Origin: Phreatobacter cathodiphilus
GTDB taxonomy: Bacteria; Pseudomonadota; Alphaproteobacteria; Rhizobiales; Phreatobacteraceae
NCBI RefSeq assembly: GCF_003008515.1
Contig: NZ_CP027668.1
Span: 1,418,001 to 1,482,000 of the forward strand
Direction of reading: 5' to 3'
DNA length: 64,000 nucleotides
Below, one piece after another: positions 1-64,000 of this stretch. A program made the position numbers and the translations under genes. Within the stretch, counting starts at the first letter, position 1. Each line of letters begins with the position of its first letter. A model generated the notes under the pieces. That model did not search any database and was not told the DNA's origin. It was given only the letters and a program-made list of their open reading frames with translations.

Positions 1-1
1 C

Positions 2-289
2 TATCTGGTCGAGCAAGGCATTCCCTGCGGCAAGATCAACAAGGTGCTGGAGGGCCGGCCGCATATCGTCGACGCCCTGAAGAACGGCGAGGTCCAGCTC
101 GTCTTCAACACGACGGAGGGCGCGCAGGCGCTGTCGGACTCCAGGTCCCTGCGCCGTGCGGCCCTCTTGCAGAAGGTTCCCTATTACACCACTCTGGCAG
201 GTGCTGTGGCCGCCGCACAGGGCATCAAGGCCTATCTCGAGGGGGACCTCGAGGTGCGCGCGCTGCAGAGCTATTTCGGCAAGGCCTGA
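2..289 (+). CDS. carB: Carbamoyl-phosphate synthase large subunit, C-terminal end (partial)
   Basis: The window opens inside this gene; about the last 95 residues are present and the reading frame is open from base 2. The visible part is the methylglyoxal-synthase-like allosteric domain of CarB, with LVFNTTEG followed by PYYTTLAGA, where ornithine and UMP-type effectors bind in the family. CarB makes carbamoyl phosphate for arginine and pyrimidine synthesis together with CarA, whose gene lies about 3.2 kb downstream rather than adjacent. A strong terminator hairpin follows, then greA. The carB-greA neighbourhood is common in alphaproteobacteria. Confidence 0.95.
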
Positions 290-328
290 TCTTTCGGCCG
301 CTGCCGGAACACGCAAGGGTAAACCATG

Positions 329-370
329 AAGGTTCGCGGGGCCGGCGTCCTCGGCCCGCGGACCTTTATT
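329..370 (+). terminator. Rho-independent terminator after carB
   Basis: Inverted repeat with arms 329-344 and 352-367, about 15 paired bases around a 7-base loop, followed by a short T-rich tail (tttatt). It separates carB from greA. Confidence 0.75.
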
Positions 371-397
371 CGTCATTGAAAGGCAAGGGCGAGCATC

Positions 398-871
398 ATG
401 GAAAAGGTTCCGATGACCGTCGGCGGTTTCGCCAAGCTCGAAGCCGAGCTCAAGGAACGCCAGCAGGTCGAGCGCCCGCGCATCATCGCGGCGATTTCAG
501 AAGCGCGCTCCCACGGCGATCTTTCGGAGAATGCCGAATATCATTCCGCCAAGGAGCAGCAGTCGCTCAACGAGGGCCGCATCGCGGAACTCGAGAGCCT
601 CATCGCGCGTGCCGAGGTGATCGACGTCACCAAGCTCTCCGGTGACACGGTGAAGTTCGGCGCCACGGTGAAGCTCGTCAACGAGGACACCGAGGAAGAG
701 CGCGTCTGGCAGATCGTCGGCGACAGCGAGGCCGACGCCAAGGCCGGCCGTATCTCCATCTCCTCGCCGCTCGCCCGCGCCCTGATCGGCAAGGCCGCCG
801 GCAGCGTCGTCGAGGTGAACACGCCGAAGGGCGCCCAGAGCTACGAGGTCCTGGAAATCCGCTGGGGCTGA
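398..871 (+). CDS. greA: Transcription elongation factor GreA
   Basis: 157 residues, the normal GreA length. GreA binds in the secondary channel of RNA polymerase and stimulates cleavage of backtracked transcripts. The N-terminal coiled coil carries the family signature [13 protein letters not shown], whose acidic tip residues position the catalytic magnesium. The C-terminal FKBP-like domain begins near residue 80 and ends EVLEIRWG. It is transcribed alone between two hairpin terminators. Confidence 0.97.
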
Positions 872-898
872 CCTTCTTGGCGCATGAGGCCATGCAGC

Positions 899-932
899 AA
901 GGCGCCGTCCGCGAGGGCGGCGCCTTCGTCTT
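899..932 (+). terminator. Terminator after greA
   Basis: Perfect 9-base inverted repeat (AAGGCGCCG at 899-907, CGGCGCCTT at 918-926) followed by a pyrimidine/T-rich stretch (cgtcttt), 28 bases after the greA stop codon. Confidence 0.75.
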
Positions 933-1031
933 TGGCGTACCCTGCCGCTGAAACGATGGCGGCCGAGCCTCGCGGACGGACTGAAACGCTGCGGGGGGAT
1001 GGTCGGCGGCCGCTGGAGAGGACGTTCCACC

Positions 1032-1982
1032 ATGACGAGACCTTGCCCGACCCACCGCCCGGATCGCCGCCAGGCGCTTCGTCTCGGCTTCGCCGCCGCA
1101 CTCGCCGTGACAGCCACGGCCCGGGCGCAGGACAGGCCGACGCCCGACCCGGCACTCCAGGCGGCCATCGTCAAGTCCAACGCCTATACCGAATTGCTCA
1201 ACCGCACCCTGCGGGCGGTCGATTCCTGGAACCGCTACCGGAGCTGGGTCGACATGCGGCGCGGGCCGACGGGCCGCGAGCGCTACATCACCTACGGCCT
1301 CTACAGCCTCTATGACGTGCGCGGCGAGATCGAGAAGGCCGGGCAGGCGGTGATCCAGGAACCGGCCATGCCGGACCTCGACGACGCCATCCGACGCTAT
1401 ATCCAGTCCTATTCAGCCCTGGCGCCCCTGATCACCCGCGCCAACGTCTATTACGAGCGCAAGGACTACCAGGACGACGGCGCGGCGTTCGGCCGCGAGC
1501 TGCACCGCGACATGGTGCCGGCGGCGGAAGCCTTCCTGAAGGACCGCGCCGAGGTGGAGCAGCACATGCGCGCCATGCGCGCCGATCTCGACGTGCGCGA
1601 ACTCGCCGACGTGGAGCGGCGGGAGGGGCGCTCGGCCCGCTGGAACGTCCGCAACGTCATGATCGCCGCGCGCGGGGTGATGGACCTCATGCCCTCGGAT
1701 GCGCGGCCGGTGGTGGATCTCGCGGCCTTCGACGCGGCGATCGGGCGCTATGCGGCGGCGCTTCGCGAGCTGGACAAGCTGAAGGAGACCGATCCCTCGG
1801 GGGCCTCCATCATCGACGGGCAGGCCGGCTCCTGGCTCGGCAGCCTGCGCGAATACCGGCAGAAGCTCGGCCGTGCCCGCGGCGACGCCCGCCGTGCGGG
1901 CGGCCACGAGCGCATGTGGATCGTCAACAACTACAACATGATGGTGTCCATGGCGCAGACGCGGCTGCGGATCGGGCGCTAA
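1032..1982 (+). CDS. Exported DUF3829/YiiG-like protein
   Basis: 316 residues. The start at 1032 gives a signal peptide with an Arg-Arg pair (DRRQALRLGFAAALAV) and cleavage near ATARA-QD, so a periplasmic protein is likely; an in-frame ATG 33 bases upstream adds only an unlikely extension. The mature part is predicted mostly helical, with an N-terminal NAY-LLN-L block typical of DUF3829 (YiiG) proteins. No catalytic motif is visible and the function is unknown. The family assignment rests on pattern memory. Confidence 0.65.
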   Translation: MTRPCPTHRPDRRQALRLGFAAALAVTATARAQDRPTPDPALQAAIVKSNAYTELLNRTLRAVDSWNRYRSWVDMRRGPTGRERYITYGLYSLYDVRGEIEKAGQAVIQEPAMPDLDDAIRRYIQSYSALAPLITRANVYYERKDYQDDGAAFGRELHRDMVPAAEAFLKDRAEVEQHMRAMRADLDVRELADVERREGRSARWNVRNVMIAARGVMDLMPSDARPVVDLAAFDAAIGRYAAALRELDKLKETDPSGASIIDGQAGSWLGSLREYRQKLGRARGDARRAGGHERMWIVNNYNMMVSMAQTRLRIGR

Positions 1983-2083
1983 AAGGCCGCAGGCCGCCTC
2001 ACGCAGGCGTGAGCGCCGGCCGGTGTCCGGCCCGCGGGACCGTGCGTTAGTCTGGTCCATCCACTCTCCGTGGGAGATCGACC

Positions 2084-2446
2084 ATGCCGAACCGACGCAC
2101 TGTCTCGGGCGCCGCCGCCGTCGCCATCGTCACCGCTCTCTCCGGTGCCGCTCTCGCCCATCACGGCTGGGGCGGCTTCGACCGCGACAAGGTCCTCGAT
2201 CACTCCGGCCCGGTCGCCCGCTCGACCTACGCCAATCCCCACGGCACCCTCTATATGCAGAAGGACGGCCAGGAGCTGACCATCGAGCTGGCGCCGACAT
2301 CGCGCATGCAGGCGAGGGGCCTCACGGCGGAGGACATCGCCGCGGGCAAGACGGTGCGTGTCTACGCCTACCAGAACCGCGGCAACCCGGCCGTCTACCG
2401 CGCCGAGTGGGTCGAGGTGTCTGGCCGCCGCGTCGAGCTCAGGTAA
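2084..2446 (+). CDS. DUF6152 family exported protein
   Basis: 120 residues with a clear signal peptide (RRTVSGAAAVAIVTALSGAALA) ending just before HHGWGGFD, the His-His-Gly-Trp start characteristic of DUF6152 mature proteins. The rest is a small beta-rich domain. GGGAG lies close upstream of the ATG. The gene converges on, and overlaps by 8 bases, a DUF6644-like membrane protein gene; these two families often occur together, which suggests a shared but unknown periplasmic/membrane role. Confidence 0.75.
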   Translation: MPNRRTVSGAAAVAIVTALSGAALAHHGWGGFDRDKVLDHSGPVARSTYANPHGTLYMQKDGQELTIELAPTSRMQARGLTAEDIAAGKTVRVYAYQNRGNPAVYRAEWVEVSGRRVELR

Positions 2447-2906
2447 AGGCGATCCAGCGACCGAGCCCGATGGCCGCGAGCCACAGGGCGAGGGAGGCGA
2501 GGGCGCTGAGGCGGCCAGCCGCCCGGTCGAGCAGGGCAGGGAGCCCCAGCCGGCGGGCCGCGACCTCGAAGGCGACGGCGTTGGCGAGCGCGAGAACGAC
2601 CACCGCCAGCTTGGCGAGAAAGGTCGGGTTGGCGAGATACTCGTCCGGCCGCGCCGACGCCAGCAGGATGCCCGAAGGCACGGCGAGGCCGGCTCCGAGC
2701 TTCGCCGTGCTGCGCAGGACCGAAAGAGCCCCGGTGTCCAGCCCGCGCAGGAAGCCTGCCAGCCGGAGGTCGACGAGCGCGATGGGGGCGAAGAGCAGGG
2801 CGATGCCGACGACGTGCAGGGCCGAGACGGCGGCATAGACGGGTGTCGAGAGGGCGATGCCGGTGATCCGGCCGAGATCGGTCCACAGGCCGACCAGCGC
2901 CTCCAC
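2439..2906 (-). CDS. DUF6644-like integral membrane protein
   Basis: 155 residues with about four hydrophobic segments (roughly residues 20-45, 60-85, 93-115 and 130-152). The first contains a His in ALHVVGIALLFAPIALVDLRL, typical of DUF6644/DUF2214 membrane proteins, where conserved histidines may bind haem or metal. It lies 5 bases downstream of yqeY on the same strand, so co-transcription with yqeY is likely. Substrate and function are unknown. Confidence 0.7.
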   Translation of the reverse strand: MEALVGLWTDLGRITGIALSTPVYAAVSALHVVGIALLFAPIALVDLRLAGFLRGLDTGALSVLRSTAKLGAGLAVPSGILLASARPDEYLANPTFLAKLAVVVLALANAVAFEVAARRLGLPALLDRAAGRLSALASLALWLAAIGLGRWIAFT

Positions 2907-2911
2907 CGGCC

Positions 2912-3364
2912 TCAGCCGAGCAGTTGCTTGACGAGCGGGCTCGCCTTGCCGAAGTCCATCTGGCCGGCATAGCGGGCCTTCAGCTCGCCCATCACCTTGC
3001 CCATGTCCTTGACACCCGTGGCACCCGTCTCGGCGATGACGGCGGCAATGGCGGTCTTGGCCTCCGCCTCGTCCATCTGCTTCGGCAGATAGGCGGATAT
3101 GACGGCGATCTCAGCATTCTCCTGCTCGGCGAGTTCGGGCCGGCCGCCCTCGCCATACATCTTGGCGCTCTCCTGGCGCTGCTTCACCATCTTCTGGAGA
3201 AGCTGCAGGATCTCGTCGTCGGAGATCGGCCCCTTGCCGGCGCCACGGGCCTCGATGTCCTTGTCCTTCAGCGCAGCCTGGATCAGGCGGATCGTGCCGA
3301 GGCGCGGCTTGTCGCCGCCCTTCATGGCCTCTTTCAGATCGCTCATGAACCGGTCGCGCAGCAT
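2912..3364 (-). CDS. yqeY: GatB/YqeY domain-containing protein
   Basis: 150 residues, the standard length for the YqeY family, which resembles the tail domain of GatB, the amidotransferase that makes Gln-tRNA and Asn-tRNA. Family features seen are the N-terminal MLRDRFMSDLKEAMKGGDK and the C-terminal TGVKDMGKVMGELKARY followed by a FGKASPLVKQLL tail. It is divergent from carA, an arrangement common in alphaproteobacteria, and probably heads a short operon with the membrane protein gene downstream. The precise role of stand-alone YqeY is not settled. Confidence 0.9.
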   Translation of the reverse strand: MLRDRFMSDLKEAMKGGDKPRLGTIRLIQAALKDKDIEARGAGKGPISDDEILQLLQKMVKQRQESAKMYGEGGRPELAEQENAEIAVISAYLPKQMDEAEAKTAIAAVIAETGATGVKDMGKVMGELKARYAGQMDFGKASPLVKQLLG

Positions 3365-3522
3365 CGGAAATTCCTAAGGTGGGACGCGGGCGGCAGTCCA
3401 GACCCGGCAGAGAGCAGGGCAGGGCCGGCAGCGTCGCAGAAGCCGGGCGACGGTGGATTTCGGCAGGCCGTAGCCCGCATTCCTTTTGACCGACGCCCAA
3501 GTCGTCGCTATGTAGGCGCCTC

Positions 3523-4722
3523 ATGACACACAGACAAGACGAATCCGGCTGGACAGATCCCAAGCCGACGGCCCTGCTCGTCCTCGCCGACGGCACGGTG
3601 ATCGAAGGTTTCGGCCTCGGAGCGGAAGGCATCGCCGACGGCGAGGTCTGCTTCAACACCGCCATGACCGGCTACCAGGAGATCCTCACCGATCCTTCCT
3701 ATGCCGGGCAGATCATCACCTTCACCTTTCCCCATATCGGCAATGTCGGCGCCAACGACGAGGACATCGAGACGGTCAACATGGCCGCCGCCTCGGGCGT
3801 GCGCGGCGTGGTGCTGAAGGCGGCGATCACCAGCCCGTCGAACTACCGCTCCGGCGGGCATTTCGACCTCTGGCTGAAGCGTCGCGGCATCGTCGGCCTC
3901 TGCGGGGTCGATACCCGCGCGCTCACTGCTCTCATCCGCGAGAAGGGCATGCCCAATGCCGTCATCGCCCATTCGCCGGGCGGCGAGTTCGACGTCGAGG
4001 CGCTGAAGCGCCGCGCCGCGGGCCTGCCGCCCATGGACGGGCTCGATCTCGTGCCCGGCGTCACCTCCAGCCAGCGCTATCCCTGGTCGGAGACGGTCTG
4101 GGAATGGGACGAGGGTTACGGCACCGCCGGCGAGCCCCGCTTCCACGTCGTGGCGCTCGACTACGGGGTGAAGCGCAACATCCTGCGCCTGCTCGCCAAT
4201 GCCGGCTGCAAGGTCACGGTCATGCCGGCCAGCGCCACTGCCGAGGAGGTCATGGCGCTGAAGCCCGACGGTGTCTTCCTCTCCAACGGCCCCGGCGACC
4301 CTGCCGCCACCGGCGACTATGCCGTGCCGGTGATCCGGGCGGTGCTGGACAAGCAGATTCCGACCTTCGGCATCTGTCTCGGCCACCAGATGCTGGGCCT
4401 GGCCGTCGGCGCCAAGACCAAGAAGATGCACCAGGGCCATCACGGGGCGAACCACCCGGTGAAGGACATGGACACGGGAAAGGTCGAGATCACCTCGATG
4501 AACCACGGCTTCGCCGTGGACGAGGCGACACTGCCTGCCAATGCCCGGCCGACCCACATCAGCCTCTTCGACGGCTCCAATGCCGGCATCGCGCTGACTG
4601 ACAAGCCGGCCTTCTCGGTCCAGTACCACCCCGAGGCGAGTCCCGGTCCGATGGACAGCCACTATCTCTTCGACCGCTTCGTCGCGATGATGGAACAGGC
4701 CAGGGCCAAGGCTCCGGCCTGA
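3523..4722 (+). CDS. carA: Carbamoyl-phosphate synthase small subunit
   Basis: 399 residues. CarA is the glutaminase subunit that hydrolyses glutamine and passes ammonia to CarB. The N-terminal CPSase small-chain domain starts at [13 protein letters not shown] and contains [17 protein letters not shown]. The C-terminal class I glutamine amidotransferase domain has the nucleophile elbow FGICLGHQ and the His-Glu pair in YHPEA. The start was chosen at the ATG following the divergent yqeY promoter region. carA is separated from carB by about 3.2 kb. Two DnaA-box-like sequences and a bidirectional terminator follow. Confidence 0.97.
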
Positions 4723-4739
4723 CCGGCGAGGCTGCGGCG

Positions 4740-4757
4740 TTATCCACGTTATCCACA
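4740..4757 (+). promoter_or_regulatory. Tandem DnaA-box-like 9-mers
   Basis: Two abutting 9-mers, TTATCCACG (4740-4748) and TTATCCACA (4749-4757). The second matches the canonical DnaA box exactly and the first differs at the last base. They lie 18 bases after the carA stop and before the terminator. No AT-rich unwinding element or origin-type gene neighbourhood is present, so an origin is unlikely; a DnaA titration or regulatory site is possible. Confidence 0.5.
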
Positions 4758-4810
4758 GGAAGATCGCCGTCGGACAAGGTCTGACACCGGTCGATCCATA
4801 ACGACCAAAG

Positions 4811-4843
4811 AAAAAGCCTCGCAATATCTTGCGAGGCTTTTTT
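4811..4843. terminator. Bidirectional terminator between carA and the rlpA-like gene
   Basis: Long perfect hairpin: AAAAAGCCTCGCAA (4811-4824), loop TATC, TTGCGAGGCTTTTT (4829-4842). It has T-runs on both sides, so it can end the plus-strand carA transcript and the minus-strand RlpA-like transcript. Confidence 0.9.
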
Positions 4844-4868
4844 CATGTGCCGTGTCAGCACTTCGACT

Positions 4869-5222
4869 TTAGTGGCGGGCGATGCGCACTCGGCCGACGC
4901 CGCGCTGGATGAGGCCGATCCGGCGGGCCGCGCCGCGCGACACGTCAACGATCCGCCCGCGCACGAAGGGGCCGCGGTCGACGATGGTGACGGTGGTGGA
5001 GCGGCCGTTGGCGAGATTGGTCACGGTGATGACGGATCCGCAGGGCAGCGAGCGGTGGGCGGCGGTCATGGCCTCGGGATTGTGGCGCCCGCCGCAGGCT
5101 GTGCGCCCCGGGAGCTGGTACCAGGAGGCAAGGCCGACGCCGTCGGCGGCGCGGACCTCACCCGAGGGAGCGAGGGCAAAAACGGCGGCGCCGATCGCGG
5201 CGAGGCGAAGCGAAAACGTCAT
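4869..5222 (-). CDS. Short RlpA-like (double-psi beta-barrel) exported protein
   Basis: 117 residues: a signal peptide ending near EVRA-AD, then one RlpA-type double-psi beta-barrel domain with TAAHRSLPCGS, VTNLANGRS, VDRGPF and GRIVDVS. In RlpA these blocks surround the His/Asp active site of a lytic transglycosylase that cuts naked glycan strands. There is no SPOR domain, so this is a minimal version. The usual TANGE block is replaced by a Cys-containing GGRHNPEAM stretch, and two cysteines could form a disulfide. Catalytic activity is plausible but not certain. Confidence 0.8.
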   Translation of the reverse strand: MTFSLRLAAIGAAVFALAPSGEVRAADGVGLASWYQLPGRTACGGRHNPEAMTAAHRSLPCGSVITVTNLANGRSTTVTIVDRGPFVRGRIVDVSRGAARRIGLIQRGVGRVRIARH

Positions 5223-5463
5223 CGATGGGGGTCTCGGCTCTCGGGTGGGCGAACGCGCCGCGACCCGGGTGGGTTCCAGCAGCCGGGACGATCGTCACGC
5301 CGGCCACCAAGCGATCCACGCCAGCTAGAGGTGAAATGGGACCAGAATGCGGCGCCGGGTCCTGCGGAGATAACGGCCGCCGATGGGCCCCATCAGCAAA
5401 TCGCGATTGCGGCCCGGCCGGCGAAGCCCGATCCTCCCGACAGAGGCATCAAGGGAGGCCAGA

Positions 5464-6336
5464 ATGACCGACACGTTCCGCGCCGACGATCTCGTCATCC
5501 ACCGTATCGTCGAGCAGGAGGGCGGCTTCCTCGACGCCATGGACATGCTTCCCGACCTGACGGCGGAGACCCTCGCCGCCGAGCGCGGCTGGCTGACGGC
5601 GGCCGGCGGCCTCATCCCCGACGGGCGGCTGAGCCTCGCCTTCCAGACCTATGTGGTGCGTACGCCGCACCACGTCGTGCTGGTGGACAGCTGCATCGGC
5701 AACGACAAGCACCGGCCGACCCGGCCCGACTGGCACGGCAAGACCGACACGCGCTTCATGGACGGGCTCGCGGCGGCCGGCCTGTCGGTGGACGACGTCG
5801 ATTACGTCATGTGCACCCATCTCCACGCCGACCATGTCGGCTGGAACACCCGGCTGGAGAACGGCCGATGGGTGCCGACCTTCCCGAAGGCGCGCTACGT
5901 CTTCTCCGCCCGCGAGTTCGAGCACTGGCAGGCGGCGGACGCCAAGGCGCCGGTCTTCCCCTTTCAGGACAGCGTGCTGCCGGTGGTGGACGCAGGCAGG
6001 GCCGATCTCGTCGCCGGCGACCACGCCATCGGCGATCATGTCCGCCTGATGCCGACGCCGGGTCACACGCCCGGCCACGTCTCGATCCTCTTCGGCAAGG
6101 GGCGCGACGCGGCGGTGGCACCCGGCGACCTCATCCACTCGCCCTTGCAGGCGCTCTTTCCCGTGCTCTCCACCAAGTTCGACGTCGACAGGGTCGAGGC
6201 GGCGAAGACCCGCCGCGACTTCCTGGAGCGCTACAGCGACACCGACACGCTGTGCTGCATGGCGCATTTCCCCTCGCCCTCGGTCGGGCGCATCCGGCCC
6301 TGGCGCGACGGGTTCCGCTGCGAGCCGGCGGCCTGA
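5464..6336 (+). CDS. MBL-fold metallo-hydrolase
   Basis: 290 residues. It has the metallo-beta-lactamase-fold motif THLHADHVGW (HxHxDH, two metal ions), a second metal histidine in TPGHTPGH, and a late CCMAHFPSP block. The start at 5464 follows AGGGAGG; upstream in-frame codons have no ribosome site. No signal peptide is present, so it is cytoplasmic. The family includes lactonases, esterases and sulfatase-like enzymes, and the substrate cannot be told from sequence. It converges on msrP with only 4 bases between stops. Confidence 0.85.
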   Translation: MTDTFRADDLVIHRIVEQEGGFLDAMDMLPDLTAETLAAERGWLTAAGGLIPDGRLSLAFQTYVVRTPHHVVLVDSCIGNDKHRPTRPDWHGKTDTRFMDGLAAAGLSVDDVDYVMCTHLHADHVGWNTRLENGRWVPTFPKARYVFSAREFEHWQAADAKAPVFPFQDSVLPVVDAGRADLVAGDHAIGDHVRLMPTPGHTPGHVSILFGKGRDAAVAPGDLIHSPLQALFPVLSTKFDVDRVEAAKTRRDFLERYSDTDTLCCMAHFPSPSVGRIRPWRDGFRCEPAA

Positions 6337-6340
6337 CGCC

Positions 6341-7297
6341 TCAGGCCCAGAGGCGCTCGCGCTCGCGGCCGCGATAGAGCGGCGCGACATATTCGCCGTA
6401 GCCGTTGAAGAGCTGGGTCGGCACGCGCCCGCCGCCGCCGATCAGCTCCTCCGTCGCCTGGCTCCAGCGCGGATGGGCGACCGCCGGGTTCACATTGGCC
6501 CAGAAGCCGTATTCGCCGCCCTGAAGCCGCTCCCAGAAGCTCTGCGGCCGCTGCTCGGTGAAGGAGATGCGGACGATCGACTTGACCGACTTGAACCCGT
6601 ATTTCCACGGCACGATGAGCCTGAGCGGCGCGCCGTGCTGGCGCGGCACCGGCTTGCCGTAGGTGCCGGTGACGAGGATGGCGAGGTCGTGGGCCGCCTC
6701 GTCGATGGCGAGCCCCTCCACATAGGGCCAGGAATACCAGGGCGAGCGCATGCCCGGCGCCCAGCTCTGGGTGTCGAAGGTCTCCATGCGCAGATATTTC
6801 GCCGAGCCCTGCGGCTGGACCATGTCCATCAGCGCCTTGATCGGGAAGCCCGTCCAGGGAACGGTCATGCCCCAGGCCTCGACGCAGCGGAAGCGGTAGA
6901 CGCGCTCCTCCAGCGGCATGGCGCGGATCAGCTTGTCGATGTCGATCGTCTGGGGCTTCTCGACGAGGCCGTCGATCTTCACTGTCCAGGGGCGGATCGG
7001 CAGGGCCTGGGCCGCGCGCGCCACCTGCTTGGACGTGCCGAATTCGTAGAAATTGTTGTAGTTGCCGGCGACGTTTTCCGCCGTCAGCGGCCGCTCGACC
7101 GTGTAGGTCTCGTTACGCCGGACGGGGTAGAGATCGGCGGTCGGATCGGCCGCGCCCTGGGCCTCGGCACGCCCCGCCAGTCCGGCTGCGGCGAATCCCG
7201 CACCCGCGGCCATCAGGCCGCGCCGCGACAGGAAGATGTTCTCGGGTGTGACGGCGGATTCCGGCAGTTCCCAACCGCGCTTCGACTTGATCAGCAT
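6341..7297 (-). CDS. msrP: Protein-methionine-sulfoxide reductase catalytic subunit MsrP
   Basis: 318 residues, matching the molybdopterin subunit MsrP (YedY). It repairs oxidised methionine in periplasmic proteins. A twin-arginine signal is visible (SRRGLMAAGAGFAAAGLAGRAEA), as expected for export of a folded molybdoenzyme. The molybdenum-ligating cysteine is in FRCVEAWGMTVPW (Cys138). The N-terminal ESAVTPENIFLSRR is typical of the family. The partner membrane haem protein MsrQ is not encoded next to it or elsewhere in this window. Confidence 0.95.
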   Translation of the reverse strand: MLIKSKRGWELPESAVTPENIFLSRRGLMAAGAGFAAAGLAGRAEAQGAADPTADLYPVRRNETYTVERPLTAENVAGNYNNFYEFGTSKQVARAAQALPIRPWTVKIDGLVEKPQTIDIDKLIRAMPLEERVYRFRCVEAWGMTVPWTGFPIKALMDMVQPQGSAKYLRMETFDTQSWAPGMRSPWYSWPYVEGLAIDEAAHDLAILVTGTYGKPVPRQHGAPLRLIVPWKYGFKSVKSIVRISFTEQRPQSFWERLQGGEYGFWANVNPAVAHPRWSQATEELIGGGGRVPTQLFNGYGEYVAPLYRGRERERLWA

Positions 7298-7390
7298 GGG
7301 GGCTCCTTTTGTCGTTCTGACAGGCTATAGGCCGGCCGGCCCGTCATCCAATCACGCTATGGCGAGTCGTCCGACCCCCCGGAGGCCAAC

Positions 7391-7654
7391 GTGCTGCCGC
7401 AGACCCTCGTTCCCTATATCGGCCTGACCGCGGCTTTCGTTACGACTCTCTGCTGGCTGCCCCAGGCTTTTCAGATCATCCGCACCCGCGACACCCGCGC
7501 CATCTCGCTGCCCGCCTATGCCGCCTTCGCCTGCGGCATCGCCCTCTGGCTCGTCTACGGCGTCGCGCTGGGCGACGGGCCGCTGATCCTCGCCAACACG
7601 ATCACCCTGGCGCTGCAGCTCACCATCGTCGGTCTCAAGATCCGATACGGGTGA
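7391..7654 (+). CDS. SemiSWEET sugar transporter (MtN3/PQ-loop)
   Basis: 87 residues forming one three-helix SemiSWEET unit: helices at about residues 8-24, 38-58 and 64-84. The PQ-loop sequence WLPQAFQIIRTRDTRAISL links helices 1 and 2. SemiSWEETs work as homodimers and move small sugars along their gradient. The gene is divergent from msrP, about 94 bases away. Substrate is unknown. Confidence 0.88.
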   Translation: MLPQTLVPYIGLTAAFVTTLCWLPQAFQIIRTRDTRAISLPAYAAFACGIALWLVYGVALGDGPLILANTITLALQLTIVGLKIRYG

Positions 7655-7715
7655 GGCCGCCGCGCGGATCGCGGCTGAAACGATCGGGTGGCACAGGGGG
7701 CGGCAGGAGAATTCC

Positions 7716-8129
7716 ATGTCCCGCACGCCCTTCGCGCAGCTTTCCGCTCTCGCGCTGACGATCGGCCTCGGCGCAACCCCGGCCGTTGCCTGCCATCCGT
7801 CCCTGCCCGTCATCCGCTCCGACAAGGGCCGCGTCTTCACGGCCGAGGCTTTCGCGCATCCCACCTGGCGCCAGCGCGGCTCCGACGGGCGCATGCGCAC
7901 TTACGGCCGGCAGGTCTGGCGCGGCCGGATCGGCGACCGTGGCGCCTATCTCACATTCGACGAGATCCCCGGCACGTCGGGACCCAATCACCATCTCGCC
8001 TATCGGCTGGATCGTCCACCGGTGTCGCTGCGCTGGCAGCCGGCAGGACGCTGGGATCTCGGCGAAAGCTTCATCGTCCGTGGCGGTCCGCTCGACGGCG
8101 TCTGGAGCGTCGCCAACTGCGCATCTTGA
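7716..8129 (+). CDS. Hypothetical exported protein
   Basis: 137 residues with an N-terminal signal peptide (LSALALTIGLGATPAVA, cleavage before CHP) and a strong ribosome site (AGGAGAATTCC) before the ATG. The mature part is about 110 residues, rich in Arg, Gly and Trp, and contains two cysteines (residue 27 or so and the C-terminal VANCAS) that could pair in the periplasm. I do not recognise a domain. Base composition matches its neighbours. Confidence 0.65.
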   Translation: MSRTPFAQLSALALTIGLGATPAVACHPSLPVIRSDKGRVFTAEAFAHPTWRQRGSDGRMRTYGRQVWRGRIGDRGAYLTFDEIPGTSGPNHHLAYRLDRPPVSLRWQPAGRWDLGESFIVRGGPLDGVWSVANCAS

Positions 8130-8197
8130 CCGCAGCGGCGGTCATGCCGTCGCGGCCCGGTTCGTGCTAGCCATGCACCGTCCCACCGGAGTTCCCC

Positions 8198-8557
8198 ATG
8201 GCGTCGCTGACCTCGCCCTTCGTCTCGCCCATCCTGCTGCTGCTCGCCTCCAACGTCTTCATGACCTTCGCCTGGTACGGCCACCTGAAGTTCAAGGCCG
8301 CTCCGCTCGCCCTGGTCATCGTGGCGAGCTGGGGCATCGCCCTCTTCGAATATTGCCTCGCCGTGCCGGCCAACCGCATCGGCCACGAGGTCTACAGCGC
8401 CGCCGAGCTCAAGACGATCCAGGAGGTCATCACCCTCGTCGTCTTCGCCGTCTTCTCGGTGGTGGTGCTGAAGGAACAGCTGACGTGGAACCATGCGATC
8501 GGTTTCGCCCTGATCGCCGCCGGCGCCTTCTTCGTCTTCCAGGGGAGAGCCGCATGA
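8198..8557 (+). CDS. DMT family protein (DUF486)
   Basis: 119 residues with four predicted membrane helices. It matches the DUF486 group of the drug/metabolite transporter superfamily: FMTFAWYGHLKF in the first half and WNHAIGFALIAAGAFFVF at the end. Transport substrate is unknown. Its stop overlaps the start of the next gene (ATGA), indicating translational coupling to the methyltransferase downstream. Confidence 0.88.
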   Translation: MASLTSPFVSPILLLLASNVFMTFAWYGHLKFKAAPLALVIVASWGIALFEYCLAVPANRIGHEVYSAAELKTIQEVITLVVFAVFSVVVLKEQLTWNHAIGFALIAAGAFFVFQGRAA

Positions 8558-9312
8558 CCCGCGCCTTCTCGAGCGGCATTCCCGCCCTCGATGCCTATCT
8601 CGCCGACGGCTACGACACGGTGCCCGGCATGTCCTCGCGCTTCTCGGCGACGATCTGCGGCCACGTGCTGCGCCGCCAGAGCGAAATGGGCATCCGCGGC
8701 AGTCTCGCGGAGATCGGCACCTTCGAGGGCCGTTTCTTCATCGCCATGGGCCATGCCCTGGCACCGGGGGAACACGCCTACGGATTCGACATCTTCTCCT
8801 GGCCCGACGACCACGTCCTCGACCGCTTCGTCGCCAATGCGGCGCGCTGTGGCCTGGCGGCCGACAGGTTCACGCCGCGCCCTTTCGACACCGGAAAGCT
8901 CACCGTCGACGAATTCGCCGGCCTGACCGGGCGGGGACCCCTCCGCTTCGTCCACATCGACGGCGAGCACTCGCCGGAGGCGCTCGGCCACGACCTGGCG
9001 CTCGCCCATGCCCGGCTGCACCCCCAGGGGCTGATCTGCCTCGACGACATGCTGCACCCCGGCTACCCGTTCCTCGTGGTCACGGTGCACGCCTATCTCT
9101 CGGCCCATCCCGAGATGTGCCTGATGTGCGTCATCGACCGGGAGGACATCGTCGCGGCGGCGAAGTTCCTCATCTGCCGGCGTGACGCGGTAAAGCTCTA
9201 CGAGAACGACCTCATGCAGAGCTTCCCCGCCCAGCATTTCATCCTGGGAGGTGACGCCATGGGCCACCACTGCGTGGTGCTGACACCGCATCCGCGGATC
9301 GCCGACGTCTGA
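8554..9312 (+). CDS. Class I SAM-dependent methyltransferase
   Basis: 252 residues. The start at 8554 overlaps the DUF486 stop codon by 4 bases. The nucleotide-binding motif I is LAEIGTFEGRFFIAM, followed by GFDIFSW and the acidic HIDGEHSPEAL and CLDDMLHPGYP blocks, which resemble the Methyltransf_24/CmcI-like families that use a metal-assisted Asp/Asp/His site. No target substrate can be inferred. It converges on the sugar dehydrogenase gene. Confidence 0.78.
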   Translation: MTRAFSSGIPALDAYLADGYDTVPGMSSRFSATICGHVLRRQSEMGIRGSLAEIGTFEGRFFIAMGHALAPGEHAYGFDIFSWPDDHVLDRFVANAARCGLAADRFTPRPFDTGKLTVDEFAGLTGRGPLRFVHIDGEHSPEALGHDLALAHARLHPQGLICLDDMLHPGYPFLVVTVHAYLSAHPEMCLMCVIDREDIVAAAKFLICRRDAVKLYENDLMQSFPAQHFILGGDAMGHHCVVLTPHPRIADV

Positions 9313-9314
9313 CG

Positions 9315-10496
9315 TCAGCCTTCGGGCGGCGCGATGCGCAGGAGGGCGCCGTCGCGGGCGTCGGTGAGCGCCCACAGAGCGCCGTCCGGCCCCGCCTGCA
9401 CGTCGCGGAAGCGGTGTCCGAGATCGGTGAGCAGGCGCTGCTGGCCGACCACGCGCTCGCCGTCGAGCATGATCCGCACCAGCATGCGACCCGCCAGAGC
9501 CCCGGAAAAGGCGCTGCCCTTCCAGGCGGGCATCAGGTCGCCGGTGTAGAAGGTGAGGCCAGCCGGCGCGATGGAGGGCGTCCAGTGGACGAGGGGCTGG
9601 ACCAGACCCTCCCGTTCCCTCAAGCCCCCGTTCACCGGCCGGCCGTCGTAATGGGTACCCCAGGAGATCAGCGGCCAGCCGTAGTTTTCGCCCGGCCGCA
9701 CGGCATAGAGCCCGTCGCCGCCGCGCGGTCCGTGATTGCTCACCCACAACAGTCCGCTCTCCGGGTGAAGGGCGGCACCCTGCACGTTGCGGAGACCGAT
9801 GGCCCAGACCTCCGGCGCCCAGCCGGAGCGGCCGGCGGCGCGGGGATTGTCGAGGGCCGGCTCGCCGTCGGCGGTGATGCGCACGATCTTGGCGATCGTG
9901 TTCGACGGGTCCTGGCTCAGATCCATCTGGCTGAAGCGGTCGCCGGTGGTGACGAAGAGATGGCCGGAGCGGTCCGCGACGATGCGCGAGCCGAAATGGT
10001 TGCTGCTGGCGAAGGCCGGCTGCTGGCGCCAGATCACCCGGCCGTCCTCCAGCGCGTCGCCTGCGACGGAGAGCCGCCCCCGGTAGACGGCCGTGGCGTT
10101 GGTGGAGCCCTCGCGGGCCTCGGCGAAGCTCAGGAAGATCTGCCTGTTGCGGGCGAAGTCCGGCGCAAGCGCGATGCCGAGCAGTCCGCCCTGTCCGCGG
10201 GCGAGAACACGCGGTCCACCCTCGAGCGGCTTCGACACCTCGCCGTCGGGCATGATCCGGCGCAGGCGGCCGGGGCGCTCCGTGACAAGCATCGAGCCGT
10301 CGGGAAGGAAGGCGAGCCCCCAGGGATGCTCGAGACTGCCCGCGACCGTCGTGACGGCGAGCGGCTGGCCGGGCGAGTCGGCGCGCACGGTCCGGGCGGC
10401 GGCGCTCCGCGGCGTCAGGCCGAGCAGGGCGGCGGCCGACAGGCCGGAGGCCAGAACGGCGCGGCGATGGGGACCGGATCCCGACATGTGGCTCAT
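9315..10496 (-). CDS. Exported PQQ-dependent sugar dehydrogenase (soluble GDH-like)
   Basis: 393 residues, a six-bladed beta-propeller of the glucose/sorbosone dehydrogenase family. Family landmarks are HPWGLAFLPDGSMLVTERPGR near residue 57, the active-site region SNHFGSRIVAD and the late SNHGPRGGDGLY. A twin-arginine-like signal (RRAVLASGLSAAALLGL) precedes an Ala-rich cleavage region, so the enzyme acts in the periplasm. It oxidises aldoses or similar compounds using PQQ; the true substrate is unknown. No pqq synthesis genes are in this window. Translation may start at Met1 or Met4. Confidence 0.88.
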   Translation of the reverse strand: MSHMSGSGPHRRAVLASGLSAAALLGLTPRSAAARTVRADSPGQPLAVTTVAGSLEHPWGLAFLPDGSMLVTERPGRLRRIMPDGEVSKPLEGGPRVLARGQGGLLGIALAPDFARNRQIFLSFAEAREGSTNATAVYRGRLSVAGDALEDGRVIWRQQPAFASSNHFGSRIVADRSGHLFVTTGDRFSQMDLSQDPSNTIAKIVRITADGEPALDNPRAAGRSGWAPEVWAIGLRNVQGAALHPESGLLWVSNHGPRGGDGLYAVRPGENYGWPLISWGTHYDGRPVNGGLREREGLVQPLVHWTPSIAPAGLTFYTGDLMPAWKGSAFSGALAGRMLVRIMLDGERVVGQQRLLTDLGHRFRDVQAGPDGALWALTDARDGALLRIAPPEG

Positions 10497-10501
10497 CTCC
10501 C

Positions 10502-10816
10502 TCAGGCCGTGACGGGAGGATCCTTCCGGTCCTGGCTGACGGAGATGTAGCGCCGCAGCATGGTAAGGAGCAGACCGGCGAGGCCGATCGTCAGGACGGC
10601 GACAGCGCCCGACAGGACCAGGGTCTCGGCCTCAGCGCCGTCCTCGAATGCCGCCGTGTCGATGAGTTCGGTGGTGAGCGAAACACCGGCGACCAGAAGG
10701 GCGATGAGCAGCGCCGCGACGATCCCCGCGGAGACGATCGTGGGAACACGGGGATAGCCACGGCCGAACCCCGCGCGGGGGGCTCCGATGCGGAAGGATT
10801 GAGGCGAACGCAGCAT
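10502..10816 (-). CDS. Hypothetical two-helix membrane protein
   Basis: 104 residues with two clear transmembrane segments (about 28-48 and 67-90) joined by an acidic loop (TAAFEDGAEAET), and a basic C-terminal tail after LLRRYISVSQDRK. It ends 5 bases before the sugar dehydrogenase gene on the same strand and is probably its operon partner. No known domain is recognised. Confidence 0.65.
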   Translation of the reverse strand: MLRSPQSFRIGAPRAGFGRGYPRVPTIVSAGIVAALLIALLVAGVSLTTELIDTAAFEDGAEAETLVLSGAVAVLTIGLAGLLLTMLRRYISVSQDRKDPPVTA

Positions 10817-11070
10817 TCGGCATCTCCGTCCTGATGTCTGTGTGGCGGCGCCGTCCCGACCGGGGGAATCGGGATGACGTTGCCGGTGTCGACCGGTGAA
10901 CGACAGTGACCGAAACCATGGTGGAAGGGCGATGGTTCCGGGCGAAATTGCGGCACAGTCTCACTGTTGCGTGATGGCGGTATCACGAAACGGGTCTTGG
11001 GCGCCGAAACCCTCCCTTAACCACGTTCATGCGACGAAAGGTCCTTGCTTCGTCCGGTACCGAGGTTTCG

Positions 11071-11235
11071 ATGTCCCGCTGGGTCCTGATCGCGGTCGCC
11101 GCCGCCTCCATCCTTCTGGCGCAGTTCGTCGACCGCGGCTCCAAGGACCTCGCGGAAGGCCTGCAGACGGCGCGCGCGCCGGTCTCCGACGACGATATCC
11201 GCACCGGTTCGGTTCGCCGCCCGCCGCAGCGCTGA
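11071..11235 (+). CDS. Small membrane-anchored hypothetical protein
   Basis: 54 residues from the ATG at 11071 (GAGG lies about 7 bases upstream); an in-frame ATG at 11029 would add 14 residues. There is one N-terminal hydrophobic segment (WVLIAVAAASILLAQFV) and a polar tail (SKDLAEGLQTARAPVSDDD) with an Arg/Pro-rich end. It looks like a single-span or uncleaved signal-anchored protein. No family is recognised. Confidence 0.5.
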   Translation: MSRWVLIAVAAASILLAQFVDRGSKDLAEGLQTARAPVSDDDIRTGSVRRPPQR

Positions 11236-11409
11236 CGGCGCGCCGGGCACATTGCCGCCCTCGTTGCAACGCGAGACGGCGCCCTTGCGCCACGCCGCGT
11301 GCGGGAGGACGATGGTGCCCACGCGAGGTCCCCGAACAAGATCCTCCGTTTGGCCTGTCACTTCCGGGTCGACCTTCTCGCCCGGGCCCCGACACGAGGG
11401 GTTGCAGAC

Positions 11410-13455
11410 ATGGGCGATCAAGCCGGCAGACGACAGTCGGGTCCCCGGTGCATAGCACTGGTGGGCCCGTTCCAGAGCGGCAAGACCACCTTGCTGGAGG
11501 CGGTGCTGGAGCGCACCGGCGCCATTGCGAGGATGGGCGCCACCGAGAGCGGCAGCACGGTTTCCGATTCCAGCGCCGAATCCCGCCAGTTCAGGATGAG
11601 CGTCGAGGCTGGCTTCGCCACGACCTCCTTCATGGGCGACGACTACACCTTCGTCGACTGTCCGGGATCGGTCGATTTTCTGCACGACATGCGCGCCGTC
11701 ATTCCCGCCGTCGATGCGGCGGTGGTGGTCTGCGAGGCCGACGAGAAGAAGGTTCCGGCCCTTGGCCTCATCCTGCGTGAGCTGGAGGACCGCGGCATTC
11801 CGCGCATCCTCTTCATCAACAAGATCGACAAGGCCAGCCGGCGCCTGCGCGAGACGCTGGAGGTGCTGCGGCCGGCCTCGCGGGTGCCGCTGCTGCTTCG
11901 GCAGATCCCCATCTGGTCGAACGGTATCGTCTCCGGCTTCGTCGACCTCGCCCTGGAGCGCGCCTTCGTCTATCGCGAACATGCCGCCTCCGAGGTCATC
12001 CCGCTCGACGGGGCCGATCTCGACCGCGAGAAGGAGGCGCGTTTCTCCATGCTGGAGACGCTCGCCGACCATGACGACGAGCTGATGGAGACCCTGCTCT
12101 CCGACCTCGAGCCGCCGCGCGACCGCGTCTTCGACGACCTCGGGCGGGAACTCGCCGCCGGCCTCGTCGTGCCCGTGCTCTTCGGCTCGGCGCTGCAGAC
12201 CCACGGCGTGCTGCGGCTCCTCAAGACCCTGCGCCATGACGTGCCGCCGGTCGCCGCCGCCGCCGGCCGTCTCGGCGTCGCCCCGGGCGAGACGGTGGCG
12301 CAGGTGATGAAGACCGTCCACACGGCCCATGGCGGCAAGATCTCGGTCGCCCGCCTGGTGTCGGGAAGTCTCGCAGAGGGCGCCGTGCTGACCGGCGCTG
12401 CCGGGGTGGCCGAGCGCACCTCCGGCCTGTTCCGGCTCTTCGGCCCGGGTGTCGAGAAGATGCGGGAGGCGAAGGCCGGCGACACGGTGGCGCTCGGCAA
12501 GCTCGACCACATGGCGACCGGCGAGGCGGTCACCACCGGCCGGACGCCCCTCGCACCGCTGGTGGTGATCGAGGCGCCGCAGCCCGTGCTCTCCCTCGCC
12601 CTGTCGGCGCGGGACCGCAAGGACGACGTGCGTCTCGGCCTCGCTCTCGGCAAGCTCGTCGACGAGGACCCCTCGCTCGCCGTCACCCACGACGCCGGGA
12701 CGGGCGAGATCATCCTGGCCGGGCAGGGGGAGATGCATCTGCGCGTCGCCATGGCCAAGCTGTCGAACCGCTACGGCGTGGCGGTGAACCAGAGCCGCCC
12801 CGCCATCGGCTATCGCGAGACCATCAAGAAGGCGGCGACCGGCGTGCGCGGGCGTCACCGCAAGCAGTCGGGGGGGCACGGCCAGTTCGGCGACGTGGTC
12901 ATCGACGTGAAGCCGGTGCCGCGCGGCACGGGCTTCCAGTTCGACGACCGGATCACCGGCGGCGTCGTGCCGAAGCAATATATCCCGGCGGTCCGCGAGG
13001 GGGTGGCGGACGCCCTGCGCAAGGGGCCGCTCGGCTTTCCCGTCGTCGATCTCGCGGTCACCCTGACCGACGGCAGCTTCCACACGGTGGACAGTTCCGA
13101 CATGGCCTTCCAGCAGGCCGGGCGAATCGCCATCCAGGAGGCTCTGGCCGCCTGCCATCCGGTGCTGCTGGAGCCGGTCCTGCGCATCGCGGTGACGGTG
13201 CCCTCGGAGGCCACGGCGCGGGTCAACGCCATCGTCTCGGCGCGGCGCGGCCAGATCCTCGGCTTCGACGCCCGCGAGCGCTGGCCCGGCTGGGACGTGG
13301 TGTCCGCCCTCATGCCGGAGGCTGAGATCGGCGATCTCATCGTCGAGATCCGCTCGGCCACGGCGGGTGTCGGCTCCTTCACCGCGCAGTTCGACCATCT
13401 CGCCGAACTGACGGGGCGCGACGCCGAGAGGATCGTCCAGACCCGGGCAGCCTGA
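11410..13455 (+). CDS. EF-G-like GTPase (non-canonical elongation factor G paralogue)
   Basis: 681 residues with the full EF-G domain order: G domain (1-260), domain II, domain III, domain IV (GVRGRHRKQSGGHGQFGDV) and domain V. The P-loop is GPFQSGKTT (residues 19-27) and G4 is NKID (137-140). The G3 motif is DCPGS (83-87) instead of DTPGH, so the catalytic histidine of translational GTPases is Ser87, and the usual RGITI switch I sequence is absent. Alphaproteobacteria carry such paralogues besides true fusA, which normally sits with rpsL/rpsG/tuf; none of those is nearby. A role in ribosome recycling, rescue or regulation is possible. Confidence 0.88.
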   Translation: MGDQAGRRQSGPRCIALVGPFQSGKTTLLEAVLERTGAIARMGATESGSTVSDSSAESRQFRMSVEAGFATTSFMGDDYTFVDCPGSVDFLHDMRAVIPAVDAAVVVCEADEKKVPALGLILRELEDRGIPRILFINKIDKASRRLRETLEVLRPASRVPLLLRQIPIWSNGIVSGFVDLALERAFVYREHAASEVIPLDGADLDREKEARFSMLETLADHDDELMETLLSDLEPPRDRVFDDLGRELAAGLVVPVLFGSALQTHGVLRLLKTLRHDVPPVAAAAGRLGVAPGETVAQVMKTVHTAHGGKISVARLVSGSLAEGAVLTGAAGVAERTSGLFRLFGPGVEKMREAKAGDTVALGKLDHMATGEAVTTGRTPLAPLVVIEAPQPVLSLALSARDRKDDVRLGLALGKLVDEDPSLAVTHDAGTGEIILAGQGEMHLRVAMAKLSNRYGVAVNQSRPAIGYRETIKKAATGVRGRHRKQSGGHGQFGDVVIDVKPVPRGTGFQFDDRITGGVVPKQYIPAVREGVADALRKGPLGFPVVDLAVTLTDGSFHTVDSSDMAFQQAGRIAIQEALAACHPVLLEPVLRIAVTVPSEATARVNAIVSARRGQILGFDARERWPGWDVVSALMPEAEIGDLIVEIRSATAGVGSFTAQFDHLAELTGRDAERIVQTRAA

Positions 13456-13468
13456 GCCGGTCACGGCC

Positions 13469-13504
13469 AAAAAAAGGGCCGGGCTCGTCGAGCCCGGCCT
13501 TTTG
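13469..13504 (+). terminator. Terminator after the EF-G-like gene
   Basis: GC-rich hairpin GGCCGGGCT (13477-13485), loop CGTCG, AGCCCGGCC (13491-13499), flanked by A7 upstream and TTTT downstream. Near-identical hairpins recur at 16243 and 17837. Confidence 0.85.
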
Positions 13505-13783
13505 AGTTTCGGCTTCCGATGACGAACACCGGGAAGCCGCCTTCCAGAGGGGAACGCCGACAGCGACGCGAGGGTCACAGGGAGGACGTGACCCAAAAAA
13601 GCTATCGACGGACCGAAGATGGCGTGTTCGTGTGCAGCGCACAACCGGAATGCCTGCATGGCTGGATTTCACCTGCCGCACGCCTCGGCAGCATGCCCGC
13701 ATTTTAGGCAAATTGCGGGCGCGAGTCGGACTGCCGGCTGCGGCGGCAAACGGTGGAGGACGGGCCCGCCGAGGCCCTTCCCG

Positions 13784-13792
13784 TGTGGATAA
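13784..13792 (-). promoter_or_regulatory. DnaA-box-like 9-mer
   Basis: TGTGGATAA on the plus strand, the exact complement of the canonical DnaA box TTATCCACA. It is a single site in an intergenic region; a chance match is possible. Confidence 0.35.
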
Positions 13793-13890
13793 GAACGGCG
13801 CCGCGATTGCGGCCCGACGGCGAATCCAAGATCGCTTGTGGGGTCAGTAGGCAGCGCCGCCATCCTGCGTTAGGGTCTGGGTCAGGGATC

Positions 13891-13908
13891 GATTCGAACA
13901 GTCGAATC
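13891..13908. promoter_or_regulatory. Inverted repeat upstream of the YbjN gene
   Basis: Perfect 7-base arms GATTCGA and TCGAATC separated by ACAG, about 103 bases upstream of the YbjN start codon. Position and symmetry suit an operator; the protein that would bind is unknown. Confidence 0.4.
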
Positions 13909-14011
13909 AAAAGCTTGCAGCCGGCTTCGTAAGCCTGCCGCCCGCCGGTCTCGCGTCCAGTTGCGTCCCGTCGCGTCTGTCCGACAACCGAGCGAACCGC
14001 ACGGGGGCGGA

Positions 14012-14515
14012 ATGTCCTTGATCGATATCGAAAGCACCGACCGGCAGGTCAATCCCGTCGATCTGGTGGAGAACCTGGCGGCTCTCAACGAATGGTCCTT
14101 CGACCGTTCGGGGGATGACGAGATCACCCTCTCCGTCACCGGCCGATGGGCCGACTATCATGCCTCCTTCACCTGGATGGACGATATCGAATCGCTCCAT
14201 CTCGCCTGCGCCTTCGACCTGAAGGTGCCCGACCGTCGGCGGTCGGAGGTGAAGGACCTCATCCAGCTCATCAACGAACAGCTCTGGCTCGGCCATTTCG
14301 ACCTCTGGCCGCAGGAAGGCGTGGTGATGTTCCGCCACGCGCTGCTCCTCGCCGGGGGCGCGGAAGCCTCGGGCCGCCAGTGCGAGGCCCAGCTCGATGC
14401 CGCCATGGAAGCCTGCGACCGCTACTACCAGGCCTTCCAGTTCGTCGTCTGGGCCGGCAAGTCGGCGCGCGAGGCGATGGATTCGGCGCTGTTCGAGACC
14501 GCTGGCGAGGCGTGA
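14012..14515 (+). CDS. YbjN domain-containing protein
   Basis: 167 residues, start at ATG 14012 after a GGGGGCGG ribosome site. The fold is that of YbjN/type III chaperone-like proteins: LVENLAALNEWSFDRSGDDE, a beta-sheet core and the central LIQLINEQLWLGHFDLWP. Such proteins are thought to act as small cytoplasmic chaperone or regulatory proteins; no enzymatic residues are expected. It precedes proC by 52 bases on the same strand, an adjacency seen in many Rhizobiales genomes, so co-transcription is likely. Confidence 0.88.
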   Translation: MSLIDIESTDRQVNPVDLVENLAALNEWSFDRSGDDEITLSVTGRWADYHASFTWMDDIESLHLACAFDLKVPDRRRSEVKDLIQLINEQLWLGHFDLWPQEGVVMFRHALLLAGGAEASGRQCEAQLDAAMEACDRYYQAFQFVVWAGKSAREAMDSALFETAGEA

Positions 14516-14567
14516 CAGGGCCGGGCAGGGCGGCTATCCGTGGGGGCAGCCAGCCCCTGAGGATGCC

Positions 14568-15410
14568 ATGACAGACGCAGCCAGCCCCCGATCCCTCGCC
14601 ACCTTCGCCGGCCATGTCGTGCTGGTCGGCGCCGGCCAGATGGGCGGTGCCCTGCTGCGCGGCTGGCTCGGCCACGGCCTGCCGCCGGCCCGCATCACCG
14701 TCGTCGATCCGCGGCCGCCGGCCAATGTCCAGGCCATCATCGACGAGCACGGCATCGCCCTCGACCCGGCGGAGCCTGCCGTCGCCGACGTGCTGATCCT
14801 CGCCGTCAAGCCGCAGATCGCCGACGACGTCATGCCGCTCGTGCGCCACCTCGTCGGGCCGCGAACGGTGGTCGTCTCGGTCATGGCCGGCAAGACGATC
14901 GCGCGGCTGGAGGAGGTCTTCGGGGCGGGGACCGCCATCGTCCGCACCATTCCCAATACGCCGGCCGCCGTCGGCCGCGGCATCACCGGCGCCGCCGCCA
15001 GCGACCAGGTGACGGCGGCCCAGCGCGCCGCGGTGGAGACGCTGCTCTCCGCCGTCGGCCGGGTCGAATGGCTGATGCGCGAGGACTGGATCGACATCGT
15101 CACCGCCGTCTCCGGCTCCGGCCCGGCCTATGTCTTCCTCCTCGCCGAGGTGATGGCGAAGGCGGGCGCCGCGGCCGGCCTGCCGCCCGAGCTCGCGGCT
15201 CGCCTCGCCCGGGCGACCGTCGAGGGGGCCGGCGAGCTCATGCACCGCTCGCCCGACGTCGAACCCGCGACGCTGAGGCAGAACGTCACCTCGCCCAACG
15301 GCACCACCCATGCGGCCCTGCAGGTGCTGATGGGCGCCGAGGGGATCGATGCCGCCTTCGTCGCCGCCATCGCGGCTGCGGCGAAACGCTCGCGGGAACT
15401 GGCGGGCTGA
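14568..15410 (+). CDS. proC: Pyrroline-5-carboxylate reductase
   Basis: 280 residues. It reduces 1-pyrroline-5-carboxylate to proline with NAD(P)H, the last step of proline synthesis. The Rossmann motif is VLVGAGQMGGALL near residue 18, followed by LAVKPQ, VVSVMAG and the C-terminal family signature around VSGSGPAYVFLLAEVM and TSPNGTTHAAL. The start at 14568 gives a normal length. It lies between the YbjN and TetR genes and is probably co-transcribed with YbjN. Confidence 0.96.
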   Translation: MTDAASPRSLATFAGHVVLVGAGQMGGALLRGWLGHGLPPARITVVDPRPPANVQAIIDEHGIALDPAEPAVADVLILAVKPQIADDVMPLVRHLVGPRTVVVSVMAGKTIARLEEVFGAGTAIVRTIPNTPAAVGRGITGAAASDQVTAAQRAAVETLLSAVGRVEWLMREDWIDIVTAVSGSGPAYVFLLAEVMAKAGAAAGLPPELAARLARATVEGAGELMHRSPDVEPATLRQNVTSPNGTTHAALQVLMGAEGIDAAFVAAIAAAAKRSRELAG

Positions 15411-15459
15411 GCGGAACGACCTATCTCTGGGGCAGGGGCTTCCACCGACGGAGACGGCC

Positions 15460-16209
15460 ATGACCGACGCGACCCAGACCTCCACCGCCACGCCGGAGCG
15501 CCGCGACGCGGTCGTCGCCGCCTTCATGGCGCTGCTCGCCGAGCGCGACTACGAGGCGGTGACGCTCGCCGACATCGCGGTGCGGTCCGGCGTATCTCTT
15601 GGCGACATCCGCGCCCTGTTCGATTCGCGCTTCGCCATCGTCGAGGCCTTCGTCGCCGGCATCGACAAGGCCGTCCTCGACGGCATTGACACCGACCTCG
15701 CCGACCAGGACACCAAGGAGAAGCTCTTCGACGTGCTGATGCGCCGCCTCGATCTCCTGGCGCCCCACAAGCCGGCGATCCGCAACCTGTCGCGGGCCGC
15801 CATGCGCGATCCGGGCCTGGCCCTCGCCCTCAACGGCGTCGCCCGGCGCTCGCAGCGCTGGATGCTGGCCGCGGCCGGCGTCGAGGTACCGGGCGCCGGC
15901 GGCATGATCCGCGCCCAAGGGCTCGCCATCGCCTTCGCCAAGGTGGTGCGGGCCTGGCTCGACGACGAGGATCCCGCGCTCGCCCGCACCATGCGGGTGC
16001 TCGACGAGGAACTCGCCAAGGCAGGGCGCGCGGCGAAGACGCTGAAATCGGTCGAGCAGCTCGCCGCGCCGCTGAAGAGCCTCGTCTGTGCCCCGTTCGG
16101 CTGCCGTCGCCGGTCGTCCTCCTGGGGGCCTGATGCCGAGGAGCGCGAGGCGCCGCCGCGCGGCTGGCGCGGCGACGACTTCCGTGACCCGAAGGTGACG
16201 CCGGTCTGA
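15460..16209 (+). CDS. TetR/AcrR family transcriptional regulator
   Basis: 249 residues. The N-terminal helix-turn-helix spans about residues 15-60 (ALLAERDYEAVTLADIAVRSGVS…IRALFDSR). The C-terminal ligand domain is helical (LFDVLMRRLDLLAPHKPAIRNL). The last 30 residues are charged and Arg/Pro-rich, which is unusual and may be disordered. It follows proC by 49 bases on the same strand. No adjacent target such as an efflux pump is apparent, and a terminator hairpin follows. Confidence 0.88.
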   Translation: MTDATQTSTATPERRDAVVAAFMALLAERDYEAVTLADIAVRSGVSLGDIRALFDSRFAIVEAFVAGIDKAVLDGIDTDLADQDTKEKLFDVLMRRLDLLAPHKPAIRNLSRAAMRDPGLALALNGVARRSQRWMLAAAGVEVPGAGGMIRAQGLAIAFAKVVRAWLDDEDPALARTMRVLDEELAKAGRAAKTLKSVEQLAAPLKSLVCAPFGCRRRSSSWGPDAEEREAPPRGWRGDDFRDPKVTPV

Positions 16210-16242
16210 GCGGCCGCTTGACCTTCTGCTGCAATGCGCGAG

Positions 16243-16269
16243 AAAGGCCGGGTTCGTCCCGGCCTTTTT
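16243..16269 (+). terminator. Terminator after the TetR gene
   Basis: Hairpin GGCCGGG (16246-16252), loop TTCGT, CCCGGCC (16258-16264), followed by TTTTT. It lies between the TetR and csaA genes and nearly repeats the hairpin found after ilvE. Confidence 0.85.
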
Positions 16270-16287
16270 CATGCGCGCGAGAACCTC

Positions 16288-16644
16288 ATGCTGCCTGCCG
16301 ACCCGAGTCCGATCATCGGTTTCGACGATTTCATGAAGGTCGACATCCGGGTCGGCGAGATCGTCGAGGCCCAGCCCTTTCCCGAGGCGCGCAAGCCAGC
16401 CGTCAAGCTGGTGATCAATTTCGGCGCACCCATCGGCCGGAAGAAGTCCTCGGCCCGGATCACCCGGCACTATGACCCGGCGAGCCTGATCGGGCGCCAG
16501 GTGCTGGCGGTGGTCAATTTCCCGCCGCGGCAGATCGGCAAGTTCATGTCGGAGGTGCTGACCCTCGGCGTTCCCGACGCCGATGGCGAGGTGGTGCTGA
16601 TCGGCCCCGGCCATCAGGTGCCGATCGGCGGGCGCCTCTTTTGA
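16288..16644 (+). CDS. csaA: CsaA family tRNA-binding protein
   Basis: 118 residues, a single OB-fold tRNA-binding domain as in CsaA and the C-terminal domain of MetRS/Arc1p: VDIRVGEIVEAQPFPEARKP, then SARITRHYDPASLIGRQV and VVNFPPRQIGKFMSEVLTLG. CsaA is described as an export-related chaperone in Bacillus and binds tRNA-like structures. The start at 16288 removes an upstream extension that would read through the terminator hairpin. Confidence 0.92.
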   Translation: MLPADPSPIIGFDDFMKVDIRVGEIVEAQPFPEARKPAVKLVINFGAPIGRKKSSARITRHYDPASLIGRQVLAVVNFPPRQIGKFMSEVLTLGVPDADGEVVLIGPGHQVPIGGRLF

Positions 16645-16666
16645 AGACGCCCGCCGTTCGCGCGGT

Positions 16667-17701
16667 TCAGCGGATGGGCGGCGCGTATTGCAGGCCGCCC
16701 GCGTTCCACAGGCCGTTGAGCCCGCGGGCGATGCCGAGGCGCGAGCCGGTGCCGAGGTTGCGGTCGAAGCTCTCGCCGTAATTGCCGACGTGGCGGACGA
16801 TGCGGACCACCCAGTCCTTGGTCAGACCCAGGGCCTCGCCGCCATTGCCCTCGACGCCGAGCACGCGCCGGATCTCCGGATTGGTCGACTGCAGCATCTG
16901 GTCGAGATTGCCGCGGTTGATGCCGAGCTCCTCGGCGGTGACCATGGCGAAGTGGGTCCACTTGACGATGTCGAACCACTGGTCGTCGCCGTGGCGCACG
17001 ACCGGGCCGAGCGGCTCCTTGGAGATGATGTCCGGCAGGACGAGGTGGTCGTCGGGCTTGGCGAGGCTGAGGCGCTGCGAATAGACGCCCGAGGCGTCGG
17101 TGGTGAAGACGTCGCAGCGGCCCGATTCATAGGCCTTCAGCGTCTCGTCGGCCGTGGCGAACACCACCGGCTCGTAGCGCATGCCGTTGGTGCGGAAATA
17201 GTCGGCGACGTTGAGTTCGGTCGTGGTGCCGGTCTGCACGCAGACCGAGGCACCCGACAGTTCGCGCGCCGTCTTCACGTTGAGCGACTTGCGCACCATG
17301 AAGCCCTGGCCGTCATAGTAGTTCACGCCGGCAAAGTTCAGGCCGAGAGCCGTGTCGCGCTGCAGCGTCCAGGTGGTGACGCGGGACAGGAGATCGACCT
17401 CGCCGGACTGCAGCGCGGTGAAGCGGTCCTTGGCCGAGAGCGGCGAGAAACGCACCTTGTTCGGGTCGTTGAAGATCGCCGCGGCGACGGCGCGGCAAAG
17501 GTCGACGTCGATGCCGGTCCAGGTGCCGGCGCTGTCGGGCTGGGAAAACCCGGCGAGGCTGGGGCTGACGCCGCATTTGACCGCGCCGGCGCTCTGGATG
17601 TTGCGCAGCGTTGCGCCGCCGCTCTGGGCGAGCGCCGTGCCGCCGGCGGTCCCCATGCCGAGAGCCGCGGCGAGCGCGAGGGACGAGACGATCCGTTTCA
17701 T
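16667..17701 (-). CDS. Amino-acid ABC transporter substrate-binding protein (AapJ/BztA type)
   Basis: 344 residues with a signal peptide (SSLALAAALGMGTAGGTALA-Q). It is the long type of polar amino-acid receptor (SBP_bac_3), as in AapJ/BztA: VKCGVSPSLAGFSQPDSAG, GIDVDLCRAVAAAIFND, DLLSRVTTWTLQRD and YYDGQGFMV. Two cysteines near 160 and 205 probably form the usual disulfide. The receptor captures glutamate, glutamine or related amino acids in the periplasm. No permease or ATPase genes flank it, so it must use a transporter encoded elsewhere. Confidence 0.88.
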   Translation of the reverse strand: MKRIVSSLALAAALGMGTAGGTALAQSGGATLRNIQSAGAVKCGVSPSLAGFSQPDSAGTWTGIDVDLCRAVAAAIFNDPNKVRFSPLSAKDRFTALQSGEVDLLSRVTTWTLQRDTALGLNFAGVNYYDGQGFMVRKSLNVKTARELSGASVCVQTGTTTELNVADYFRTNGMRYEPVVFATADETLKAYESGRCDVFTTDASGVYSQRLSLAKPDDHLVLPDIISKEPLGPVVRHGDDQWFDIVKWTHFAMVTAEELGINRGNLDQMLQSTNPEIRRVLGVEGNGGEALGLTKDWVVRIVRHVGNYGESFDRNLGTGSRLGIARGLNGLWNAGGLQYAPPIR

Positions 17702-17836
17702 GGTTGTGGTGCTTTCCGCTCTGGATGTTGTCTGGCTGCGGCGCCCGCCATCCGTACGGACGCCGCTCCTGAGCAGCCTAACAGGGACCCGGCGGAAAGC
17801 GACAGGTCGGGCTCATCCCCGACCCGGAAAGCCAAG

Positions 17837-17859
17837 AAGGCCGGGACGAGCCCGGCCTT
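17837..17859 (-). terminator. Terminator after ilvE
   Basis: Perfect 9-base inverted repeat AAGGCCGGG/CCCGGCCTT around a 5-base loop, 26 bases past the ilvE stop on the minus strand. The T-tract is weak (CTTCTT). Confidence 0.65.
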
Positions 17860-17885
17860 CGCATATCCATGGCGGCGGCAAAGGC

Positions 17886-18773
17886 TCAGGCCGCGGCGGC
17901 CTTCGGCGTCACCTCGACCGTATAGTCGTCCATGATCGTCTTCGACATGTTGCCGGGCGTGTAGCGATAGGGGCCGATCTCGGAGACCGGCGTCACTTCG
18001 GCCGCCGTGCCGGTGATGAAGCACTCGTTGAAGCTCGACAGCTCCTCCGGCATGATCCGCCGCTCCACCACCTCGAAGCCGCGCTTCTTGCACAGGTCGA
18101 TGACCGTGCGGCGGGTGATGCCGTCCAGGAAGCAGTCGGCGATCGGCGTGTGCACCTGGCCGTCCTTGATGAAGAAGACGTTGGCGCCGGTGCATTCGGC
18201 GACGCGGCCCTGCCAGTCGAACATCAGGGCGTCGGCATAGCCCTTCTTCTCCGCCTTGTGCTTGGAGATGGTGCAGATCATGTAGAGGCCCGCCGCCTTC
18301 GACGTCGAGGGGGCCGTGGCCGGGTCGGGACGGCGGAATTCCGCGATGTCGAGGCGGATGCCCTTCATCTTGGTCGCCGGGTCGAAATAGCTGGGCCATT
18401 CCCAGGTGGCGATGGCGAGGTGGATCTTGTTGTGCTGGGCCGAGACGCCCATCATCTCCGAGCCGCGCCAGGCGACCGGGCGCACATAGGCGTCGGTCTG
18501 ACCGTTGGCCTTCAGCGTCGCCATCTTCGCGGCGTCGATCTCGGCCACCGAGAAGGGAATTTCGAAGTCAAGGAGCTCCGCCGACTTGCGCAGGCGGGCC
18601 GAGTGCTCGGTGCACTTGTAGATCGCGCCGCCATAAGCCCGCTCACCCTCGAACACCGCCGAGGCATAGTGCAGGCCGTGGGTGAGCACGTGCACCTGCG
18701 CGTCGCGCCAGGGGACGAGCTTGCCGTCCATCCAGATAAAGCCATCGCGGTCGTGGAACGGGACCAGAGACAT
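17886..18773 (-). CDS. ilvE: Branched-chain amino acid aminotransferase
   Basis: 295 residues. A fold-type IV PLP enzyme that makes or degrades Leu, Ile and Val by transamination with glutamate. The N-terminus is FIWMDGKLVPWRDAQVHVLTH and the active-site region includes ADALMFDWQGRVAECTGANVFF and SFNECFITGTAAEVTPV. The start at 18773 was preferred over an upstream ATG because it is preceded by AGGAGGA at ideal spacing. It is divergent from petP, an arrangement widespread in alphaproteobacteria. Confidence 0.93.
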   Translation of the reverse strand: MSLVPFHDRDGFIWMDGKLVPWRDAQVHVLTHGLHYASAVFEGERAYGGAIYKCTEHSARLRKSAELLDFEIPFSVAEIDAAKMATLKANGQTDAYVRPVAWRGSEMMGVSAQHNKIHLAIATWEWPSYFDPATKMKGIRLDIAEFRRPDPATAPSTSKAAGLYMICTISKHKAEKKGYADALMFDWQGRVAECTGANVFFIKDGQVHTPIADCFLDGITRRTVIDLCKKRGFEVVERRIMPEELSSFNECFITGTAAEVTPVSEIGPYRYTPGNMSKTIMDDYTVEVTPKAAAA

Positions 18774-18954
18774 GTCTTCCTCCTGTACTCTCCGGGCTTC
18801 TCGGGCGTCCACATCGCGTTTTGCGAACTGGGCCGGGTCCGGCTAACCTTGTCATGCGAGAGCCGGCGCTGAGCGACGATTCCCGACGGGGTGAGCAGCC
18901 TTTAGGTACGATCGTTTCGTGAATGCGGGCAGATGAGTAACAATCGGCATCGAA

Positions 18955-18981
18955 TATGTCAACATGGCTGACATAAATGTC
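18955..18981. promoter_or_regulatory. Putative PetP operator overlapping the petP start codon
   Basis: Two overlapping palindromes share a half-site: TATGTCA-N7-TGACATA (18955-18975) and GACAT-AA-ATGTC (18970-18981). The petP start codon (18964) sits between the first two arms, so a bound MarR-type dimer would block initiation. The regulator is inferred from position; no footprint is known to me. Confidence 0.6.
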
Positions 18982-19521
18982 TCGACGGCCCAGCGCCGCA
19001 CCACGTCCGGCACCGCGGCGGCGGGAGCGGAGCCGCCGGGCCGCGATCCCGCATATGAGCTGATCGAGCTGATGTTCTTCGCCTATCGCGATTTCGTCGG
19101 CGATCCCGATCACGTCCTCGAGCGCTACCAGTTCGGCCGCGCCCACCACCGCGTGCTGCATTTCGTCTTCCGCCATCCGGAGATCCGGGTGGCCGACCTC
19201 CTCGACATCCTCAAGATCACCAAGCAGAGCCTGGCGCGGGTGCTGAAGGAGCTGGTCGAGCAGGGCTTCATCCTGCAGAAGGAGGGGCAGGTCGACCGGC
19301 GCCAGCGCCTGCTGGCCGTCACCGACAAGGGCAGGGCGCTCGCCCTCGAACTCGCCAAGCTGCAGACCGAGCGCTTCGCCCGCGCCATCGCCCAGTCCGG
19401 TACCACCCGCGACCAGGCGGTGCGTTTCCTCTATGCCATGATCGATCCCGAGGGCCGTGAGGACGTGACGCGGATGATCACCCAGGCCGATCGCGCCTTG
19501 CAGCGCGGCAAGGAGCGCTGA
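18964..19521 (+). CDS. petP: MarR family regulator, PetP-like
   Basis: 185 residues. A winged helix of the MarR class (RVADLLDILKITKQSLARVLKELVEQGFI, then the wing GQVDRRQRLLAVTDKG). The preceding FAYRDFVGDPDHVLERYQFGRAHHRVLHFV is typical of PetP, first described next to petR in Rhodobacter capsulatus, where the pair affects cytochrome bc1 expression. It overlaps a palindromic site at its own start codon and has no good ribosome-binding site, which suggests autoregulation and possibly a leaderless transcript. The response regulator petR follows 4 bases later. Confidence 0.85.
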   Translation: MADINVSTAQRRTTSGTAAAGAEPPGRDPAYELIELMFFAYRDFVGDPDHVLERYQFGRAHHRVLHFVFRHPEIRVADLLDILKITKQSLARVLKELVEQGFILQKEGQVDRRQRLLAVTDKGRALALELAKLQTERFARAIAQSGTTRDQAVRFLYAMIDPEGREDVTRMITQADRALQRGKER

Positions 19522-19525
19522 CGCG

Positions 19526-20248
19526 ATGTCGACGTCGCTGAAACCACCGGCCGACGACGCGCCGCACCTGCTCATCGTCGACGACGACCGGGTCATCCGC
19601 CAGACGCTCGCCCGCTACCTCACCAACAACGGCTACCGCATCACCACCGCCGGCCAGGCCGCCGCCGCCCGCAAGAAGCTCGACGGCCTGACCTTCGACC
19701 TCCTGATCCTCGACGTGATGATGCCGGGGGAGACGGGGTTCGAACTCGCCCGCGCGATCCGCGAGGGCACCGCCGGACCGGCCCGCGCCATCCCCATCCT
19801 CATGCTGACGGCACGCGCCGATCTCTCCGACCGCCTGACGGGTCTGGAGATCGGCGCCGACGATTATCTGCCGAAGCCCTTCGAACCGCGCGAACTGCTG
19901 CTGCGCATCGGCGGCATCCTGCGGCGCGCGATGCCCTCGCCGCAGCCCGTGGTGGAGGCCGTCAAGTTCGGCGACTTCCATTTCCACATCAGCCGGCTGG
20001 AGCTGAAGAAGGGCGATGAGGTCGTCCGCCTGACCGATCGTGAGAAGGACATGCTGCGCGTCCTCGCGGTGAAGCCCGGCGAGACCGTGCCGCGCTACGA
20101 TCTTGCAGCCCCGGGCGGCGACATCAACGAGCGTACCGTCGACGTGCAGGTGAACCGCCTGCGCCGCAAGATCGAGGTCGATCCGGCCAATCCGCTGCAC
20201 CTGCAGACCGTTCGCGGCATCGGCTACCGGCTCATCGCGACGCCCTGA
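19526..20248 (+). CDS. petR: OmpR-family response regulator, PetR-like
   Basis: 240 residues: receiver domain with acidic pocket VDDD (19-21), phosphoacceptor Asp63 in LLILDVMMPGETG, Thr in LMLTAR and Lys in LPKPFEPRELLLRI; then a winged-helix OmpR/PhoB DNA-binding domain ending VRGIGYRLIATP. It follows petP by 4 bases, the petP-petR order. No sensor kinase gene is adjacent, as in the known petPR locus, so the phosphodonor is unknown. Confidence 0.92.
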   Translation: MSTSLKPPADDAPHLLIVDDDRVIRQTLARYLTNNGYRITTAGQAAAARKKLDGLTFDLLILDVMMPGETGFELARAIREGTAGPARAIPILMLTARADLSDRLTGLEIGADDYLPKPFEPRELLLRIGGILRRAMPSPQPVVEAVKFGDFHFHISRLELKKGDEVVRLTDREKDMLRVLAVKPGETVPRYDLAAPGGDINERTVDVQVNRLRRKIEVDPANPLHLQTVRGIGYRLIATP

Positions 20249-20340
20249 TTGCGCTGCTGAAACAGTCGTCCCGGCCAGCGCGGGCGCGTTGAAACACGGC
20301 CGTGACGGATTACCCTCAACCTGCATGGGGGGAAATCGGG

Positions 20341-21780
20341 ATGAGTATGGATCAGGACGGCTGGAGCGCGGGACCCGCGGAGGCCGGCGACGTCACCACG
20401 GAACATGTCGGCTTTCTCGAGAGGTTGTGGCAGTCGATCACCGGCATCCTCATCGGCCTCGCCCTGGTCGCCGCCACGGTCTGGGGCATCTTCTGGAACG
20501 AGGGCCGCGCCATCGGCACGACGCGGGCGCTCAACGAGGGGGCGGGCGTCACCGTCACGGTGCCGCCGACCCGCGTCGATCCCGCCAATGAGGGCAAGCT
20601 CGTCCACGTGTCCGGCGACCTGCGATCCGGCGGCCGGCTGACCGACGCCGACTTCCAGATCTCGACCGACGCCGTGCGCCTCGTCCGCAAGGTCGAGATG
20701 TATCAGTGGAAGGAAGAGCAACGCACCGAGACGCGTAGCAATGCCGGCGGCTCGCAAACCCGCACCACCACCTATGAATATACCCGCGTCTGGTCCGATC
20801 GGCCGATCGATTCCAGCCGCTTCCGCCGCCGTGACGGCCACGAGAACCCGGCCATGCCGGTCACCGGCCGCAGCCAGACCGCACCCAACGCCACCATCGG
20901 CGCCTTCCGCGCCGACAGCCGCGTCGTCGGCCTGTTCGGCGGCTCGGCGGAGCGCCGCCTCGAGGTGACCGACGCGCAGCTTCGCGCCTTCCAGTCCCGC
21001 TTCGGCTCCCAGGCCCGCCTCGCCGACGGCAACGTCTATGTCGGCTACGACGCCGGGACCCCCGCCGTTGGCGACATCCGCATCTCCTACACGGTGCTTC
21101 CCGAGGGGCCGGTGACCGTGGTGGCGAAGCAGGTCGGGCCCGGCTTCGGTCCCTACCAGGCCTCCAACGGCCGTGACGTCTTCCTCGGCGAGACCGGCAC
21201 CAAGGCCGCCCAGGAGCTCTATGCCCATGCCCACGAGTCGAACCGCATCCTCACCTGGGTGCTGCGGCTGGTGGCGCTGATCGTCATGTGGATCGGCTTC
21301 AACCTGGTTCTGCGGCCCTTCGTCGTGCTCGCCGACGTCATCCCGCTGTTCGGCTCGGCCATGGCCGCGGGTGCCGGCATCGTCGCCCTGGCACTGACCC
21401 TCGTCGTCGCCCTGCCGGCCTTCGCCATCGCCTGGTTCTGGCACCGCCCGGTCATGTCGATCGTGCTGATCGCGGCTGGCGTCGCCGGCGCCTATGGCCT
21501 CAAGGTCCTCGGCGAGCGCCGCCGTGCCGCTGCCCCGCCCGTGGGTGGCCAGGTGGTCGGTTCTCCCGTGGGCGTGAGCCCGATGTCCGCCGCGACCGCG
21601 GCGGGCTGGCCGGCCGAGGCCCCGCCCGCCGGCTATCCCGCCCAGGCCGCCTATCCTCCGCAGGCCGGCTATCCTCCGCAGCCCGGCCATTCCCCGCAGG
21701 GCTGGCCGCAGCCGGCGCCGCAGCAGCCGGGCGGCTTCCTCAACGTGCCGCCGGGCCTGAGGCCGGGGCAGGGCGGCTGA
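20341..21780 (+). CDS. TMEM43-like membrane protein
   Basis: 479 residues. One membrane helix near residues 28-48 (GILIGLALVAATVWGIFWNEGRA) is followed by a large extracytoplasmic domain containing DADFQIST, LVRKVEMYQWKEE and YEYTRVWSDRPIDSS, the signature of the TMEM43/LUMA family. Three more helices lie around residues 302-395, and the end is a Pro/Gln/Tyr-rich tail with AAYPPQAGYPPQ repeats. ATG 20341 was chosen over an upstream GTG (20302). The bacterial function is unknown. Confidence 0.85.
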   Translation: MSMDQDGWSAGPAEAGDVTTEHVGFLERLWQSITGILIGLALVAATVWGIFWNEGRAIGTTRALNEGAGVTVTVPPTRVDPANEGKLVHVSGDLRSGGRLTDADFQISTDAVRLVRKVEMYQWKEEQRTETRSNAGGSQTRTTTYEYTRVWSDRPIDSSRFRRRDGHENPAMPVTGRSQTAPNATIGAFRADSRVVGLFGGSAERRLEVTDAQLRAFQSRFGSQARLADGNVYVGYDAGTPAVGDIRISYTVLPEGPVTVVAKQVGPGFGPYQASNGRDVFLGETGTKAAQELYAHAHESNRILTWVLRLVALIVMWIGFNLVLRPFVVLADVIPLFGSAMAAGAGIVALALTLVVALPAFAIAWFWHRPVMSIVLIAAGVAGAYGLKVLGERRRAAAPPVGGQVVGSPVGVSPMSAATAAGWPAEAPPAGYPAQAAYPPQAGYPPQPGHSPQGWPQPAPQQPGGFLNVPPGLRPGQGG

Positions 21781-21800
21781 ACCACCCCTTCCGAAACGTC

Positions 21801-21835
21801 GAACGCCCGGTCCTTGCGGCCGGGCGTTCTCGTGT
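21801..21835. terminator. Terminator between the TMEM43-like gene and qor-like gene
   Basis: Perfect 10-base arms GAACGCCCGG (21801-21810) and CCGGGCGTTC (21820-21829) with a 9-base loop, between convergent genes. The T-tract is weak on the plus strand. Confidence 0.65.
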
Positions 21836-21852
21836 CGCTGTGGCGGGGAGGA

Positions 21853-22827
21853 TCAGGGGATCAGGATGATCGAGCCCGTCGTCTTGCGCCCCGCGAGGTC
21901 CTTGTGCGCCTTCGCCGCGTCCTTCAGCGCATATTCCTGCGGCTTCTGGATGGTCACCGTGCCGTTCTTCACCACCTCGAACACGTCCTTGGCATTGGCC
22001 AGCAGGTCCTTGCGGGTGGCGATGTAGTGGTAGAGGCCCGGCCGGGTCAGCGTCGCCGACTTCGCCGCCAGCACGGCGGGAGAGATCGGGTCGGGTACGC
22101 CGGAGGCGGTGCCGAACAGCACGAGATGACCGCGCACGGCGAGGCATTCGAGGGACTTCAGGAACGTGTCCTTGCCGACGCCGTCATAGACGACCTGCAC
22201 GCCCTTGCCGCCGGTGATCTCCATGACGCGGGCGACGAAGTCCTCCTCGGTATAGATGATCGGGAACTTGCAGCCGTTCTTCTTCGCCAGCGCCGCCTTC
22301 TCCGCGCTCGACGTGGTGCCGATGACGTTGGCGCCCAGCGCCTTGGCCCACTGGCAGAGCCACAGGCCCATACCGCCCGCCGCGGCGTGGACGAGGATCG
22401 TGTCGCCCTTCTTGACGACGTGGGTCTCCTTGAGGAGATAGCGCGCCGTCATGCCCTGAAGCATGATCGCCGCGGCCACCTTGTCGTCGACGGCCTTGGG
22501 CAGCTTGACGAGCTGGGCGGCGGGGATCAGCCGCTTTTCCGCATAGGCTCCGGGCGGGCCGCCCGCATAGGCGACGCGGTCGCCGAACGCGACCTCGGTG
22601 ACGCCGGGGCCGATGGCCTCCACCACGCCGGCCGCCTCCATGCCGATCCCGTGCGGCAGCGAGGGAAACTTGTAGAGCCCGCTGCGGTAGTACACGTCGA
22701 TGAAGTTCACGCCGATGGCGGTCTGCCGGATATAGGCCTCGCCCGGCCCCGGCGGCTTCACCTGAACGTCCTCGTAGACCATCGCATCCGGTCCGCCGGT
22801 CTTGTGGATGCGGATCGCCTTCACCAT
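21853..22827 (-). CDS. NADPH:quinone oxidoreductase (zeta-crystallin-like)
   Basis: 324 residues, medium-chain dehydrogenase/reductase of the quinone oxidoreductase class: N-terminal IRIHKTGGPDAMVYEDV, GVNFIDVYYRSGLY, and the nucleotide-binding VHAAAGGMGLWLCQWAKALG. The zinc-ligand cysteines of alcohol dehydrogenases are absent, as expected for this class. It reduces quinones or alkenals by NADPH. The start at 22827 (MVKAIRIHK) excludes an unlikely upstream extension. It is divergent from the GH10 gene. Confidence 0.9.
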   Translation of the reverse strand: MVKAIRIHKTGGPDAMVYEDVQVKPPGPGEAYIRQTAIGVNFIDVYYRSGLYKFPSLPHGIGMEAAGVVEAIGPGVTEVAFGDRVAYAGGPPGAYAEKRLIPAAQLVKLPKAVDDKVAAAIMLQGMTARYLLKETHVVKKGDTILVHAAAGGMGLWLCQWAKALGANVIGTTSSAEKAALAKKNGCKFPIIYTEEDFVARVMEITGGKGVQVVYDGVGKDTFLKSLECLAVRGHLVLFGTASGVPDPISPAVLAAKSATLTRPGLYHYIATRKDLLANAKDVFEVVKNGTVTIQKPQEYALKDAAKAHKDLAGRKTTGSIILIP

Positions 22828-23007
22828 GTCGCCAGTCCCTTCATCGTGCCGGATCCGCTCTCGCCGACCCGCGCCGTCCAACGCGCCATCACCGTGTTAC
22901 GATCGGTTGTAGAGACTTCCAAGCCCTTCCGTCACCTGCCAGCCTTGCCGGCGAACATTTCGCCCGGGCGCGGAACGGGTCTTGCGAGGGCGGGGCAAGG
23001 AGCCGCC

Positions 23008-24105
23008 ATGCTGTCCCGTCGCGATACGATCCTTTCATCCCTGAAGGCCGCCGCCGCGTTCGGCGTCGCCGCCACGTCCCCCTTGGGGACTCTGCTGGCC
23101 GGACCCGCCGCCGCCGATGAGGCGTCGCCGCTGGCGGGGCTGCGCTACGGCGCCGCCGTGCGCGACGTGCCGCTGGCCGTCGAGCCGGAGTTCCGGGCCG
23201 CGATCGCCCGCCATTGCCGGCAGATCGTCGGCGAGGGCGGCCTCAAATGGTACGACATCCGGCCGACGCGCGAGCAGTTCGTCTTCGACGCGCCGGACAA
23301 GCACATGGCCTTCGCCACCGCCAACGGCATGACCCTGCGCGGCCACACGCTCGTCTGGTACGGCGCCATGCCCGACTGGACCAAGGCCATTGCCTCCGCT
23401 TCGGACGCCGAGAGGCTGCTGGTCGGCCATATCGAGACGGTGATGGGCCGCTATCGCGGCCGCATCAAGAGCTGGGACGTCATCAACGAGGCGATCCCCG
23501 ACGACCCGACGAGCCGGTCCGACATCCGCCCCTCGATCTGGCAGCAGCGCCTGGGCGAGGCCCATTTCGCGCTCGCCCTGCGCACCGCGGCGCGCGTCGA
23601 CCCCGAAGCGCAGCTCGTCATCAACGAATACGACATCGAATTCGTCGGCGACCGCTACCGCCGCCGCCGCGAGGCCCTCCTGCGCCTCATCCGCGACCTC
23701 AAGCTGCGCAACGTGCCGCTGCACGGCGTCGGCCTGCAGGGCCACCTGCGCGGTGACCTCGCCATCGACCGCGAGGGCGTCGCCGCCTTCACAGCGGAAT
23801 GCCGCGCCATGGGCCTCGCCGTGCTCGTCACCGAGCTGGACGTCATCGACGACAAGCTGCCCGGCCCCCCGGAGGTGCGCGACATCCTCGTCGCCGCGAA
23901 GGCCTACGAGTTCCTCGACGCGGTCCGCGCCGGGTCGCCCATCGATTCCATCCTCACCTGGGGCATCACCGACAGGCACACCTGGGTGCCGACCTACTTC
24001 AAGCGCACCGACGGCCTGCCCAACCGGCCACTGCCGTTCGACGCCGCCTACCGGGTGAAGCCGCTGGCGCGTGTCATCGCGCATGTCCTGCGGGACCGCC
24101 GCTGA
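23008..24105 (+). CDS. Exported GH10 glycanase (endo-1,4-beta-xylanase family)
   Basis: 365 residues. An N-terminal twin-arginine-like signal (LSRRDTILSSLKAAAAFGV) ends near residue 37. The GH10 barrel has RGHTLVW (111-117), acid/base Glu161 in WDVINEAIPDD and nucleophile Glu276 in VTELDVID. GH10 enzymes cut beta-1,4-xylan and related glycans. Here the stop codon overlaps the flippase start (TGATG), so it is translationally tied to exopolysaccharide export; trimming or clearing of the strain's own EPS is more likely than plant xylan use, but this is inference. No carbohydrate-binding module is present. Confidence 0.9.
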   Translation: MLSRRDTILSSLKAAAAFGVAATSPLGTLLAGPAAADEASPLAGLRYGAAVRDVPLAVEPEFRAAIARHCRQIVGEGGLKWYDIRPTREQFVFDAPDKHMAFATANGMTLRGHTLVWYGAMPDWTKAIASASDAERLLVGHIETVMGRYRGRIKSWDVINEAIPDDPTSRSDIRPSIWQQRLGEAHFALALRTAARVDPEAQLVINEYDIEFVGDRYRRRREALLRLIRDLKLRNVPLHGVGLQGHLRGDLAIDREGVAAFTAECRAMGLAVLVTELDVIDDKLPGPPEVRDILVAAKAYEFLDAVRAGSPIDSILTWGITDRHTWVPTYFKRTDGLPNRPLPFDAAYRVKPLARVIAHVLRDRR

Positions 24106-25532
24106 TGCTCATCCGGCAGACCTCCACCTACATGGTCGCACACGGCACCTCCTCGGCGCTGGGCTTCCTGTCGGTGATCCTGTTCACCCGGATGCTGACG
24201 CCGGCCGAGTACGGCGTCTACGTCGTCGCGCTCTCGGTCGCCGGCATCGTCTCGGCCCTGCTCTTCACCTGGGTGCGCCTCTCCGTGCTGCGCTTCGAAT
24301 CGGAGGGCGAGGCGACGGACATCCGCCTGACGGCGCTCGCCGCCTATGCCGTGTCGGCGGCGACACTGCCCATCGCCCTCGGCATCACGGTCTGGGCGCT
24401 CGCCGTGCCGCTCGACAAGGCCCTGGCCGCGCTGGTGCTGGCCGCGGCGCTCGGCCTGTTCGAACTCGGCCAGGAAATCCTCCGGGCGCGCCTCGACTCG
24501 ACCTCCTACATGCGCGCCACCGTGGTCCGCGCCTTCGCCGCCATCGGCATCTCCTTCGCCCTCGTCCAGGCGGGCTGGGGCGGCTTCGGCCTCGTCGCCG
24601 GTGTCGCCGGTGCCTATGTCATCGCCGCGCTCGCCTTCTCCCCGGCCGTCTGGAAGGGCCCGCGAAAGCCCTTCGACGCCGTCACCTTCCGCACCATGCT
24701 GGGCTTCGGCATACCCATGGCCATGTCGGGCGGCGTCTTCGCCCTCCACGCCGCCCTCGACCGCCTCCTCGTCGCCGCACTCCTCGGGGATGCGGCGGCC
24801 GGCGTCTATGGCGCGGCGGCAGACCTCGTGCGCCAGATCATCCTCTTTCCCGCCCTGTCGGTCGCCTCCGCCGTCGTGCCGCTCGCCATCCGCGCCCTCG
24901 CCGAAGAAGGTCCGGCCGCCGCGGACATCCATCTCACCCGCAGCGGCGAGCTTCTCCTCGCCGTCGTCATGCCGGCGGTCGTCGGGCTGGCGATCGTCGC
25001 GCCGCATTTCGCCGCGCTGATCCTCGGTCCCGAATTCCGCGACATCGCGGCCGTCCTCATCCCCATCCTGGTCTTCGCCTGGCTGTTCCAGACCATCTCG
25101 CAGCAATTCGTCCAGATCAGCTTCCACCTCGCCAAGAAGCCCTCGCTGATGGTCGCCCACGGCACCGCCATCCTCGTCGCCAACGTGGTCGGCATGGCCG
25201 TCCTGGTGCCGGCCTTCGGGCTCAAGGGAGCGGCCTGGTCGCTGGTCCTGGCGGAGGCCGTGGGCGTCGCCGCCGGCTACGCCCTGTCGCGCCGCGCCCA
25301 TCCGCTGCCCTTCGCCTGGCGCCCCGTGATCCGGGTCGTGGCGGCCGTGCTCGTCATGGCGGCGCCGACCGTCGTCATCGCCCGGGCCGGCGCCACCGGC
25401 GACCTCGCCGTCTTCGCCACGGCCGTGGTCACCGGCGTCGTGACCTATGCCGCGGCGGCGCTCGCCCTCGACGTCGCAGGCGTGCGGTCGGCGATGATGC
25501 ATCGGATCGGCTGGAGCAGCGGCCGGGCCTGA
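24105..25532 (+). CDS. Oligosaccharide flippase (Wzx/MATE-like)
   Basis: 475 residues, about 12-14 hydrophobic helices, with the family start SSALGFLSVILFTRMLTPAEYGVYVVALSV. Wzx-type proteins flip undecaprenyl-linked repeat units across the inner membrane for polymerisation. The ATG at 24105 shares a base with the GH10 stop (TGATG). The downstream glycosyltransferase gene is convergent. Together with the polymerase/ligase at 31.3-32.6 kb and Wzz-like protein it defines a Wzx/Wzy-type pathway. Confidence 0.88.
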   Translation: MLIRQTSTYMVAHGTSSALGFLSVILFTRMLTPAEYGVYVVALSVAGIVSALLFTWVRLSVLRFESEGEATDIRLTALAAYAVSAATLPIALGITVWALAVPLDKALAALVLAAALGLFELGQEILRARLDSTSYMRATVVRAFAAIGISFALVQAGWGGFGLVAGVAGAYVIAALAFSPAVWKGPRKPFDAVTFRTMLGFGIPMAMSGGVFALHAALDRLLVAALLGDAAAGVYGAAADLVRQIILFPALSVASAVVPLAIRALAEEGPAAADIHLTRSGELLLAVVMPAVVGLAIVAPHFAALILGPEFRDIAAVLIPILVFAWLFQTISQQFVQISFHLAKKPSLMVAHGTAILVANVVGMAVLVPAFGLKGAAWSLVLAEAVGVAAGYALSRRAHPLPFAWRPVIRVVAAVLVMAAPTVVIARAGATGDLAVFATAVVTGVVTYAAAALALDVAGVRSAMMHRIGWSSGRA

Positions 25533-25575
25533 GCCGCGGGAACGGGAGAAGCGCCGGCGCGGCCGGTCCTCCGCC

Positions 25576-26832
25576 TCAGGCGTTCCAGTCCACCCGCGCG
25601 AAATGCGCCTTCAGCGGCCCGTCGACCTCGTGCGTGGCGGGATCGAACCGGTCGGCGCGCGTGCGCTTGTACTTCCAGTTGTCGTTGATCTCGCGGAAGT
25701 GCCGGTAGCCGAAGGCGGCGCTGGTGCGCAGGGCAGCCGGCCAGTGGCCGACCGTATGGACCCGCCACTGCGCCCGGTCAGGACAGCGCCAGGGCACGAG
25801 GGTCCATTTCGCCGGGCAGGCAAGCACGTTCCGCCGGATGAGGCCGAAGCGTCGCTCGAAACGCTCGCGCTGGACCGTGTCGAAATCGGCATGGCGGACC
25901 GCATGCGCCGGCGCCCCGACCTCGTCGCCGGTTCCGACGACCCACCGGCCGCGATAGCGCAGGATGCCGAACGGATCGGCCTCGGCGGCGGCGAAGACGC
26001 TCCGCCCGTCGTCCGAGACGACGAGCTCGTCGATATCGGCGTTCTGGACGCTGGCGGCGGCCTCGAGGAAGCGGCGGCGGGCATGTTCCCACGCGCCGTG
26101 CTGGCAGAAATCGGAATCCCAGAAACGGCGGGCATCGAGCCCCTGCGGGCCGTACTTGAAGGGCCATTCGACCACGCGCACCGCGCGGATGCCGGAGACC
26201 GCCGCCAGCGCTTCGGCCACCGCCGCGCTGTCGTAGCGCGTCGAGGCGTTGTCGTAGAGCAGGACGGCGTCGGCGCCGTGGGCGTCGCGGGCGTAGCGGG
26301 CCCAGTCCTGGATCCAGGCGAGGTCGTTGTTGCGCGACTGGGTGAAGACCACGCGCCGGCCGGCGAAGACGTCGACCTCGCTCGGCTGCACGCTCACCTC
26401 GACCCTGCCGAGGGCGGAGGTGACGACGAGGCTGCGCGTGCCGTCCGGCGCCTCGACATGGATCTGGCCGTGGCGGTCGAGCTCGCGCAGCTCGAAGCGG
26501 CAGGGCCGGCCGGAGGGCTTCGCCTCTATCGTCGCTGCCTCCATCGCCGCGCGGAGGTTGAGGAAGGGCGGTCCGACCAGAACGATGCGGCCGCGAATGC
26601 CGATGAAGGCGTCGAAGAACAGGGTCTCGGCGTCGAATTTCGCGTCGTAGTCGGCGTCCCGCGCCTCCGCCGGCCGCACCGACAGCCGCCGCGCGGCGGT
26701 GAAGTCGGTGAGCAGGGTCGGGCAGGGGCGGACGATGGCGATGTCGGCGCGGTTCCGGCTCACGAGGCTGCTCCCGGCGGGGGCGGGACCATGGAGGGCC
26801 TCTGCGGCGCGTGTCAAACCGGGAGCGCTCAT
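25576..26832 (-). CDS. Glycosyltransferase-like protein (GT2/GT92-like)
   Basis: 418 residues without a signal peptide. The middle and C-terminal part resembles GT92/DUF23-like transferases: VFTQSRNNDLAWIQDWARYA near residue 182, VLLYDNASTRYD, and the acidic ADIDELVVSDDG that probably stands for the metal-binding DxD. The N-terminal 160 residues are a poorly recognised beta-rich region. It is the last gene of a minus-strand operon after the WecG-like gene (4-base gap), so it likely adds a sugar to the EPS repeat unit. Donor and acceptor are unknown. Confidence 0.72.
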   Translation of the reverse strand: MSAPGLTRAAEALHGPAPAGSSLVSRNRADIAIVRPCPTLLTDFTAARRLSVRPAEARDADYDAKFDAETLFFDAFIGIRGRIVLVGPPFLNLRAAMEAATIEAKPSGRPCRFELRELDRHGQIHVEAPDGTRSLVVTSALGRVEVSVQPSEVDVFAGRRVVFTQSRNNDLAWIQDWARYARDAHGADAVLLYDNASTRYDSAAVAEALAAVSGIRAVRVVEWPFKYGPQGLDARRFWDSDFCQHGAWEHARRRFLEAAASVQNADIDELVVSDDGRSVFAAAEADPFGILRYRGRWVVGTGDEVGAPAHAVRHADFDTVQRERFERRFGLIRRNVLACPAKWTLVPWRCPDRAQWRVHTVGHWPAALRTSAAFGYRHFREINDNWKYKRTRADRFDPATHEVDGPLKAHFARVDWNA

Positions 26833-26836
26833 GGGA

Positions 26837-27616
26837 TCACGCGGAACGCCGGGCCATCAAATAGATGGCCTTCGGATTGGTGACGGCATAGCGCCAGAAC
26901 AGGCGGCGCGGTTCCAGCCAGATGCGATAAGCCCATTCCAGCGAGGCGCGCTGCATCCACTCGGGCGCGCGCCTGTTGGTACCGGAGAGGAAATTGAACA
27001 GACCCCCCGAGGTCTTGATCATGCCGACATGGCGGAGCCGGTCGGCGTGGCGGGCGACGAAGCGCTGCTCGTGCGGCACGCCCATGGCGAGCCAGAGGAT
27101 GTCCGGGGCGAGGGCGTCGATCTCGGCGATCTTCGCCTCCAGTTCGGCGCCGGCGAGAAAGCCGTGGCAATGGCCGGCGATGACGAGGCGCGGATAGGCG
27201 CGCCGGACGTTGGCCACGGCCCGCGCGTTCTCCTCGGCCGTCGCGCCGAAGAGGTAGAAGCTCGTCCCCGTCTCCTCGGCGCGCCGGGCGACGTCGTGGA
27301 AGAGATCCGTGGTGGCGACGCGCTCCGGCAGGGGCGTCCTGCATTTGAGCCGCGAGGCGACGACCAGCGGCTGGCCGTCGGCGACGATCTGGTCGGCGTC
27401 ACGGACGAGAGCGGCGAGCTCCGGTTCTGCCGCGACGCGCGCCAGAACCTCGCCGTTGGCGGAGGTCAGGTAGAGCGGCCGCCGGCCCCGCTGCCGCTCG
27501 CGCGCCGCCCGGATCATCCAGCCGGCGGTGGCGGCACGGTCGAGCACCGCGATGGGCAGTCCGCCCACCGTGACGGTCGGGATCGCCGCGAAGGCGGTGT
27601 CGAAGGCCGCGCTCAT
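26837..27616 (-). CDS. WecG/TagA/CpsF family glycosyltransferase
   Basis: 259 residues, GT26 family. Landmarks are VGGLPIAVLDRAAT at the start, LYLTSANGEVLARVA, IVADGQPLVVAS, SFYLFGATAEENARAVAN and ILWLAMGVPHEQRFVARH. Family members transfer ManNAcA, ManNAc or glucose to a lipid-linked sugar. The start at 27616 lies one base after the stop of the Wzz-like gene (TGACATG), so the two are coupled. It is part of the EPS repeat-unit assembly set. Confidence 0.9.
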   Translation of the reverse strand: MSAAFDTAFAAIPTVTVGGLPIAVLDRAATAGWMIRAARERQRGRRPLYLTSANGEVLARVAAEPELAALVRDADQIVADGQPLVVASRLKCRTPLPERVATTDLFHDVARRAEETGTSFYLFGATAEENARAVANVRRAYPRLVIAGHCHGFLAGAELEAKIAEIDALAPDILWLAMGVPHEQRFVARHADRLRHVGMIKTSGGLFNFLSGTNRRAPEWMQRASLEWAYRIWLEPRRLFWRYAVTNPKAIYLMARRSA

Positions 27617-27617
27617 G

Positions 27618-29111
27618 TCAGTGGACCAGGCGGGCGAGGGGCGGCCGGGCGGCGACCGGGCGCGGTGCCGGGGCGGGGGCCTGTCGTCCGCCGCCGCCGC
27701 GCAGGAGGGCCGCCGCGAGGGCGAGACCGACGCCGAGGCCGCCACCCACCACGAAGCCCGCCAGCGCCATCACCACCCCACGGGGCGGGAAGACGCGGTC
27801 CCGTGGCGGCTGGGCCACGGTGATGATCCGCGCATTGCTCGTGTCGAGGCGCTCCAGCTCGCTCGTCTCGCGCGAACGCGAAAGGAAGGCCTGGAGCAGG
27901 TTGCGGTTGACGTCCACCTCGCGCTGGAGTTCGCGCAGCTGGACGAAGGCCTGGCCGGCTTCCGAGGCGAGCGAGGTCAGCTGTTCGACGGTGCGGCGCT
28001 GGGTGGCCTCGGCGGCGCGGGCGCGGTCGAGGTCGGCGCGGGCGGCCTGGGCGATGCGGCCGAGTTCGTCGGCGATGGCGCGGTCGAGATCGCTCACCTG
28101 CGCCTGGGCGTTGCGGACGGTGGGATGGCGCGGGCCGAACTCGGTCTGCGCGTCGGCCAACCGGCGACGCGCCTCGGCCTGCTGGCCGCGCAGGGCCGCG
28201 ATCGTCGGGCTCATCACCGCTTCGGGCAATGCCCCCGCCTGGCTCGCCGTGCGCAGCGAGATCTGGATCTGCTCGCTGCGCGCCTGGGCCTCGGCGACGC
28301 GGGCCTGGGCCTGGGCGAGCTGGCTGTTGGCGTCGGTGAGCTGCTGTTCGCTGACGAGCTGGGTGCGGGTGCCGACCAGGCCGTTGCGGCGGCGGAAGTC
28401 TTCGGCCCGCTCCTCGGCGATGCGAACCCGGGTGCGCAGCTCGTCGAGCCGGTTGGTGAGGGACTGGGTGGCACGCCGCGCCGCATCGGCCCGGGCCGCC
28501 GTCTGGCTGTCGATATAGGCGTGAGAGACGGCGTTGGCGAGCCGCGCAGCCTTGTCGGCGTCCGAGGCGCGCACCGTCACCTCGATGACGAAGGTTCGCT
28601 CCGGCCGGCGCACGATGACGCGGTCGTAGAGGGCGTTGAGCGCCTGCCGCTCGCGGCTCGCCAGGCTCTCCTCGGCCGGCCGGCCGAGGCCGAGCGAGCG
28701 CAGCAGCGCCACCGCCCAGTTGGCGCCGCCTTCGCCGTTGAATTCGGGGTCGTCCGTCAGGCGCTCGCTGTCGATGACGCGGGACAGCACGCTCTGCGAC
28801 GTGACGATGCGCGCCTGGCTCTCGACGAAGTTGATGGCCGCGTTGGAATCCTGCTGGCGCGGGGTCAGCTCGTTGTCGAAGACCTGGATGCCGCGGGGAT
28901 CGACGAAGATCTGCGACGTCGCCATGAAGCGCGGCGTCATCAGGCGCGAGGCGCCATAGGCCATCCCGGCGCAGGCGAGCGCCAGCGCGAGGATCGGCAT
29001 CCAGTAGGGCAGAATGGCCGCCCCCAGCCCGCCGGAGGGCGGCGGGACAGGGCCGGCGGTGGCGGCCGGCACGGGCGGGTCGCGGCGTTCGGGACGACCA
29101 TCGTCATACAT
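27618..29111 (-). CDS. Wzz/GumC-type polysaccharide chain-length protein
   Basis: 497 residues: first membrane helix near 37-57 (ILPYWMPILALALACAGMAYG), a Wzz domain containing FVDPRGIQVFD, long coiled-coil stretches (about 180-400), and a second helix near 440-465 after the Pro-rich PPRDRVFPPRG. There is no C-terminal tyrosine kinase domain. Such co-polymerases set polymer length and contact the outer membrane exporter. The start at 29111 was preferred because AGGAAAGGACC precedes it. No Wza-type exporter or separate kinase is found in this window. Confidence 0.88.
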   Translation of the reverse strand: MYDDGRPERRDPPVPAATAGPVPPPSGGLGAAILPYWMPILALALACAGMAYGASRLMTPRFMATSQIFVDPRGIQVFDNELTPRQQDSNAAINFVESQARIVTSQSVLSRVIDSERLTDDPEFNGEGGANWAVALLRSLGLGRPAEESLASRERQALNALYDRVIVRRPERTFVIEVTVRASDADKAARLANAVSHAYIDSQTAARADAARRATQSLTNRLDELRTRVRIAEERAEDFRRRNGLVGTRTQLVSEQQLTDANSQLAQAQARVAEAQARSEQIQISLRTASQAGALPEAVMSPTIAALRGQQAEARRRLADAQTEFGPRHPTVRNAQAQVSDLDRAIADELGRIAQAARADLDRARAAEATQRRTVEQLTSLASEAGQAFVQLRELQREVDVNRNLLQAFLSRSRETSELERLDTSNARIITVAQPPRDRVFPPRGVVMALAGFVVGGGLGVGLALAAALLRGGGGRQAPAPAPRPVAARPPLARLVH

Positions 29112-29232
29112 GGTCGGGTCCTTTCCTGGGCCTGTCCGGGCCGCCGCGAGGGGCGGGAGTCCCGGAGTGGAACACGAGACATCGGTGGTGCTCATGCTCC
29201 GCAAGGACGGGACCAGCGGGGGTTGTGCCGTT

Positions 29233-30087
29233 TCAGGCGATGCCCGCCCGGTCGAGCGCCGCGGCTACCGGCAGCACGGCGAAGCCGCGTTCGAGGGCGC
29301 GCGAGACGATGCGCGCCAGCACCCGTGGCGTCGTGCCGTAGAGGCTCGGCGCCTCGCTGACGTCGTGGGTGAAGAGGACGAGCCAGCCGGAGGCGGCCTC
29401 GGCCCTGTCGAGCCAGCGGTCGAGATTGTTCTCGGTGAGGCCCCGGGCGCTGATTTCGACCGATTTGAGGAAGTCGAGGTCGGTGCGCCCGGCATTGATC
29501 CCCGGCTGGACGGACCGGGAGCTCCGCACGCTGGCGGAGAGCCGTTTCTTCTGCCTCACGCCGCACTGGCCGTAGGGATAGGCGTAGTTCTCGCGCACGA
29601 GGCCCGGCACGATCCGCCGCAGCGCCGCGCGGTTGGCGGCGAGGTCGGCCGCAAACGCCGCGGGATCGAGGAGATTGGCCGGCCGATGGGCATGGCCGTG
29701 CAGGCCGATCTCGTGGCCGCGGCGGTGGAGGTCCGCGACGGTCTCGGCCCCCGCCACAGTCCAGCGGCTGTTGGTGAGGCCGAACAGGCCCGACGCCGGA
29801 TAGAAGGTGCCGCGTGCGCCGTGATCTTCCAGAATGCGGGCGCCGGGGGTGTCCGCCGTCCGGGGGAAATCGTCGAAGGTGATGGAGACGACCGGCCGGT
29901 CGAGATGGATCGCGGCGGTGCGGAAGGCGATGCGGCGGCCGATCATATGGTCGAGCCGCGGAAACAGGCCGCCGAAATCAACCTCGTCCGGATCGACCAG
30001 CGGATCTGCCGGGGCGCGCCCCCGCACCGGACGGAACAGGGTAGGGTGCGCCAGCCCGTTCATCTTCTCGTTCACGCCCTGCTCCAT
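29233..30087 (-). CDS. Polysaccharide deacetylase family protein
   Basis: 284 residues from ATG 30087; a second possible start is 30063 (MNGLAHP). The NodB-homology domain has SITFDDFPRTADTPG, with the catalytic/metal Asp pair, and LHGHAHRP, the HxxxH-type metal site. There is no signal peptide, so unlike secreted deacetylases it should act in the cytoplasm, probably removing N- or O-acetyl groups from lipid-linked intermediates. It heads the minus-strand set deacetylase-Wzz-WecG-GT and is divergent from the GT2 gene. Confidence 0.85.
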   Translation of the reverse strand: MEQGVNEKMNGLAHPTLFRPVRGRAPADPLVDPDEVDFGGLFPRLDHMIGRRIAFRTAAIHLDRPVVSITFDDFPRTADTPGARILEDHGARGTFYPASGLFGLTNSRWTVAGAETVADLHRRGHEIGLHGHAHRPANLLDPAAFAADLAANRAALRRIVPGLVRENYAYPYGQCGVRQKKRLSASVRSSRSVQPGINAGRTDLDFLKSVEISARGLTENNLDRWLDRAEAASGWLVLFTHDVSEAPSLYGTTPRVLARIVSRALERGFAVLPVAAALDRAGIA

Positions 30088-30242
30088 GCGGTCTGCCCTG
30101 TTTCCGGACAGATACACTGGCCGGGCAAGCGGTGAGGCGCAAACTGGCAAGAGCCGGGCCAGGACCGGTCGCGGTCGCCGCGGCAAGCCATTTGCTGCGG
30201 AACGCGACAGACATCCATCCGCCCCCGCGTGAGGAGCCGATC

Positions 30243-31265
30243 GTGAACCAGGTTGAGACTGTTTCCATGGAATCGTCCCGCAGCGAGACGTCCGAGGACC
30301 GCGCCCTGGTCCGCAGCGCCGGGCTCGACCTGCAGGCCGCGCGGGCCGTCGTGGTGGTGCCGACCTTTCGCCGGCCGGCCATGCTGGCGGACACGCTCGC
30401 CTCGCTCGCCGGCCAGCGCGACGCGCCGCCCTTCGCCGTGGTCGTCGTGGAGAATGACGCGGCCGGCCGGGAGGGCCTCGTCGTCGCCGCCCAGTGGCTC
30501 GCCCGCGGCACCCTCTCCGGCCTCGCCTTCGTCGAATCCGCCCAGGGCAATGTCCACGCCATCAATGCGGGCTTCGCCATGGCTCTGGCCTCCTTCCCGG
30601 CGGCCGAGCACATCCTGATGATCGACGACGACGAGGTCGCCTCGCCCGAGTGGCTCGCGCGGATGGTGGAGGCGGCGGAGCGCGAGGACGCCGACGTCGT
30701 CGGCGGGCCGGTCGTGCCCTGCTTCCGCGACGAGACGCCGGCCTCGCTCGCCCGTCATCCCGTCTTCTGGCCGAGCCACGTGCGCACCGGCCCCGTGCCG
30801 ATGATCTACGGCACCGGCAACTGTCTGATGCGCCGGCGCGTCTTCGACCGCCTCGGCCACCGGCCGCTGGACCCCCGCTTCAACTTCCTCGGCGGCGGCG
30901 ACATGGACTTCTTCACCCGTTGTCGCCTGGCGGGGCTGCGCTCCTGGTGGGTGCAGGAGGCGCTGATCACCGAAACCGTGCCGGCGGAGCGCGCCCGCGT
31001 CGGCTGGGTGCTGAGACGGGGCCTGCGGATCGGCTCCATCAACCGGGCCGTCGACCTGAAACACGCGACGGGCGCGGCCGGCGGGGCAAGGATCGTCGCC
31101 AAGGACGTCGCCATCGTGCCGCTGGCGCTGCTGCGCGCCGCCGTCGCGCTGGTGCGGACGCGCAATCCGGTCGTCGCCGCTCATCCTCTTGCCGTCTCGG
31201 CCGGCCGGCTCGCGGCCTGGGCCGGCGTCGAGCAGCAGCCTTACCGCGCGGGGAACGTCTCGTGA
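30243..31265 (+). CDS. Glycosyltransferase family 2 protein
   Basis: 340 residues. The GT-A fold start AVVVVPTFRRPAMLADTLASL is followed by VVVVENDAAGREG, the DxD region HILMIDDDEVASPEWL, and the acceptor-side GGGDMDFFTRCRLAGLRS. The C-terminus has a hydrophobic segment (VAIVPLALLRAAVALV), suggesting membrane association. A GTG start at 30243 was chosen because GAGGAG lies 6 bases upstream; ATG 30267 is the alternative. First gene of a plus-strand operon with the polymerase and the GT4 gene. Confidence 0.88.
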   Translation: MNQVETVSMESSRSETSEDRALVRSAGLDLQAARAVVVVPTFRRPAMLADTLASLAGQRDAPPFAVVVVENDAAGREGLVVAAQWLARGTLSGLAFVESAQGNVHAINAGFAMALASFPAAEHILMIDDDEVASPEWLARMVEAAEREDADVVGGPVVPCFRDETPASLARHPVFWPSHVRTGPVPMIYGTGNCLMRRRVFDRLGHRPLDPRFNFLGGGDMDFFTRCRLAGLRSWWVQEALITETVPAERARVGWVLRRGLRIGSINRAVDLKHATGAAGGARIVAKDVAIVPLALLRAAVALVRTRNPVVAAHPLAVSAGRLAAWAGVEQQPYRAGNVS

Positions 31266-32578
31266 CGATGGCGCGCATCACCGGGGCCCCCGGCGCCCTG
31301 CCGGTGGACGACCTCGCCCAGCTCATGCGCTGGGCCCGCGTCCTCGTCTTCGTCGGCGCCTTCCTGCTCGCCTGGGTGACCCTGGAGCCCTATGCCGACC
31401 TCGGCACCACCGCCTCCCTGGAATTCGCCTTCGGCCAGGAGGGCACGGCTTATGCCGCCTACGGGCTCATGGCGGCCGTCGCCGGCCTTGTCGCGGTCCT
31501 GACCCAGCCGCGCGCGCTCGCGACGCTGATCCACCCGCTCTGGATCGCCCTCGGTGCCTGGCTGTCCTTCACCGTCGTCACCTCGGCGGATGTCTCGCTG
31601 TCGCTGCGGCGGCTGATCCTCTTCGGCATGCTCGCCGTGCTCACCGCCTCGCTGTTCCTGATGCCGAAGGGGAGGCGCGATCTGGCCCGGCTGCTGGCGG
31701 CCGCCGTCGGCATCCTCGTTCTCCTGTCGCTGGTCGGCGTCGCGCTCTTTCCCCAGTTCGCGATCCACCAGATCACGGACATCAACGAGCCGCAGCTCGC
31801 CGGCGACTGGCGCGGCGTCTTCGCCCACAAGAACACCGCCGGCGCCATCTTCGCGATGACCATCTTCATGATGATCTTCGCGGTGCGGACCGGCCTCGTG
31901 CCGCTGGGCTCGGTGCTGTTGCTGCTCTGCTCCGCCTTCGTGCTGATGTCCGGCGCCAAGAGCTCGACCATGCTTCTGGTGGTGAGTCTCGCCGTCTCCG
32001 TCGTGGTGGCGCGCACCCGCCGTGGCTGGCTGGCGGGGGCGATCGCCTTCGCCCCGCTCGTGGTTCTCTTGGTGCTCGGCCCCGGAACCGTGGTCAGCAA
32101 GGGCCTCGGCGACATCGTCCGTCTGTTGCCGATCGATGCGACATTCACCGGCCGCGCCGACGTCTGGGAGCTGGCACTGGAAAAGATCGTCGAGCGGCCG
32201 CTGACCGGCTTCGGCTATTCCGCCTACTGGGCGCTGGAATCGACCCGCTTCGGCCAGGAGGACGCAACCCAGTGGGGCGGCCACGCCGCCCATGCCCACA
32301 ACGGCTATATCGACGCGGCGCTCAACATGGGCCTTCCCGGCCTGCTCCTCGTGATCGCCGTCTTCGTCGTCTGGCCGCTGCGCAATTTCCTCGCGGCGCG
32401 GGCGCGGGGAGCCGACCCGGCGCTCCTCCTCATGTTCCTGCAGATCTGGCTCTTCGGCATCTACGTCTCGGTGCTCGAGAGCTTCCTCTTCGTCCGCTTC
32501 GACCCGATCTGGATCACCTTCCTCTTCGCGGTCTTCGGCCTGCATTACCTGGCGAGGCGGCCCCATGTCGCGGAGTGA
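31262..32578 (+). CDS. O-antigen ligase/EPS polymerase family membrane protein (Wzy/ExoQ-like)
   Basis: 438 residues with roughly ten transmembrane helices and a large periplasmic loop near 290-345 (TGRADVWELALEKIVERPLTGFG, then HAAHAHNGYIDAALNMG). GRxxxW and H-N-x-Y/xxL blocks are typical of the Wzy_C/WaaL superfamily, which joins lipid-linked repeats or transfers polymer. The GTG start at 31262 overlaps the previous stop (GTGA) and sits at good distance from GGGGAAC; ATG 31268 is possible. Within an EPS locus with Wzx and Wzz it is most likely the polymerase. Confidence 0.85.
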   Translation: MTMARITGAPGALPVDDLAQLMRWARVLVFVGAFLLAWVTLEPYADLGTTASLEFAFGQEGTAYAAYGLMAAVAGLVAVLTQPRALATLIHPLWIALGAWLSFTVVTSADVSLSLRRLILFGMLAVLTASLFLMPKGRRDLARLLAAAVGILVLLSLVGVALFPQFAIHQITDINEPQLAGDWRGVFAHKNTAGAIFAMTIFMMIFAVRTGLVPLGSVLLLLCSAFVLMSGAKSSTMLLVVSLAVSVVVARTRRGWLAGAIAFAPLVVLLVLGPGTVVSKGLGDIVRLLPIDATFTGRADVWELALEKIVERPLTGFGYSAYWALESTRFGQEDATQWGGHAAHAHNGYIDAALNMGLPGLLLVIAVFVVWPLRNFLAARARGADPALLLMFLQIWLFGIYVSVLESFLFVRFDPIWITFLFAVFGLHYLARRPHVAE

Positions 32579-33623
32579 CGAGGGCGCGTCGCGCCTCGAC
32601 GTGCTGATCTCGGACAGCGCCGCTCCCTGCGGCGTGGAGGCCTTCGCCCGCCGCCTGGCCGAAACTGCGGGCGGGCGCGCCGCGACGCGCGAACTCGGTA
32701 CCGGCGGCGGCGAGGGGGTCCTCGTCATCAACCTTCCGGTCGTCGCCTGGAAGCGACGGCTCGCCGATCCCGTCATCGCCGCGCTGAAGGCGCGGGCCCG
32801 CGGCCGGCGCGTCCTCCTCATCCTGCACGAATGGGCCGATCTTGACTGGAAACGGCGCGTCAGCTACGCGCCGCTTCTGCCGCTCGCCGGCGCCATCCTG
32901 TTCTCGGCGCCTGAGGTGGCGGCCCAGTTCGCCGCCGATCCGCTGTCGCGCCTCGCTCCGCGTCGCCGGGGTCTCGTGCCCATACCGCCGAACGTGGTGA
33001 GGCCGGACCTGCTGCCGCAGAGCCCGCTGACGGCGCGGCTCGACGAGGCCCGCCGCCGCGGCCAGCTCGTCCTCGGCCATTTCGGCTCCATCTATCCGCG
33101 CAAGCAGTCGACGCAGATCCTCGACCTCACGGCCGCCCTGGTGCAGCGCGGCGAGGACCCCTTCGCCGTCTTCATCGGCTCCTTCGTCAAGGGCCAGGAC
33201 CGCGTGGAGGAGGAGTTCATGGCGCGGGCGGCGAGCCTCGGGGTGGCCGACCGCATCGCCGTCACCGGCTATGTGGCCGATGACGCCGAACTCTTCGCGC
33301 TCTTCGCCGGCGTCGACGTCTTCGCCTATCTCTTCGCCGAAGGCCTTACCAGCCGGCGCGGCAGCGTGCTCGCCTGCGCCATGTCGGGCCGGCCGGTCGT
33401 CGTCAACGCGCCGGAGCGGCCCGGCGCCTTCGACCACCACCCGACCTACCAGCACCTCCTGGAGGAGGGCAGGCTGCGCCTCGTCTCCCACCGCGCCACC
33501 GTCGACGAGGTGGCCGCCGCGGTGGAACAGGCGTCGACCCTGCCGCGCCATGGCGCCCGTCTCGACGTCGCAGCCGCCTGGGGCGACGCGCTCGCCGCCG
33601 TCGATCGCGTTCTGGCCGCCTGA
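32565..33623 (+). CDS. Glycosyltransferase family 4-like (GT-B) protein
   Basis: 352 residues, overlapping the polymerase gene by 14 bases. The C-terminal Rossmann domain contains LVLGHFGSIYPRKQSTQILDL, RIAVTGYVADDAELFALFAGVDVF and a weak EX7E-like region after FAYLFAEGLTSRRGSVLACAMSG. The N-terminal acceptor domain begins LDVLISDSAAPCGVEAFARRL. It should transfer a nucleotide-linked sugar to the lipid-linked repeat; specificity is unknown. Confidence 0.85.
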   Translation: MSRSDEGASRLDVLISDSAAPCGVEAFARRLAETAGGRAATRELGTGGGEGVLVINLPVVAWKRRLADPVIAALKARARGRRVLLILHEWADLDWKRRVSYAPLLPLAGAILFSAPEVAAQFAADPLSRLAPRRRGLVPIPPNVVRPDLLPQSPLTARLDEARRRGQLVLGHFGSIYPRKQSTQILDLTAALVQRGEDPFAVFIGSFVKGQDRVEEEFMARAASLGVADRIAVTGYVADDAELFALFAGVDVFAYLFAEGLTSRRGSVLACAMSGRPVVVNAPERPGAFDHHPTYQHLLEEGRLRLVSHRATVDEVAAAVEQASTLPRHGARLDVAAAWGDALAAVDRVLAA

Positions 33624-33663
33624 GCGGCGCACATCCCGCCTCATCCCGTGACGCATGCAACAA

Positions 33664-33692
33664 GAAACCGCGGCCCGGAGGGTCGCGGTCTC
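33664..33692. terminator. Terminator between convergent EPS transcription units
   Basis: Imperfect hairpin with arms 33664-33676 and 33680-33692 (11 of 13 Watson-Crick pairs, one G-T, one mismatch), between the plus-strand GT4 gene and the minus-strand wcaJ-like gene. Confidence 0.6.
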
Positions 33693-33725
33693 CTGTCGTC
33701 GTGGGGGACGAGAGGTCGCCTGCGG

Positions 33726-35168
33726 TCAGAAGGCGTTGTCGTAGGCCTTCCGCGACAGGACGGTGCGGAACAGGATCTCGATGTCGAGCAGGATCGACCA
33801 GTTGTCGATGTAGAAGAGGTCGTGCTCGACCCTCGCCTTCATCTTCTCGACGGTGTCGGTCTCGCCGCGCAGCCCATGCACCTGCGCCCAGCCGGTGATG
33901 CCCGGCTTGACGTTGTGGCGGCGCGCATAGAGCGCGATCCGCTCGTCGAAGGCGCGGTCGTGGGCGACGGCGTGGGGGCGCGGACCCACCAGTGACATCT
34001 GTCCCGCCAGCACGTTCAGGAGCTGCGGCAGCTCGTCGATGTTCCAGCGCCGCAGGTACCGGCCGACGCGGGTGACGCGCTGGTCGTTCCGCGTCGCCTG
34101 ACGCACCACATCCCCGTCGTCCATCACCGTCATGGTGCGGAACTTGACGATCTGGAACGCCCGCTGGTTGAAGCCGAGGCGCCGCTGCATGAACAGGACG
34201 GGGCCGGGGCTGTCGAGCTTGATGGCGATGGCGACGAGGATCAGCACCGGCGTCAGCAGGAAGAGGGCGAAGGAGCCGAGGGTGATGTCGAGGGCCCGCT
34301 TGGCCATCACCTCGCCGGCGGTCAGCGGCGGGCGGCCGAGCTGCAGGCTGGCGATGCCGCCGGCCTTGGCGATGTGGACGTCCTGGAAGCGGTCGAAGAT
34401 GCGCTCCGGTCCGAGGTGGATGGTGACGGGGATGCGCATGAAGCCGTCGACGAGCCGGTCGATCGTCTCGGTCTGCGACCAGGGCACGATGATCAGCACG
34501 TCGTCGAGCTGCATTTCGCGGGCCTGGCCGGCGATGCGGGCGATGTCGTCGCGGCCGACCGATCCGTCCTCGGCCGAGAGCAGGCCGGTTCCGGCGATGT
34601 GCATGCCGGCGTTCCACGGCTGGTAGCGGCGGGCGAAGTCAGTCACGTCGCTCTCGCGGCCGACCAGCATGACGCGCCGGGCCGGGATGACGCCGAACTT
34701 CGAGCCCAGCGTCAGCAGGCGCCCGGTGAGCTCGCGGGTGACGAGCACCGCCGGCAGGCCGACGAGGAAGGTGAGAATGACGGCGACACGGGAGAAGACG
34801 TCGGTCGTCTTGGTGGCGAAGGCGAAGGCCATCAGGGTCAGGAACGTCGCCCCCCACATGGTCAGCGTGGTGCCGAAGGCCCGCCGGGCGCCGACATAAT
34901 TGCCGATCACGTACTGGCTGCGCACGGCGCTGAGCATGACGAAGGTGCTGGCGACCAGCATGGCGAGCGTCGCCTGGGAGGTCGTGGTCCACCATTCGCC
35001 GCTGGAGACGCGGCTGTAGACGAGGGATGTGGCATAGCTTGTGGCGGCGATGATGAGCCAGTCCAGCGCTGCGGTGGACAGCTTGAGCGCGAGGCGCATC
35101 CACGCATAGCCGCCCCGGCCGCGCCTGGCGACCGCCGCCGCGGGAATATCAAGTTCCTTCAACGTCAT
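33726..35168 (-). CDS. Undecaprenyl-phosphate glucose phosphotransferase (WcaJ/ExoY type)
   Basis: 480 residues of the polyisoprenyl-phosphate hexose-1-P transferase family. About four N-terminal helices and a CoA-binding-like Rossmann domain ([19 protein letters not shown]) precede the catalytic domain, which starts [19 protein letters not shown] and includes [40 protein letters not shown] and MSLVGPRPH. It starts EPS assembly by placing glucose-1-P or galactose-1-P on undecaprenyl phosphate. The start at 35168 removes a basic extension. It lies 112 bases downstream of the fused hydrolase on the same strand. Confidence 0.93.
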
Positions 35169-35280
35169 GGCGTGAACCCTTGAAGCTCGCGACGCCACCG
35201 CCTGTCTCGAATGGGGACGGGCGGCGGGGCCTTACGGCCTCATCGCAGGGGCCGTGCCAGCGGGGCGCGGCCGGAGCGGT

Positions 35281-36987
35281 TCACGACGGGATTCGGCCGC
35301 GCCGGGCGGTTGCCGCCGCATGCGCGACCAGCGTCTGGCGTGCGGCCGGCGGCGTCAGGTCGTGGTCCGACCGCGGCAGGATGGTCAGCCGCACGTTGTC
35401 GCGCCCGGTGAGCCAGCGCCCGCCCGAGCCGAAATGCAGGGCGAGATCGCCGAGCCCGGCATCGTTCTCGCTGAAGATGATGTCGACGGGGATGCGCCGG
35501 TCGGCGAGCCGCCGCATGATGTCCCGCGCCCGGCGCGTCTCCTCGGTCGGGCGCAGCGCCCGGATCCGGTCGGCGGCGCGCCGGCTGAAGGCGCGGATCA
35601 GCGGTCCGAGCTTCCGCTCGCCGCTCAGCAGCCGCCGCCAGGCGCGGGCCTCGAAAACCTTGCCGGCATAGCTCGCCGCCAGCGGATAGGCGGAGGCGAT
35701 GGCTTCCTCGACCGTCTCGCCGGGACGCCAGACGAAGCGCTGGATATTGACCAGGACGAGCCCGGCGATCCGCTCGTCGCGCGCCGCCTGGTGCAGCGCG
35801 AGATAGGCGCCGCTGCAAGCGCCGAGCATGGTCACGTCGCCATGCCCGCGGGCGACGAGGAGGTCGACCGCGTCCCGCACCTGGGCGTCGTTGGCGCGGT
35901 TGTAGAGGACGCTGTCGAGGCTGTCATCGCCGTCGGGACGATCCCGCCCGTCGCCGATCCCGGCGAGGTCCATGCGCAGCGAGGCGATGCCCTGGGCCGC
36001 GAGTTCGCGGGCGAGCTGGACGCCCGAACGGGCCCAGCCGACATGGGAGTTGCGCCCGGCATTGACGATCAGCACGACCGGGCGGCCCGGCGCGGCCGTG
36101 GCCGGGTCACAGACGACGCCGAACAGCCGGCGCCCCTCGCCGAAGGTCAGCGCTTCCTCGGTGAAATGGGGGCCGGCGAGGCGGGCCGGTAGCGCCGGCA
36201 CGGCTGGACGGGCGGGCCGGATGGGGAGCTGGTCCATCCAGGCCACGGCGTCGGTGAGGATGCCGGCGGGTGTCGCCGCCATGGTCGGGCTGAGCGAAAT
36301 CGCCTCGAAGCCCTGCGCCTCCGCCGCGGTGATCGGAGCCGTGCTCCAGGCGGCGGCGAGCTGGCGTCCGTCCGCCGCGCCTTTGCGCGTGAGCAAAAGG
36401 ACCGGAGCCTCGGGCGGGGCGAGGCGGGCGAGGTCGATCCCCCGCATCGCCTCCAGCGTGGACGACGTGGTGGTCAGGCCGGCGATGGACAGCCCCGCCT
36501 CGGTAGCCGTGGCGTCGGGATCGAGCCGCGCCGCCTCGGCGAGCGCCCGTGCCGTCAGTGCGAGCTCACGGGCGTAGAGCCGCCCCTTCACCACGGGATC
36601 GAGCAGGACGATGCCGGCGAGGTTGTCGGCTCCCTCGGCTGCCAGCGCGGCGAGGGTGGCGCCGAACCGGAGCCCGGAGAAGACGATGCCGTCGACCCCC
36701 GCATGCCGTCCGAGGACGACGGCAGCCTCGCGCGTCGCCGCGACCCAGGCGGCGAGGCGCTCGGGATCGGCGTCGGCGCCGAGCGAATCGGCCGTGCCCG
36801 GCAGGTCGAAACGCAAGGCCGCGTGGCCGGCCGCGGCGAGCGCCTCCGCGAGACGCCGCAGCGTCTTGGTCGCCGCCAGCGCCTCCACCCCGTGCGGGGG
36901 GACGATGACGACGCCGAGCCCGGAGCGGCGGTCAGCCTCCGGCAGGTGCAGCTTGCCCATCAGGCCGTTGAACGTGACGGGGATCAT
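35281..36987 (-). CDS. Tandem alpha/beta hydrolase (fusion resembling exosortase-A-associated hydrolases 2 and 1)
   Basis: 568 residues with two alpha/beta hydrolase units. Unit 1 (about 1-255) has VIVPPHGVEAL, LRFDLPGTADSLG and nucleophile-elbow FSGLRFGATLA, where Arg107 occupies the nucleophile position. Unit 2 (about 275-560) has VVLIVNAGRNSHVGWARSG, LRMDLAGIGDG and elbow LGACSGAYLAL, with Cys391 at the nucleophile position, Asp509 and His542. The GLR-x-G and G-x-C-x-G elbows recall the two hydrolases found beside exosortase A in EPS loci, here fused. Its ATG overlaps the GH2 stop codon (ATGA). No exosortase is present in the window. Confidence 0.8.
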   Translation of the reverse strand: MIPVTFNGLMGKLHLPEADRRSGLGVVIVPPHGVEALAATKTLRRLAEALAAAGHAALRFDLPGTADSLGADADPERLAAWVAATREAAVVLGRHAGVDGIVFSGLRFGATLAALAAEGADNLAGIVLLDPVVKGRLYARELALTARALAEAARLDPDATATEAGLSIAGLTTTSSTLEAMRGIDLARLAPPEAPVLLLTRKGAADGRQLAAAWSTAPITAAEAQGFEAISLSPTMAATPAGILTDAVAWMDQLPIRPARPAVPALPARLAGPHFTEEALTFGEGRRLFGVVCDPATAAPGRPVVLIVNAGRNSHVGWARSGVQLARELAAQGIASLRMDLAGIGDGRDRPDGDDSLDSVLYNRANDAQVRDAVDLLVARGHGDVTMLGACSGAYLALHQAARDERIAGLVLVNIQRFVWRPGETVEEAIASAYPLAASYAGKVFEARAWRRLLSGERKLGPLIRAFSRRAADRIRALRPTEETRRARDIMRRLADRRIPVDIIFSENDAGLGDLALHFGSGGRWLTGRDNVRLTILPRSDHDLTPPAARQTLVAHAAATARRGRIPS

Positions 36988-39446
36988 GCTGCGAACTCGT
37001 AAGGGACGGGATGGCTGTTGAGGGCGGCGACGGTGCCGCCCGGTGCGGCCTCGCGGGTTCGGGCGATGAGGGCGACGATGCGCGTCTCTCCCGGCGCGAG
37101 GGTGAAACCCTCGTCGGCGGGGCGGCAAGCCCGATCGTCGATTGTGACGAAGCGGGCGAGCCGCTCCGTCGTGATGGAAACGGCGGGGGCGCCGTCCCGG
37201 ATCACCGGTCGCACGGTCAGGCCGATATCCCGCGGCTCGGCCGCCCGGCCGGGGACGAAATGGCTCGCCTCCGCCAGCAGCTCGCCGGTCTCGGCGTCAA
37301 GGAGCCGCGCCAGCGTCGCATCATGGGCGAGGGGGCCGAAACGGTAGGCGTGGGCCAGGTCGAAGAATCGGCCGGCGAGGGTGAAACTCGAAAGGCTGTC
37401 GGCGGAGCGCGGCGAGAGGACCAGCTCGCGCTCGGCCCGGACGAGCGGGTGGACGCCCTCGCCATAGGTCGCGAGGGTCAGGCGCACCCGCTTCTCCCGC
37501 GCCGTCTCGTTGACGAGATGGACGCCGAGCCCGTTCAGCCCCTCGTCGGTGAGTCCGAGATGGAGCGGCCGGAAGGCCCGCTTGAGGGCATGCCAGGTGG
37601 TCTTCGGCCGGCCCAGCCGGTCGATCACGCCCCAGCCGGCGCCGGGCTTCATGTCGTTCAGGAACCAGACGAGGCCGCCGGCGCAGCGTGAGCCCGCCCG
37701 CCGCCATTCGGCGAAGACCTCCTCCATGAGCTGGGCGGGGGCCGCCCGGCCGAGGGCGAGATAACGCTCCGGCTCGCTCGTGCGCAGCGTCTGCGGGTCG
37801 ACGCCGAAGAGGGCGGCGACATAGTGGTCGCGCACGTCCTCGAAATCCCAGGAGGCCCCGGCGTCACGCGGCACGCCGTCCTTCCAGCGTTCGCCCATGG
37901 GCGCGGCGAGGCCTTCCGCCGCCAGCGTCGCGGGCGCGGGAACGGCGGCGAAGGCGAGGCATTCGGAGGCGAAGCGCACGTCGGCGCGGCGCGCGTCCTC
38001 GACCGGGCGGCGATAGGCGCCGACGCCGAAATAATGGGTGACGCCCTCGTCGGTGACGAAGGGCAGGGGGCCGCCCCAGGGGGAGTGCGGGACGTAGATC
38101 GCCTGCGGCGCGGCCTTGGCCGCCACCGCAGCCAGAGCCTCCTCGAACAGCGGCAGGGCCGCCTGGCCCGGCGTCAGGCCGAGCATGGTCGCCTGCTGGG
38201 CGATCTCGCTGCCCCCGCAGACCACCGCCAGCGACGGCGAGCCCCGGAGCCGGCCGAGCAGCGCGCGCGCCTCGGCCTCGGCCGTCGCGCGGAAGGTCTC
38301 GTCGCCCGGATAGTCGAAATTGGCGAAGGGCAGGTCGTGCCAGACGAGGATGCCGAGGGCGTCGCAGGCCTCGTGGAAGGCGCGGCTCTCGGGCGTGGTG
38401 GTGCCGGAGAGGCGGATCATGTTCATGCCGGCCTCGCGGGCGAGCGCCAGCAGCTGCCGTGGATCGGCGCCGCCCGGCGAAGCCGGATCCGGCGGCATCC
38501 AGGAGGCGCCGCGGCAGAACACCGGCTCGCCGTTGACGACGAGGCCGAAACCCTTGCCGTCGGGGCCGCGGTCGAGGGCGAGGGAGCGGAAGCCGACGGA
38601 GCCGCAATCGATCAGGCGGGACCCGATCCTCACCTGCACCGGATGGAGCGCCGGCGCGCCGTGGGTGTGCGGCCACCAGGGCGCGACATCCGGGAGAACC
38701 ATGCGGCCGGCATGGAGGCCGTCCTCGCCGGGGTGAAGCACCTGGGCATGGCCGCCGCACAGGACCTCGACGGGCTGGTCCGGCGGCCTGCCGAAGCGGA
38801 CGGCGAGGTCGAGAATGCCGTCGCCCGCATCGAGGCGGGCGGAGAGGGTGAGGTCATCGACGCGCGGCCCGGCGCCACGCAGCACCAGATCGACTGGCTG
38901 CCACGGCCCCACCACCGCGACCGCGGGCGACCAGCCCGGCATATGGCCGAGCGGCGTGGTGCGGACGAGCCGGAGCGCGCCCGGCTGAATCATCTGCGGC
39001 CGCCAGCGCTGGCGCGGCCCCTTGGCCGAGGCGAGGAGCGGGTTGAGCGCGGCGAAGCGGACGGCGAGCCGGTGACGGCCGGATGCCGCGAACTGGTGGG
39101 ATTGCGCGAGGAACATCGACGTGGCGCCGAGGATGGGCGCCCCGTCGAGGAAGACCTCGGCCGGACCGGTAAGGCCCTCGAAGCGCAGCGTCGCCGGGCC
39201 TTCAGCGGTGAAGGCGCAGCGGTACCAGACGTCGCGGTCGTGGAGGCCCGAGGGCGACCCGGGTGACAGACGTCCGGCTGCGATCAGCGCCGCTTCCGCC
39301 GTGCCGGGGACGGGCGCGTCGATCCAGTCACCGCGCGCCTCGGCCTCCGCCGGTGTCTCCGCTGTGCCCGGATCGAGGACGGCCATGGTCCAGCCCGCGT
39401 CGAGCGGGACGATCCGGTCGTCCGTGTCGCTGCGGATCGGACCCAT
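36984..39446 (-). CDS. Glycoside hydrolase family 2 protein (beta-mannosidase-like)
   Basis: 820 residues without a signal peptide. The N-terminal jelly-roll (about 15-190) has WYRCAFTAEGPATLRFEGL and AEVFLDGAPI; the barrel starts near 300 (VVNGEPVFCRGASWMPPD). Acid/base candidate is Glu414 in CGGSEIAQQ, replacing the usual GNNE; nucleophile candidate is Glu495 in RFASECLAF. Beta-mannosidases and exo-glucosaminidases are the closest kinds. It lies 7 bases after the DUF1839 gene in the carrier-protein operon, so an intracellular aminoacyl-sugar or EPS intermediate may be the substrate; this is inference. Confidence 0.8.
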   Translation of the reverse strand: MGPIRSDTDDRIVPLDAGWTMAVLDPGTAETPAEAEARGDWIDAPVPGTAEAALIAAGRLSPGSPSGLHDRDVWYRCAFTAEGPATLRFEGLTGPAEVFLDGAPILGATSMFLAQSHQFAASGRHRLAVRFAALNPLLASAKGPRQRWRPQMIQPGALRLVRTTPLGHMPGWSPAVAVVGPWQPVDLVLRGAGPRVDDLTLSARLDAGDGILDLAVRFGRPPDQPVEVLCGGHAQVLHPGEDGLHAGRMVLPDVAPWWPHTHGAPALHPVQVRIGSRLIDCGSVGFRSLALDRGPDGKGFGLVVNGEPVFCRGASWMPPDPASPGGADPRQLLALAREAGMNMIRLSGTTTPESRAFHEACDALGILVWHDLPFANFDYPGDETFRATAEAEARALLGRLRGSPSLAVVCGGSEIAQQATMLGLTPGQAALPLFEEALAAVAAKAAPQAIYVPHSPWGGPLPFVTDEGVTHYFGVGAYRRPVEDARRADVRFASECLAFAAVPAPATLAAEGLAAPMGERWKDGVPRDAGASWDFEDVRDHYVAALFGVDPQTLRTSEPERYLALGRAAPAQLMEEVFAEWRRAGSRCAGGLVWFLNDMKPGAGWGVIDRLGRPKTTWHALKRAFRPLHLGLTDEGLNGLGVHLVNETAREKRVRLTLATYGEGVHPLVRAERELVLSPRSADSLSSFTLAGRFFDLAHAYRFGPLAHDATLARLLDAETGELLAEASHFVPGRAAEPRDIGLTVRPVIRDGAPAVSITTERLARFVTIDDRACRPADEGFTLAPGETRIVALIARTREAAPGGTVAALNSHPVPYEFAA

Positions 39447-39453
39447 CGGCCCC

Positions 39454-40467
39454 TCAGGATGCGGCCCGAACGAGCGTCCGGGTTTCGGCCACGGGGAAGC
39501 GCAGGGCGGCGGCGAGCTCGGCCATGAGCGCGTCGTAACGGTCGGCGGTCTCGTCGAGGGCGGCGGCGAGCGCCTCCGTCTTCTTGCGCGCGAGCGCCCG
39601 TGCCAGCAGGAACTGGAAGGTCTTCATGCCGTTCGACATGGCCTCGCACAGCGCCACGGCCCGGTCGAGCCCGCCGACGCCCTGGCCCGCGAGCCAGGCG
39701 AGATGGTCGCCGAGCAGCGCGATGTTGGCGCCGAACTGACGGGCGGTGTTGAAGGCATAGGGGTGGAAGGAGCAGGGCGGTTCGCCCGCCAGCCAGTCGA
39801 GATGGCGCTGAAGGGCGTCGCGATAGGAGATAACCGGATTGCGCTCGGGCCGCCGCGCCCAGTGGCCGCCGAGGCGCGCGAGAGCCGCATCCCGCAGCGC
39901 CCGGCCGGAGAGGCCGGGGCCCGCGACCTTCACGAATTCCGTATAGGGCGGCAGGATCGGCGTCGCCACGGCGCCGAAGCCGAGGAGATGCTCGACGTCC
40001 TCGCCCTCCATCTCGAAATAGCCGGCATTGTGGAAATAGCCGAGACGCGACGCCGCGCGGTCGAAACTGTTCACCGCGATCGTCGTCTTCGAATGGTCGG
40101 TGCGGTAGGTGACGCCGCGGGTGTCGGGCAGGAAATGCGCGTCGACCTCGACGAGGACGAGGCGGCCGCGGGCGACCTGCTCCTCCAGGTGATCCACCAG
40201 CGGGCGGTAGATCGACAGTTCCTGGAGGTCGAGGCCGAACAGGGTGTCGAGATCGCCGTTGGGGATCTTGAAGAAGGTGAACTGGTCTCCCTCGAAGTCC
40301 TGGGCGAGCGTCATGCCGAGGCCGGCCGCGGGTTCGCGGCCGAGGGTCGAGAGCAGTTCGATGAAGAGATCCGTGTGGCAGTTGGTCTCCGGCCAGGCCC
40401 GACCCGCATCGTGCAGGCCGTGGCGCCGGTAGGTCGCCGCCGAGAGCTCAGGAAACACCGCCGCCAT
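39454..40467 (-). CDS. DUF1839 family protein, possible carrier-protein-dependent acyltransferase
   Basis: 337 residues. DUF1839 proteins accompany amino acid:[carrier protein] ligases. The N-terminus has WPETNCHTDLF (Cys30, His31) and a later block VLVEVDAHFLPD…YRTDHSKTTIAVNSFD (Asp109, His125, Asp136). This Asn-Cys-His plus value-Asp-x-x-x-Leu-Pro and His pattern resembles BtrH, which transfers an acyl group from an acyl carrier protein in butirosin synthesis. I therefore suggest, without proof, that it moves the aminoacyl group from the carrier protein to an acceptor. The C-terminal third is helical. It lies 4 bases after the ligase gene. Confidence 0.8.
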   Translation of the reverse strand: MAAVFPELSAATYRRHGLHDAGRAWPETNCHTDLFIELLSTLGREPAAGLGMTLAQDFEGDQFTFFKIPNGDLDTLFGLDLQELSIYRPLVDHLEEQVARGRLVLVEVDAHFLPDTRGVTYRTDHSKTTIAVNSFDRAASRLGYFHNAGYFEMEGEDVEHLLGFGAVATPILPPYTEFVKVAGPGLSGRALRDAALARLGGHWARRPERNPVISYRDALQRHLDWLAGEPPCSFHPYAFNTARQFGANIALLGDHLAWLAGQGVGGLDRAVALCEAMSNGMKTFQFLLARALARKKTEALAAALDETADRYDALMAELAAALRFPVAETRTLVRAAS

Positions 40468-40471
40468 GGCC

Positions 40472-41389
40472 TCAGAGCCCCAGCGAATGGCGCAGCGAGG
40501 CGGGCCAGCGGTCCACGTTCGTGCCGTAGTGCTTCAGGAGGGCCAGGATGACCCGCTCGTGGCCGAAGCCGACGCAGGCGGTGTGTCCGACCTCGCCGCC
40601 CTCGGTGGTCAGGCCGAAGGTCTTGCCGAAATGGTCCTGGTGGTAGTTGAAGGACAGGCAAGCCGTCGGCTTCTCCTCGCTCTCGATGGCGATGAGGAGC
40701 TCGAACTTCAGCCGCTGGTCGCGCTGGTTGACCGCCAGCATCTTGCCCGTCCGGCCGAAGAAGGGGTCGTTGGCGACGTCCACGGTGAAGGGCAGGCCGA
40801 GCTCGGCGATCAGCGCCTGGCCGCGCTCCAGCCAGGAGGCGCGGAACTCGGTCACCTGCTCGGGCGTGCCCATCCGCACGAATTCGCGCATGCGGAAGAA
40901 CTGCTGGCGCGCCGGATCCTGCGAGGGCTCGTGGCGGAAGCAGTAGGACATGAGGTCGAAGAGGCGGCCTTCGTCCGGCAGGGTGCCGCGCTTCGCCGCC
41001 GTCGGATAGAGCGGGTAGCAGGCGGCCGGCGTCAGCACGATCTCGCTCGCCTTCTGCCCCTCGGTCCAGTCGCCGCCCTGTTCGATCGTCTGCAGCAGGC
41101 TGACGTGGTCGGCCGGGTTGCCGCAGAAGCAGTGCACGGTGCCGGCGAGCTGGGGGAAGCTCTTCATGTAGCCGGACTTCTCGAAGACCTGGCGCGACAT
41201 GGCGGGCGGAAAGCGCACCACCTCCGGCTCGTCCGCGGCGCCGTAACGCGTCACCATGGCCTGGAAGCCGTCGCCGATCGCCTCGAACAGGCCGGAGCGG
41301 CCGTAGAGGCCGTCGACGCCGGTTTCGATCAGCAGGCCCGTGTCGAAGAGGTCGTCGAGGAAGGTCGCGGTCTCGGTCTTGGCGAGCAT
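40472..41389 (-). CDS. Amino acid--[acyl-carrier-protein] ligase
   Basis: 305 residues, the catalytic core of a class II (atypical SerRS-like) synthetase without a tRNA-binding domain. Motif 2 is [20 protein letters not shown] and motif 3 is [16 protein letters not shown]. Cys124, Glu169 and Cys272 match, at constant offset, the zinc ligands I recall for the Bradyrhizobium enzyme (Cys131, Glu176, Cys279). Such enzymes activate glycine or alanine with ATP and load it on the phosphopantetheine of a small carrier protein rather than tRNA. The carrier protein is encoded two genes upstream in the same operon. Confidence 0.93.
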
Positions 41390-41392
41390 GTC

Positions 41393-42586
41393 TCAGTCCT
41401 CCAGATCGGTGTCGAGACGCGACATGAGCAGCATGGTCGCGGTGTTGGCGAGGATGCGGTCGTTGGCGATCATGAGCGGCGCCGACAGGATGTCGCGCAG
41501 CTGCCGTCCGACCGAAAAGGGATTGTCGTTCTTGTAGCCCTGGATGCCGATGATGGTGAGCGCCTCCTGGACGATGCCGACGGCGCGGCGCGAGGCCTCG
41601 ACCTTCACGGCGTTCATGGCGACGGCGAAGGCCATGGAATTGATGGCGTCCTCGTCGTGCCGGGCCGCCTCGAAGCGGGCGATGCCGTCGCGGACGATCG
41701 TCTTCAGCGCCGCGAGTTCGGCGGCGGCCGCCGCGAGGCGCGGGGCGCCAGGCGGAACGGCGTTCGGCATGCGGCGGGCGGCGGCGCGCACGCTCGCCTG
41801 CGCCTTCGACAGGGCCGAGCCGGCGATGCCGAACCAGAGCGAGGCCCAGAACAGGTGCGAACTCGCCAGCATGGACTGGGCCGCGATCTCAGCGAAGGGC
41901 TTGGGGAAGACCTGGGCGGCGGGAACGGTCGCCGCCAGCTTGAAGCCGTGCGAGGTGGTGCCGCGCATGCCGAGCGTGTCCCAGACCGAGGTCTGGACGA
42001 GGCTCGCCTGGTGCTTCTCGATCACCACCATGACCTGGTCGGAGGAGGCGGCCTCAGGGGCGCGGCGGGCGGTGGCCAGGATGGCGTCGGCGTCGAGGCC
42101 GTAGGAGATGACGGTCGCGTCCTTCTCCAGTCGCACCATGTCGCCGTCCGGCACGATGGAGCAGATGGAGTTGCGCAGATCACCGCCGATGCCGGCCTCC
42201 GTGGTGGCCGACCCGAGCAGGAGCTGCTTGTCCGCCAGCCGGACCATGAAGGCGCGGTGCCAGTCGCTGTCGAGCCCGTGGTGGACGAGGCTCGACACCT
42301 TGATCTGGTGCATGGCGAAGACCATGCCGGCCGCCGAACAGGCGCCGCCGAGCACGGTGCAGACCTGGGCGATCTCGGCGAAATCGGCGCCTTCGCCACC
42401 CAGGTGGGTCGGAATCATCATGCCGAGCAGGCGGGCCTCGCGCATGGCCTCGACGGCCTCGCGCGGAAAGCGGCCTTCACGGTCGACCGCGTCCGCATGG
42501 GCGGCGGCGATCTCGGCGACCCGCTTGACGCGAGCGGCCGTCGTGGCGCCCTGGGGCGCCCTGGGGGATTCCGACCGGTCGAGCAT
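41393..42586 (-). CDS. Acyl-CoA dehydrogenase family protein (carrier-protein associated)
   Basis: 397 residues with the acyl-CoA dehydrogenase fold: N-terminal helices (FPREAVEAMREARLLGMMIP), the middle beta domain (LLLGSATTEAGIGGDLRNS, DTLGMRGTTSHGFKL) and C-terminal helices ending GIQGYKNDNPFSVGRQLRDIL. It should bind FAD. At the place where many homologues have the catalytic Glu in YEGT, this one reads LMIANDR, so the base must be elsewhere or the reaction differs. Homologues such as PltE oxidise carrier-bound prolyl groups, which makes an aminoacyl-carrier substrate plausible. It starts one base after the carrier-protein stop. Confidence 0.85.
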   Translation of the reverse strand: MLDRSESPRAPQGATTAARVKRVAEIAAAHADAVDREGRFPREAVEAMREARLLGMMIPTHLGGEGADFAEIAQVCTVLGGACSAAGMVFAMHQIKVSSLVHHGLDSDWHRAFMVRLADKQLLLGSATTEAGIGGDLRNSICSIVPDGDMVRLEKDATVISYGLDADAILATARRAPEAASSDQVMVVIEKHQASLVQTSVWDTLGMRGTTSHGFKLAATVPAAQVFPKPFAEIAAQSMLASSHLFWASLWFGIAGSALSKAQASVRAAARRMPNAVPPGAPRLAAAAAELAALKTIVRDGIARFEAARHDEDAINSMAFAVAMNAVKVEASRRAVGIVQEALTIIGIQGYKNDNPFSVGRQLRDILSAPLMIANDRILANTATMLLMSRLDTDLED

Positions 42587-42587
42587 G

Positions 42588-42839
42588 TCAGCCTCCGACG
42601 TTCTCGGAGCGCAGCTCCTCGAGAGCGGCACCGATCGTGGCGATCGAGGAGAACAGCTTGCGGTTCAGCATGCGCTCGGGGAACTCGACCTCGAAGGCTT
42701 CCTCGAGCGCCAGCATCAGCTGCACCGAGCCGAAGGAGGTCATCCCGGCATCGTACAGGTCGCTCGTGTCGGCAAGGTCAGCCACGCCGCCCGGCAACTC
42801 GACGGTCCGGGCGATGATCTCTCGGATCTGACTGTTCAT
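42588..42839 (-). CDS. Acyl carrier protein (amino acid carrier)
   Basis: 83 residues with the four-helix carrier protein pattern. The phosphopantetheine attachment Ser35 is in DAGMTSFGSVQLMLALEE, where GMTS replaces the DSL of fatty-acid carriers, as in carriers paired with amino acid:CP ligases. The C-terminal part is FPERMLNRKLFSSIATI. The start at 42839 is preceded by AGGAGCG. It is the first gene of a six-gene minus-strand operon with gaps of 1, 3, 4 and 7 bases and one 4-base overlap. Confidence 0.92.
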   Translation of the reverse strand: MNSQIREIIARTVELPGGVADLADTSDLYDAGMTSFGSVQLMLALEEAFEVEFPERMLNRKLFSSIATIGAALEELRSENVGG

Positions 42840-43204
42840 TCGGATCGCTCCTGTGAGCCGATCCCCGTTCCCGGGATCGGTTGTGTTGCATTTGACCGAG
42901 GCAATCAACGTTTGATTACCGATAGCGTTAACCGCCCGCCGTTCCTCCGGTTGTTCCCGGCGGGGACACCGCGGCGGCGTCGTGGTCAGATGAGCAAGAA
43001 CGACGCCGGGCCAGACCCGGCCGTTTCACGACGAATTGGCCCTGTTTCCGCTGCGGCAGACGCTCATTTCGGCGGGGCGGGACGGGATATTTACGAAACC
43101 GTAAGGAAGGCCTGTGCCAAAACGGGTGCGTGCCGGCGTGACCGGCGACCGCCGCGGCGGGCAGGGCCACGCGTTTCCCCTCATTCGTTCACGACCTTTG
43201 ATTC
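42840..43204. promoter_or_regulatory. Divergent promoter region with two inverted repeats
   Basis: 365 bases between the carrier-protein operon and the diguanylate cyclase gene, with no gene. It holds CCGATCCC-N7-GGGATCGG (42858-42880), 19 bases upstream of the carrier-protein start, and AATCAA-CGT-TTGATT (42903-42917) in a locally AT-rich stretch. Either may be an operator for the operon; the rest is featureless to me. Confidence 0.5.
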
Positions 43205-44461
43205 ATGTCCGGCATTGCCCTCCTCCTGACCCAGTCGCTCCTCTATTTCGGAGTCATGGCCGTCCTCTTCCGGCTGCGCCACGCCATGGGCCTCGGCGCC
43301 TTCCTCTGTGCGCTCGGGGTCATGCATTTCCTCGAGACCTACCTGGCCGCGGTCTTCTTCATCCAGCTGCCCTTCGGCCTCCTGTCGCCGGGATCGACGG
43401 TGCTGTTCTCCGGCAAGCTCGCCATCATCCTGCTGTTCTACATCCGCGAGGATGCCGAGACGGTTCGCCAGCCGATCTACGGCCTGCTCATCGGCAACTT
43501 CCTGATGGTCGCGCTCGTCGCGACGCTGCGCCTCTACGGGCCGCCGGTCTCGCTGCAGGGCTACAACCCCGACCTCGCCCTCATTAACCAGATGGGCGTG
43601 CTGATGGTCTGGGGCACGACCTTGCTCTTCATCGACGCCATCGCCCTCATTCTCGTCTACGAGCGGCTGCGCAGCCTGCTGCCGCGCTCGGGGGTGCTGC
43701 GCGCCGGCCTCAGCCTCGCGGTCATCCTCACCTTCGACCAGGCGGCCTTCTTCGTCGGATTGCGCTGGGTGACGGGCACGCCCTTCGATGCGCTGATCGG
43801 CGGCTGGATCGCCAAGATGGCCGCCGCCCTGGTCTATGCCGTATATATCGGCCTCTACCTGACCCTGTTCGAGCGGAAGAGGCTGGAGGCGGCGCCCGAG
43901 CCCCTGGCAGACATCTTCCACAAGCTCACCTACCGCCACAAATACGAGGAACTGCTCGGCAAGAGCAGCCACGACGTCCTCACCGGCGCCCTCACGCGCG
44001 AGCGCTTCGAGGCGCTGGGTCCCGCCATGCTCTCCGAATCCTATGCCGGCGGGCGCAGGATGAGCCTGCTCATCCTCGATATCGACCATTTCAAGGCCAT
44101 CAACGACCGTTTCGGCCACGTGGTCGGCGACGCGGTGCTGCGCCGTGCCGGCGAGTGCCTGCGCGCCGAAATCCGCGCCCAGGACCGCATGTTCCGTTAT
44201 GGCGGCGAGGAGTTCGTCCTTCTCTGCGACGGTCTGCCGTCCGCCGGCGCCATGAACCTGGCCGAACGCCTCCGCTCCACGGTCCAGGACGTTCTCGCCC
44301 GCGAGTTCGAGGCGGCGCCCACCGTCAGCATCGGCGTCGCCACCGCTCCGGAAGATGCGACGACCCTGCCGGATTTGCTGAACCGGGCGGATTCGCGCCT
44401 CTACGTCGCCAAGCGCCAAGGGCGCAACCGCGTCGTCGGCGCTTCGGGCGGCGAGGGCTAG
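43205..44461 (+). CDS. Membrane diguanylate cyclase (GGDEF)
   Basis: 418 residues: six or more N-terminal transmembrane helices (1-222) of an unrecognised sensor type, a short linker, then a GGDEF domain from about residue 255 (LTGALTRERFE). The active site is GGEEF (333-337), and an inhibitory I-site RAQD (324-327) is placed five residues before it, so the enzyme should make cyclic di-GMP with product inhibition. Asp292 and Asp294 in ILDIDHFKAIND bind metal. Divergent from the carrier-protein operon and beside the EPS locus, it may control EPS output. Confidence 0.92.
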   Translation: MSGIALLLTQSLLYFGVMAVLFRLRHAMGLGAFLCALGVMHFLETYLAAVFFIQLPFGLLSPGSTVLFSGKLAIILLFYIREDAETVRQPIYGLLIGNFLMVALVATLRLYGPPVSLQGYNPDLALINQMGVLMVWGTTLLFIDAIALILVYERLRSLLPRSGVLRAGLSLAVILTFDQAAFFVGLRWVTGTPFDALIGGWIAKMAAALVYAVYIGLYLTLFERKRLEAAPEPLADIFHKLTYRHKYEELLGKSSHDVLTGALTRERFEALGPAMLSESYAGGRRMSLLILDIDHFKAINDRFGHVVGDAVLRRAGECLRAEIRAQDRMFRYGGEEFVLLCDGLPSAGAMNLAERLRSTVQDVLAREFEAAPTVSIGVATAPEDATTLPDLLNRADSRLYVAKRQGRNRVVGASGGEG

Positions 44462-44525
44462 TTCGGGCTCGGGTAGGGATGGGGACGGGCCGCGGCGCTC
44501 GCGCCTGCATGCCGGTCCGGCCGTT

Positions 44526-44602
44526 TGGTAGCGGGAGGCAGAGTCGAACTGCCGACCTCAGGGTTATGAATCCTGCGCTCTCACCAACTGAGCTACCCCG
44601 CC
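44526..44602 (-). tRNA. tRNA-Met (anticodon CAT)
   Basis: 77 bases on the minus strand, including an encoded CCA. The cloverleaf has D arm GCTC/GAGC, anticodon loop TTCATAA with CAT, T arm GGCAG-TTCGACT-CTGCC, and acceptor arms GGCGGGG/TCCCGCT (two G-T pairs). It resembles the elongator tRNA-Met of Rhizobiales. A modified tRNA-Ile (CAT) is less likely but cannot be excluded by eye. Confidence 0.93.
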
Positions 44603-44739
44603 CCAAAAGGGCCTGCGCTCCGGCGAACCGGCTCGCGAGAGCGCGGATATAAGGTCGCTGCCGAAGGGGTGTCAAGCCGATCGGGGCGGGCTTTTTTCGC
44701 TCCCGGGCGCGCGGGGCGCGGCCGACCGGCCCGCGGGGC

Positions 44740-45372
44740 TCAGGCCGTGGCCTTCCGGAAGCGCACCAGCGTGAACAGGCCGCCGAAGCCCGCCGGCTTC
44801 TTCTCGACCATGGTCAGCTCCTTCTCGCCCATGACGCGGTCGAAGGAGAAATCGGGGTGCCAGCCGAGCTTGTCGCCGAAGGGCGCCGCGGCCTTCTCGA
44901 TGAGGGCGCGGATGCCGCCCTCGGCGGCGAAATGGTTGACCAGGATGACCTCGCCGCCGGGCTTGCAGACCCGGTTGAGCTCGGCCATCACGCCCTCGGG
45001 GTCCGGCACAACGGTGATGAGGTACATGGCGACGACGCAGTCGAAGCTGGCGTCGCCGAAGGCGAGCCGGCCGGCATCCATCTGCAGGATGCCCTCGACG
45101 TTGGTCAGGCCCTCGTCCACCCGCCGGCGGGCGATCTTCAACATGTCGAAGGACAGGTCGAGCCCGATCACCCGGCAGTCGCGGGTGTAGTCGGGCAGGG
45201 CGATGCCGGTGCCGACGCCGACCTCGAGGATACGGCCGCCAACCCGAGAGGCCGCCGCCACCGCCGCCTTGCGGCCGGTGGTGGTAATGCGCCCGAAGAT
45301 CGGATCGTAGATCGGTGCCCAGCGCGCATAGGCCTTCTGGATCGATTGGGCGTCGAGCTCGGCGGCTTGCAT
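44740..45372 (-). CDS. pmtA: Phosphatidylethanolamine N-methyltransferase (PmtA type)
   Basis: 210 residues, class I methyltransferase with AYARWAPIYDPIFG near residue 14, motif I ILEVGVGTGIALPDY, FDCVVAMYLITVVPDPEGVM and PGGEVILVNHFAAEGG. This pattern fits the soluble/peripheral PmtA of Sinorhizobium and Rhodobacter, which converts phosphatidylethanolamine to phosphatidylcholine in three methylations. It starts 11 bases after mnmA on the same strand. Confidence 0.85.
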   Translation of the reverse strand: MQAAELDAQSIQKAYARWAPIYDPIFGRITTTGRKAAVAAASRVGGRILEVGVGTGIALPDYTRDCRVIGLDLSFDMLKIARRRVDEGLTNVEGILQMDAGRLAFGDASFDCVVAMYLITVVPDPEGVMAELNRVCKPGGEVILVNHFAAEGGIRALIEKAAAPFGDKLGWHPDFSFDRVMGEKELTMVEKKPAGFGGLFTLVRFRKATA

Positions 45373-45383
45373 GGAAACTCCGG

Positions 45384-46553
45384 TCAGATCGTGGCCTGAA
45401 GCGCGGCGGCGGAGCGCGCCGCTGCGACGGGCTGGCGCCGGCGGATGAAACCGCCGCCGAGCACTCGCGCCATTCCCTCGGCGCCGTCGTAAAGCACGCA
45501 GGCCTGGCCGGGTGCCACGCCGTCCTCGCCGTCGAGCAACTCGATCTCCACCTCGCCGTCCACCAAGCGCAGCCGCGCCGGGCGCGGCGGGCGGGTCGAG
45601 CGCACCTTGGCGAAGCAGGCGAGCGTCTCGCCCTCGGCGAGCGGCGCGTCGCCGAGCCAGTTGAAGTCGCGCAGCGCGACGGCGTGGGTGGCCAGCGCCT
45701 CGCGCGGGCCGACGATCACCTGCCGCCGGGTGGCGTCGAGCCCGACGACATAGAGCGGCTCGCTGGCGGCGATGCCGATGCCGCGGCGCTGGCCCACGGT
45801 GAATCGCATCACGCCCTCGTGGCGGCCGAGCACCCGGCCGTCGACATGGACGATGTCGCCTGCCTCCGCCGCTTCCGGCTTCAGCTTCTCGACGATGGAG
45901 GTGTAGCGCCCGGTCGGCACGAAGCAGATGTCCTGGCTGTCCGCCTTGTCGGCGATGGCAAGGCCGAAGCGGCGGGCGTGGTCGCGCGTCTCCGGCTTGG
46001 TCATGGTGCCGAGGGGGAAGCGCAAGAGGTCGAGCTGGTCCGGCGTCGTGGCGAAGAGGAAATAGCTCTGGTCGCGGTCGGCGTCGGCGGGCTGGAACAG
46101 CGCCCGGCGGCCGGAGGCAGACGTCCGGCTCGACACGTAGTGGCCCGTCGCGAGGGCATCGGCGCCGAGGTCGCGCGCCGTTTCCAGGAGGTCGGTGAAC
46201 TTCACGTGGCGGTTGCAGTCGATGCAGGGGATCGGCGTCTCGCCGTCGGCATAGGACTGGGCGAAGCGGTCGATCACCGCCTTCCTGAACCGCTCCTCGT
46301 AGTCGAGGACATAATGGGGAATGCCCAGCCGCTCGGCGACGCGGCGGGCGTCGTGGATGTCCTGGCCGGCGCAGCAGGCGCCCTTGCGGTGGATGGCGGC
46401 CCCGTGGTCGTAGAGCTGCAGCGTGACGCCGACCACGTCGTAGCCCTGTTCGGCCATGAGGCCGGCCACGACCGACGAATCGACGCCGCCGGACATGGCG
46501 ACGACCACGCGGGTCGCGGAGGGGGGCTTGGCGATGTCGAGGCTGTTCAGCAT
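45384..46553 (-). CDS. mnmA: tRNA-specific 2-thiouridylase MnmA
   Basis: 389 residues. It installs the 2-thio group at U34 of Lys, Glu and Gln tRNAs. The ATP-pyrophosphatase P-loop is [14 protein letters not shown], followed by the catalytic Cys in [13 protein letters not shown] and the second catalytic Cys in [12 protein letters not shown]. The ATG at 46553 gives standard length; an open frame continues far upstream but has no homology. pmtA follows in the same orientation. Confidence 0.95.
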
Positions 46554-46682
46554 CGGGCGGCTTTTCTCGTCTGAACGGGCTATATAGGCTGCGAAGCGCC
46601 CGCCGCAAAGCATTCGCTCGCGGGAGGGACGAGATTGCGGCCGAGACTTGAGACGGTCACATGCGCCCGCTAACAGGCCTCC

Positions 46683-47372
46683 ATGACCGCCCGCTACGCC
46701 CTTTATGCCGCACCCGCACCCGACGCACAGCTCTGGCGCTTCGGCTCCTCCGTCATCGGCTATGACGCCGCAACGGCGGCAGACGCGCCTTTTCCCGACG
46801 GTTCGCCCTTCGACGCCCCGGACTGGCCGGCGCTGACCGAGGATCCCCAGCGCTACGGCTTCCACGGCACGCTCAAGCCGCCCTTCGCCCTGGCCGAGGG
46901 GCGGAGCGAGGCCGATCTCCTCGAGGCCGCCATGCTCTTCGCCGAGCGGCGCCGCGCCTTCACGATTCCCGCCCTGAAGGTCTCGCTCATCGGCGCCTTC
47001 GTCGCCCTCGTTCCCGACGGCCCCGCGCCGGAGCTCGACGCGCTCGCCGCCGATTGCGTGCGCGACTTCGACGCCTTCCGCGCGCCGCTCACGGAGGCGG
47101 ACCGGGCACGGCGCCTGCGCTCGCCGCTGAGCGAGCGGCAGATCGCCCATCTCGACGCCTGGGGCTATCCGCACGTCTTCGAGGACTTCCGCTTCCACAT
47201 GACGCTGACCGGCCGGCTCGACGAGGCGCGCCGCGAGCCGGTCCGCGCGGCGTTGGCGGAACGCTATCGCGCGGTCGCCGCGCCCTTGGCCGTCGACGCG
47301 CTCTGCCTCTTCCGCCAGCCGGACAGGGCAGGGCGGTTCGCCATCCTCGCCCGTTTCCCCTTCGAGGCCTGA
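46683..47372 (+). CDS. DUF1045 (2H phosphoesterase-like) protein
   Basis: 229 residues with two histidine motifs of the 2H phosphoesterase fold, [10 protein letters not shown] (about residue 60) and [10 protein letters not shown] (about residue 177), and the starting [25 protein letters not shown] of DUF1045. Homologues lie in phosphonate (phn) operons as 'phosphonate metabolism protein', but no phn gene is found here, so the substrate may differ. Divergent from mnmA. Confidence 0.88.
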
Positions 47373-47405
47373 TCGGGGGCAGGGCCGCGCTTGCCTTGGC
47401 GGTGA

Positions 47406-48763
<1,358 letters not shown>

Positions 48764-48764
<1 letters not shown>

Positions 48765-49546
48765 TGCGCATCCTGGTCACCAACGACGACGGCATCCACG
48801 CGCCCGGCCTGCTGGCGGCCGAGACCATCGCCCGCACCCTGTCGGACGACGTCTGGGTGGTGGCGCCCGAGACCGACCAGTCCGGCGTCTCGCATTCGCT
48901 GTCGCTGAACGATCCGCTGCGCCTGCGCGAGGTCGGCGAGCAGCGCTACGCCGTGCGTGGCACGCCCACCGACTGCGTCATCATGGCGGTCAAGCACATT
49001 ATGGCCGGGGAGGGCCCCGACCTCGTCATTTCCGGCGTCAACCGCGGCCAGAACGTCGCCGAGGACGTCGGCTATTCCGGCACCATCGCCGGCGCCATGG
49101 AAGGAACCATCCTCGGCATTCCCTCCGTCGCCCTGTCGCAAGCCTATGGCCCCGAGAGCCGCCACACCGTTCCCTACGAGACCGCCGAAGCCCATGCGCC
49201 CGGCATCATCCGCACCATCCTCGAGGAGGGGCTGCGGCCGGGATCGCTCATCAACATCAACTTCCCCAACCGCAGCCCCGACCAGGTGCGCGGCATCCAG
49301 GTGACGGCGCAGGGCCGCCGCGACCAGGAGATCCTGACCATCGATCCGCGCCACGACGGCCGCGGCAATCCCTATTACTGGATCGCCTTCGTGCGGAACC
49401 GCCACCGCATCGAGAACGGCACCGACCTGTGGGCGCTCTCCGAGGGCTACGTCTCGGTGACGCCGCTCGAAATCAACATGACCGACGAGCCGACGATGAC
49501 GCGCCTCGCCGCCGTCTTCGCCGGCGACCGCGCCCCCGGCAGCTGA
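48764..49546 (+). CDS. surE: 5'-nucleotidase SurE
   Basis: 260 residues. A metal-dependent phosphatase of nucleoside monophosphates. The N-terminus [16 protein letters not shown] holds the paired metal Asp residues, SGVSHSL and [25 protein letters not shown] complete the site. Middle of the serS-surE-pcm-nlpD run; the surE-pcm-nlpD order is also known from gammaproteobacteria. Confidence 0.97.
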
Positions 49547-49554
49547 GGCACCCG

Positions 49555-50202
49555 ATGAACGCAGCGCCCGGACCGGAGCATTTCCTGGCCGCTGCCGAGT
49601 TCGTGCTCATGCTGCGGCAGTCCGGCCTGTCGGACCGCCGCGTCCTCAAGGCGATGGAACAGGTGCCGCGGGTGCCCTTCGTCGAGGAGCGTCACTTCGC
49701 CCTCGCCGACGAGGACATTGCCCTGCCCATCGCCATGGGGCAGTCGATTCTCCGGCCGACGCTGCTCGCCACCATGCTCGACGCCCTCGACGTCGGCCCC
49801 ACCCACAAGGTCCTGCATATCGGCACGGGCTCGGGCTATGCGGCGGCGATTCTCGGCCGGCTCGCCGCCAGCGTCGTCACCGTCGAGCGCTGGCGCACCC
49901 TCGCCGATTCCGCCCATGTCAGGCTGCGCTCGCTCGGCTACGACATGGTCGAGACGATCTTCGGCGATGGTTACGACGGCTATCCCCAGCGCGCGCCCTA
50001 CGACCGCATTCTGCTGACCTGCGCGGTCTCCGATCCACCGCCCCATCTCCTGGCGCAGCTCGCGCCCGACGGCGTCATGGTGGTGCCGCTCACTGCCGGC
50101 GTCGTCGTGCGCACGGGCAAGGCCGATTCCCAGGCGGCGCGCACTGCCTTCGCGGTGGCTCATGTCGACCCGGCGGTCCACGGCGTCGCCCGGCGCCTCT
50201 GA
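49555..50202 (+). CDS. pcm: Protein-L-isoaspartate O-methyltransferase
   Basis: 215 residues. It methylates isoaspartyl residues so damaged proteins can be repaired. Landmarks are VPRVPFVEERHFALADEDIALPIAMGQS, the SAM motif VLHIGTGSGYAAAILGRLA and YDRILLTCAVSDPPPHLLAQL. It starts 8 bases after surE. The usual ISQPY/F start of the catalytic block is replaced by MGQSILRPTLLA, normal for the alphaproteobacterial branch. Confidence 0.92.
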   Translation: MNAAPGPEHFLAAAEFVLMLRQSGLSDRRVLKAMEQVPRVPFVEERHFALADEDIALPIAMGQSILRPTLLATMLDALDVGPTHKVLHIGTGSGYAAAILGRLAASVVTVERWRTLADSAHVRLRSLGYDMVETIFGDGYDGYPQRAPYDRILLTCAVSDPPPHLLAQLAPDGVMVVPLTAGVVVRTGKADSQAARTAFAVAHVDPAVHGVARRL

Positions 50203-50296
50203 TTGTCCGGCACAATCGGCGCGGTGAATACCGAAACTTAACCTGAACAGGTCATAAATCGGGGCGTCACTTGTTGCGTACCGCGTGAGAGTAGCC

Positions 50297-51841
50297 ATGC
50301 GTCCTCGTGCGTTTCCCGGGCTGTCCCGGCTCGTCCTCGTCATCGCGGTCTCCGGCCTCGGTGCTGCCTGCAGCACCGACGTGGCGCGGTTCGACGAAAA
50401 CCCCTTCGCGACGCGGCAGGTCGCCAGTGCGCCCCCGCCCCAGGTGGATGCGGCGCCCGTGGCCCAGGTGGAGGCCCAGCCGCTTCCCGCCCGCGACTTC
50501 GTGGTGACGTCGCCGCCGCCTGCCGCGGCGCAGGGCGGCTCGCCCTTCGGTCGCAATGCCGATTCGGGTCTGACCACCGGCACGGTGACGCCGCGCCAGC
50601 CCTTCGGCTCCGCCAATCCCGCGACGCCCGCCGTGCGACAGATGGCGACCGCTCCGGCGGCGAACGGCCGTGGCACCTGGTCGGCCGCGGGCGGTACCAC
50701 CATCACCGCCGCGCAGGGCGACACGCCCGAAGTGCTGTCGCGCCGCTACGGCGTTCCCGCGGCGGCGATCGCCCAGGCGAACGGCGTCTCCGGCAACCAG
50801 GGCTTCTCCGCCGGCCAGAGCCTCGTCATCCCCACCTATTCCATGGCGTCAGCGCCGCAGGCCGCAGCGCCCGCCCGGGCCGCGACGGACCTCGTGCGCC
50901 AGCCGGCGGCCGCCGCAGTGCCGCAGCAGCGGACCGCAGCCGTTGCGCCGCAGACGCCGGCTGGCCGCATGAACTGGCAGGCCGGCGCGCAGCCCGCCGC
51001 CCCCCAGGCGGCGCCGACCCGTCCGGCGACCACCGGCGCGCGCCCCGCCAGCCACACGGTCACGTCGGGCGAGACACTCGCCGGTGTCGCCCGCCGCTAC
51101 GGCGTGACGCGCCAGCAGCTCGCCGGCGCCAACCAGCTTCAGCCGACCCAATCGCTGCGCACCGGCCAGGTGCTGCGCCTTCCCGGCGCGACCCGCACCG
51201 CAGCCGCTCCCGCCGGCCAGCAGCTCTCGGTGACGCCCGCCGCTCCGGCGGCCACCCCGGCGCCGGCCACTCCCGCGGCCCGCCGCGAGCAGGCCCAGCG
51301 CGCCGTCGCCCAGGCCCAGGCCACCCCGGCCGGCCGCCAGGCTGATCCGCAGCCGACCGCCGCCATTCCGCCGGTGCAGCCGCAGCCCGCCGCGCAGCCG
51401 GTCTCTCCGGCGCCCGCCCCGGTCGCCGAGGCACCCGCCGCGGCCGAGGCTCCGGCGCGCGCCGCGTCCTCCGAGCCGCAGTTCCGCTGGCCGGTGCGCG
51501 GCCGCGTGGTCACCGGCTTCCGCGCCGGTTCCAGCGACGGCATCAAGCTGTCGGTGCCGCAAGGCACGCCGATCAAGGCGGCCGAAGACGGCGTCGTGGC
51601 CTATGCCGGCAACGAGCTGCGCGGTTACGGCAACCTGGTGCTGGTCCGCCACGCCAACGGCTACGTCACGGCCTATGCCCACAACTCGACCATCGCGGTC
51701 AGGCGCGGCGAGCAGGTGCGTCGCGGCCAGACCATCGCGGCCGCCGGTCAGACCGGCAACGTGTCCTCGCCGCAGCTCCACTTCGAGATCCGCCGCGGCG
51801 CGACGCCGGTGGATCCGATGACCTTCCTCGGGGCAAACTGA
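50297..51841 (+). CDS. nlpD: NlpD-like lipoprotein with LysM and degenerate LytM/M23 domains
   Basis: 514 residues from ATG 50297. The signal ends in lipobox LGAAC, so a lipoprotein. Two LysM repeats bind peptidoglycan (ITAAQGDTPEVLSRRYGVP and HTVTSGETLAGVARRYGVT), separated by Ala/Pro/Gln-rich linkers. The C-terminal LytM domain (FRWPVRGRVVTGF to HFEIRRG) has SSDGIKL where active M23 enzymes have the HxxxD metal ligands, so it is probably not an enzyme but an amidase activator, like E. coli NlpD. It follows pcm by 94 bases; no rpoS gene follows. Confidence 0.88.
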   Translation: MRPRAFPGLSRLVLVIAVSGLGAACSTDVARFDENPFATRQVASAPPPQVDAAPVAQVEAQPLPARDFVVTSPPPAAAQGGSPFGRNADSGLTTGTVTPRQPFGSANPATPAVRQMATAPAANGRGTWSAAGGTTITAAQGDTPEVLSRRYGVPAAAIAQANGVSGNQGFSAGQSLVIPTYSMASAPQAAAPARAATDLVRQPAAAAVPQQRTAAVAPQTPAGRMNWQAGAQPAAPQAAPTRPATTGARPASHTVTSGETLAGVARRYGVTRQQLAGANQLQPTQSLRTGQVLRLPGATRTAAAPAGQQLSVTPAAPAATPAPATPAARREQAQRAVAQAQATPAGRQADPQPTAAIPPVQPQPAAQPVSPAPAPVAEAPAAAEAPARAASSEPQFRWPVRGRVVTGFRAGSSDGIKLSVPQGTPIKAAEDGVVAYAGNELRGYGNLVLVRHANGYVTAYAHNSTIAVRRGEQVRRGQTIAAAGQTGNVSSPQLHFEIRRGATPVDPMTFLGAN

Positions 51842-51921
51842 GGCATCCATTCCCCGGCGCGAGCCGGGGCCGGGTAGTCGATCGGTCCTCTCCTGCGACC
51901 TCCAAAGGGACCGGTCTTTTC

Positions 51922-51950
51922 GGGGCGGCACGGCAGTGCCGCCCCATCCT
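51922..51950. terminator. Terminator between nlpD and the DUF815 gene
   Basis: Perfect 10-base stem GGGGCGGCAC (51922-51931), tetraloop GGCA, GTGCCGCCCC (51936-51945), between convergent genes. The downstream tail (ATCCTTATC) is only moderately T-rich. Confidence 0.7.
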
Positions 51951-51958
51951 TATCAGGG

Positions 51959-52840
51959 TCAGGCCTCCAGCCTGAGGCCGGCGCGCCCCGCATGGTCCTG
52001 CACGAATTGCCAGGCGACGCGGCCCGACCGCGATCCGCGGGTGGTGGCCCATTCGAGAGCCTCGGCACGCAGCTGGTCCTCGTTTGTGGCGATGCCGAAA
52101 TGGGCGGCGTAGCCGAAGACCATGGCGAGATACTCGTCCTGGCTGCACTTGTGGAAGCCGAGCCAGAGTCCGAACCGGTCCGACAGCGAGACCTTCTCCT
52201 CCACCGCTTCGCCCGGATTGATCGAGGTCGAGCGCTCGTTCTCCATCATGTCGCGCGGCAGCAGGTGGCGGCGGTTGGAGGTGGCGTAGAAGATGACGTT
52301 GTCGGGCCGGCCCTCGATGCCGCCCTCCAGCACCGCCTTCAGCGACTTGTAGGACGTGTCGTCGTGATCGAAGGACAGGTCGTCGCAGAAGACGATGAAG
52401 CGATAGTCGGAGCCGCGCACGAGCGCCATCAGCTGCGGCAGGCTCTCGATGTCCTCGCGGTGGATCTCCACGAGCTTCAGCACCGCGCCCTGTCCCGCCC
52501 GCGCGAGGTCGCCGTTGACGGTGGCGTGGGCCGCCTTCACCAGCGACGACTTGCCCATGCCGCGCGCACCCCACAGCAAGGCGTTGTTGGCCGGCAGTCC
52601 CTCGGCGAAGCGGCGGGTGTTCTCGATCAGGGTGTCGCGGGCCCGGTCGATGCCGCGCAGCAGCACCATCTCGACGCGGTTCACCCGGGCGACCGGGTCG
52701 AGTTTGGGGCCCTGTGGATTCCAGACGAAGGCGTCAGCGGCGGCGAGGTCGGCCGGCTTCGGGGCAGGGGGCGCCAGCCGCTCGAGCGCGGCGGCGATAC
52801 GGTGCAGCGCGTCGAGGGTCAGGGGATCGGACAAGGGCAT
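51959..52840 (-). CDS. DUF815 family ATP-binding protein
   Basis: 293 residues, AAA-type P-loop ATPase of the DUF815 family. Walker A is LLWGARGMGKSSLVKA and Walker B-like FIVFCDDLSFDHDD; the arginine-containing TSNRRHLLPRDMM and LSDRFGLWLGFHKCSQDEYL follow, both characteristic of DUF815. The cellular role is unknown. It is divergent from yajC, an arrangement found in many alphaproteobacteria. Confidence 0.92.
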   Translation of the reverse strand: MPLSDPLTLDALHRIAAALERLAPPAPKPADLAAADAFVWNPQGPKLDPVARVNRVEMVLLRGIDRARDTLIENTRRFAEGLPANNALLWGARGMGKSSLVKAAHATVNGDLARAGQGAVLKLVEIHREDIESLPQLMALVRGSDYRFIVFCDDLSFDHDDTSYKSLKAVLEGGIEGRPDNVIFYATSNRRHLLPRDMMENERSTSINPGEAVEEKVSLSDRFGLWLGFHKCSQDEYLAMVFGYAAHFGIATNEDQLRAEALEWATTRGSRSGRVAWQFVQDHAGRAGLRLEA

Positions 52841-53057
52841 ACCTCCGCGGGCGATTTTCCCGTCCCATGCACCAGCGCCGCCGATGAGGCAATGAGCCCT
52901 ACTGGAAAGAATGCCGTGCGCGGCTTACATGGCGTTTCGCCCGGGGTCGCGACCGGCGCGACGGCATCGTTGCAATCGACGGCTTGCTGGCTATAGTCCG
53001 CGCCAAAATCCCGTCCAGCCGCGCTTCCGCGGCGGGAAATCCCCAAGAGGATCCCTC

Positions 53058-53387
53058 ATGTTCATCACCCCGGCCTTTGCGCAGACCGGTGCGGGCGGCA
53101 CCAACGACATCCTGATGTCGATGCTGCCCTTCATTCTGATCTTCATCATCATGTATTTCCTGATCCTGCGCCCGCAGCAGCGCAAGGTGAAGGCGCATCA
53201 GGAGATGATCGGAAGTCTGCGCCGCGGCGACCAGGTGACGCTGTCGGGCGGCGTCATCGGCCGGATCACCAAGGTGATCGACGATTCGACCATCGAGCTC
53301 GAGATCGCCGACAACGTGCGCATCCGGGCCGCCAAGCAGTTCGTCTCCGACCTGCGGTCGAAGAGCGAACCCGCCGACGAGAAGTGA
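53058..53387 (+). CDS. yajC: Preprotein translocase subunit YajC
   Basis: 109 residues. One transmembrane helix (MLPFILIFIIMYFLIL) followed by the conserved RPQQRKVKAHQEMIGSLRRGDQV cytoplasmic domain. YajC associates with SecDF-YidC at the Sec translocon. The N-terminal ITPAFAQTGAGG is usual for alphaproteobacterial YajC. secD starts 46 bases downstream. Confidence 0.96.
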   Translation: MFITPAFAQTGAGGTNDILMSMLPFILIFIIMYFLILRPQQRKVKAHQEMIGSLRRGDQVTLSGGVIGRITKVIDDSTIELEIADNVRIRAAKQFVSDLRSKSEPADEK

Positions 53388-53433
53388 CGCATCAGGCCGC
53401 TGCCAGCGGCCGGCCGCCGAGGATGACTGATCG

Positions 53434-55050
53434 ATGCTGAGCTTCACGCGCTGGAAGGCGACCCTGATTCTGGTGGCGGTGTTCGCCACGATGATGCTGG
53501 CCGCGCCCAACATCATGCCCCAGTCCTGGGTCGACAAGCTCCCGCGCGCGATGCGCACCCACATGACCCTCGGGCTCGACCTGCAGGGCGGCGTCCACCT
53601 GATGCTGCAGGTCGATTCCGACGAGGTGCGCCGCTCCATGCTGGAGAACCTGCGCGACGACGTGCGCCGGGTGCTGCGCGACAACCGCCTGCAGGTGCAG
53701 AATCTCGGCTTCCAGGGCAATTCCGTCGTGGTGCGCCTGCGCGAGGGTCAGAACGCCGATCTCGCCCTGACCGAGCTGAGGAAGATCCCGCAGCTCATCG
53801 GCGGCGCCTTCTCCACCTCCGGTCAGTATGATTTCGACGTGTCCCGCCAGGGCGACAGCTTCGTCGTCGCGGCCACCGAGGCCGGCATTCGCGACAAGGT
53901 CTCGCGCGCCGTGACCCAGTCCATCGAGGTGGTGCGCCGCCGTATCGACCAGCTCGGCACCACCGAGCCGGTGATCCAGCGCCAGGGCATCGACCGCATC
54001 CTCCTGCAGGTGCCGGGCGAGCGCGACCCGCAGCGCCTGAAGACCATCATCGGCCAGACCGCGAAGCTGGAATTCCGCATGGTCGATCAGTCGGTGACGG
54101 CGGAACAGGCACTGTCCGGCCGCCCCCCCGCCGACAGCGTCATCCTCTACGAGGAGGTGAAGGAGGGGAACCGCGTCGTCCAGCAGGTGCCCTACGTCAT
54201 CCAGCGCCGTGTCATCGTCTCCGGCGAGGAGCTGGTCGACGCGCAGGCCGCCTTCAACGCCCAGCAGGCGGAGTGGGTGGTGAACTTCCGCTTCAATTCG
54301 TCCGGCGGCCGCAAGTTCGCCCAGGCGACGACCGAGAACGTCAACCGGCCCTTCGCCATCATCCTCGACAACAAGGTGGTCTCGGCGCCGGTCATCCGCG
54401 AGCCGATCCTCGGCGGCTCCGGGCAGATCTCCGGCCGCTTCACTGCGGAGAGCTCGGCCAACCTCGCCCTGCTGCTGCGCGCCGGCGCGCTTCCCGCGCC
54501 GCTGACCGTGGTCGAGGAGCGCACCGTCGGCGCCTCCCTGGGGCAGGATTCCATCACCTCGGGCACCCGCGCCGCCATCATCGGCTCGATCTTCGTGCTC
54601 ATCTACATCTTCGCGACTTACGGGCTCTTCGGCCTGTTCGCCAACATCGCCGTCATCGTCAACGTGGTGATGATGTTCGGTCTCCTCAGCCTGATCGGCG
54701 CGACGCTGACCCTGCCGGGCATCGCCGGCATCGTGCTCACCGTCGGCATGGCCGTCGATTCCAACGTGCTGATCTTCGAGCGCATCCGCGAGGAGGTGCG
54801 CTCGGGCCGCAGCGTGATCGCCTCCATCGACGGCGGCTTCACCAAGGCGATGGGCACCATCATGGACGCCAACATCACCCAGCTCATCACCTGCGTGATC
54901 CTCTTTTATCTCGGGACCGGACCGGTGAAGGGCTTTGCGCTCACCCTCGGCCTCGGCATCATCACCACGATGTTCACCGCCATCACCTTCACACGCTATC
55001 TGGTCGTCATCTGGCTGCGCTTGTTCAAGCCGGCTCGGGTTCCGATGTGA
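53434..55050 (+). CDS. secD: Protein translocase subunit SecD
   Basis: 538 residues. With SecF it uses the proton gradient to pull proteins through the Sec channel. One N-terminal helix, a large periplasmic region starting at LGLDLQGGVHLMLQVD, and five C-terminal helices with the RND-type motif GIAGIVLTVGMAVDSNVLIFERIREE, containing the functional Asp. Shorter than E. coli SecD, as normal in alphaproteobacteria. Confidence 0.97.
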   Translation: MLSFTRWKATLILVAVFATMMLAAPNIMPQSWVDKLPRAMRTHMTLGLDLQGGVHLMLQVDSDEVRRSMLENLRDDVRRVLRDNRLQVQNLGFQGNSVVVRLREGQNADLALTELRKIPQLIGGAFSTSGQYDFDVSRQGDSFVVAATEAGIRDKVSRAVTQSIEVVRRRIDQLGTTEPVIQRQGIDRILLQVPGERDPQRLKTIIGQTAKLEFRMVDQSVTAEQALSGRPPADSVILYEEVKEGNRVVQQVPYVIQRRVIVSGEELVDAQAAFNAQQAEWVVNFRFNSSGGRKFAQATTENVNRPFAIILDNKVVSAPVIREPILGGSGQISGRFTAESSANLALLLRAGALPAPLTVVEERTVGASLGQDSITSGTRAAIIGSIFVLIYIFATYGLFGLFANIAVIVNVVMMFGLLSLIGATLTLPGIAGIVLTVGMAVDSNVLIFERIREEVRSGRSVIASIDGGFTKAMGTIMDANITQLITCVILFYLGTGPVKGFALTLGLGIITTMFTAITFTRYLVVIWLRLFKPARVPM

Positions 55051-55075
55051 TCCGGGCGACTGGGAGACTTCCGCC

Positions 55076-56035
55076 GTGCGCCTGCTGAGACTGATTCCGG
55101 ACGACACGTCCTTCCCGTTCATGAAGTTCCGGCCCTTCGCCTTCGGGCTGTCGGCGCTGATCTCGATGGCCACCATCGTCGGGTTCCTGACGATCGGCCT
55201 GAACATCGGCATCGACTTCAAGGGCGGCACCCTGGTCGAGCTGCAGGCCAAGCAGGGCCATGCGAATATCGGCGAGCTGCGCACCCGGTTGCAGGGCGCC
55301 AATGTCGGCGATGTGCAGCTTCAGGAATTCGGCGGCCCCAACCTCGTCATGGTCCGCTACGGCGAACAGCCGGGGGGCGAGCCTGGGCAGCAGGCGGCGC
55401 TGCGCCGCGTTCGTGCCCTGATCGATGCCGATTACGAGGTGCGCCGCACCGAGGTCGTCGGCCCCACCGTCTCCTCCGAACTGGTCCAGATGTCTGTGAT
55501 CGGCGTGATCCTGTCGATCCTCGCGGTGCTGATCTATCTGTGGTTCCGCTTCGAGTGGCAGTTCGCCGTCGCCGCGATGATCGCGACGCTGCACGACGTC
55601 ACCGCGATCATGGCCTTCTACATCTTCACGCAGGCCGATTTCGACATCACCTCCATCGCCTCGGTGCTCACCATCATCGGCTATTCCCTCAACGACACGG
55701 TCGTCGTCTTCGACCGCATCCGCGAGATGATGCGCAAGCACAAGAAGCTCCCGGTGGCCGAACTGCTGGACGTCGCCATCAACTCTACCCTGTCGCGCAC
55801 CACCATCACCGCCACCACCACCTTCCTCGCGCTGCTCGGCCTGTTCTTCTTCGGCGGCGAGGTCATTCAGGGCTTCACAGCCTCGATGCTGGTGGGCGTC
55901 ATCGTCGGCACCTATTCCTCCATCTTCATGGCCGCGCCGATCCTCATCTATCTCGGCCTGCGCCAGGGTGGCTTCGGCACGGCCCGCGCCGAGGCCGAGG
56001 ACGGCGAGGGAGCCACGGCCAAGGCCAAGGCCTGA
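55076..56035 (+). CDS. secF: Protein translocase subunit SecF
   Basis: 319 residues from a GTG start at 55076, the only start giving a normal N-terminus (GGGAG lies nearby). Features are NIGIDFKGGTLVEL, six helices and the RND-type IGYSLNDTVVVFDRIREMMRKHK. It follows secD by 25 bases and ends one base before the GTG of the next gene, so the Mth938-like gene is probably translated with it. Confidence 0.96.
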   Translation: MRLLRLIPDDTSFPFMKFRPFAFGLSALISMATIVGFLTIGLNIGIDFKGGTLVELQAKQGHANIGELRTRLQGANVGDVQLQEFGGPNLVMVRYGEQPGGEPGQQAALRRVRALIDADYEVRRTEVVGPTVSSELVQMSVIGVILSILAVLIYLWFRFEWQFAVAAMIATLHDVTAIMAFYIFTQADFDITSIASVLTIIGYSLNDTVVVFDRIREMMRKHKKLPVAELLDVAINSTLSRTTITATTTFLALLGLFFFGGEVIQGFTASMLVGVIVGTYSSIFMAAPILIYLGLRQGGFGTARAEAEDGEGATAKAKA

Positions 56036-56036
56036 C

Positions 56037-56435
56037 GTGCCGCGGGGCGAACCGCTCAAGGTCCTGCACGAGGGGTTCGTTCCCGGGCGGTTCGCCATCG
56101 ACGCCTATGGCCGCGGCGGCTTCCGCTTCGCCGAGATGAGCCACCGCGGGTCCATCCTCGCGCTCCCCTCCGGCGTCCACGCCTGGCCGCCCAGGGAGGG
56201 CGCGGCCCTGACCCCGGCCGATTTCGCCGCGGTCGTGGCCGAAGGCGCGGACATCGACGTGCTGCTCCTCGGCACCGGTTCCGCCCCGGTTCCTGTCGAC
56301 GACGCGGTTCGCTGGGCGCTGCGGGAGGCCGGCATCGGCCTCGACGTGATGGCGACCGGCGCTGCCGCGCGCACCTACAACATCATGCTGGGGGAGAACC
56401 GCCGCGTCGCGGCCGCCCTCGTCGCGGTGCCCTGA
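56037..56435 (+). CDS. Mth938-like (DUF498) domain protein, NDUFAF3 homologue
   Basis: 132 residues, GTG start at 56037, one base after the secF stop. The fold is that of Mth938/DUF498: YGRGGFRFAEMSHRGSILALPSGV, then DVLLLGTGSAPVPVDDAVRWALREAGIGLDVMATGAAARTYN. The human orthologue NDUFAF3 is a mitochondrial complex I assembly factor. Placement behind secDF, and before an NDUFAF6-like gene, supports a role in assembling membrane respiratory complexes, by inference. Confidence 0.88.
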   Translation: MPRGEPLKVLHEGFVPGRFAIDAYGRGGFRFAEMSHRGSILALPSGVHAWPPREGAALTPADFAAVVAEGADIDVLLLGTGSAPVPVDDAVRWALREAGIGLDVMATGAAARTYNIMLGENRRVAAALVAVP

Positions 56436-56437
56436 CG

Positions 56438-57310
56438 GTGGCGCCGCTCCCGCCCTCCGCCACGCTCGCCGCGGCCTATGACCATTGCGACGCGCAGGTC
56501 CGCGCCGGCGACAAGGACCGCTGGCTCGCCGCGCTCTTCGCTCCCTCCGACCGCCGCGGCGACCTGGTGGCGCTCGCCGCCTTCAATCTCGAGATCGCCT
56601 CGGTGCGGGACCGCGTCTCCGAACCCTTACCCGGCGAGGTGCGGCTGCAATGGTGGCGCGACGTGCTGACGGGCGAGGGTCGGGGCGACATCACCGCCCA
56701 TCCGGTGGCGGCGGCCCTGCTGGACGTGATCGGCCGCCACAACCTGCCGATCAAGCCGCTCATCGATCTGATCGACGCGCGCGTCTTCGATCTCTACGAC
56801 GATCCGATGCCGTCGGTTGCCGATCTGGAGGGCTATTGCGGGGAAACCAGCGGGGCGCTCATGCAGATGGGCGCTCTGGTGCTGGCCGAGGGCGATGATC
56901 CGCGCACCGGGGATCTCGCCGGCCATGCCGGCATGGCCTATGCGCTGACGGGGCTGCTGCGCGCGCTCGGGCTCGGCGCGTCGCGCGGCCAGGTCTTCAT
57001 CCCAGCCGACATTCTCGCCGCCGAGGGTATCGGTCGCGACGAGGTGGTGACGGGGCGCGAGTCGGACGCCATGCGGCAGGTGCGCGATGCCGTCGTCGCC
57101 ATGGCGCGGCGGCATGCGGCGGCAGCGCAAGAGCTCGCTCGCGGGGCTGATCGGCGCACCGTCGCCGCCTTCGTGCCGCTGGCCACGGTCACGCCGCGGC
57201 TCGCTCTGCTGTCGCGCCAGCGCAACCCCTTCGCGCCGCCACCGGACGTGGCTCAGTGGCGGCTGCAATGGGCGATGTGGCGCTTCGCGCGGCGCTTCGG
57301 CCGCGCTTGA
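56438..57310 (+). CDS. Phytoene/squalene synthase-fold protein, NDUFAF6-like
   Basis: 290 residues, GTG start 2 bases after the previous stop. The fold is that of squalene/phytoene synthases (LAAFNLEIASVRDRVSEPLPGEVRLQWWRD, YCGETSGALMQMG), but the Asp-rich prenyl-diphosphate motifs are missing: the second region reads ALTGLLRALGLGASRG. It therefore fits the complex I assembly factor NDUFAF6 better than a carotenoid or squalene enzyme. No crt or hpn genes are near. Confidence 0.85.
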   Translation: MAPLPPSATLAAAYDHCDAQVRAGDKDRWLAALFAPSDRRGDLVALAAFNLEIASVRDRVSEPLPGEVRLQWWRDVLTGEGRGDITAHPVAAALLDVIGRHNLPIKPLIDLIDARVFDLYDDPMPSVADLEGYCGETSGALMQMGALVLAEGDDPRTGDLAGHAGMAYALTGLLRALGLGASRGQVFIPADILAAEGIGRDEVVTGRESDAMRQVRDAVVAMARRHAAAAQELARGADRRTVAAFVPLATVTPRLALLSRQRNPFAPPPDVAQWRLQWAMWRFARRFGRA

Positions 57311-57315
57311 TCGGC

Positions 57316-57480
57316 TCAGGCGGCGTCGGCGACCTGGCGGGCGATGTACTCGATCTCGCCGCGCTGGAAGCCGAGATCTGCGAGCGCGCGGTCGTCGAGC
57401 TGGGTCAGCTCCTCGCGGGTGCGCAGATAGACGAGATGGGCCTTGAAGCGGGCGATGAGGGCGTTGAGGAGGTACAGCAT
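57316..57480 (-). CDS. DUF1127 small protein
   Basis: 54 residues. An N-terminal amphipathic stretch (LYLLNALIARFKAHLVYLRTREEL) is followed by the DUF1127 core TQLDDRALADLGFQRGEIEYIAR. In Rhizobiales such small basic proteins influence RNA turnover, phosphate and central metabolism. The start at 57480 has AGGA 9 bases upstream. The leader is long and AT-richer than average, with CTATGCGATAG palindrome at 57581-57591, so it is probably regulated. Confidence 0.88.
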   Translation of the reverse strand: MLYLLNALIARFKAHLVYLRTREELTQLDDRALADLGFQRGEIEYIARQVADAA

Positions 57481-57618
57481 GGCGATCGGTCCTGATCCGG
57501 ACGGGCCTGTCGTGACCCGTCGCTTGCCTCCTAGATAGTCATTATGCTGCAGTTGCGAGATGAGAAATTGTGCACCGCAGCTATGCGATAGGCACATGCG
57601 ATTGTTAACGAATTCTGA

Positions 57619-58896
57619 TCAGCCGAGGAGGCGCACCGCATGGAACGCGGCGGCGCCGGCGATAAGAGCGGCGGCCGAGGCGGACGCGAAGAGCAGCCCG
57701 AAGCGCCAGGAGCCGAGCATCAGCCCGTAGGCCGCCTTGGCGATCGTGTTGCTCGTCACGGCCACCACCATGGCGAGGGCCGCCACCTCCGCCGACAGGC
57801 CGCCGCCCAGCAGACCCGCGGTGGTGACGACCGGCGCGTCGACATCGGCCAGCCCGGTCAAGGCGGAGACGGCGATGGCGCCGGTATCGCCGAACCAGGC
57901 GGCGGCGGCCCGGGTGGCGAAGGCGATGGCGGTGAGCAGGACCGCCATCTGGAACACCTGCCGCAGGTCGAAGGGATTGGCCGTCTCGCTGCTGCCGTGG
58001 CCCTGCGTATCGCGCCGCGCCAGCCATAGGGCCGCGGCGACCATGACCGCACCTGCCGCCGCGAGGGTCGGCGCCACCGTGACGAGGAGCGACGGGGCGA
58101 GGACGAGGACCAGCAGGCAGGTGCGCGCATAGGACACGACGCCGGCGCCGAGGGCCCCGGCGACCAGCCGGTCCGGTTCGCCGGCATCCACCGAGCGCCG
58201 CGCATTGGTCACGGTCGTGGCGGTGGACGAGAGGAGCCCACCGACGGCTCCGGCCACCAGTTCGCCGTTGCGCTCGCCGAGCAGTTTCACCGCCACGTAC
58301 CCGGCGAAGGAAATGGCCGCGACGAGAATGGCGAGGGTCCAGATCCGCGCCGGCGACACGCCGCCGAAGGGGCCGAAGGGATCGGTCGGCACCAGCGGCA
58401 GGATGACGAAGGTCATGGCCAGCAGCACGATGGCCGAGCGCAGCTCTGCGAAGGTCAGCGCCTCGACGAAGCGGTGCAGCGCCTCCCGCGCCGCCAGGAT
58501 CGCCACCAGCACGACGCCGGCCGCCCCCGCGAGTCGCATGTCGCCGAGCACCGCCAGCACCCCGAGAGAGAAGGTGACCATGCCGGCGACGACGGAGGTG
58601 ACGCTGTAGGACTGTTCAGCCTGCTGCTCGCGGTATTGGAACAGGCCGAAGACGAGGGAGAAGGCGACGAAGACGCCGACCACCACGACGCCGCCCGGCC
58701 CGCCGCCGGTGCCGCGGAGGGCGAACTCGAGCGCGCCGGCGATGCCGCCGAGCATGCCGACGAGCGTATAGGTGCGCAGCCCCGCCGTGCGCTGGCCGTC
58801 GTCTTCCGCCCGGTCGCGCCAATGCCGCTCCGCCCCGACGAGCGCACCGACGGCGATGGCGACGCCGAGCCGCTGGGCGAGTTCGAGTTCCGTCAT
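57619..58896 (-). CDS. MgtC/SapB-DUF4010 membrane protein
   Basis: 425 residues with about 12 helices. The N-terminal MgtC-like domain has RLGVAIAVGALVGAERHWRDR, TAGLRTYTLVGMLGGIAG; the rest is DUF4010 (ALTFAELRSAIVLLAMTFVILPLVP, GLLSSTATTVTNARRS, ALTGLADVDAPVVTTA). MgtC-family proteins affect magnesium homeostasis and acid survival; the function of this long version is unknown. It lies 40 bases downstream of uvrA's stop codon end on the same strand orientation. Confidence 0.88.
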   Translation of the reverse strand: MTELELAQRLGVAIAVGALVGAERHWRDRAEDDGQRTAGLRTYTLVGMLGGIAGALEFALRGTGGGPGGVVVVGVFVAFSLVFGLFQYREQQAEQSYSVTSVVAGMVTFSLGVLAVLGDMRLAGAAGVVLVAILAAREALHRFVEALTFAELRSAIVLLAMTFVILPLVPTDPFGPFGGVSPARIWTLAILVAAISFAGYVAVKLLGERNGELVAGAVGGLLSSTATTVTNARRSVDAGEPDRLVAGALGAGVVSYARTCLLVLVLAPSLLVTVAPTLAAAGAVMVAAALWLARRDTQGHGSSETANPFDLRQVFQMAVLLTAIAFATRAAAAWFGDTGAIAVSALTGLADVDAPVVTTAGLLGGGLSAEVAALAMVVAVTSNTIAKAAYGLMLGSWRFGLLFASASAAALIAGAAAFHAVRLLG

Positions 58897-58936
58897 GCCC
58901 TTACACGCCCCTCGCCACACCCGCCCGGCTTGGGCC

Positions 58937-61858
<2,922 letters not shown>

Positions 61859-62254
61859 CTCAACAGGCCTTCGGGCGCCCCGGCGGGCACGCTGCGCGGT
61901 TTCAGGCTAGGCACGGTCTCGGCAGGGACGTGGCAGCAGGATGCCGGCCGTCCCCAAGGTAGAAACGCCGGAGCACCGGCGCCAGACCTCTGCGGGACCG
62001 GATGGCAGCCGTGCGCCCGGAATCGCCCCCCGGCGAGGCCGCCGACTCCGCAGGAGTATAGAAAGCCTTGCCATGTGCGGCAAGAACAAATAAAGAACAC
62101 GGACGGGGTGCGGCGCGTCCGCTCCCGCAATCTGGGGATAGTTCGCGAAAGCGGAAGGGTCTGGTCGTGACGCCCGACCGCGAACGTGGGAAGCCTCGGG
62201 CCGATGTGAGCGCAAGGCGCCCCGGGCAACGGCTGCGGGGAGGGGAGAGCGACG
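61859..62254. promoter_or_regulatory. uvrA-ssb divergent regulatory region
   Basis: 396 bases without a gene between uvrA and ssb. The only clear signal is the LexA-type box at 62084-62098. The uvrA-proximal 200 bases show nothing I recognise. Confidence 0.5.
62084..62098. promoter_or_regulatory. LexA (SOS) box, GAAC-N7-GAAC
   Basis: GAAC (62084-62087), seven bases AAATAAA, GAAC (62095-62098). This is the alphaproteobacterial LexA direct repeat (GTTC-N7-GTTC on the other strand). It lies 157 bases upstream of ssb and 226 bases upstream of uvrA, as expected for SOS control of one or both. Confidence 0.8.
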
Positions 62255-62785
62255 ATGGCAGGCAGCGTCAACAAGGTCATCCTGATCGGCAATCTGGGCC
62301 GCGACCCCGAAATCCGCCGGCTGAACAACGGGGAGCAGGTCTGCAACCTGCGCCTCGCCACCACCGAGACATGGCGCGACAAGGCGTCGGGCGAGCGCAA
62401 GGAGCGCACCGAGTGGCATCAGGTGGTGATCTTCAACGAGAACCTCACGCGCGTGGCCGAGCAGTACCTGAAGAAGGGCTCCAAGGTTTATGTCGAGGGC
62501 CAGTTGCAGACCCGCAAATGGACCGACCAGTCGGGCGTCGAGAAATATTCCACCGAGGTGGTGCTGCAGCGGTTCCGCGGCGAAATGGTTCTGCTCGACA
62601 GCCGCGGCGGTGGTGGCGGCGGGGGCAGCGGCGCCGATTACGGTGACGAGAGCTTCGGCGGCTCCGGCGGCTTCGGCGGCGGCGCCATCGAGGGTCGCTC
62701 CGGCGGGGGGCGATCGGAAGCGCCGCGGCGGTCCGCTGCGCCTGCGGGCGGCCGCCCGATGGACGACGACGAAATTCCGTTCTGA
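62255..62785 (+). CDS. ssb: Single-stranded DNA-binding protein
   Basis: 176 residues. The OB-fold starts [20 protein letters not shown] and includes [13 protein letters not shown] and [24 protein letters not shown] Gly-rich flexible linker (about 118-150) leads to the acidic tip MDDDEIPF that binds partner proteins. RBS GGGGAGAG precedes the ATG. Divergent from uvrA with a LexA box between. Confidence 0.98.
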
Positions 62786-62802
62786 TCTGCGGAGCGGCCG
62801 GG

Positions 62803-63351
62803 ATGGCCTCCCACGCCACCGGGGCGGGAGCGGTGCGCCTACGGCGGGCCGAGGCCGGTGATCTGCCCTTCGTCCTCACGACGGAGGGCATGCCGCACAA
62901 CGCCCTGCGCATCAGCCGGTGGCCGCGCGAGCGTCACGAGGCCTGTCTCGCCGACCCGGACTTCGCCTATTGGCTGGCCCTGGGCGATGACGGCGCGCCG
63001 CTCGGCTATGCCATCCTGAAGGGCCTGACGGATCGCAACGGCAACGTCGCGCTCCAGCGCATCTCGGTGGCGGCGCCGGGGCAGGGGACGGGCCGCGCCT
63101 TCCTGATCGGACTCGTCGAGCTGGCCTTCACACAGACGGCCTGCCACCGCTTCTGGCTCGACGTCTTCACCGACAATCCGGTCGCCCGCGCCCTCTATGC
63201 CGGCCTCGGCCTCGTCGAGGAGGGCGTGATGCGCGAGAGCGTCGTCAGGGCCGACGGCCGTAGGGCGAGCCTCGCGGTCATGTCCATCCTCCGCCCGGAA
63301 TGGCAGGCGCGTCAGGCCGGCTGCCAGGCTTCGGCAGGGCGGCCCGAATAG
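62803..63351 (+). CDS. GNAT family N-acetyltransferase
   Basis: 182 residues. The GNAT fold is shown by VRLRRAEAGDLPFVL, the beta-4/motif A region ALQRISVAAPGQGTGRAFLIGLVELAF, in which GQGTGR binds acetyl-CoA, and FTDNPVARALYAGLGLVEEGVMRES. The substrate is unknown; the shape is similar to RimJ-like and antibiotic-type acetyltransferases. It lies 17 bases downstream of ssb and is probably co-transcribed. Confidence 0.85.
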   Translation: MASHATGAGAVRLRRAEAGDLPFVLTTEGMPHNALRISRWPRERHEACLADPDFAYWLALGDDGAPLGYAILKGLTDRNGNVALQRISVAAPGQGTGRAFLIGLVELAFTQTACHRFWLDVFTDNPVARALYAGLGLVEEGVMRESVVRADGRRASLAVMSILRPEWQARQAGCQASAGRPE

Positions 63352-63380
63352 CCCTCTCGACAAGCCGGCCCTGAAACGCC

Positions 63381-63854
63381 TCAGGCCATCGCGGGAGCGA
63401 TGATGGTCCGCAGCGCCCGTCCGCCGAACAGGCCGGCGGCGAGGCCGGTGACCGCAGCGAAGGCGACGACATACACGAGGCCCGACACCGCCGCGGGCGC
63501 GACCGCCGTCATGGCGCCGTGGACGAACTTGGCGCTGAACAGTGTCATCATCCCTGCCAGGGTGAGGCTCTCGCCGGCGAGCCGCACCCGTCCGCCCCCT
63601 TTGGCGAGGATCCAGCGCCCCTGCAGGCGATAGCCCGCCGCCGCTCCCGCGGCATAGGCGAGGGCGTGGGCGCCGAGGGCAAAGCCCGCATGGGGAAGGG
63701 CGACCAGCGTCGGGACGGTGACGAGCCCGACCGCGGGCAGCAGGAAGACGACGGCCATGGGCAGGCTGCGCTCCTGTCGCGACTTCAGGCCGAGCAGGAC
63801 GAGGGCGGCGAAGAGCGGCCAGACCCAGAGCGGGACGGCGGTGAGGATCGGCAT
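63381..63854 (-). CDS. DUF6622-like membrane protein
   Basis: 157 residues with about five hydrophobic helices, starting MPILTAVPLWVWPLFAAL and containing SLTLAGMMTLFSAKFVHGAM. It resembles DUF6622 proteins, which often lie next to DUF2306 genes, as here. The start at 63854 has GGAAA upstream. Divergent from the partial gene at the window end, sharing an AT-rich palindromic promoter. Confidence 0.7.
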   Translation of the reverse strand: MPILTAVPLWVWPLFAALVLLGLKSRQERSLPMAVVFLLPAVGLVTVPTLVALPHAGFALGAHALAYAAGAAAGYRLQGRWILAKGGGRVRLAGESLTLAGMMTLFSAKFVHGAMTAVAPAAVSGLVYVVAFAAVTGLAAGLFGGRALRTIIAPAMA

Positions 63855-63885
63855 GGGATTTCCTTTCGTGGTGATGTGAAGGCGA

Positions 63886-63919
63886 TTGACATACTCCGGA
63901 TAAAATGTAAATGACATTT
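63886..63919. promoter_or_regulatory. AT-rich promoter with palindromic operator
   Basis: TTGACA (63886-63891) resembles a -35 box with TAAATG (63908-63913) as a weak -10 at 16 bases. The palindrome AAATGT-N5-ACATTT (63903-63919) overlaps the presumed -10, a position suited to repression of both divergent genes. Confidence 0.5.
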
Positions 63920-63939
63920 GCATAACGTCGGAGAGACCC

Positions 63940-64000
63940 ATGACCCTCGAACCACTGCTCGGTGCGCCTCTCGCCATCCAGCTTCACGCCGTCGCCGCCC
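63940..64000 (+). CDS. DUF2306-like membrane protein, N-terminal fragment (partial)
   Basis: Only the first 20 codons are in the window: MTLEPLLGAPLAIQLHAVAA. This start is typical of DUF2306 membrane proteins (EPLL-AP-AIQ-HA). The gene continues past the window end. RBS GGAGAG lies 5 bases before the ATG. It is divergent from the DUF6622-like gene. Confidence 0.6.
   Translation, partial: MTLEPLLGAPLAIQLHAVAA

Follow-up and report, generated by a model that had tools for sequence, protein, structure and literature searches.

The six-gene operon found in the genome of Phreatobacter cathodiphilus, within a window of 64,000 nucleotides of contig NZ_CP027668.1, is best read as an aminoacyl-transfer module, whose acceptor in many hosts most likely arises in the synthesis of biofilm exopolysaccharide (EPS), as an intermediate or as the product, an assignment that we regard as evenly balanced between right and wrong. 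It is supported by the conserved gene content, by the predicted fold of the DUF1839 protein and by a linkage to EPS genes that exceeds that of control regions from the same genomes.

Organization of the operon and its flanks

All six minus-strand genes of the preliminary description were found at their positions, separated by 1, 3, 4 and 7 bases and one 4-base overlap (Table 1), and the six family assignments were recovered by profile searches of the six proteins. No signal peptides were seen by eye in these proteins, GH2 included. A sigma-70 scan gave 0 sites against 0.4 expected, and terminator-like sites numbered 4 against 2.9 expected.

Table 1. Features of the operon and of its flanks in the window
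Feature	Position	Strand	Basis
Carrier protein (PRK07081), 83 aa, phosphopantetheine Ser35 in GMTS	42588..42839	-	
Flavoenzyme with acyl-CoA dehydrogenase fold; Ile373 in place of the usual Glu	41393..42586	-	
Amino acid:[carrier protein] ligase (PRK07080), Cys124/Glu169/Cys272 invariant in alignment	40472..41389	-	
DUF1839, papain-like, predicted carrier-dependent (amino)acyltransferase; Cys30, His125, Thr128, His146 invariant in alignment	39454..40467	-	
GH2 beta-mannosidase-like glycosidase; Glu414 and Glu495 kept, Ser precedes acid/base	36984..39446	-	
Double alpha/beta hydrolase; no nucleophile in N-half, Cys391/Asp509/His542 in C-half	35281..36987	-	
Initiating sugar transferase (PF02397), first gene of EPS locus	33726..35198	-	domain search
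GT4-type glycosyltransferase	32565..33623	+	domain search
Wzy-like polymerase (PF04932)	31268..32578	+	domain search
GT2-type glycosyltransferase	30192..31265	+	domain search
Polysaccharide deacetylase (PF01522)	29233..30087	-	domain search; role inferred
Wzz/GNVR chain-length protein	27618..29111	-	domain search
WecG/TagA/CpsF glycosyltransferase	26837..27616	-	domain search
Wzx flippase (PF13440, PF01943)	24105..25532	+	domain search (query span 23799-25532)
VUPS-GGDEF diguanylate cyclase, divergent from operon	43205..44461	+	domain search

The operon had been placed between EPS genes and a diguanylate cyclase, and domain searches confirmed both flanks. One of them is a Wzx/Wzy-type EPS locus covering about 24.1-35.2 kb of the window, with its initiating sugar transferase on the strand of the hydrolase and 82 bases past it (112 if a later start is used), an arrangement kept in 10 of 11 same-genus loci, the contig of the eleventh stopping earlier. 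As an order-wide partner this transferase was rejected, since in a survey of 23 genomes from 21 genera, a set rich in draft contigs, no genus other than that of the window has it within 20 kb. The polysaccharide deacetylase of the locus could expose sugar amines by deacetylation. On the other flank, the diguanylate cyclase is present in the window but adjoins the operon in only three of the ten same-genus loci with upstream sequence, and because this adjacency is not conserved in the genus the enzyme is perhaps outside the system.

Predicted functions of the encoded proteins

That an amino acid is probably activated and held on the carrier, as previously suggested, is supported by curated family membership and by solved relatives of the ligase. 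The ligase scores 486.3 bits against PRK07080 (curated cut-off 357) and matches the Bll0957 structures in sequence with an E of 2.3e-94, its solved relatives by sequence being 3mey and 4h2s-4h2y. In an alignment of 24 sequences its two cysteines and the glutamate, which we take to be a Cys/Glu/Cys zinc site, are invariant; the Cys motifs are present in 66/66 loci and a loose Glu motif in 65/66. Characterised ligases of this kind use Gly or Ala as substrate. The carrier scores 100.2 bits against PRK07081 (cut-off 72) and also matches PF00550, the DltC model being its second-best NCBIfam match. With the wider regular expression a GxxS motif is found in 46 of the 47 carriers of DUF1839 loci, the sole exception (L036) having an assigned start that cuts off the motif, and with a narrower one 17 of 58 carrier hits went unmatched, partly weak reverse-strand hits at loci devoid of DUF1839. 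The pair therefore passes the curated cut-offs of Bll0957-type ligases and carriers, but differs from them in being embedded with DUF1839, GH2 and the double hydrolase. Delivery of a carrier-borne amino acid to a glycopolymer would likewise resemble the D-alanylation of teichoic acids by the Dlt system, although the window ligase is aaRS-like rather than DltA-like; a domain search found no DltB-type MBOAT acyltransferase among the six operon proteins.

The DUF1839 protein (PF08893, E 8.5e-112) yielded a predicted model with a pLDDT of 90. Foldseek gave 18 matches at E < 0.001, every one of them to AziU3, CtaG or CcbD and with E values of 1.6e-8 to 1.7e-4; the next match has an E of 0.056. The VIA Z of this model is 19.6 over 289 residues to CcbD and 16.5-17.8 to CtaG and AziU3, the next value being 9.1. 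AziU3 and CtaG, like CcbD, act in antibiotic pathways; a CcbD-PCP complex has the accession 9dkr. The model thus predicts a likeness to CcbD/LmbD, CtaG and AziU3 that comprises a two-part fold over about 289 residues, close to the full length of the protein, and an N-terminal cysteine, at 10-16% identity. CcbD is described as taking carrier-bound proline onto its Cys and then passing it to the amine of a thiooctose, by means of a Cys-His-Glu catalytic triad (PMC12945683), while a published survey of papain-like proteins lists the triad of DUF1839 as C-T/S-H, not C-H-acid. Homology to BtrH was not established by profile comparison, a single hhalign comparison with BtrH_N giving a probability of only 4% and an E of 0.0097 (nine unrelated profiles, E at least 0.15), and the best E of the DUF1839 profile against PDB sequences was 0.82. 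Judging from the model, DUF1839 may be likened to CcbD by its way of working rather than filed as a member of that family, and the transfer step proposed earlier for the operon would find its probable catalyst in this protein.

The flavoenzyme had been described as an acyl-CoA dehydrogenase homologue, which stands as regards the ACAD domains matched in a profile search and the dehydrogenases that are its best PDB sequence matches, but the usual catalytic glutamate is replaced. Ile373, present in 30/30 sequences, aligns to the Glu of 8i4p at what is presumably the position of MCAD Glu376, the catalytic Glu of acyl-CoA dehydrogenases. This loss alone is no proof of an oxygenase, because 7p98, deposited as a dehydrogenase and among the top PDB matches, likewise has no Glu at that column. 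Isovaleryl-type acyl-CoA dehydrogenases carry an alternative catalytic base on helix G, where an alignment made by eye places Ser, Ala, Thr or Cys at 243, or the invariant His244. We consider an oxygenase or oxidase more likely than a desaturating dehydrogenase.

The GH2 protein comprises Glyco_hydro_2_N2 and Ig_mannosidase domains, and its two glutamates are found in 21/21 sequences at the aligned acid/base and nucleophile positions of beta-mannosidases. In glycosidases of clan GH-A an Asn precedes the acid/base Glu; here that residue is Ser in 20 of the 21 sequences and Asn in one. The last protein consists of two alpha/beta hydrolase halves, with a cysteine nucleophile in the C-half and none in the N-half. 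Its model (pLDDT 86.6) matches a very large number of esterases (1169 at E < 0.001) and is uninformative on specificity. Its identification as exosortase A-associated hydrolase 1 (TIGR03100, 124.5 bits against a cut-off of 168.45) or 2 (TIGR03101, 82.7 against 202.75) was rejected.

Distribution and linkage to exopolysaccharide genes

The ligase is over its cut-off in 63 of 297 genomes of the order and DUF1839 is found in 48, all of them among these 63 (hypergeometric 1.7e-42, uncorrected for kinship), so that DUF1839 is absent from 15 ligase genomes. The DUF1839 search gave 0 matches in 19 genomes, a result that does not by itself show absence, while the same family matched 48 others of the same draw. 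Among the 66 loci of the order that were retrieved, 47 have DUF1839, with the carrier, flavoenzyme and ligase beside it in 47/47 and GH2 downstream in 46 (within 0.7 kb in 45 and at 2.6 kb in one), the remaining locus stopping at a contig end; given this conserved neighbourhood, the association of the genes is not due to chance. The set is found also in other orders and in Betaproteobacteria. In a second sample of 95 loci, in which one pair is duplicated and five loci overlap in DNA with the earlier 66, the figure of 90/95 denotes presence of hits, not strict adjacency, and at L133 the carrier and ligase are present with DUF1839 missing within its 20 kb.

The expected co-occurrence with EPS genes was borne out in part. 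Counting one locus per genus, in genera that are not phylogenetically independent, six EPS families occur near the operon in 10/21 genera against 5/61 control regions (p 2.3e-4), and in 9/20 when the window genus is removed (p 6e-4), but 10 of the 21 genera have none of seven EPS families within the fetched stretch. The HMMs were seeded from the EPS proteins of the window and the stretch extended at most 9.5 kb from the ligase in either direction, and less far in L014, L024 and L043. The controls came from these same genomes, at round coordinates chosen arbitrarily, except that a sister genome, from which a single region was taken, stood in for one genus; they are richer, not poorer, in EPS genes, because many control contigs were chosen for carrying a sugar transferase. 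Wzx itself, with a model built without iteration, lies near the operon in 6/21 genera against 0/61 controls. An earlier iterated Wzx model (12/21 against 0/61) was discarded, as it had drifted and matched the double hydrolase itself. When 20 neighbours, chosen partly for an EPS-like look, were scanned singly, 14 belonged to polysaccharide-type families and six did not.

Linkage to EPS genes is seen in three separate lineages. The polysaccharide link is found again in Burkholderiales and on a plasmid of an actinomycete. Of eight annotated plasmid regions, seven show no EPS-polymer gene in the vicinity, in a gene table that is incomplete; in the Shinella plasmid region GumC and an O-antigen ligase lie 6-9 kb from the operon. 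In Rhizobium, Phyllobacterium, Azospirillum and Mycetohabitans the full set is carried on plasmids with no annotated EPS-polymer genes beside it, and within 12 kb of the Mycetohabitans copy lie genes of the lipid A aminoarabinose transferase, acyltransferase and LTA-synthase families. A Tsukamurella EPS locus contains, along with the carrier and the ligase, a protein related to the double hydrolase, and in Priestia the ligase and flavoenzyme are accompanied by an alanine permease, an alanine racemase, an ATP-grasp protein and a thioesterase, with no EPS genes.

In Cupriavidus-type loci a sugar transferase is located directly upstream of the carrier, with ManC and Wzc downstream in L255 and L260. 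The likeness to the Bep/bec clusters lies in two loci, L261 (B. cenocepacia) and L258, where the gene order of the five-gene core is kept and ManC and a sugar transferase are present. In both, the core is bounded by BerB- and BerA-like regulators of the Bep exopolysaccharide, of the Crp and sigma-54 types, with ManC lying further out in L261, whereas the window operon is bounded by the diguanylate cyclase and the sugar transferase. Table 2 of PMC3584217, which ends at Bcam1341, lists Bcam1334 as a TIGR03100 hydrolase and names no ligase or amino acid at the Burkholderia cluster, and text searches of PMC9684580 and PMC5552954 for BCAM1343 and BCAM1348 gave nothing. Insertion in becG, which encodes an acyl-CoA dehydrogenase domain protein, is reported to lower biofilm OD to 0.84 from 1.25 and to give smooth colonies; that screen recovered all 18 bec genes except becM and becO, missing from the mutant library, and becF, in the library yet not recovered (PMC5507470). 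The bec cluster is homologous to the Burkholderia core locus, becG being annotated like the flavoenzyme; published insertions in the cluster reduce biofilm, and bec insertions can be polar. In B. thailandensis E264 the published homologous cluster is BTH_I0520-I0537. The polymer attributed to Bep is given as Gal, Glc, Gal, Man with no amino sugar and no reported substituent, after a work-up in NaOH/NaOD (PMC7084887). An amide on a polymer amine is therefore excluded there, if the polymer is the acceptor, and since extraction in NaOH would have removed an ester-linked amino acid, this work-up speaks neither for nor against an ester.

Discussion

From the gene content, conservation, fold, residues and genetic linkage observed, we infer the chemical steps, the amino acid and the acceptor as follows. 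The class-II aaRS-like ligase would activate a small amino acid and load it onto the phosphopantetheine of the carrier, where the ACAD-fold flavoenzyme would modify the bound aminoacyl group. DUF1839 would then take this group onto its own cysteine and pass it to a sugar nucleophile in a CcbD-like manner, and GH2 and the cysteine alpha/beta hydrolase would trim or proofread the sugar and the aminoacyl thioester or ester. With an amino sugar in the acceptor the linkage would be an amide; with none, as in Burkholderia Bep, it would be an alkali-labile ester. The product may be the exopolysaccharide itself. That an amino acid may be passed to a sugar amine has been suggested before: the note added in proof of Iyer et al. 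2010 proposed an amide between an amino acid and the amino group of a cell-surface sugar for this same neighborhood of ligase, ACP, redox enzyme, conserved uncharacterised protein (for example Atu2574) and glycosidase (PMC2922099). Atu2574 is probably a DUF1839 protein. New with respect to that work are the fold evidence for DUF1839, the missing Glu of the flavoenzyme and the cysteine hydrolase, together with EPS statistics set against controls, a connection to bec/bep and the possibility of an ester.

Nevertheless, the operon might have its own small, soluble product, an aminoacyl-sugar or a peptide-like metabolite, the nearness to EPS genes being secondary and reflecting co-regulation or a signal to the biofilm. 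The plasmids of four genera, the genera without EPS neighbors, the resemblance of the Priestia locus to alanine-peptide metabolism and the antibiotic pathway to which CcbD is assigned (PMC12945683) favor such a product, which we consider rather unlikely in view of an EPS linkage above controls, of a core that sits in bec/bep-type clusters whose known output is polysaccharide, and of the lack of a prominent exporter family among the 25 commonest neighbor families (ABC_tran 6/99, MFS_1 2/97 proteins). An acceptor other than the finished polymer, either a lipid-linked or lipid saccharide (an undecaprenyl-linked repeat unit or a lipid A sugar) or a protein, seems improbable; here the tag may serve flipping, polymerisation or length control, and the hydrolase may remove it. 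The apparent lack of signal peptides, the initiating sugar transferase adjoining the carrier in Cupriavidus-type loci or the hydrolase in the window genus, the neighbors of the Mycetohabitans copy and the Bep polymer, for which no substituent is reported (PMC7084887), agree with this idea, but NaOH could equally have stripped a permanent ester.

It is also conceivable, though very improbable, that the EPS neighborhood is incidental, islands gathering both kinds of genes and the operon acting elsewhere, for instance in amino-acid or redox metabolism. The plasmid location, the variable neighbors and the 15 loci devoid of DUF1839, 11 of which have none of the six EPS families, would fit; however, same-genome controls differ significantly, the linkage is found in separate lineages, four of those 15 loci have Wzc (one of them also GT4), and becG has a biofilm phenotype (PMC5507470). 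Within the aminoacyl-transfer reading, we put forward as a tentative and somewhat doubtful extension that a widespread system of aaRS-derived enzyme, carrier, flavin oxygenase and CcbD-like transferase places an amino acid, possibly oxidised, on biofilm EPS, as an ester if the polymer is amine-free, a decoration that would have been overlooked because the polymer is extracted in alkali.

An aminoacyl-transfer module would give this class of ligases a role, and because the module is tied to EPS clusters for which mutants and regulators are known and a polymer structure has been published, the proposal can be put to the test. If true, the biofilm matrix would be modified by a route parallel to the D-alanylation of teichoic acids, from a reused tRNA synthetase.

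Results

The preliminary description had set six closely spaced minus-strand genes between an exopolysaccharide (EPS) locus and a diguanylate cyclase, an arrangement confirmed by gene coordinates and family matches. For the amino acid:[carrier protein] (aa:CP) ligase, the nearest named relatives returned come from a Rhizobiales genome without further classification (95% identity) and from that of a Phreatobacter sp. (93% identity); the host genome measures 4.49 Mb.

Features of the operon and its flanks, in window positions
Feature	Position	Strand	Remarks
Six-gene operon	42839 to 35281	minus	carrier protein, ACAD-fold flavoenzyme, aa:CP ligase, DUF1839, GH2, double alpha/beta hydrolase, in this order; spacing 1, 3, 4 and 7 bases and one 4-base overlap
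Initiating sugar transferase	82 bases downstream of hydrolase	minus (operon strand)	edge of EPS locus
Wzx/Wzy EPS locus	from initiating sugar transferase to ~24.1 kb
Diguanylate cyclase	upstream of operon	divergent
GH10 glycoside hydrolase domain	22000-23700	plus	outermost edge of EPS locus
418-aa gene within EPS locus	25576-26832	minus	no Pfam match at E 0.001
Protein passing TIGR03223 (putative phosphonate metabolism protein)	46683-47372	plus	serine--tRNA ligase gene adjoins at 47475

The AlphaFold2 model of DUF1839, built from 31 sequences (mean pLDDT 90.2), combines an N-terminal alpha/beta part with a C-terminal helical bundle. All 18 Foldseek matches in the PDB at E < 0.001, over 320-371 alignment columns, were to AziU3, CtaG or CcbD, the next-best match having an E of 0.056. 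Likewise, VIA-align gave Z scores of 19.6 for CcbD (289 residues, rmsd 3.6), 17.8 for CtaG and 17.6 for AziU3, followed by a designed helical protein at 9.1. CcbD, the condensing enzyme of lincosamide synthesis, is reported to receive carrier-bound proline on its own cysteine and to hand it on to a thiooctose sugar, at the amino group (PMC12945683). Residues C30, H125, T128, T129 and H146 are invariant in the 31 sequences, and the motifs WPxTNC, KTT and Y/F-F/L-H occur in 47/47 DUF1839 proteins. A survey of papain-like proteins gives this family the order C(T/S)H and ventures that its members process glycans in an acyl-CoA-dependent manner (PMC10318531). Sequence-profile kinship between DUF1839 and BtrH_N was below significance. 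Judged by its fold, DUF1839 probably works like CcbD, which is not a claim of membership in the CcbD family.

The flavoenzyme, previously described as an acyl-CoA dehydrogenase homologue, has the acyl-CoA dehydrogenase (ACAD) fold, but the usual glutamate, that of 8i4p in the aligned column, is replaced by Ile373 in 30/30 aligned sequences. Dehydrogenases come first among its PDB sequence matches, with oxygenases, for example DszC, DnmZ and nitrososynthase, lower down, and one dehydrogenase entry, 7p98, likewise lacks glutamate in this column. We favor, as a preference, oxygenation or another oxidation, which matches the monooxygenation guessed for the redox step by Iyer et al. (2010; PMC2922099). 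The GH2 protein is closest to beta-mannosidases (5n6u, E 3.3e-86) and keeps both glutamates in 21/21 sequences, with serine preceding the acid/base in 20/21. In the double hydrolase (18/18 sequences) the N-terminal half has glycine or arginine at the nucleophile position and the C-terminal half keeps Cys391, Asp509 and His542, a cysteine nucleophile that would suit a thioesterase or acyltransferase.

Of 297 genomes drawn from the order, 63 had a ligase above the cut-off and 48 had DUF1839, all 48 among these 63; DUF1839 was not found in the other 15 ligase genomes (0/19 including four with weak ligase matches). DUF1839 is rare in wider draws, with 4/289 genomes for the class and 16/398 for the phylum, the window's own genome included. 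Carrier, flavoenzyme and ligase accompany DUF1839 in 47/47 of the 66 fetched loci that carry it, GH2 in 46 (the 47th stops at a contig end) and a hydrolase relative in 30 within the sequence retrieved, which for some contigs is truncated. At locus L033 (genome G210) DUF1839 lies in two reading frames, covering profile positions 2-213 and 208-312, either through a frameshift or an assembly error. A further 95 loci (80 named contigs, 8 plasmid regions and 7 others, of which 5 share DNA with the first set and two are duplicates of each other) include 90 with all five core genes, 63 of these with the hydrolase relative; DUF1839 was not found in L096 (contig end) and L133. All six genes are found together on plasmids of Mycetohabitans, Azospirillum, Rhizobium and Phyllobacterium; in the last two the hydrolase is in opposite orientation. 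Fifteen ligase loci without DUF1839 (L049, L050, L053, L055, L056, L062-L071) keep flavoenzyme and ligase together, and the carrier, where found, is divergent; Wzc is present in 4/15 and GT4 in one of those four. L072-L075 encode distant ligase-like proteins under the family cut-off, the three aligned (L072-L074) being 27-28% identical to the window ligase.

EPS genes were commoner near the operon than in control regions. HMMs seeded from six EPS families of the window (GT4, GT2, WecG, Wzc, sugar transferase, Wzy) found a match near the operon in 10/21 genera versus 5/61 control regions of ~20 kb from the same genomes (one-sided Fisher, p 2.3e-4), in 9/20 genera without that of the window (p 6e-4) and in 11/21 with a rebuilt Wzx model added (p 5.4e-5), but none of the seven families was found in the fetched stretch of 10/21 genera. 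Among loci of the order, an initiating sugar transferase lies within 20 kb of the operon in the window genus only. Pfam placed neighbors in families such as GT4, Wzx, GH5, WecG, ManC, phosphomannomutase, Wzz, polysaccharide deacetylase and sugar-transfer ATP-grasp; 6/20 scanned belonged to another family or none. Glycos_transf_1 headed both halves of a tally of 196 proteins (8/99 and 7/97), in which operon neighbors alone were counted.

Outside the order, Cupriavidus-type loci (so called from the DUF1839 of L256, 74-88% identical to Cupriavidus records) run PAP2, sugar transferase, carrier, flavoenzyme, ligase, DUF1839 and GH2, and L255 and L260 continue with a Crp regulator, a second DUF1839, ManC, Wzc and a hydrolase relative. 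This second DUF1839 (L255 12232-13299, L260 18762-20009) lies on the opposite strand between Crp regulator and ManC. Burkholderia cenocepacia L261 has a sugar transferase, two Crp regulators, the five core genes from carrier to GH2, a sigma-54 regulator and ManC; L258 shares this layout, its final regulator being sigma-54/VpsR by Pfam. A Tsukamurella plasmid encodes carrier, phosphopantetheinyl transferase and ligase amid sugar transferase, glycosyltransferases and Wzx, together with a 531-aa double-hydrolase relative (BLASTP E 3e-16, hhalign probability 99.7); no annotated DUF1839 or flavoenzyme was found within 9 kb. On a Priestia megaterium plasmid (L262, 7106-15653), holo-ACP synthase, carrier, flavoenzyme and aa:CP ligase are partnered by a DMT transporter, an ATP-grasp protein, a thioesterase, an alanine permease and an alanine racemase, which suggests that in Bacillota the substrate is alanine and the product resembles a peptide.

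Discussion

The ligase neighborhood had been described by Iyer et al. (2010; PMC2922099), who proposed that a conserved uncharacterized protein forms an amide linking the amino acid to an amino group on a cell-surface sugar derivative. Therefore the idea of amino acid transfer to a sugar is a rediscovery. The match of DUF1839 to CcbD and the EPS linkage against controls speak for it. A 2022 review calls the role of the ligase unknown, and among the matches listed for ligase and exopolysaccharide (titles and beginnings of abstracts) no work on this ligase family appeared. In short, the observation is confirmed, and its interpretation finds partial support and had in part been published before; new are the DUF1839 fold match, the revised view of flavoenzyme and hydrolase, the linkage test against controls and the tie to Burkholderia EPS under c-di-GMP control.

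In the bec/bep clusters for biofilm EPS, the sigma-54 regulator gene berB is tabulated as BCAM1342 and the Crp/Fnr gene berA as BCAM1349 (PMC9684580, Table 2), and therefore the core should correspond to five of BCAM1343-1348, as mapped by gene order. Insertion in becG of the homologous bec cluster, which encodes an acyl-CoA dehydrogenase domain protein, reportedly lowered biofilm OD to 0.84 +/- 0.08 from 1.25 +/- 0.03 and gave smooth colonies; the primary screen missed 3/18 bec genes, becM and becO (absent from the library) and becF (present) (PMC5507470). From annotation and gene order, becG would be the flavoenzyme and becF the carrier. Bcam1334 appears as a TIGR03100 hydrolase in the gene table of a 2012 paper, whose text suggests quality control (PMC3584217).

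The polymer reported for BerA-overproducing B. cenocepacia, [3)-Gal-(1->3)-Glc-(1->3)-Gal-(1->3)-Man-(1->], is given without amino sugar; extraction was in 0.3 M NaOH, and measurement at 50 C in 0.3 M NaOD (PMC7084887). If this polymer serves as acceptor, no amide to a sugar amine can form there, and an ester-linked amino acid would be lost in such handling. The Burkholderia connection thus opens a simple and decisive test, together with the ester alternative.
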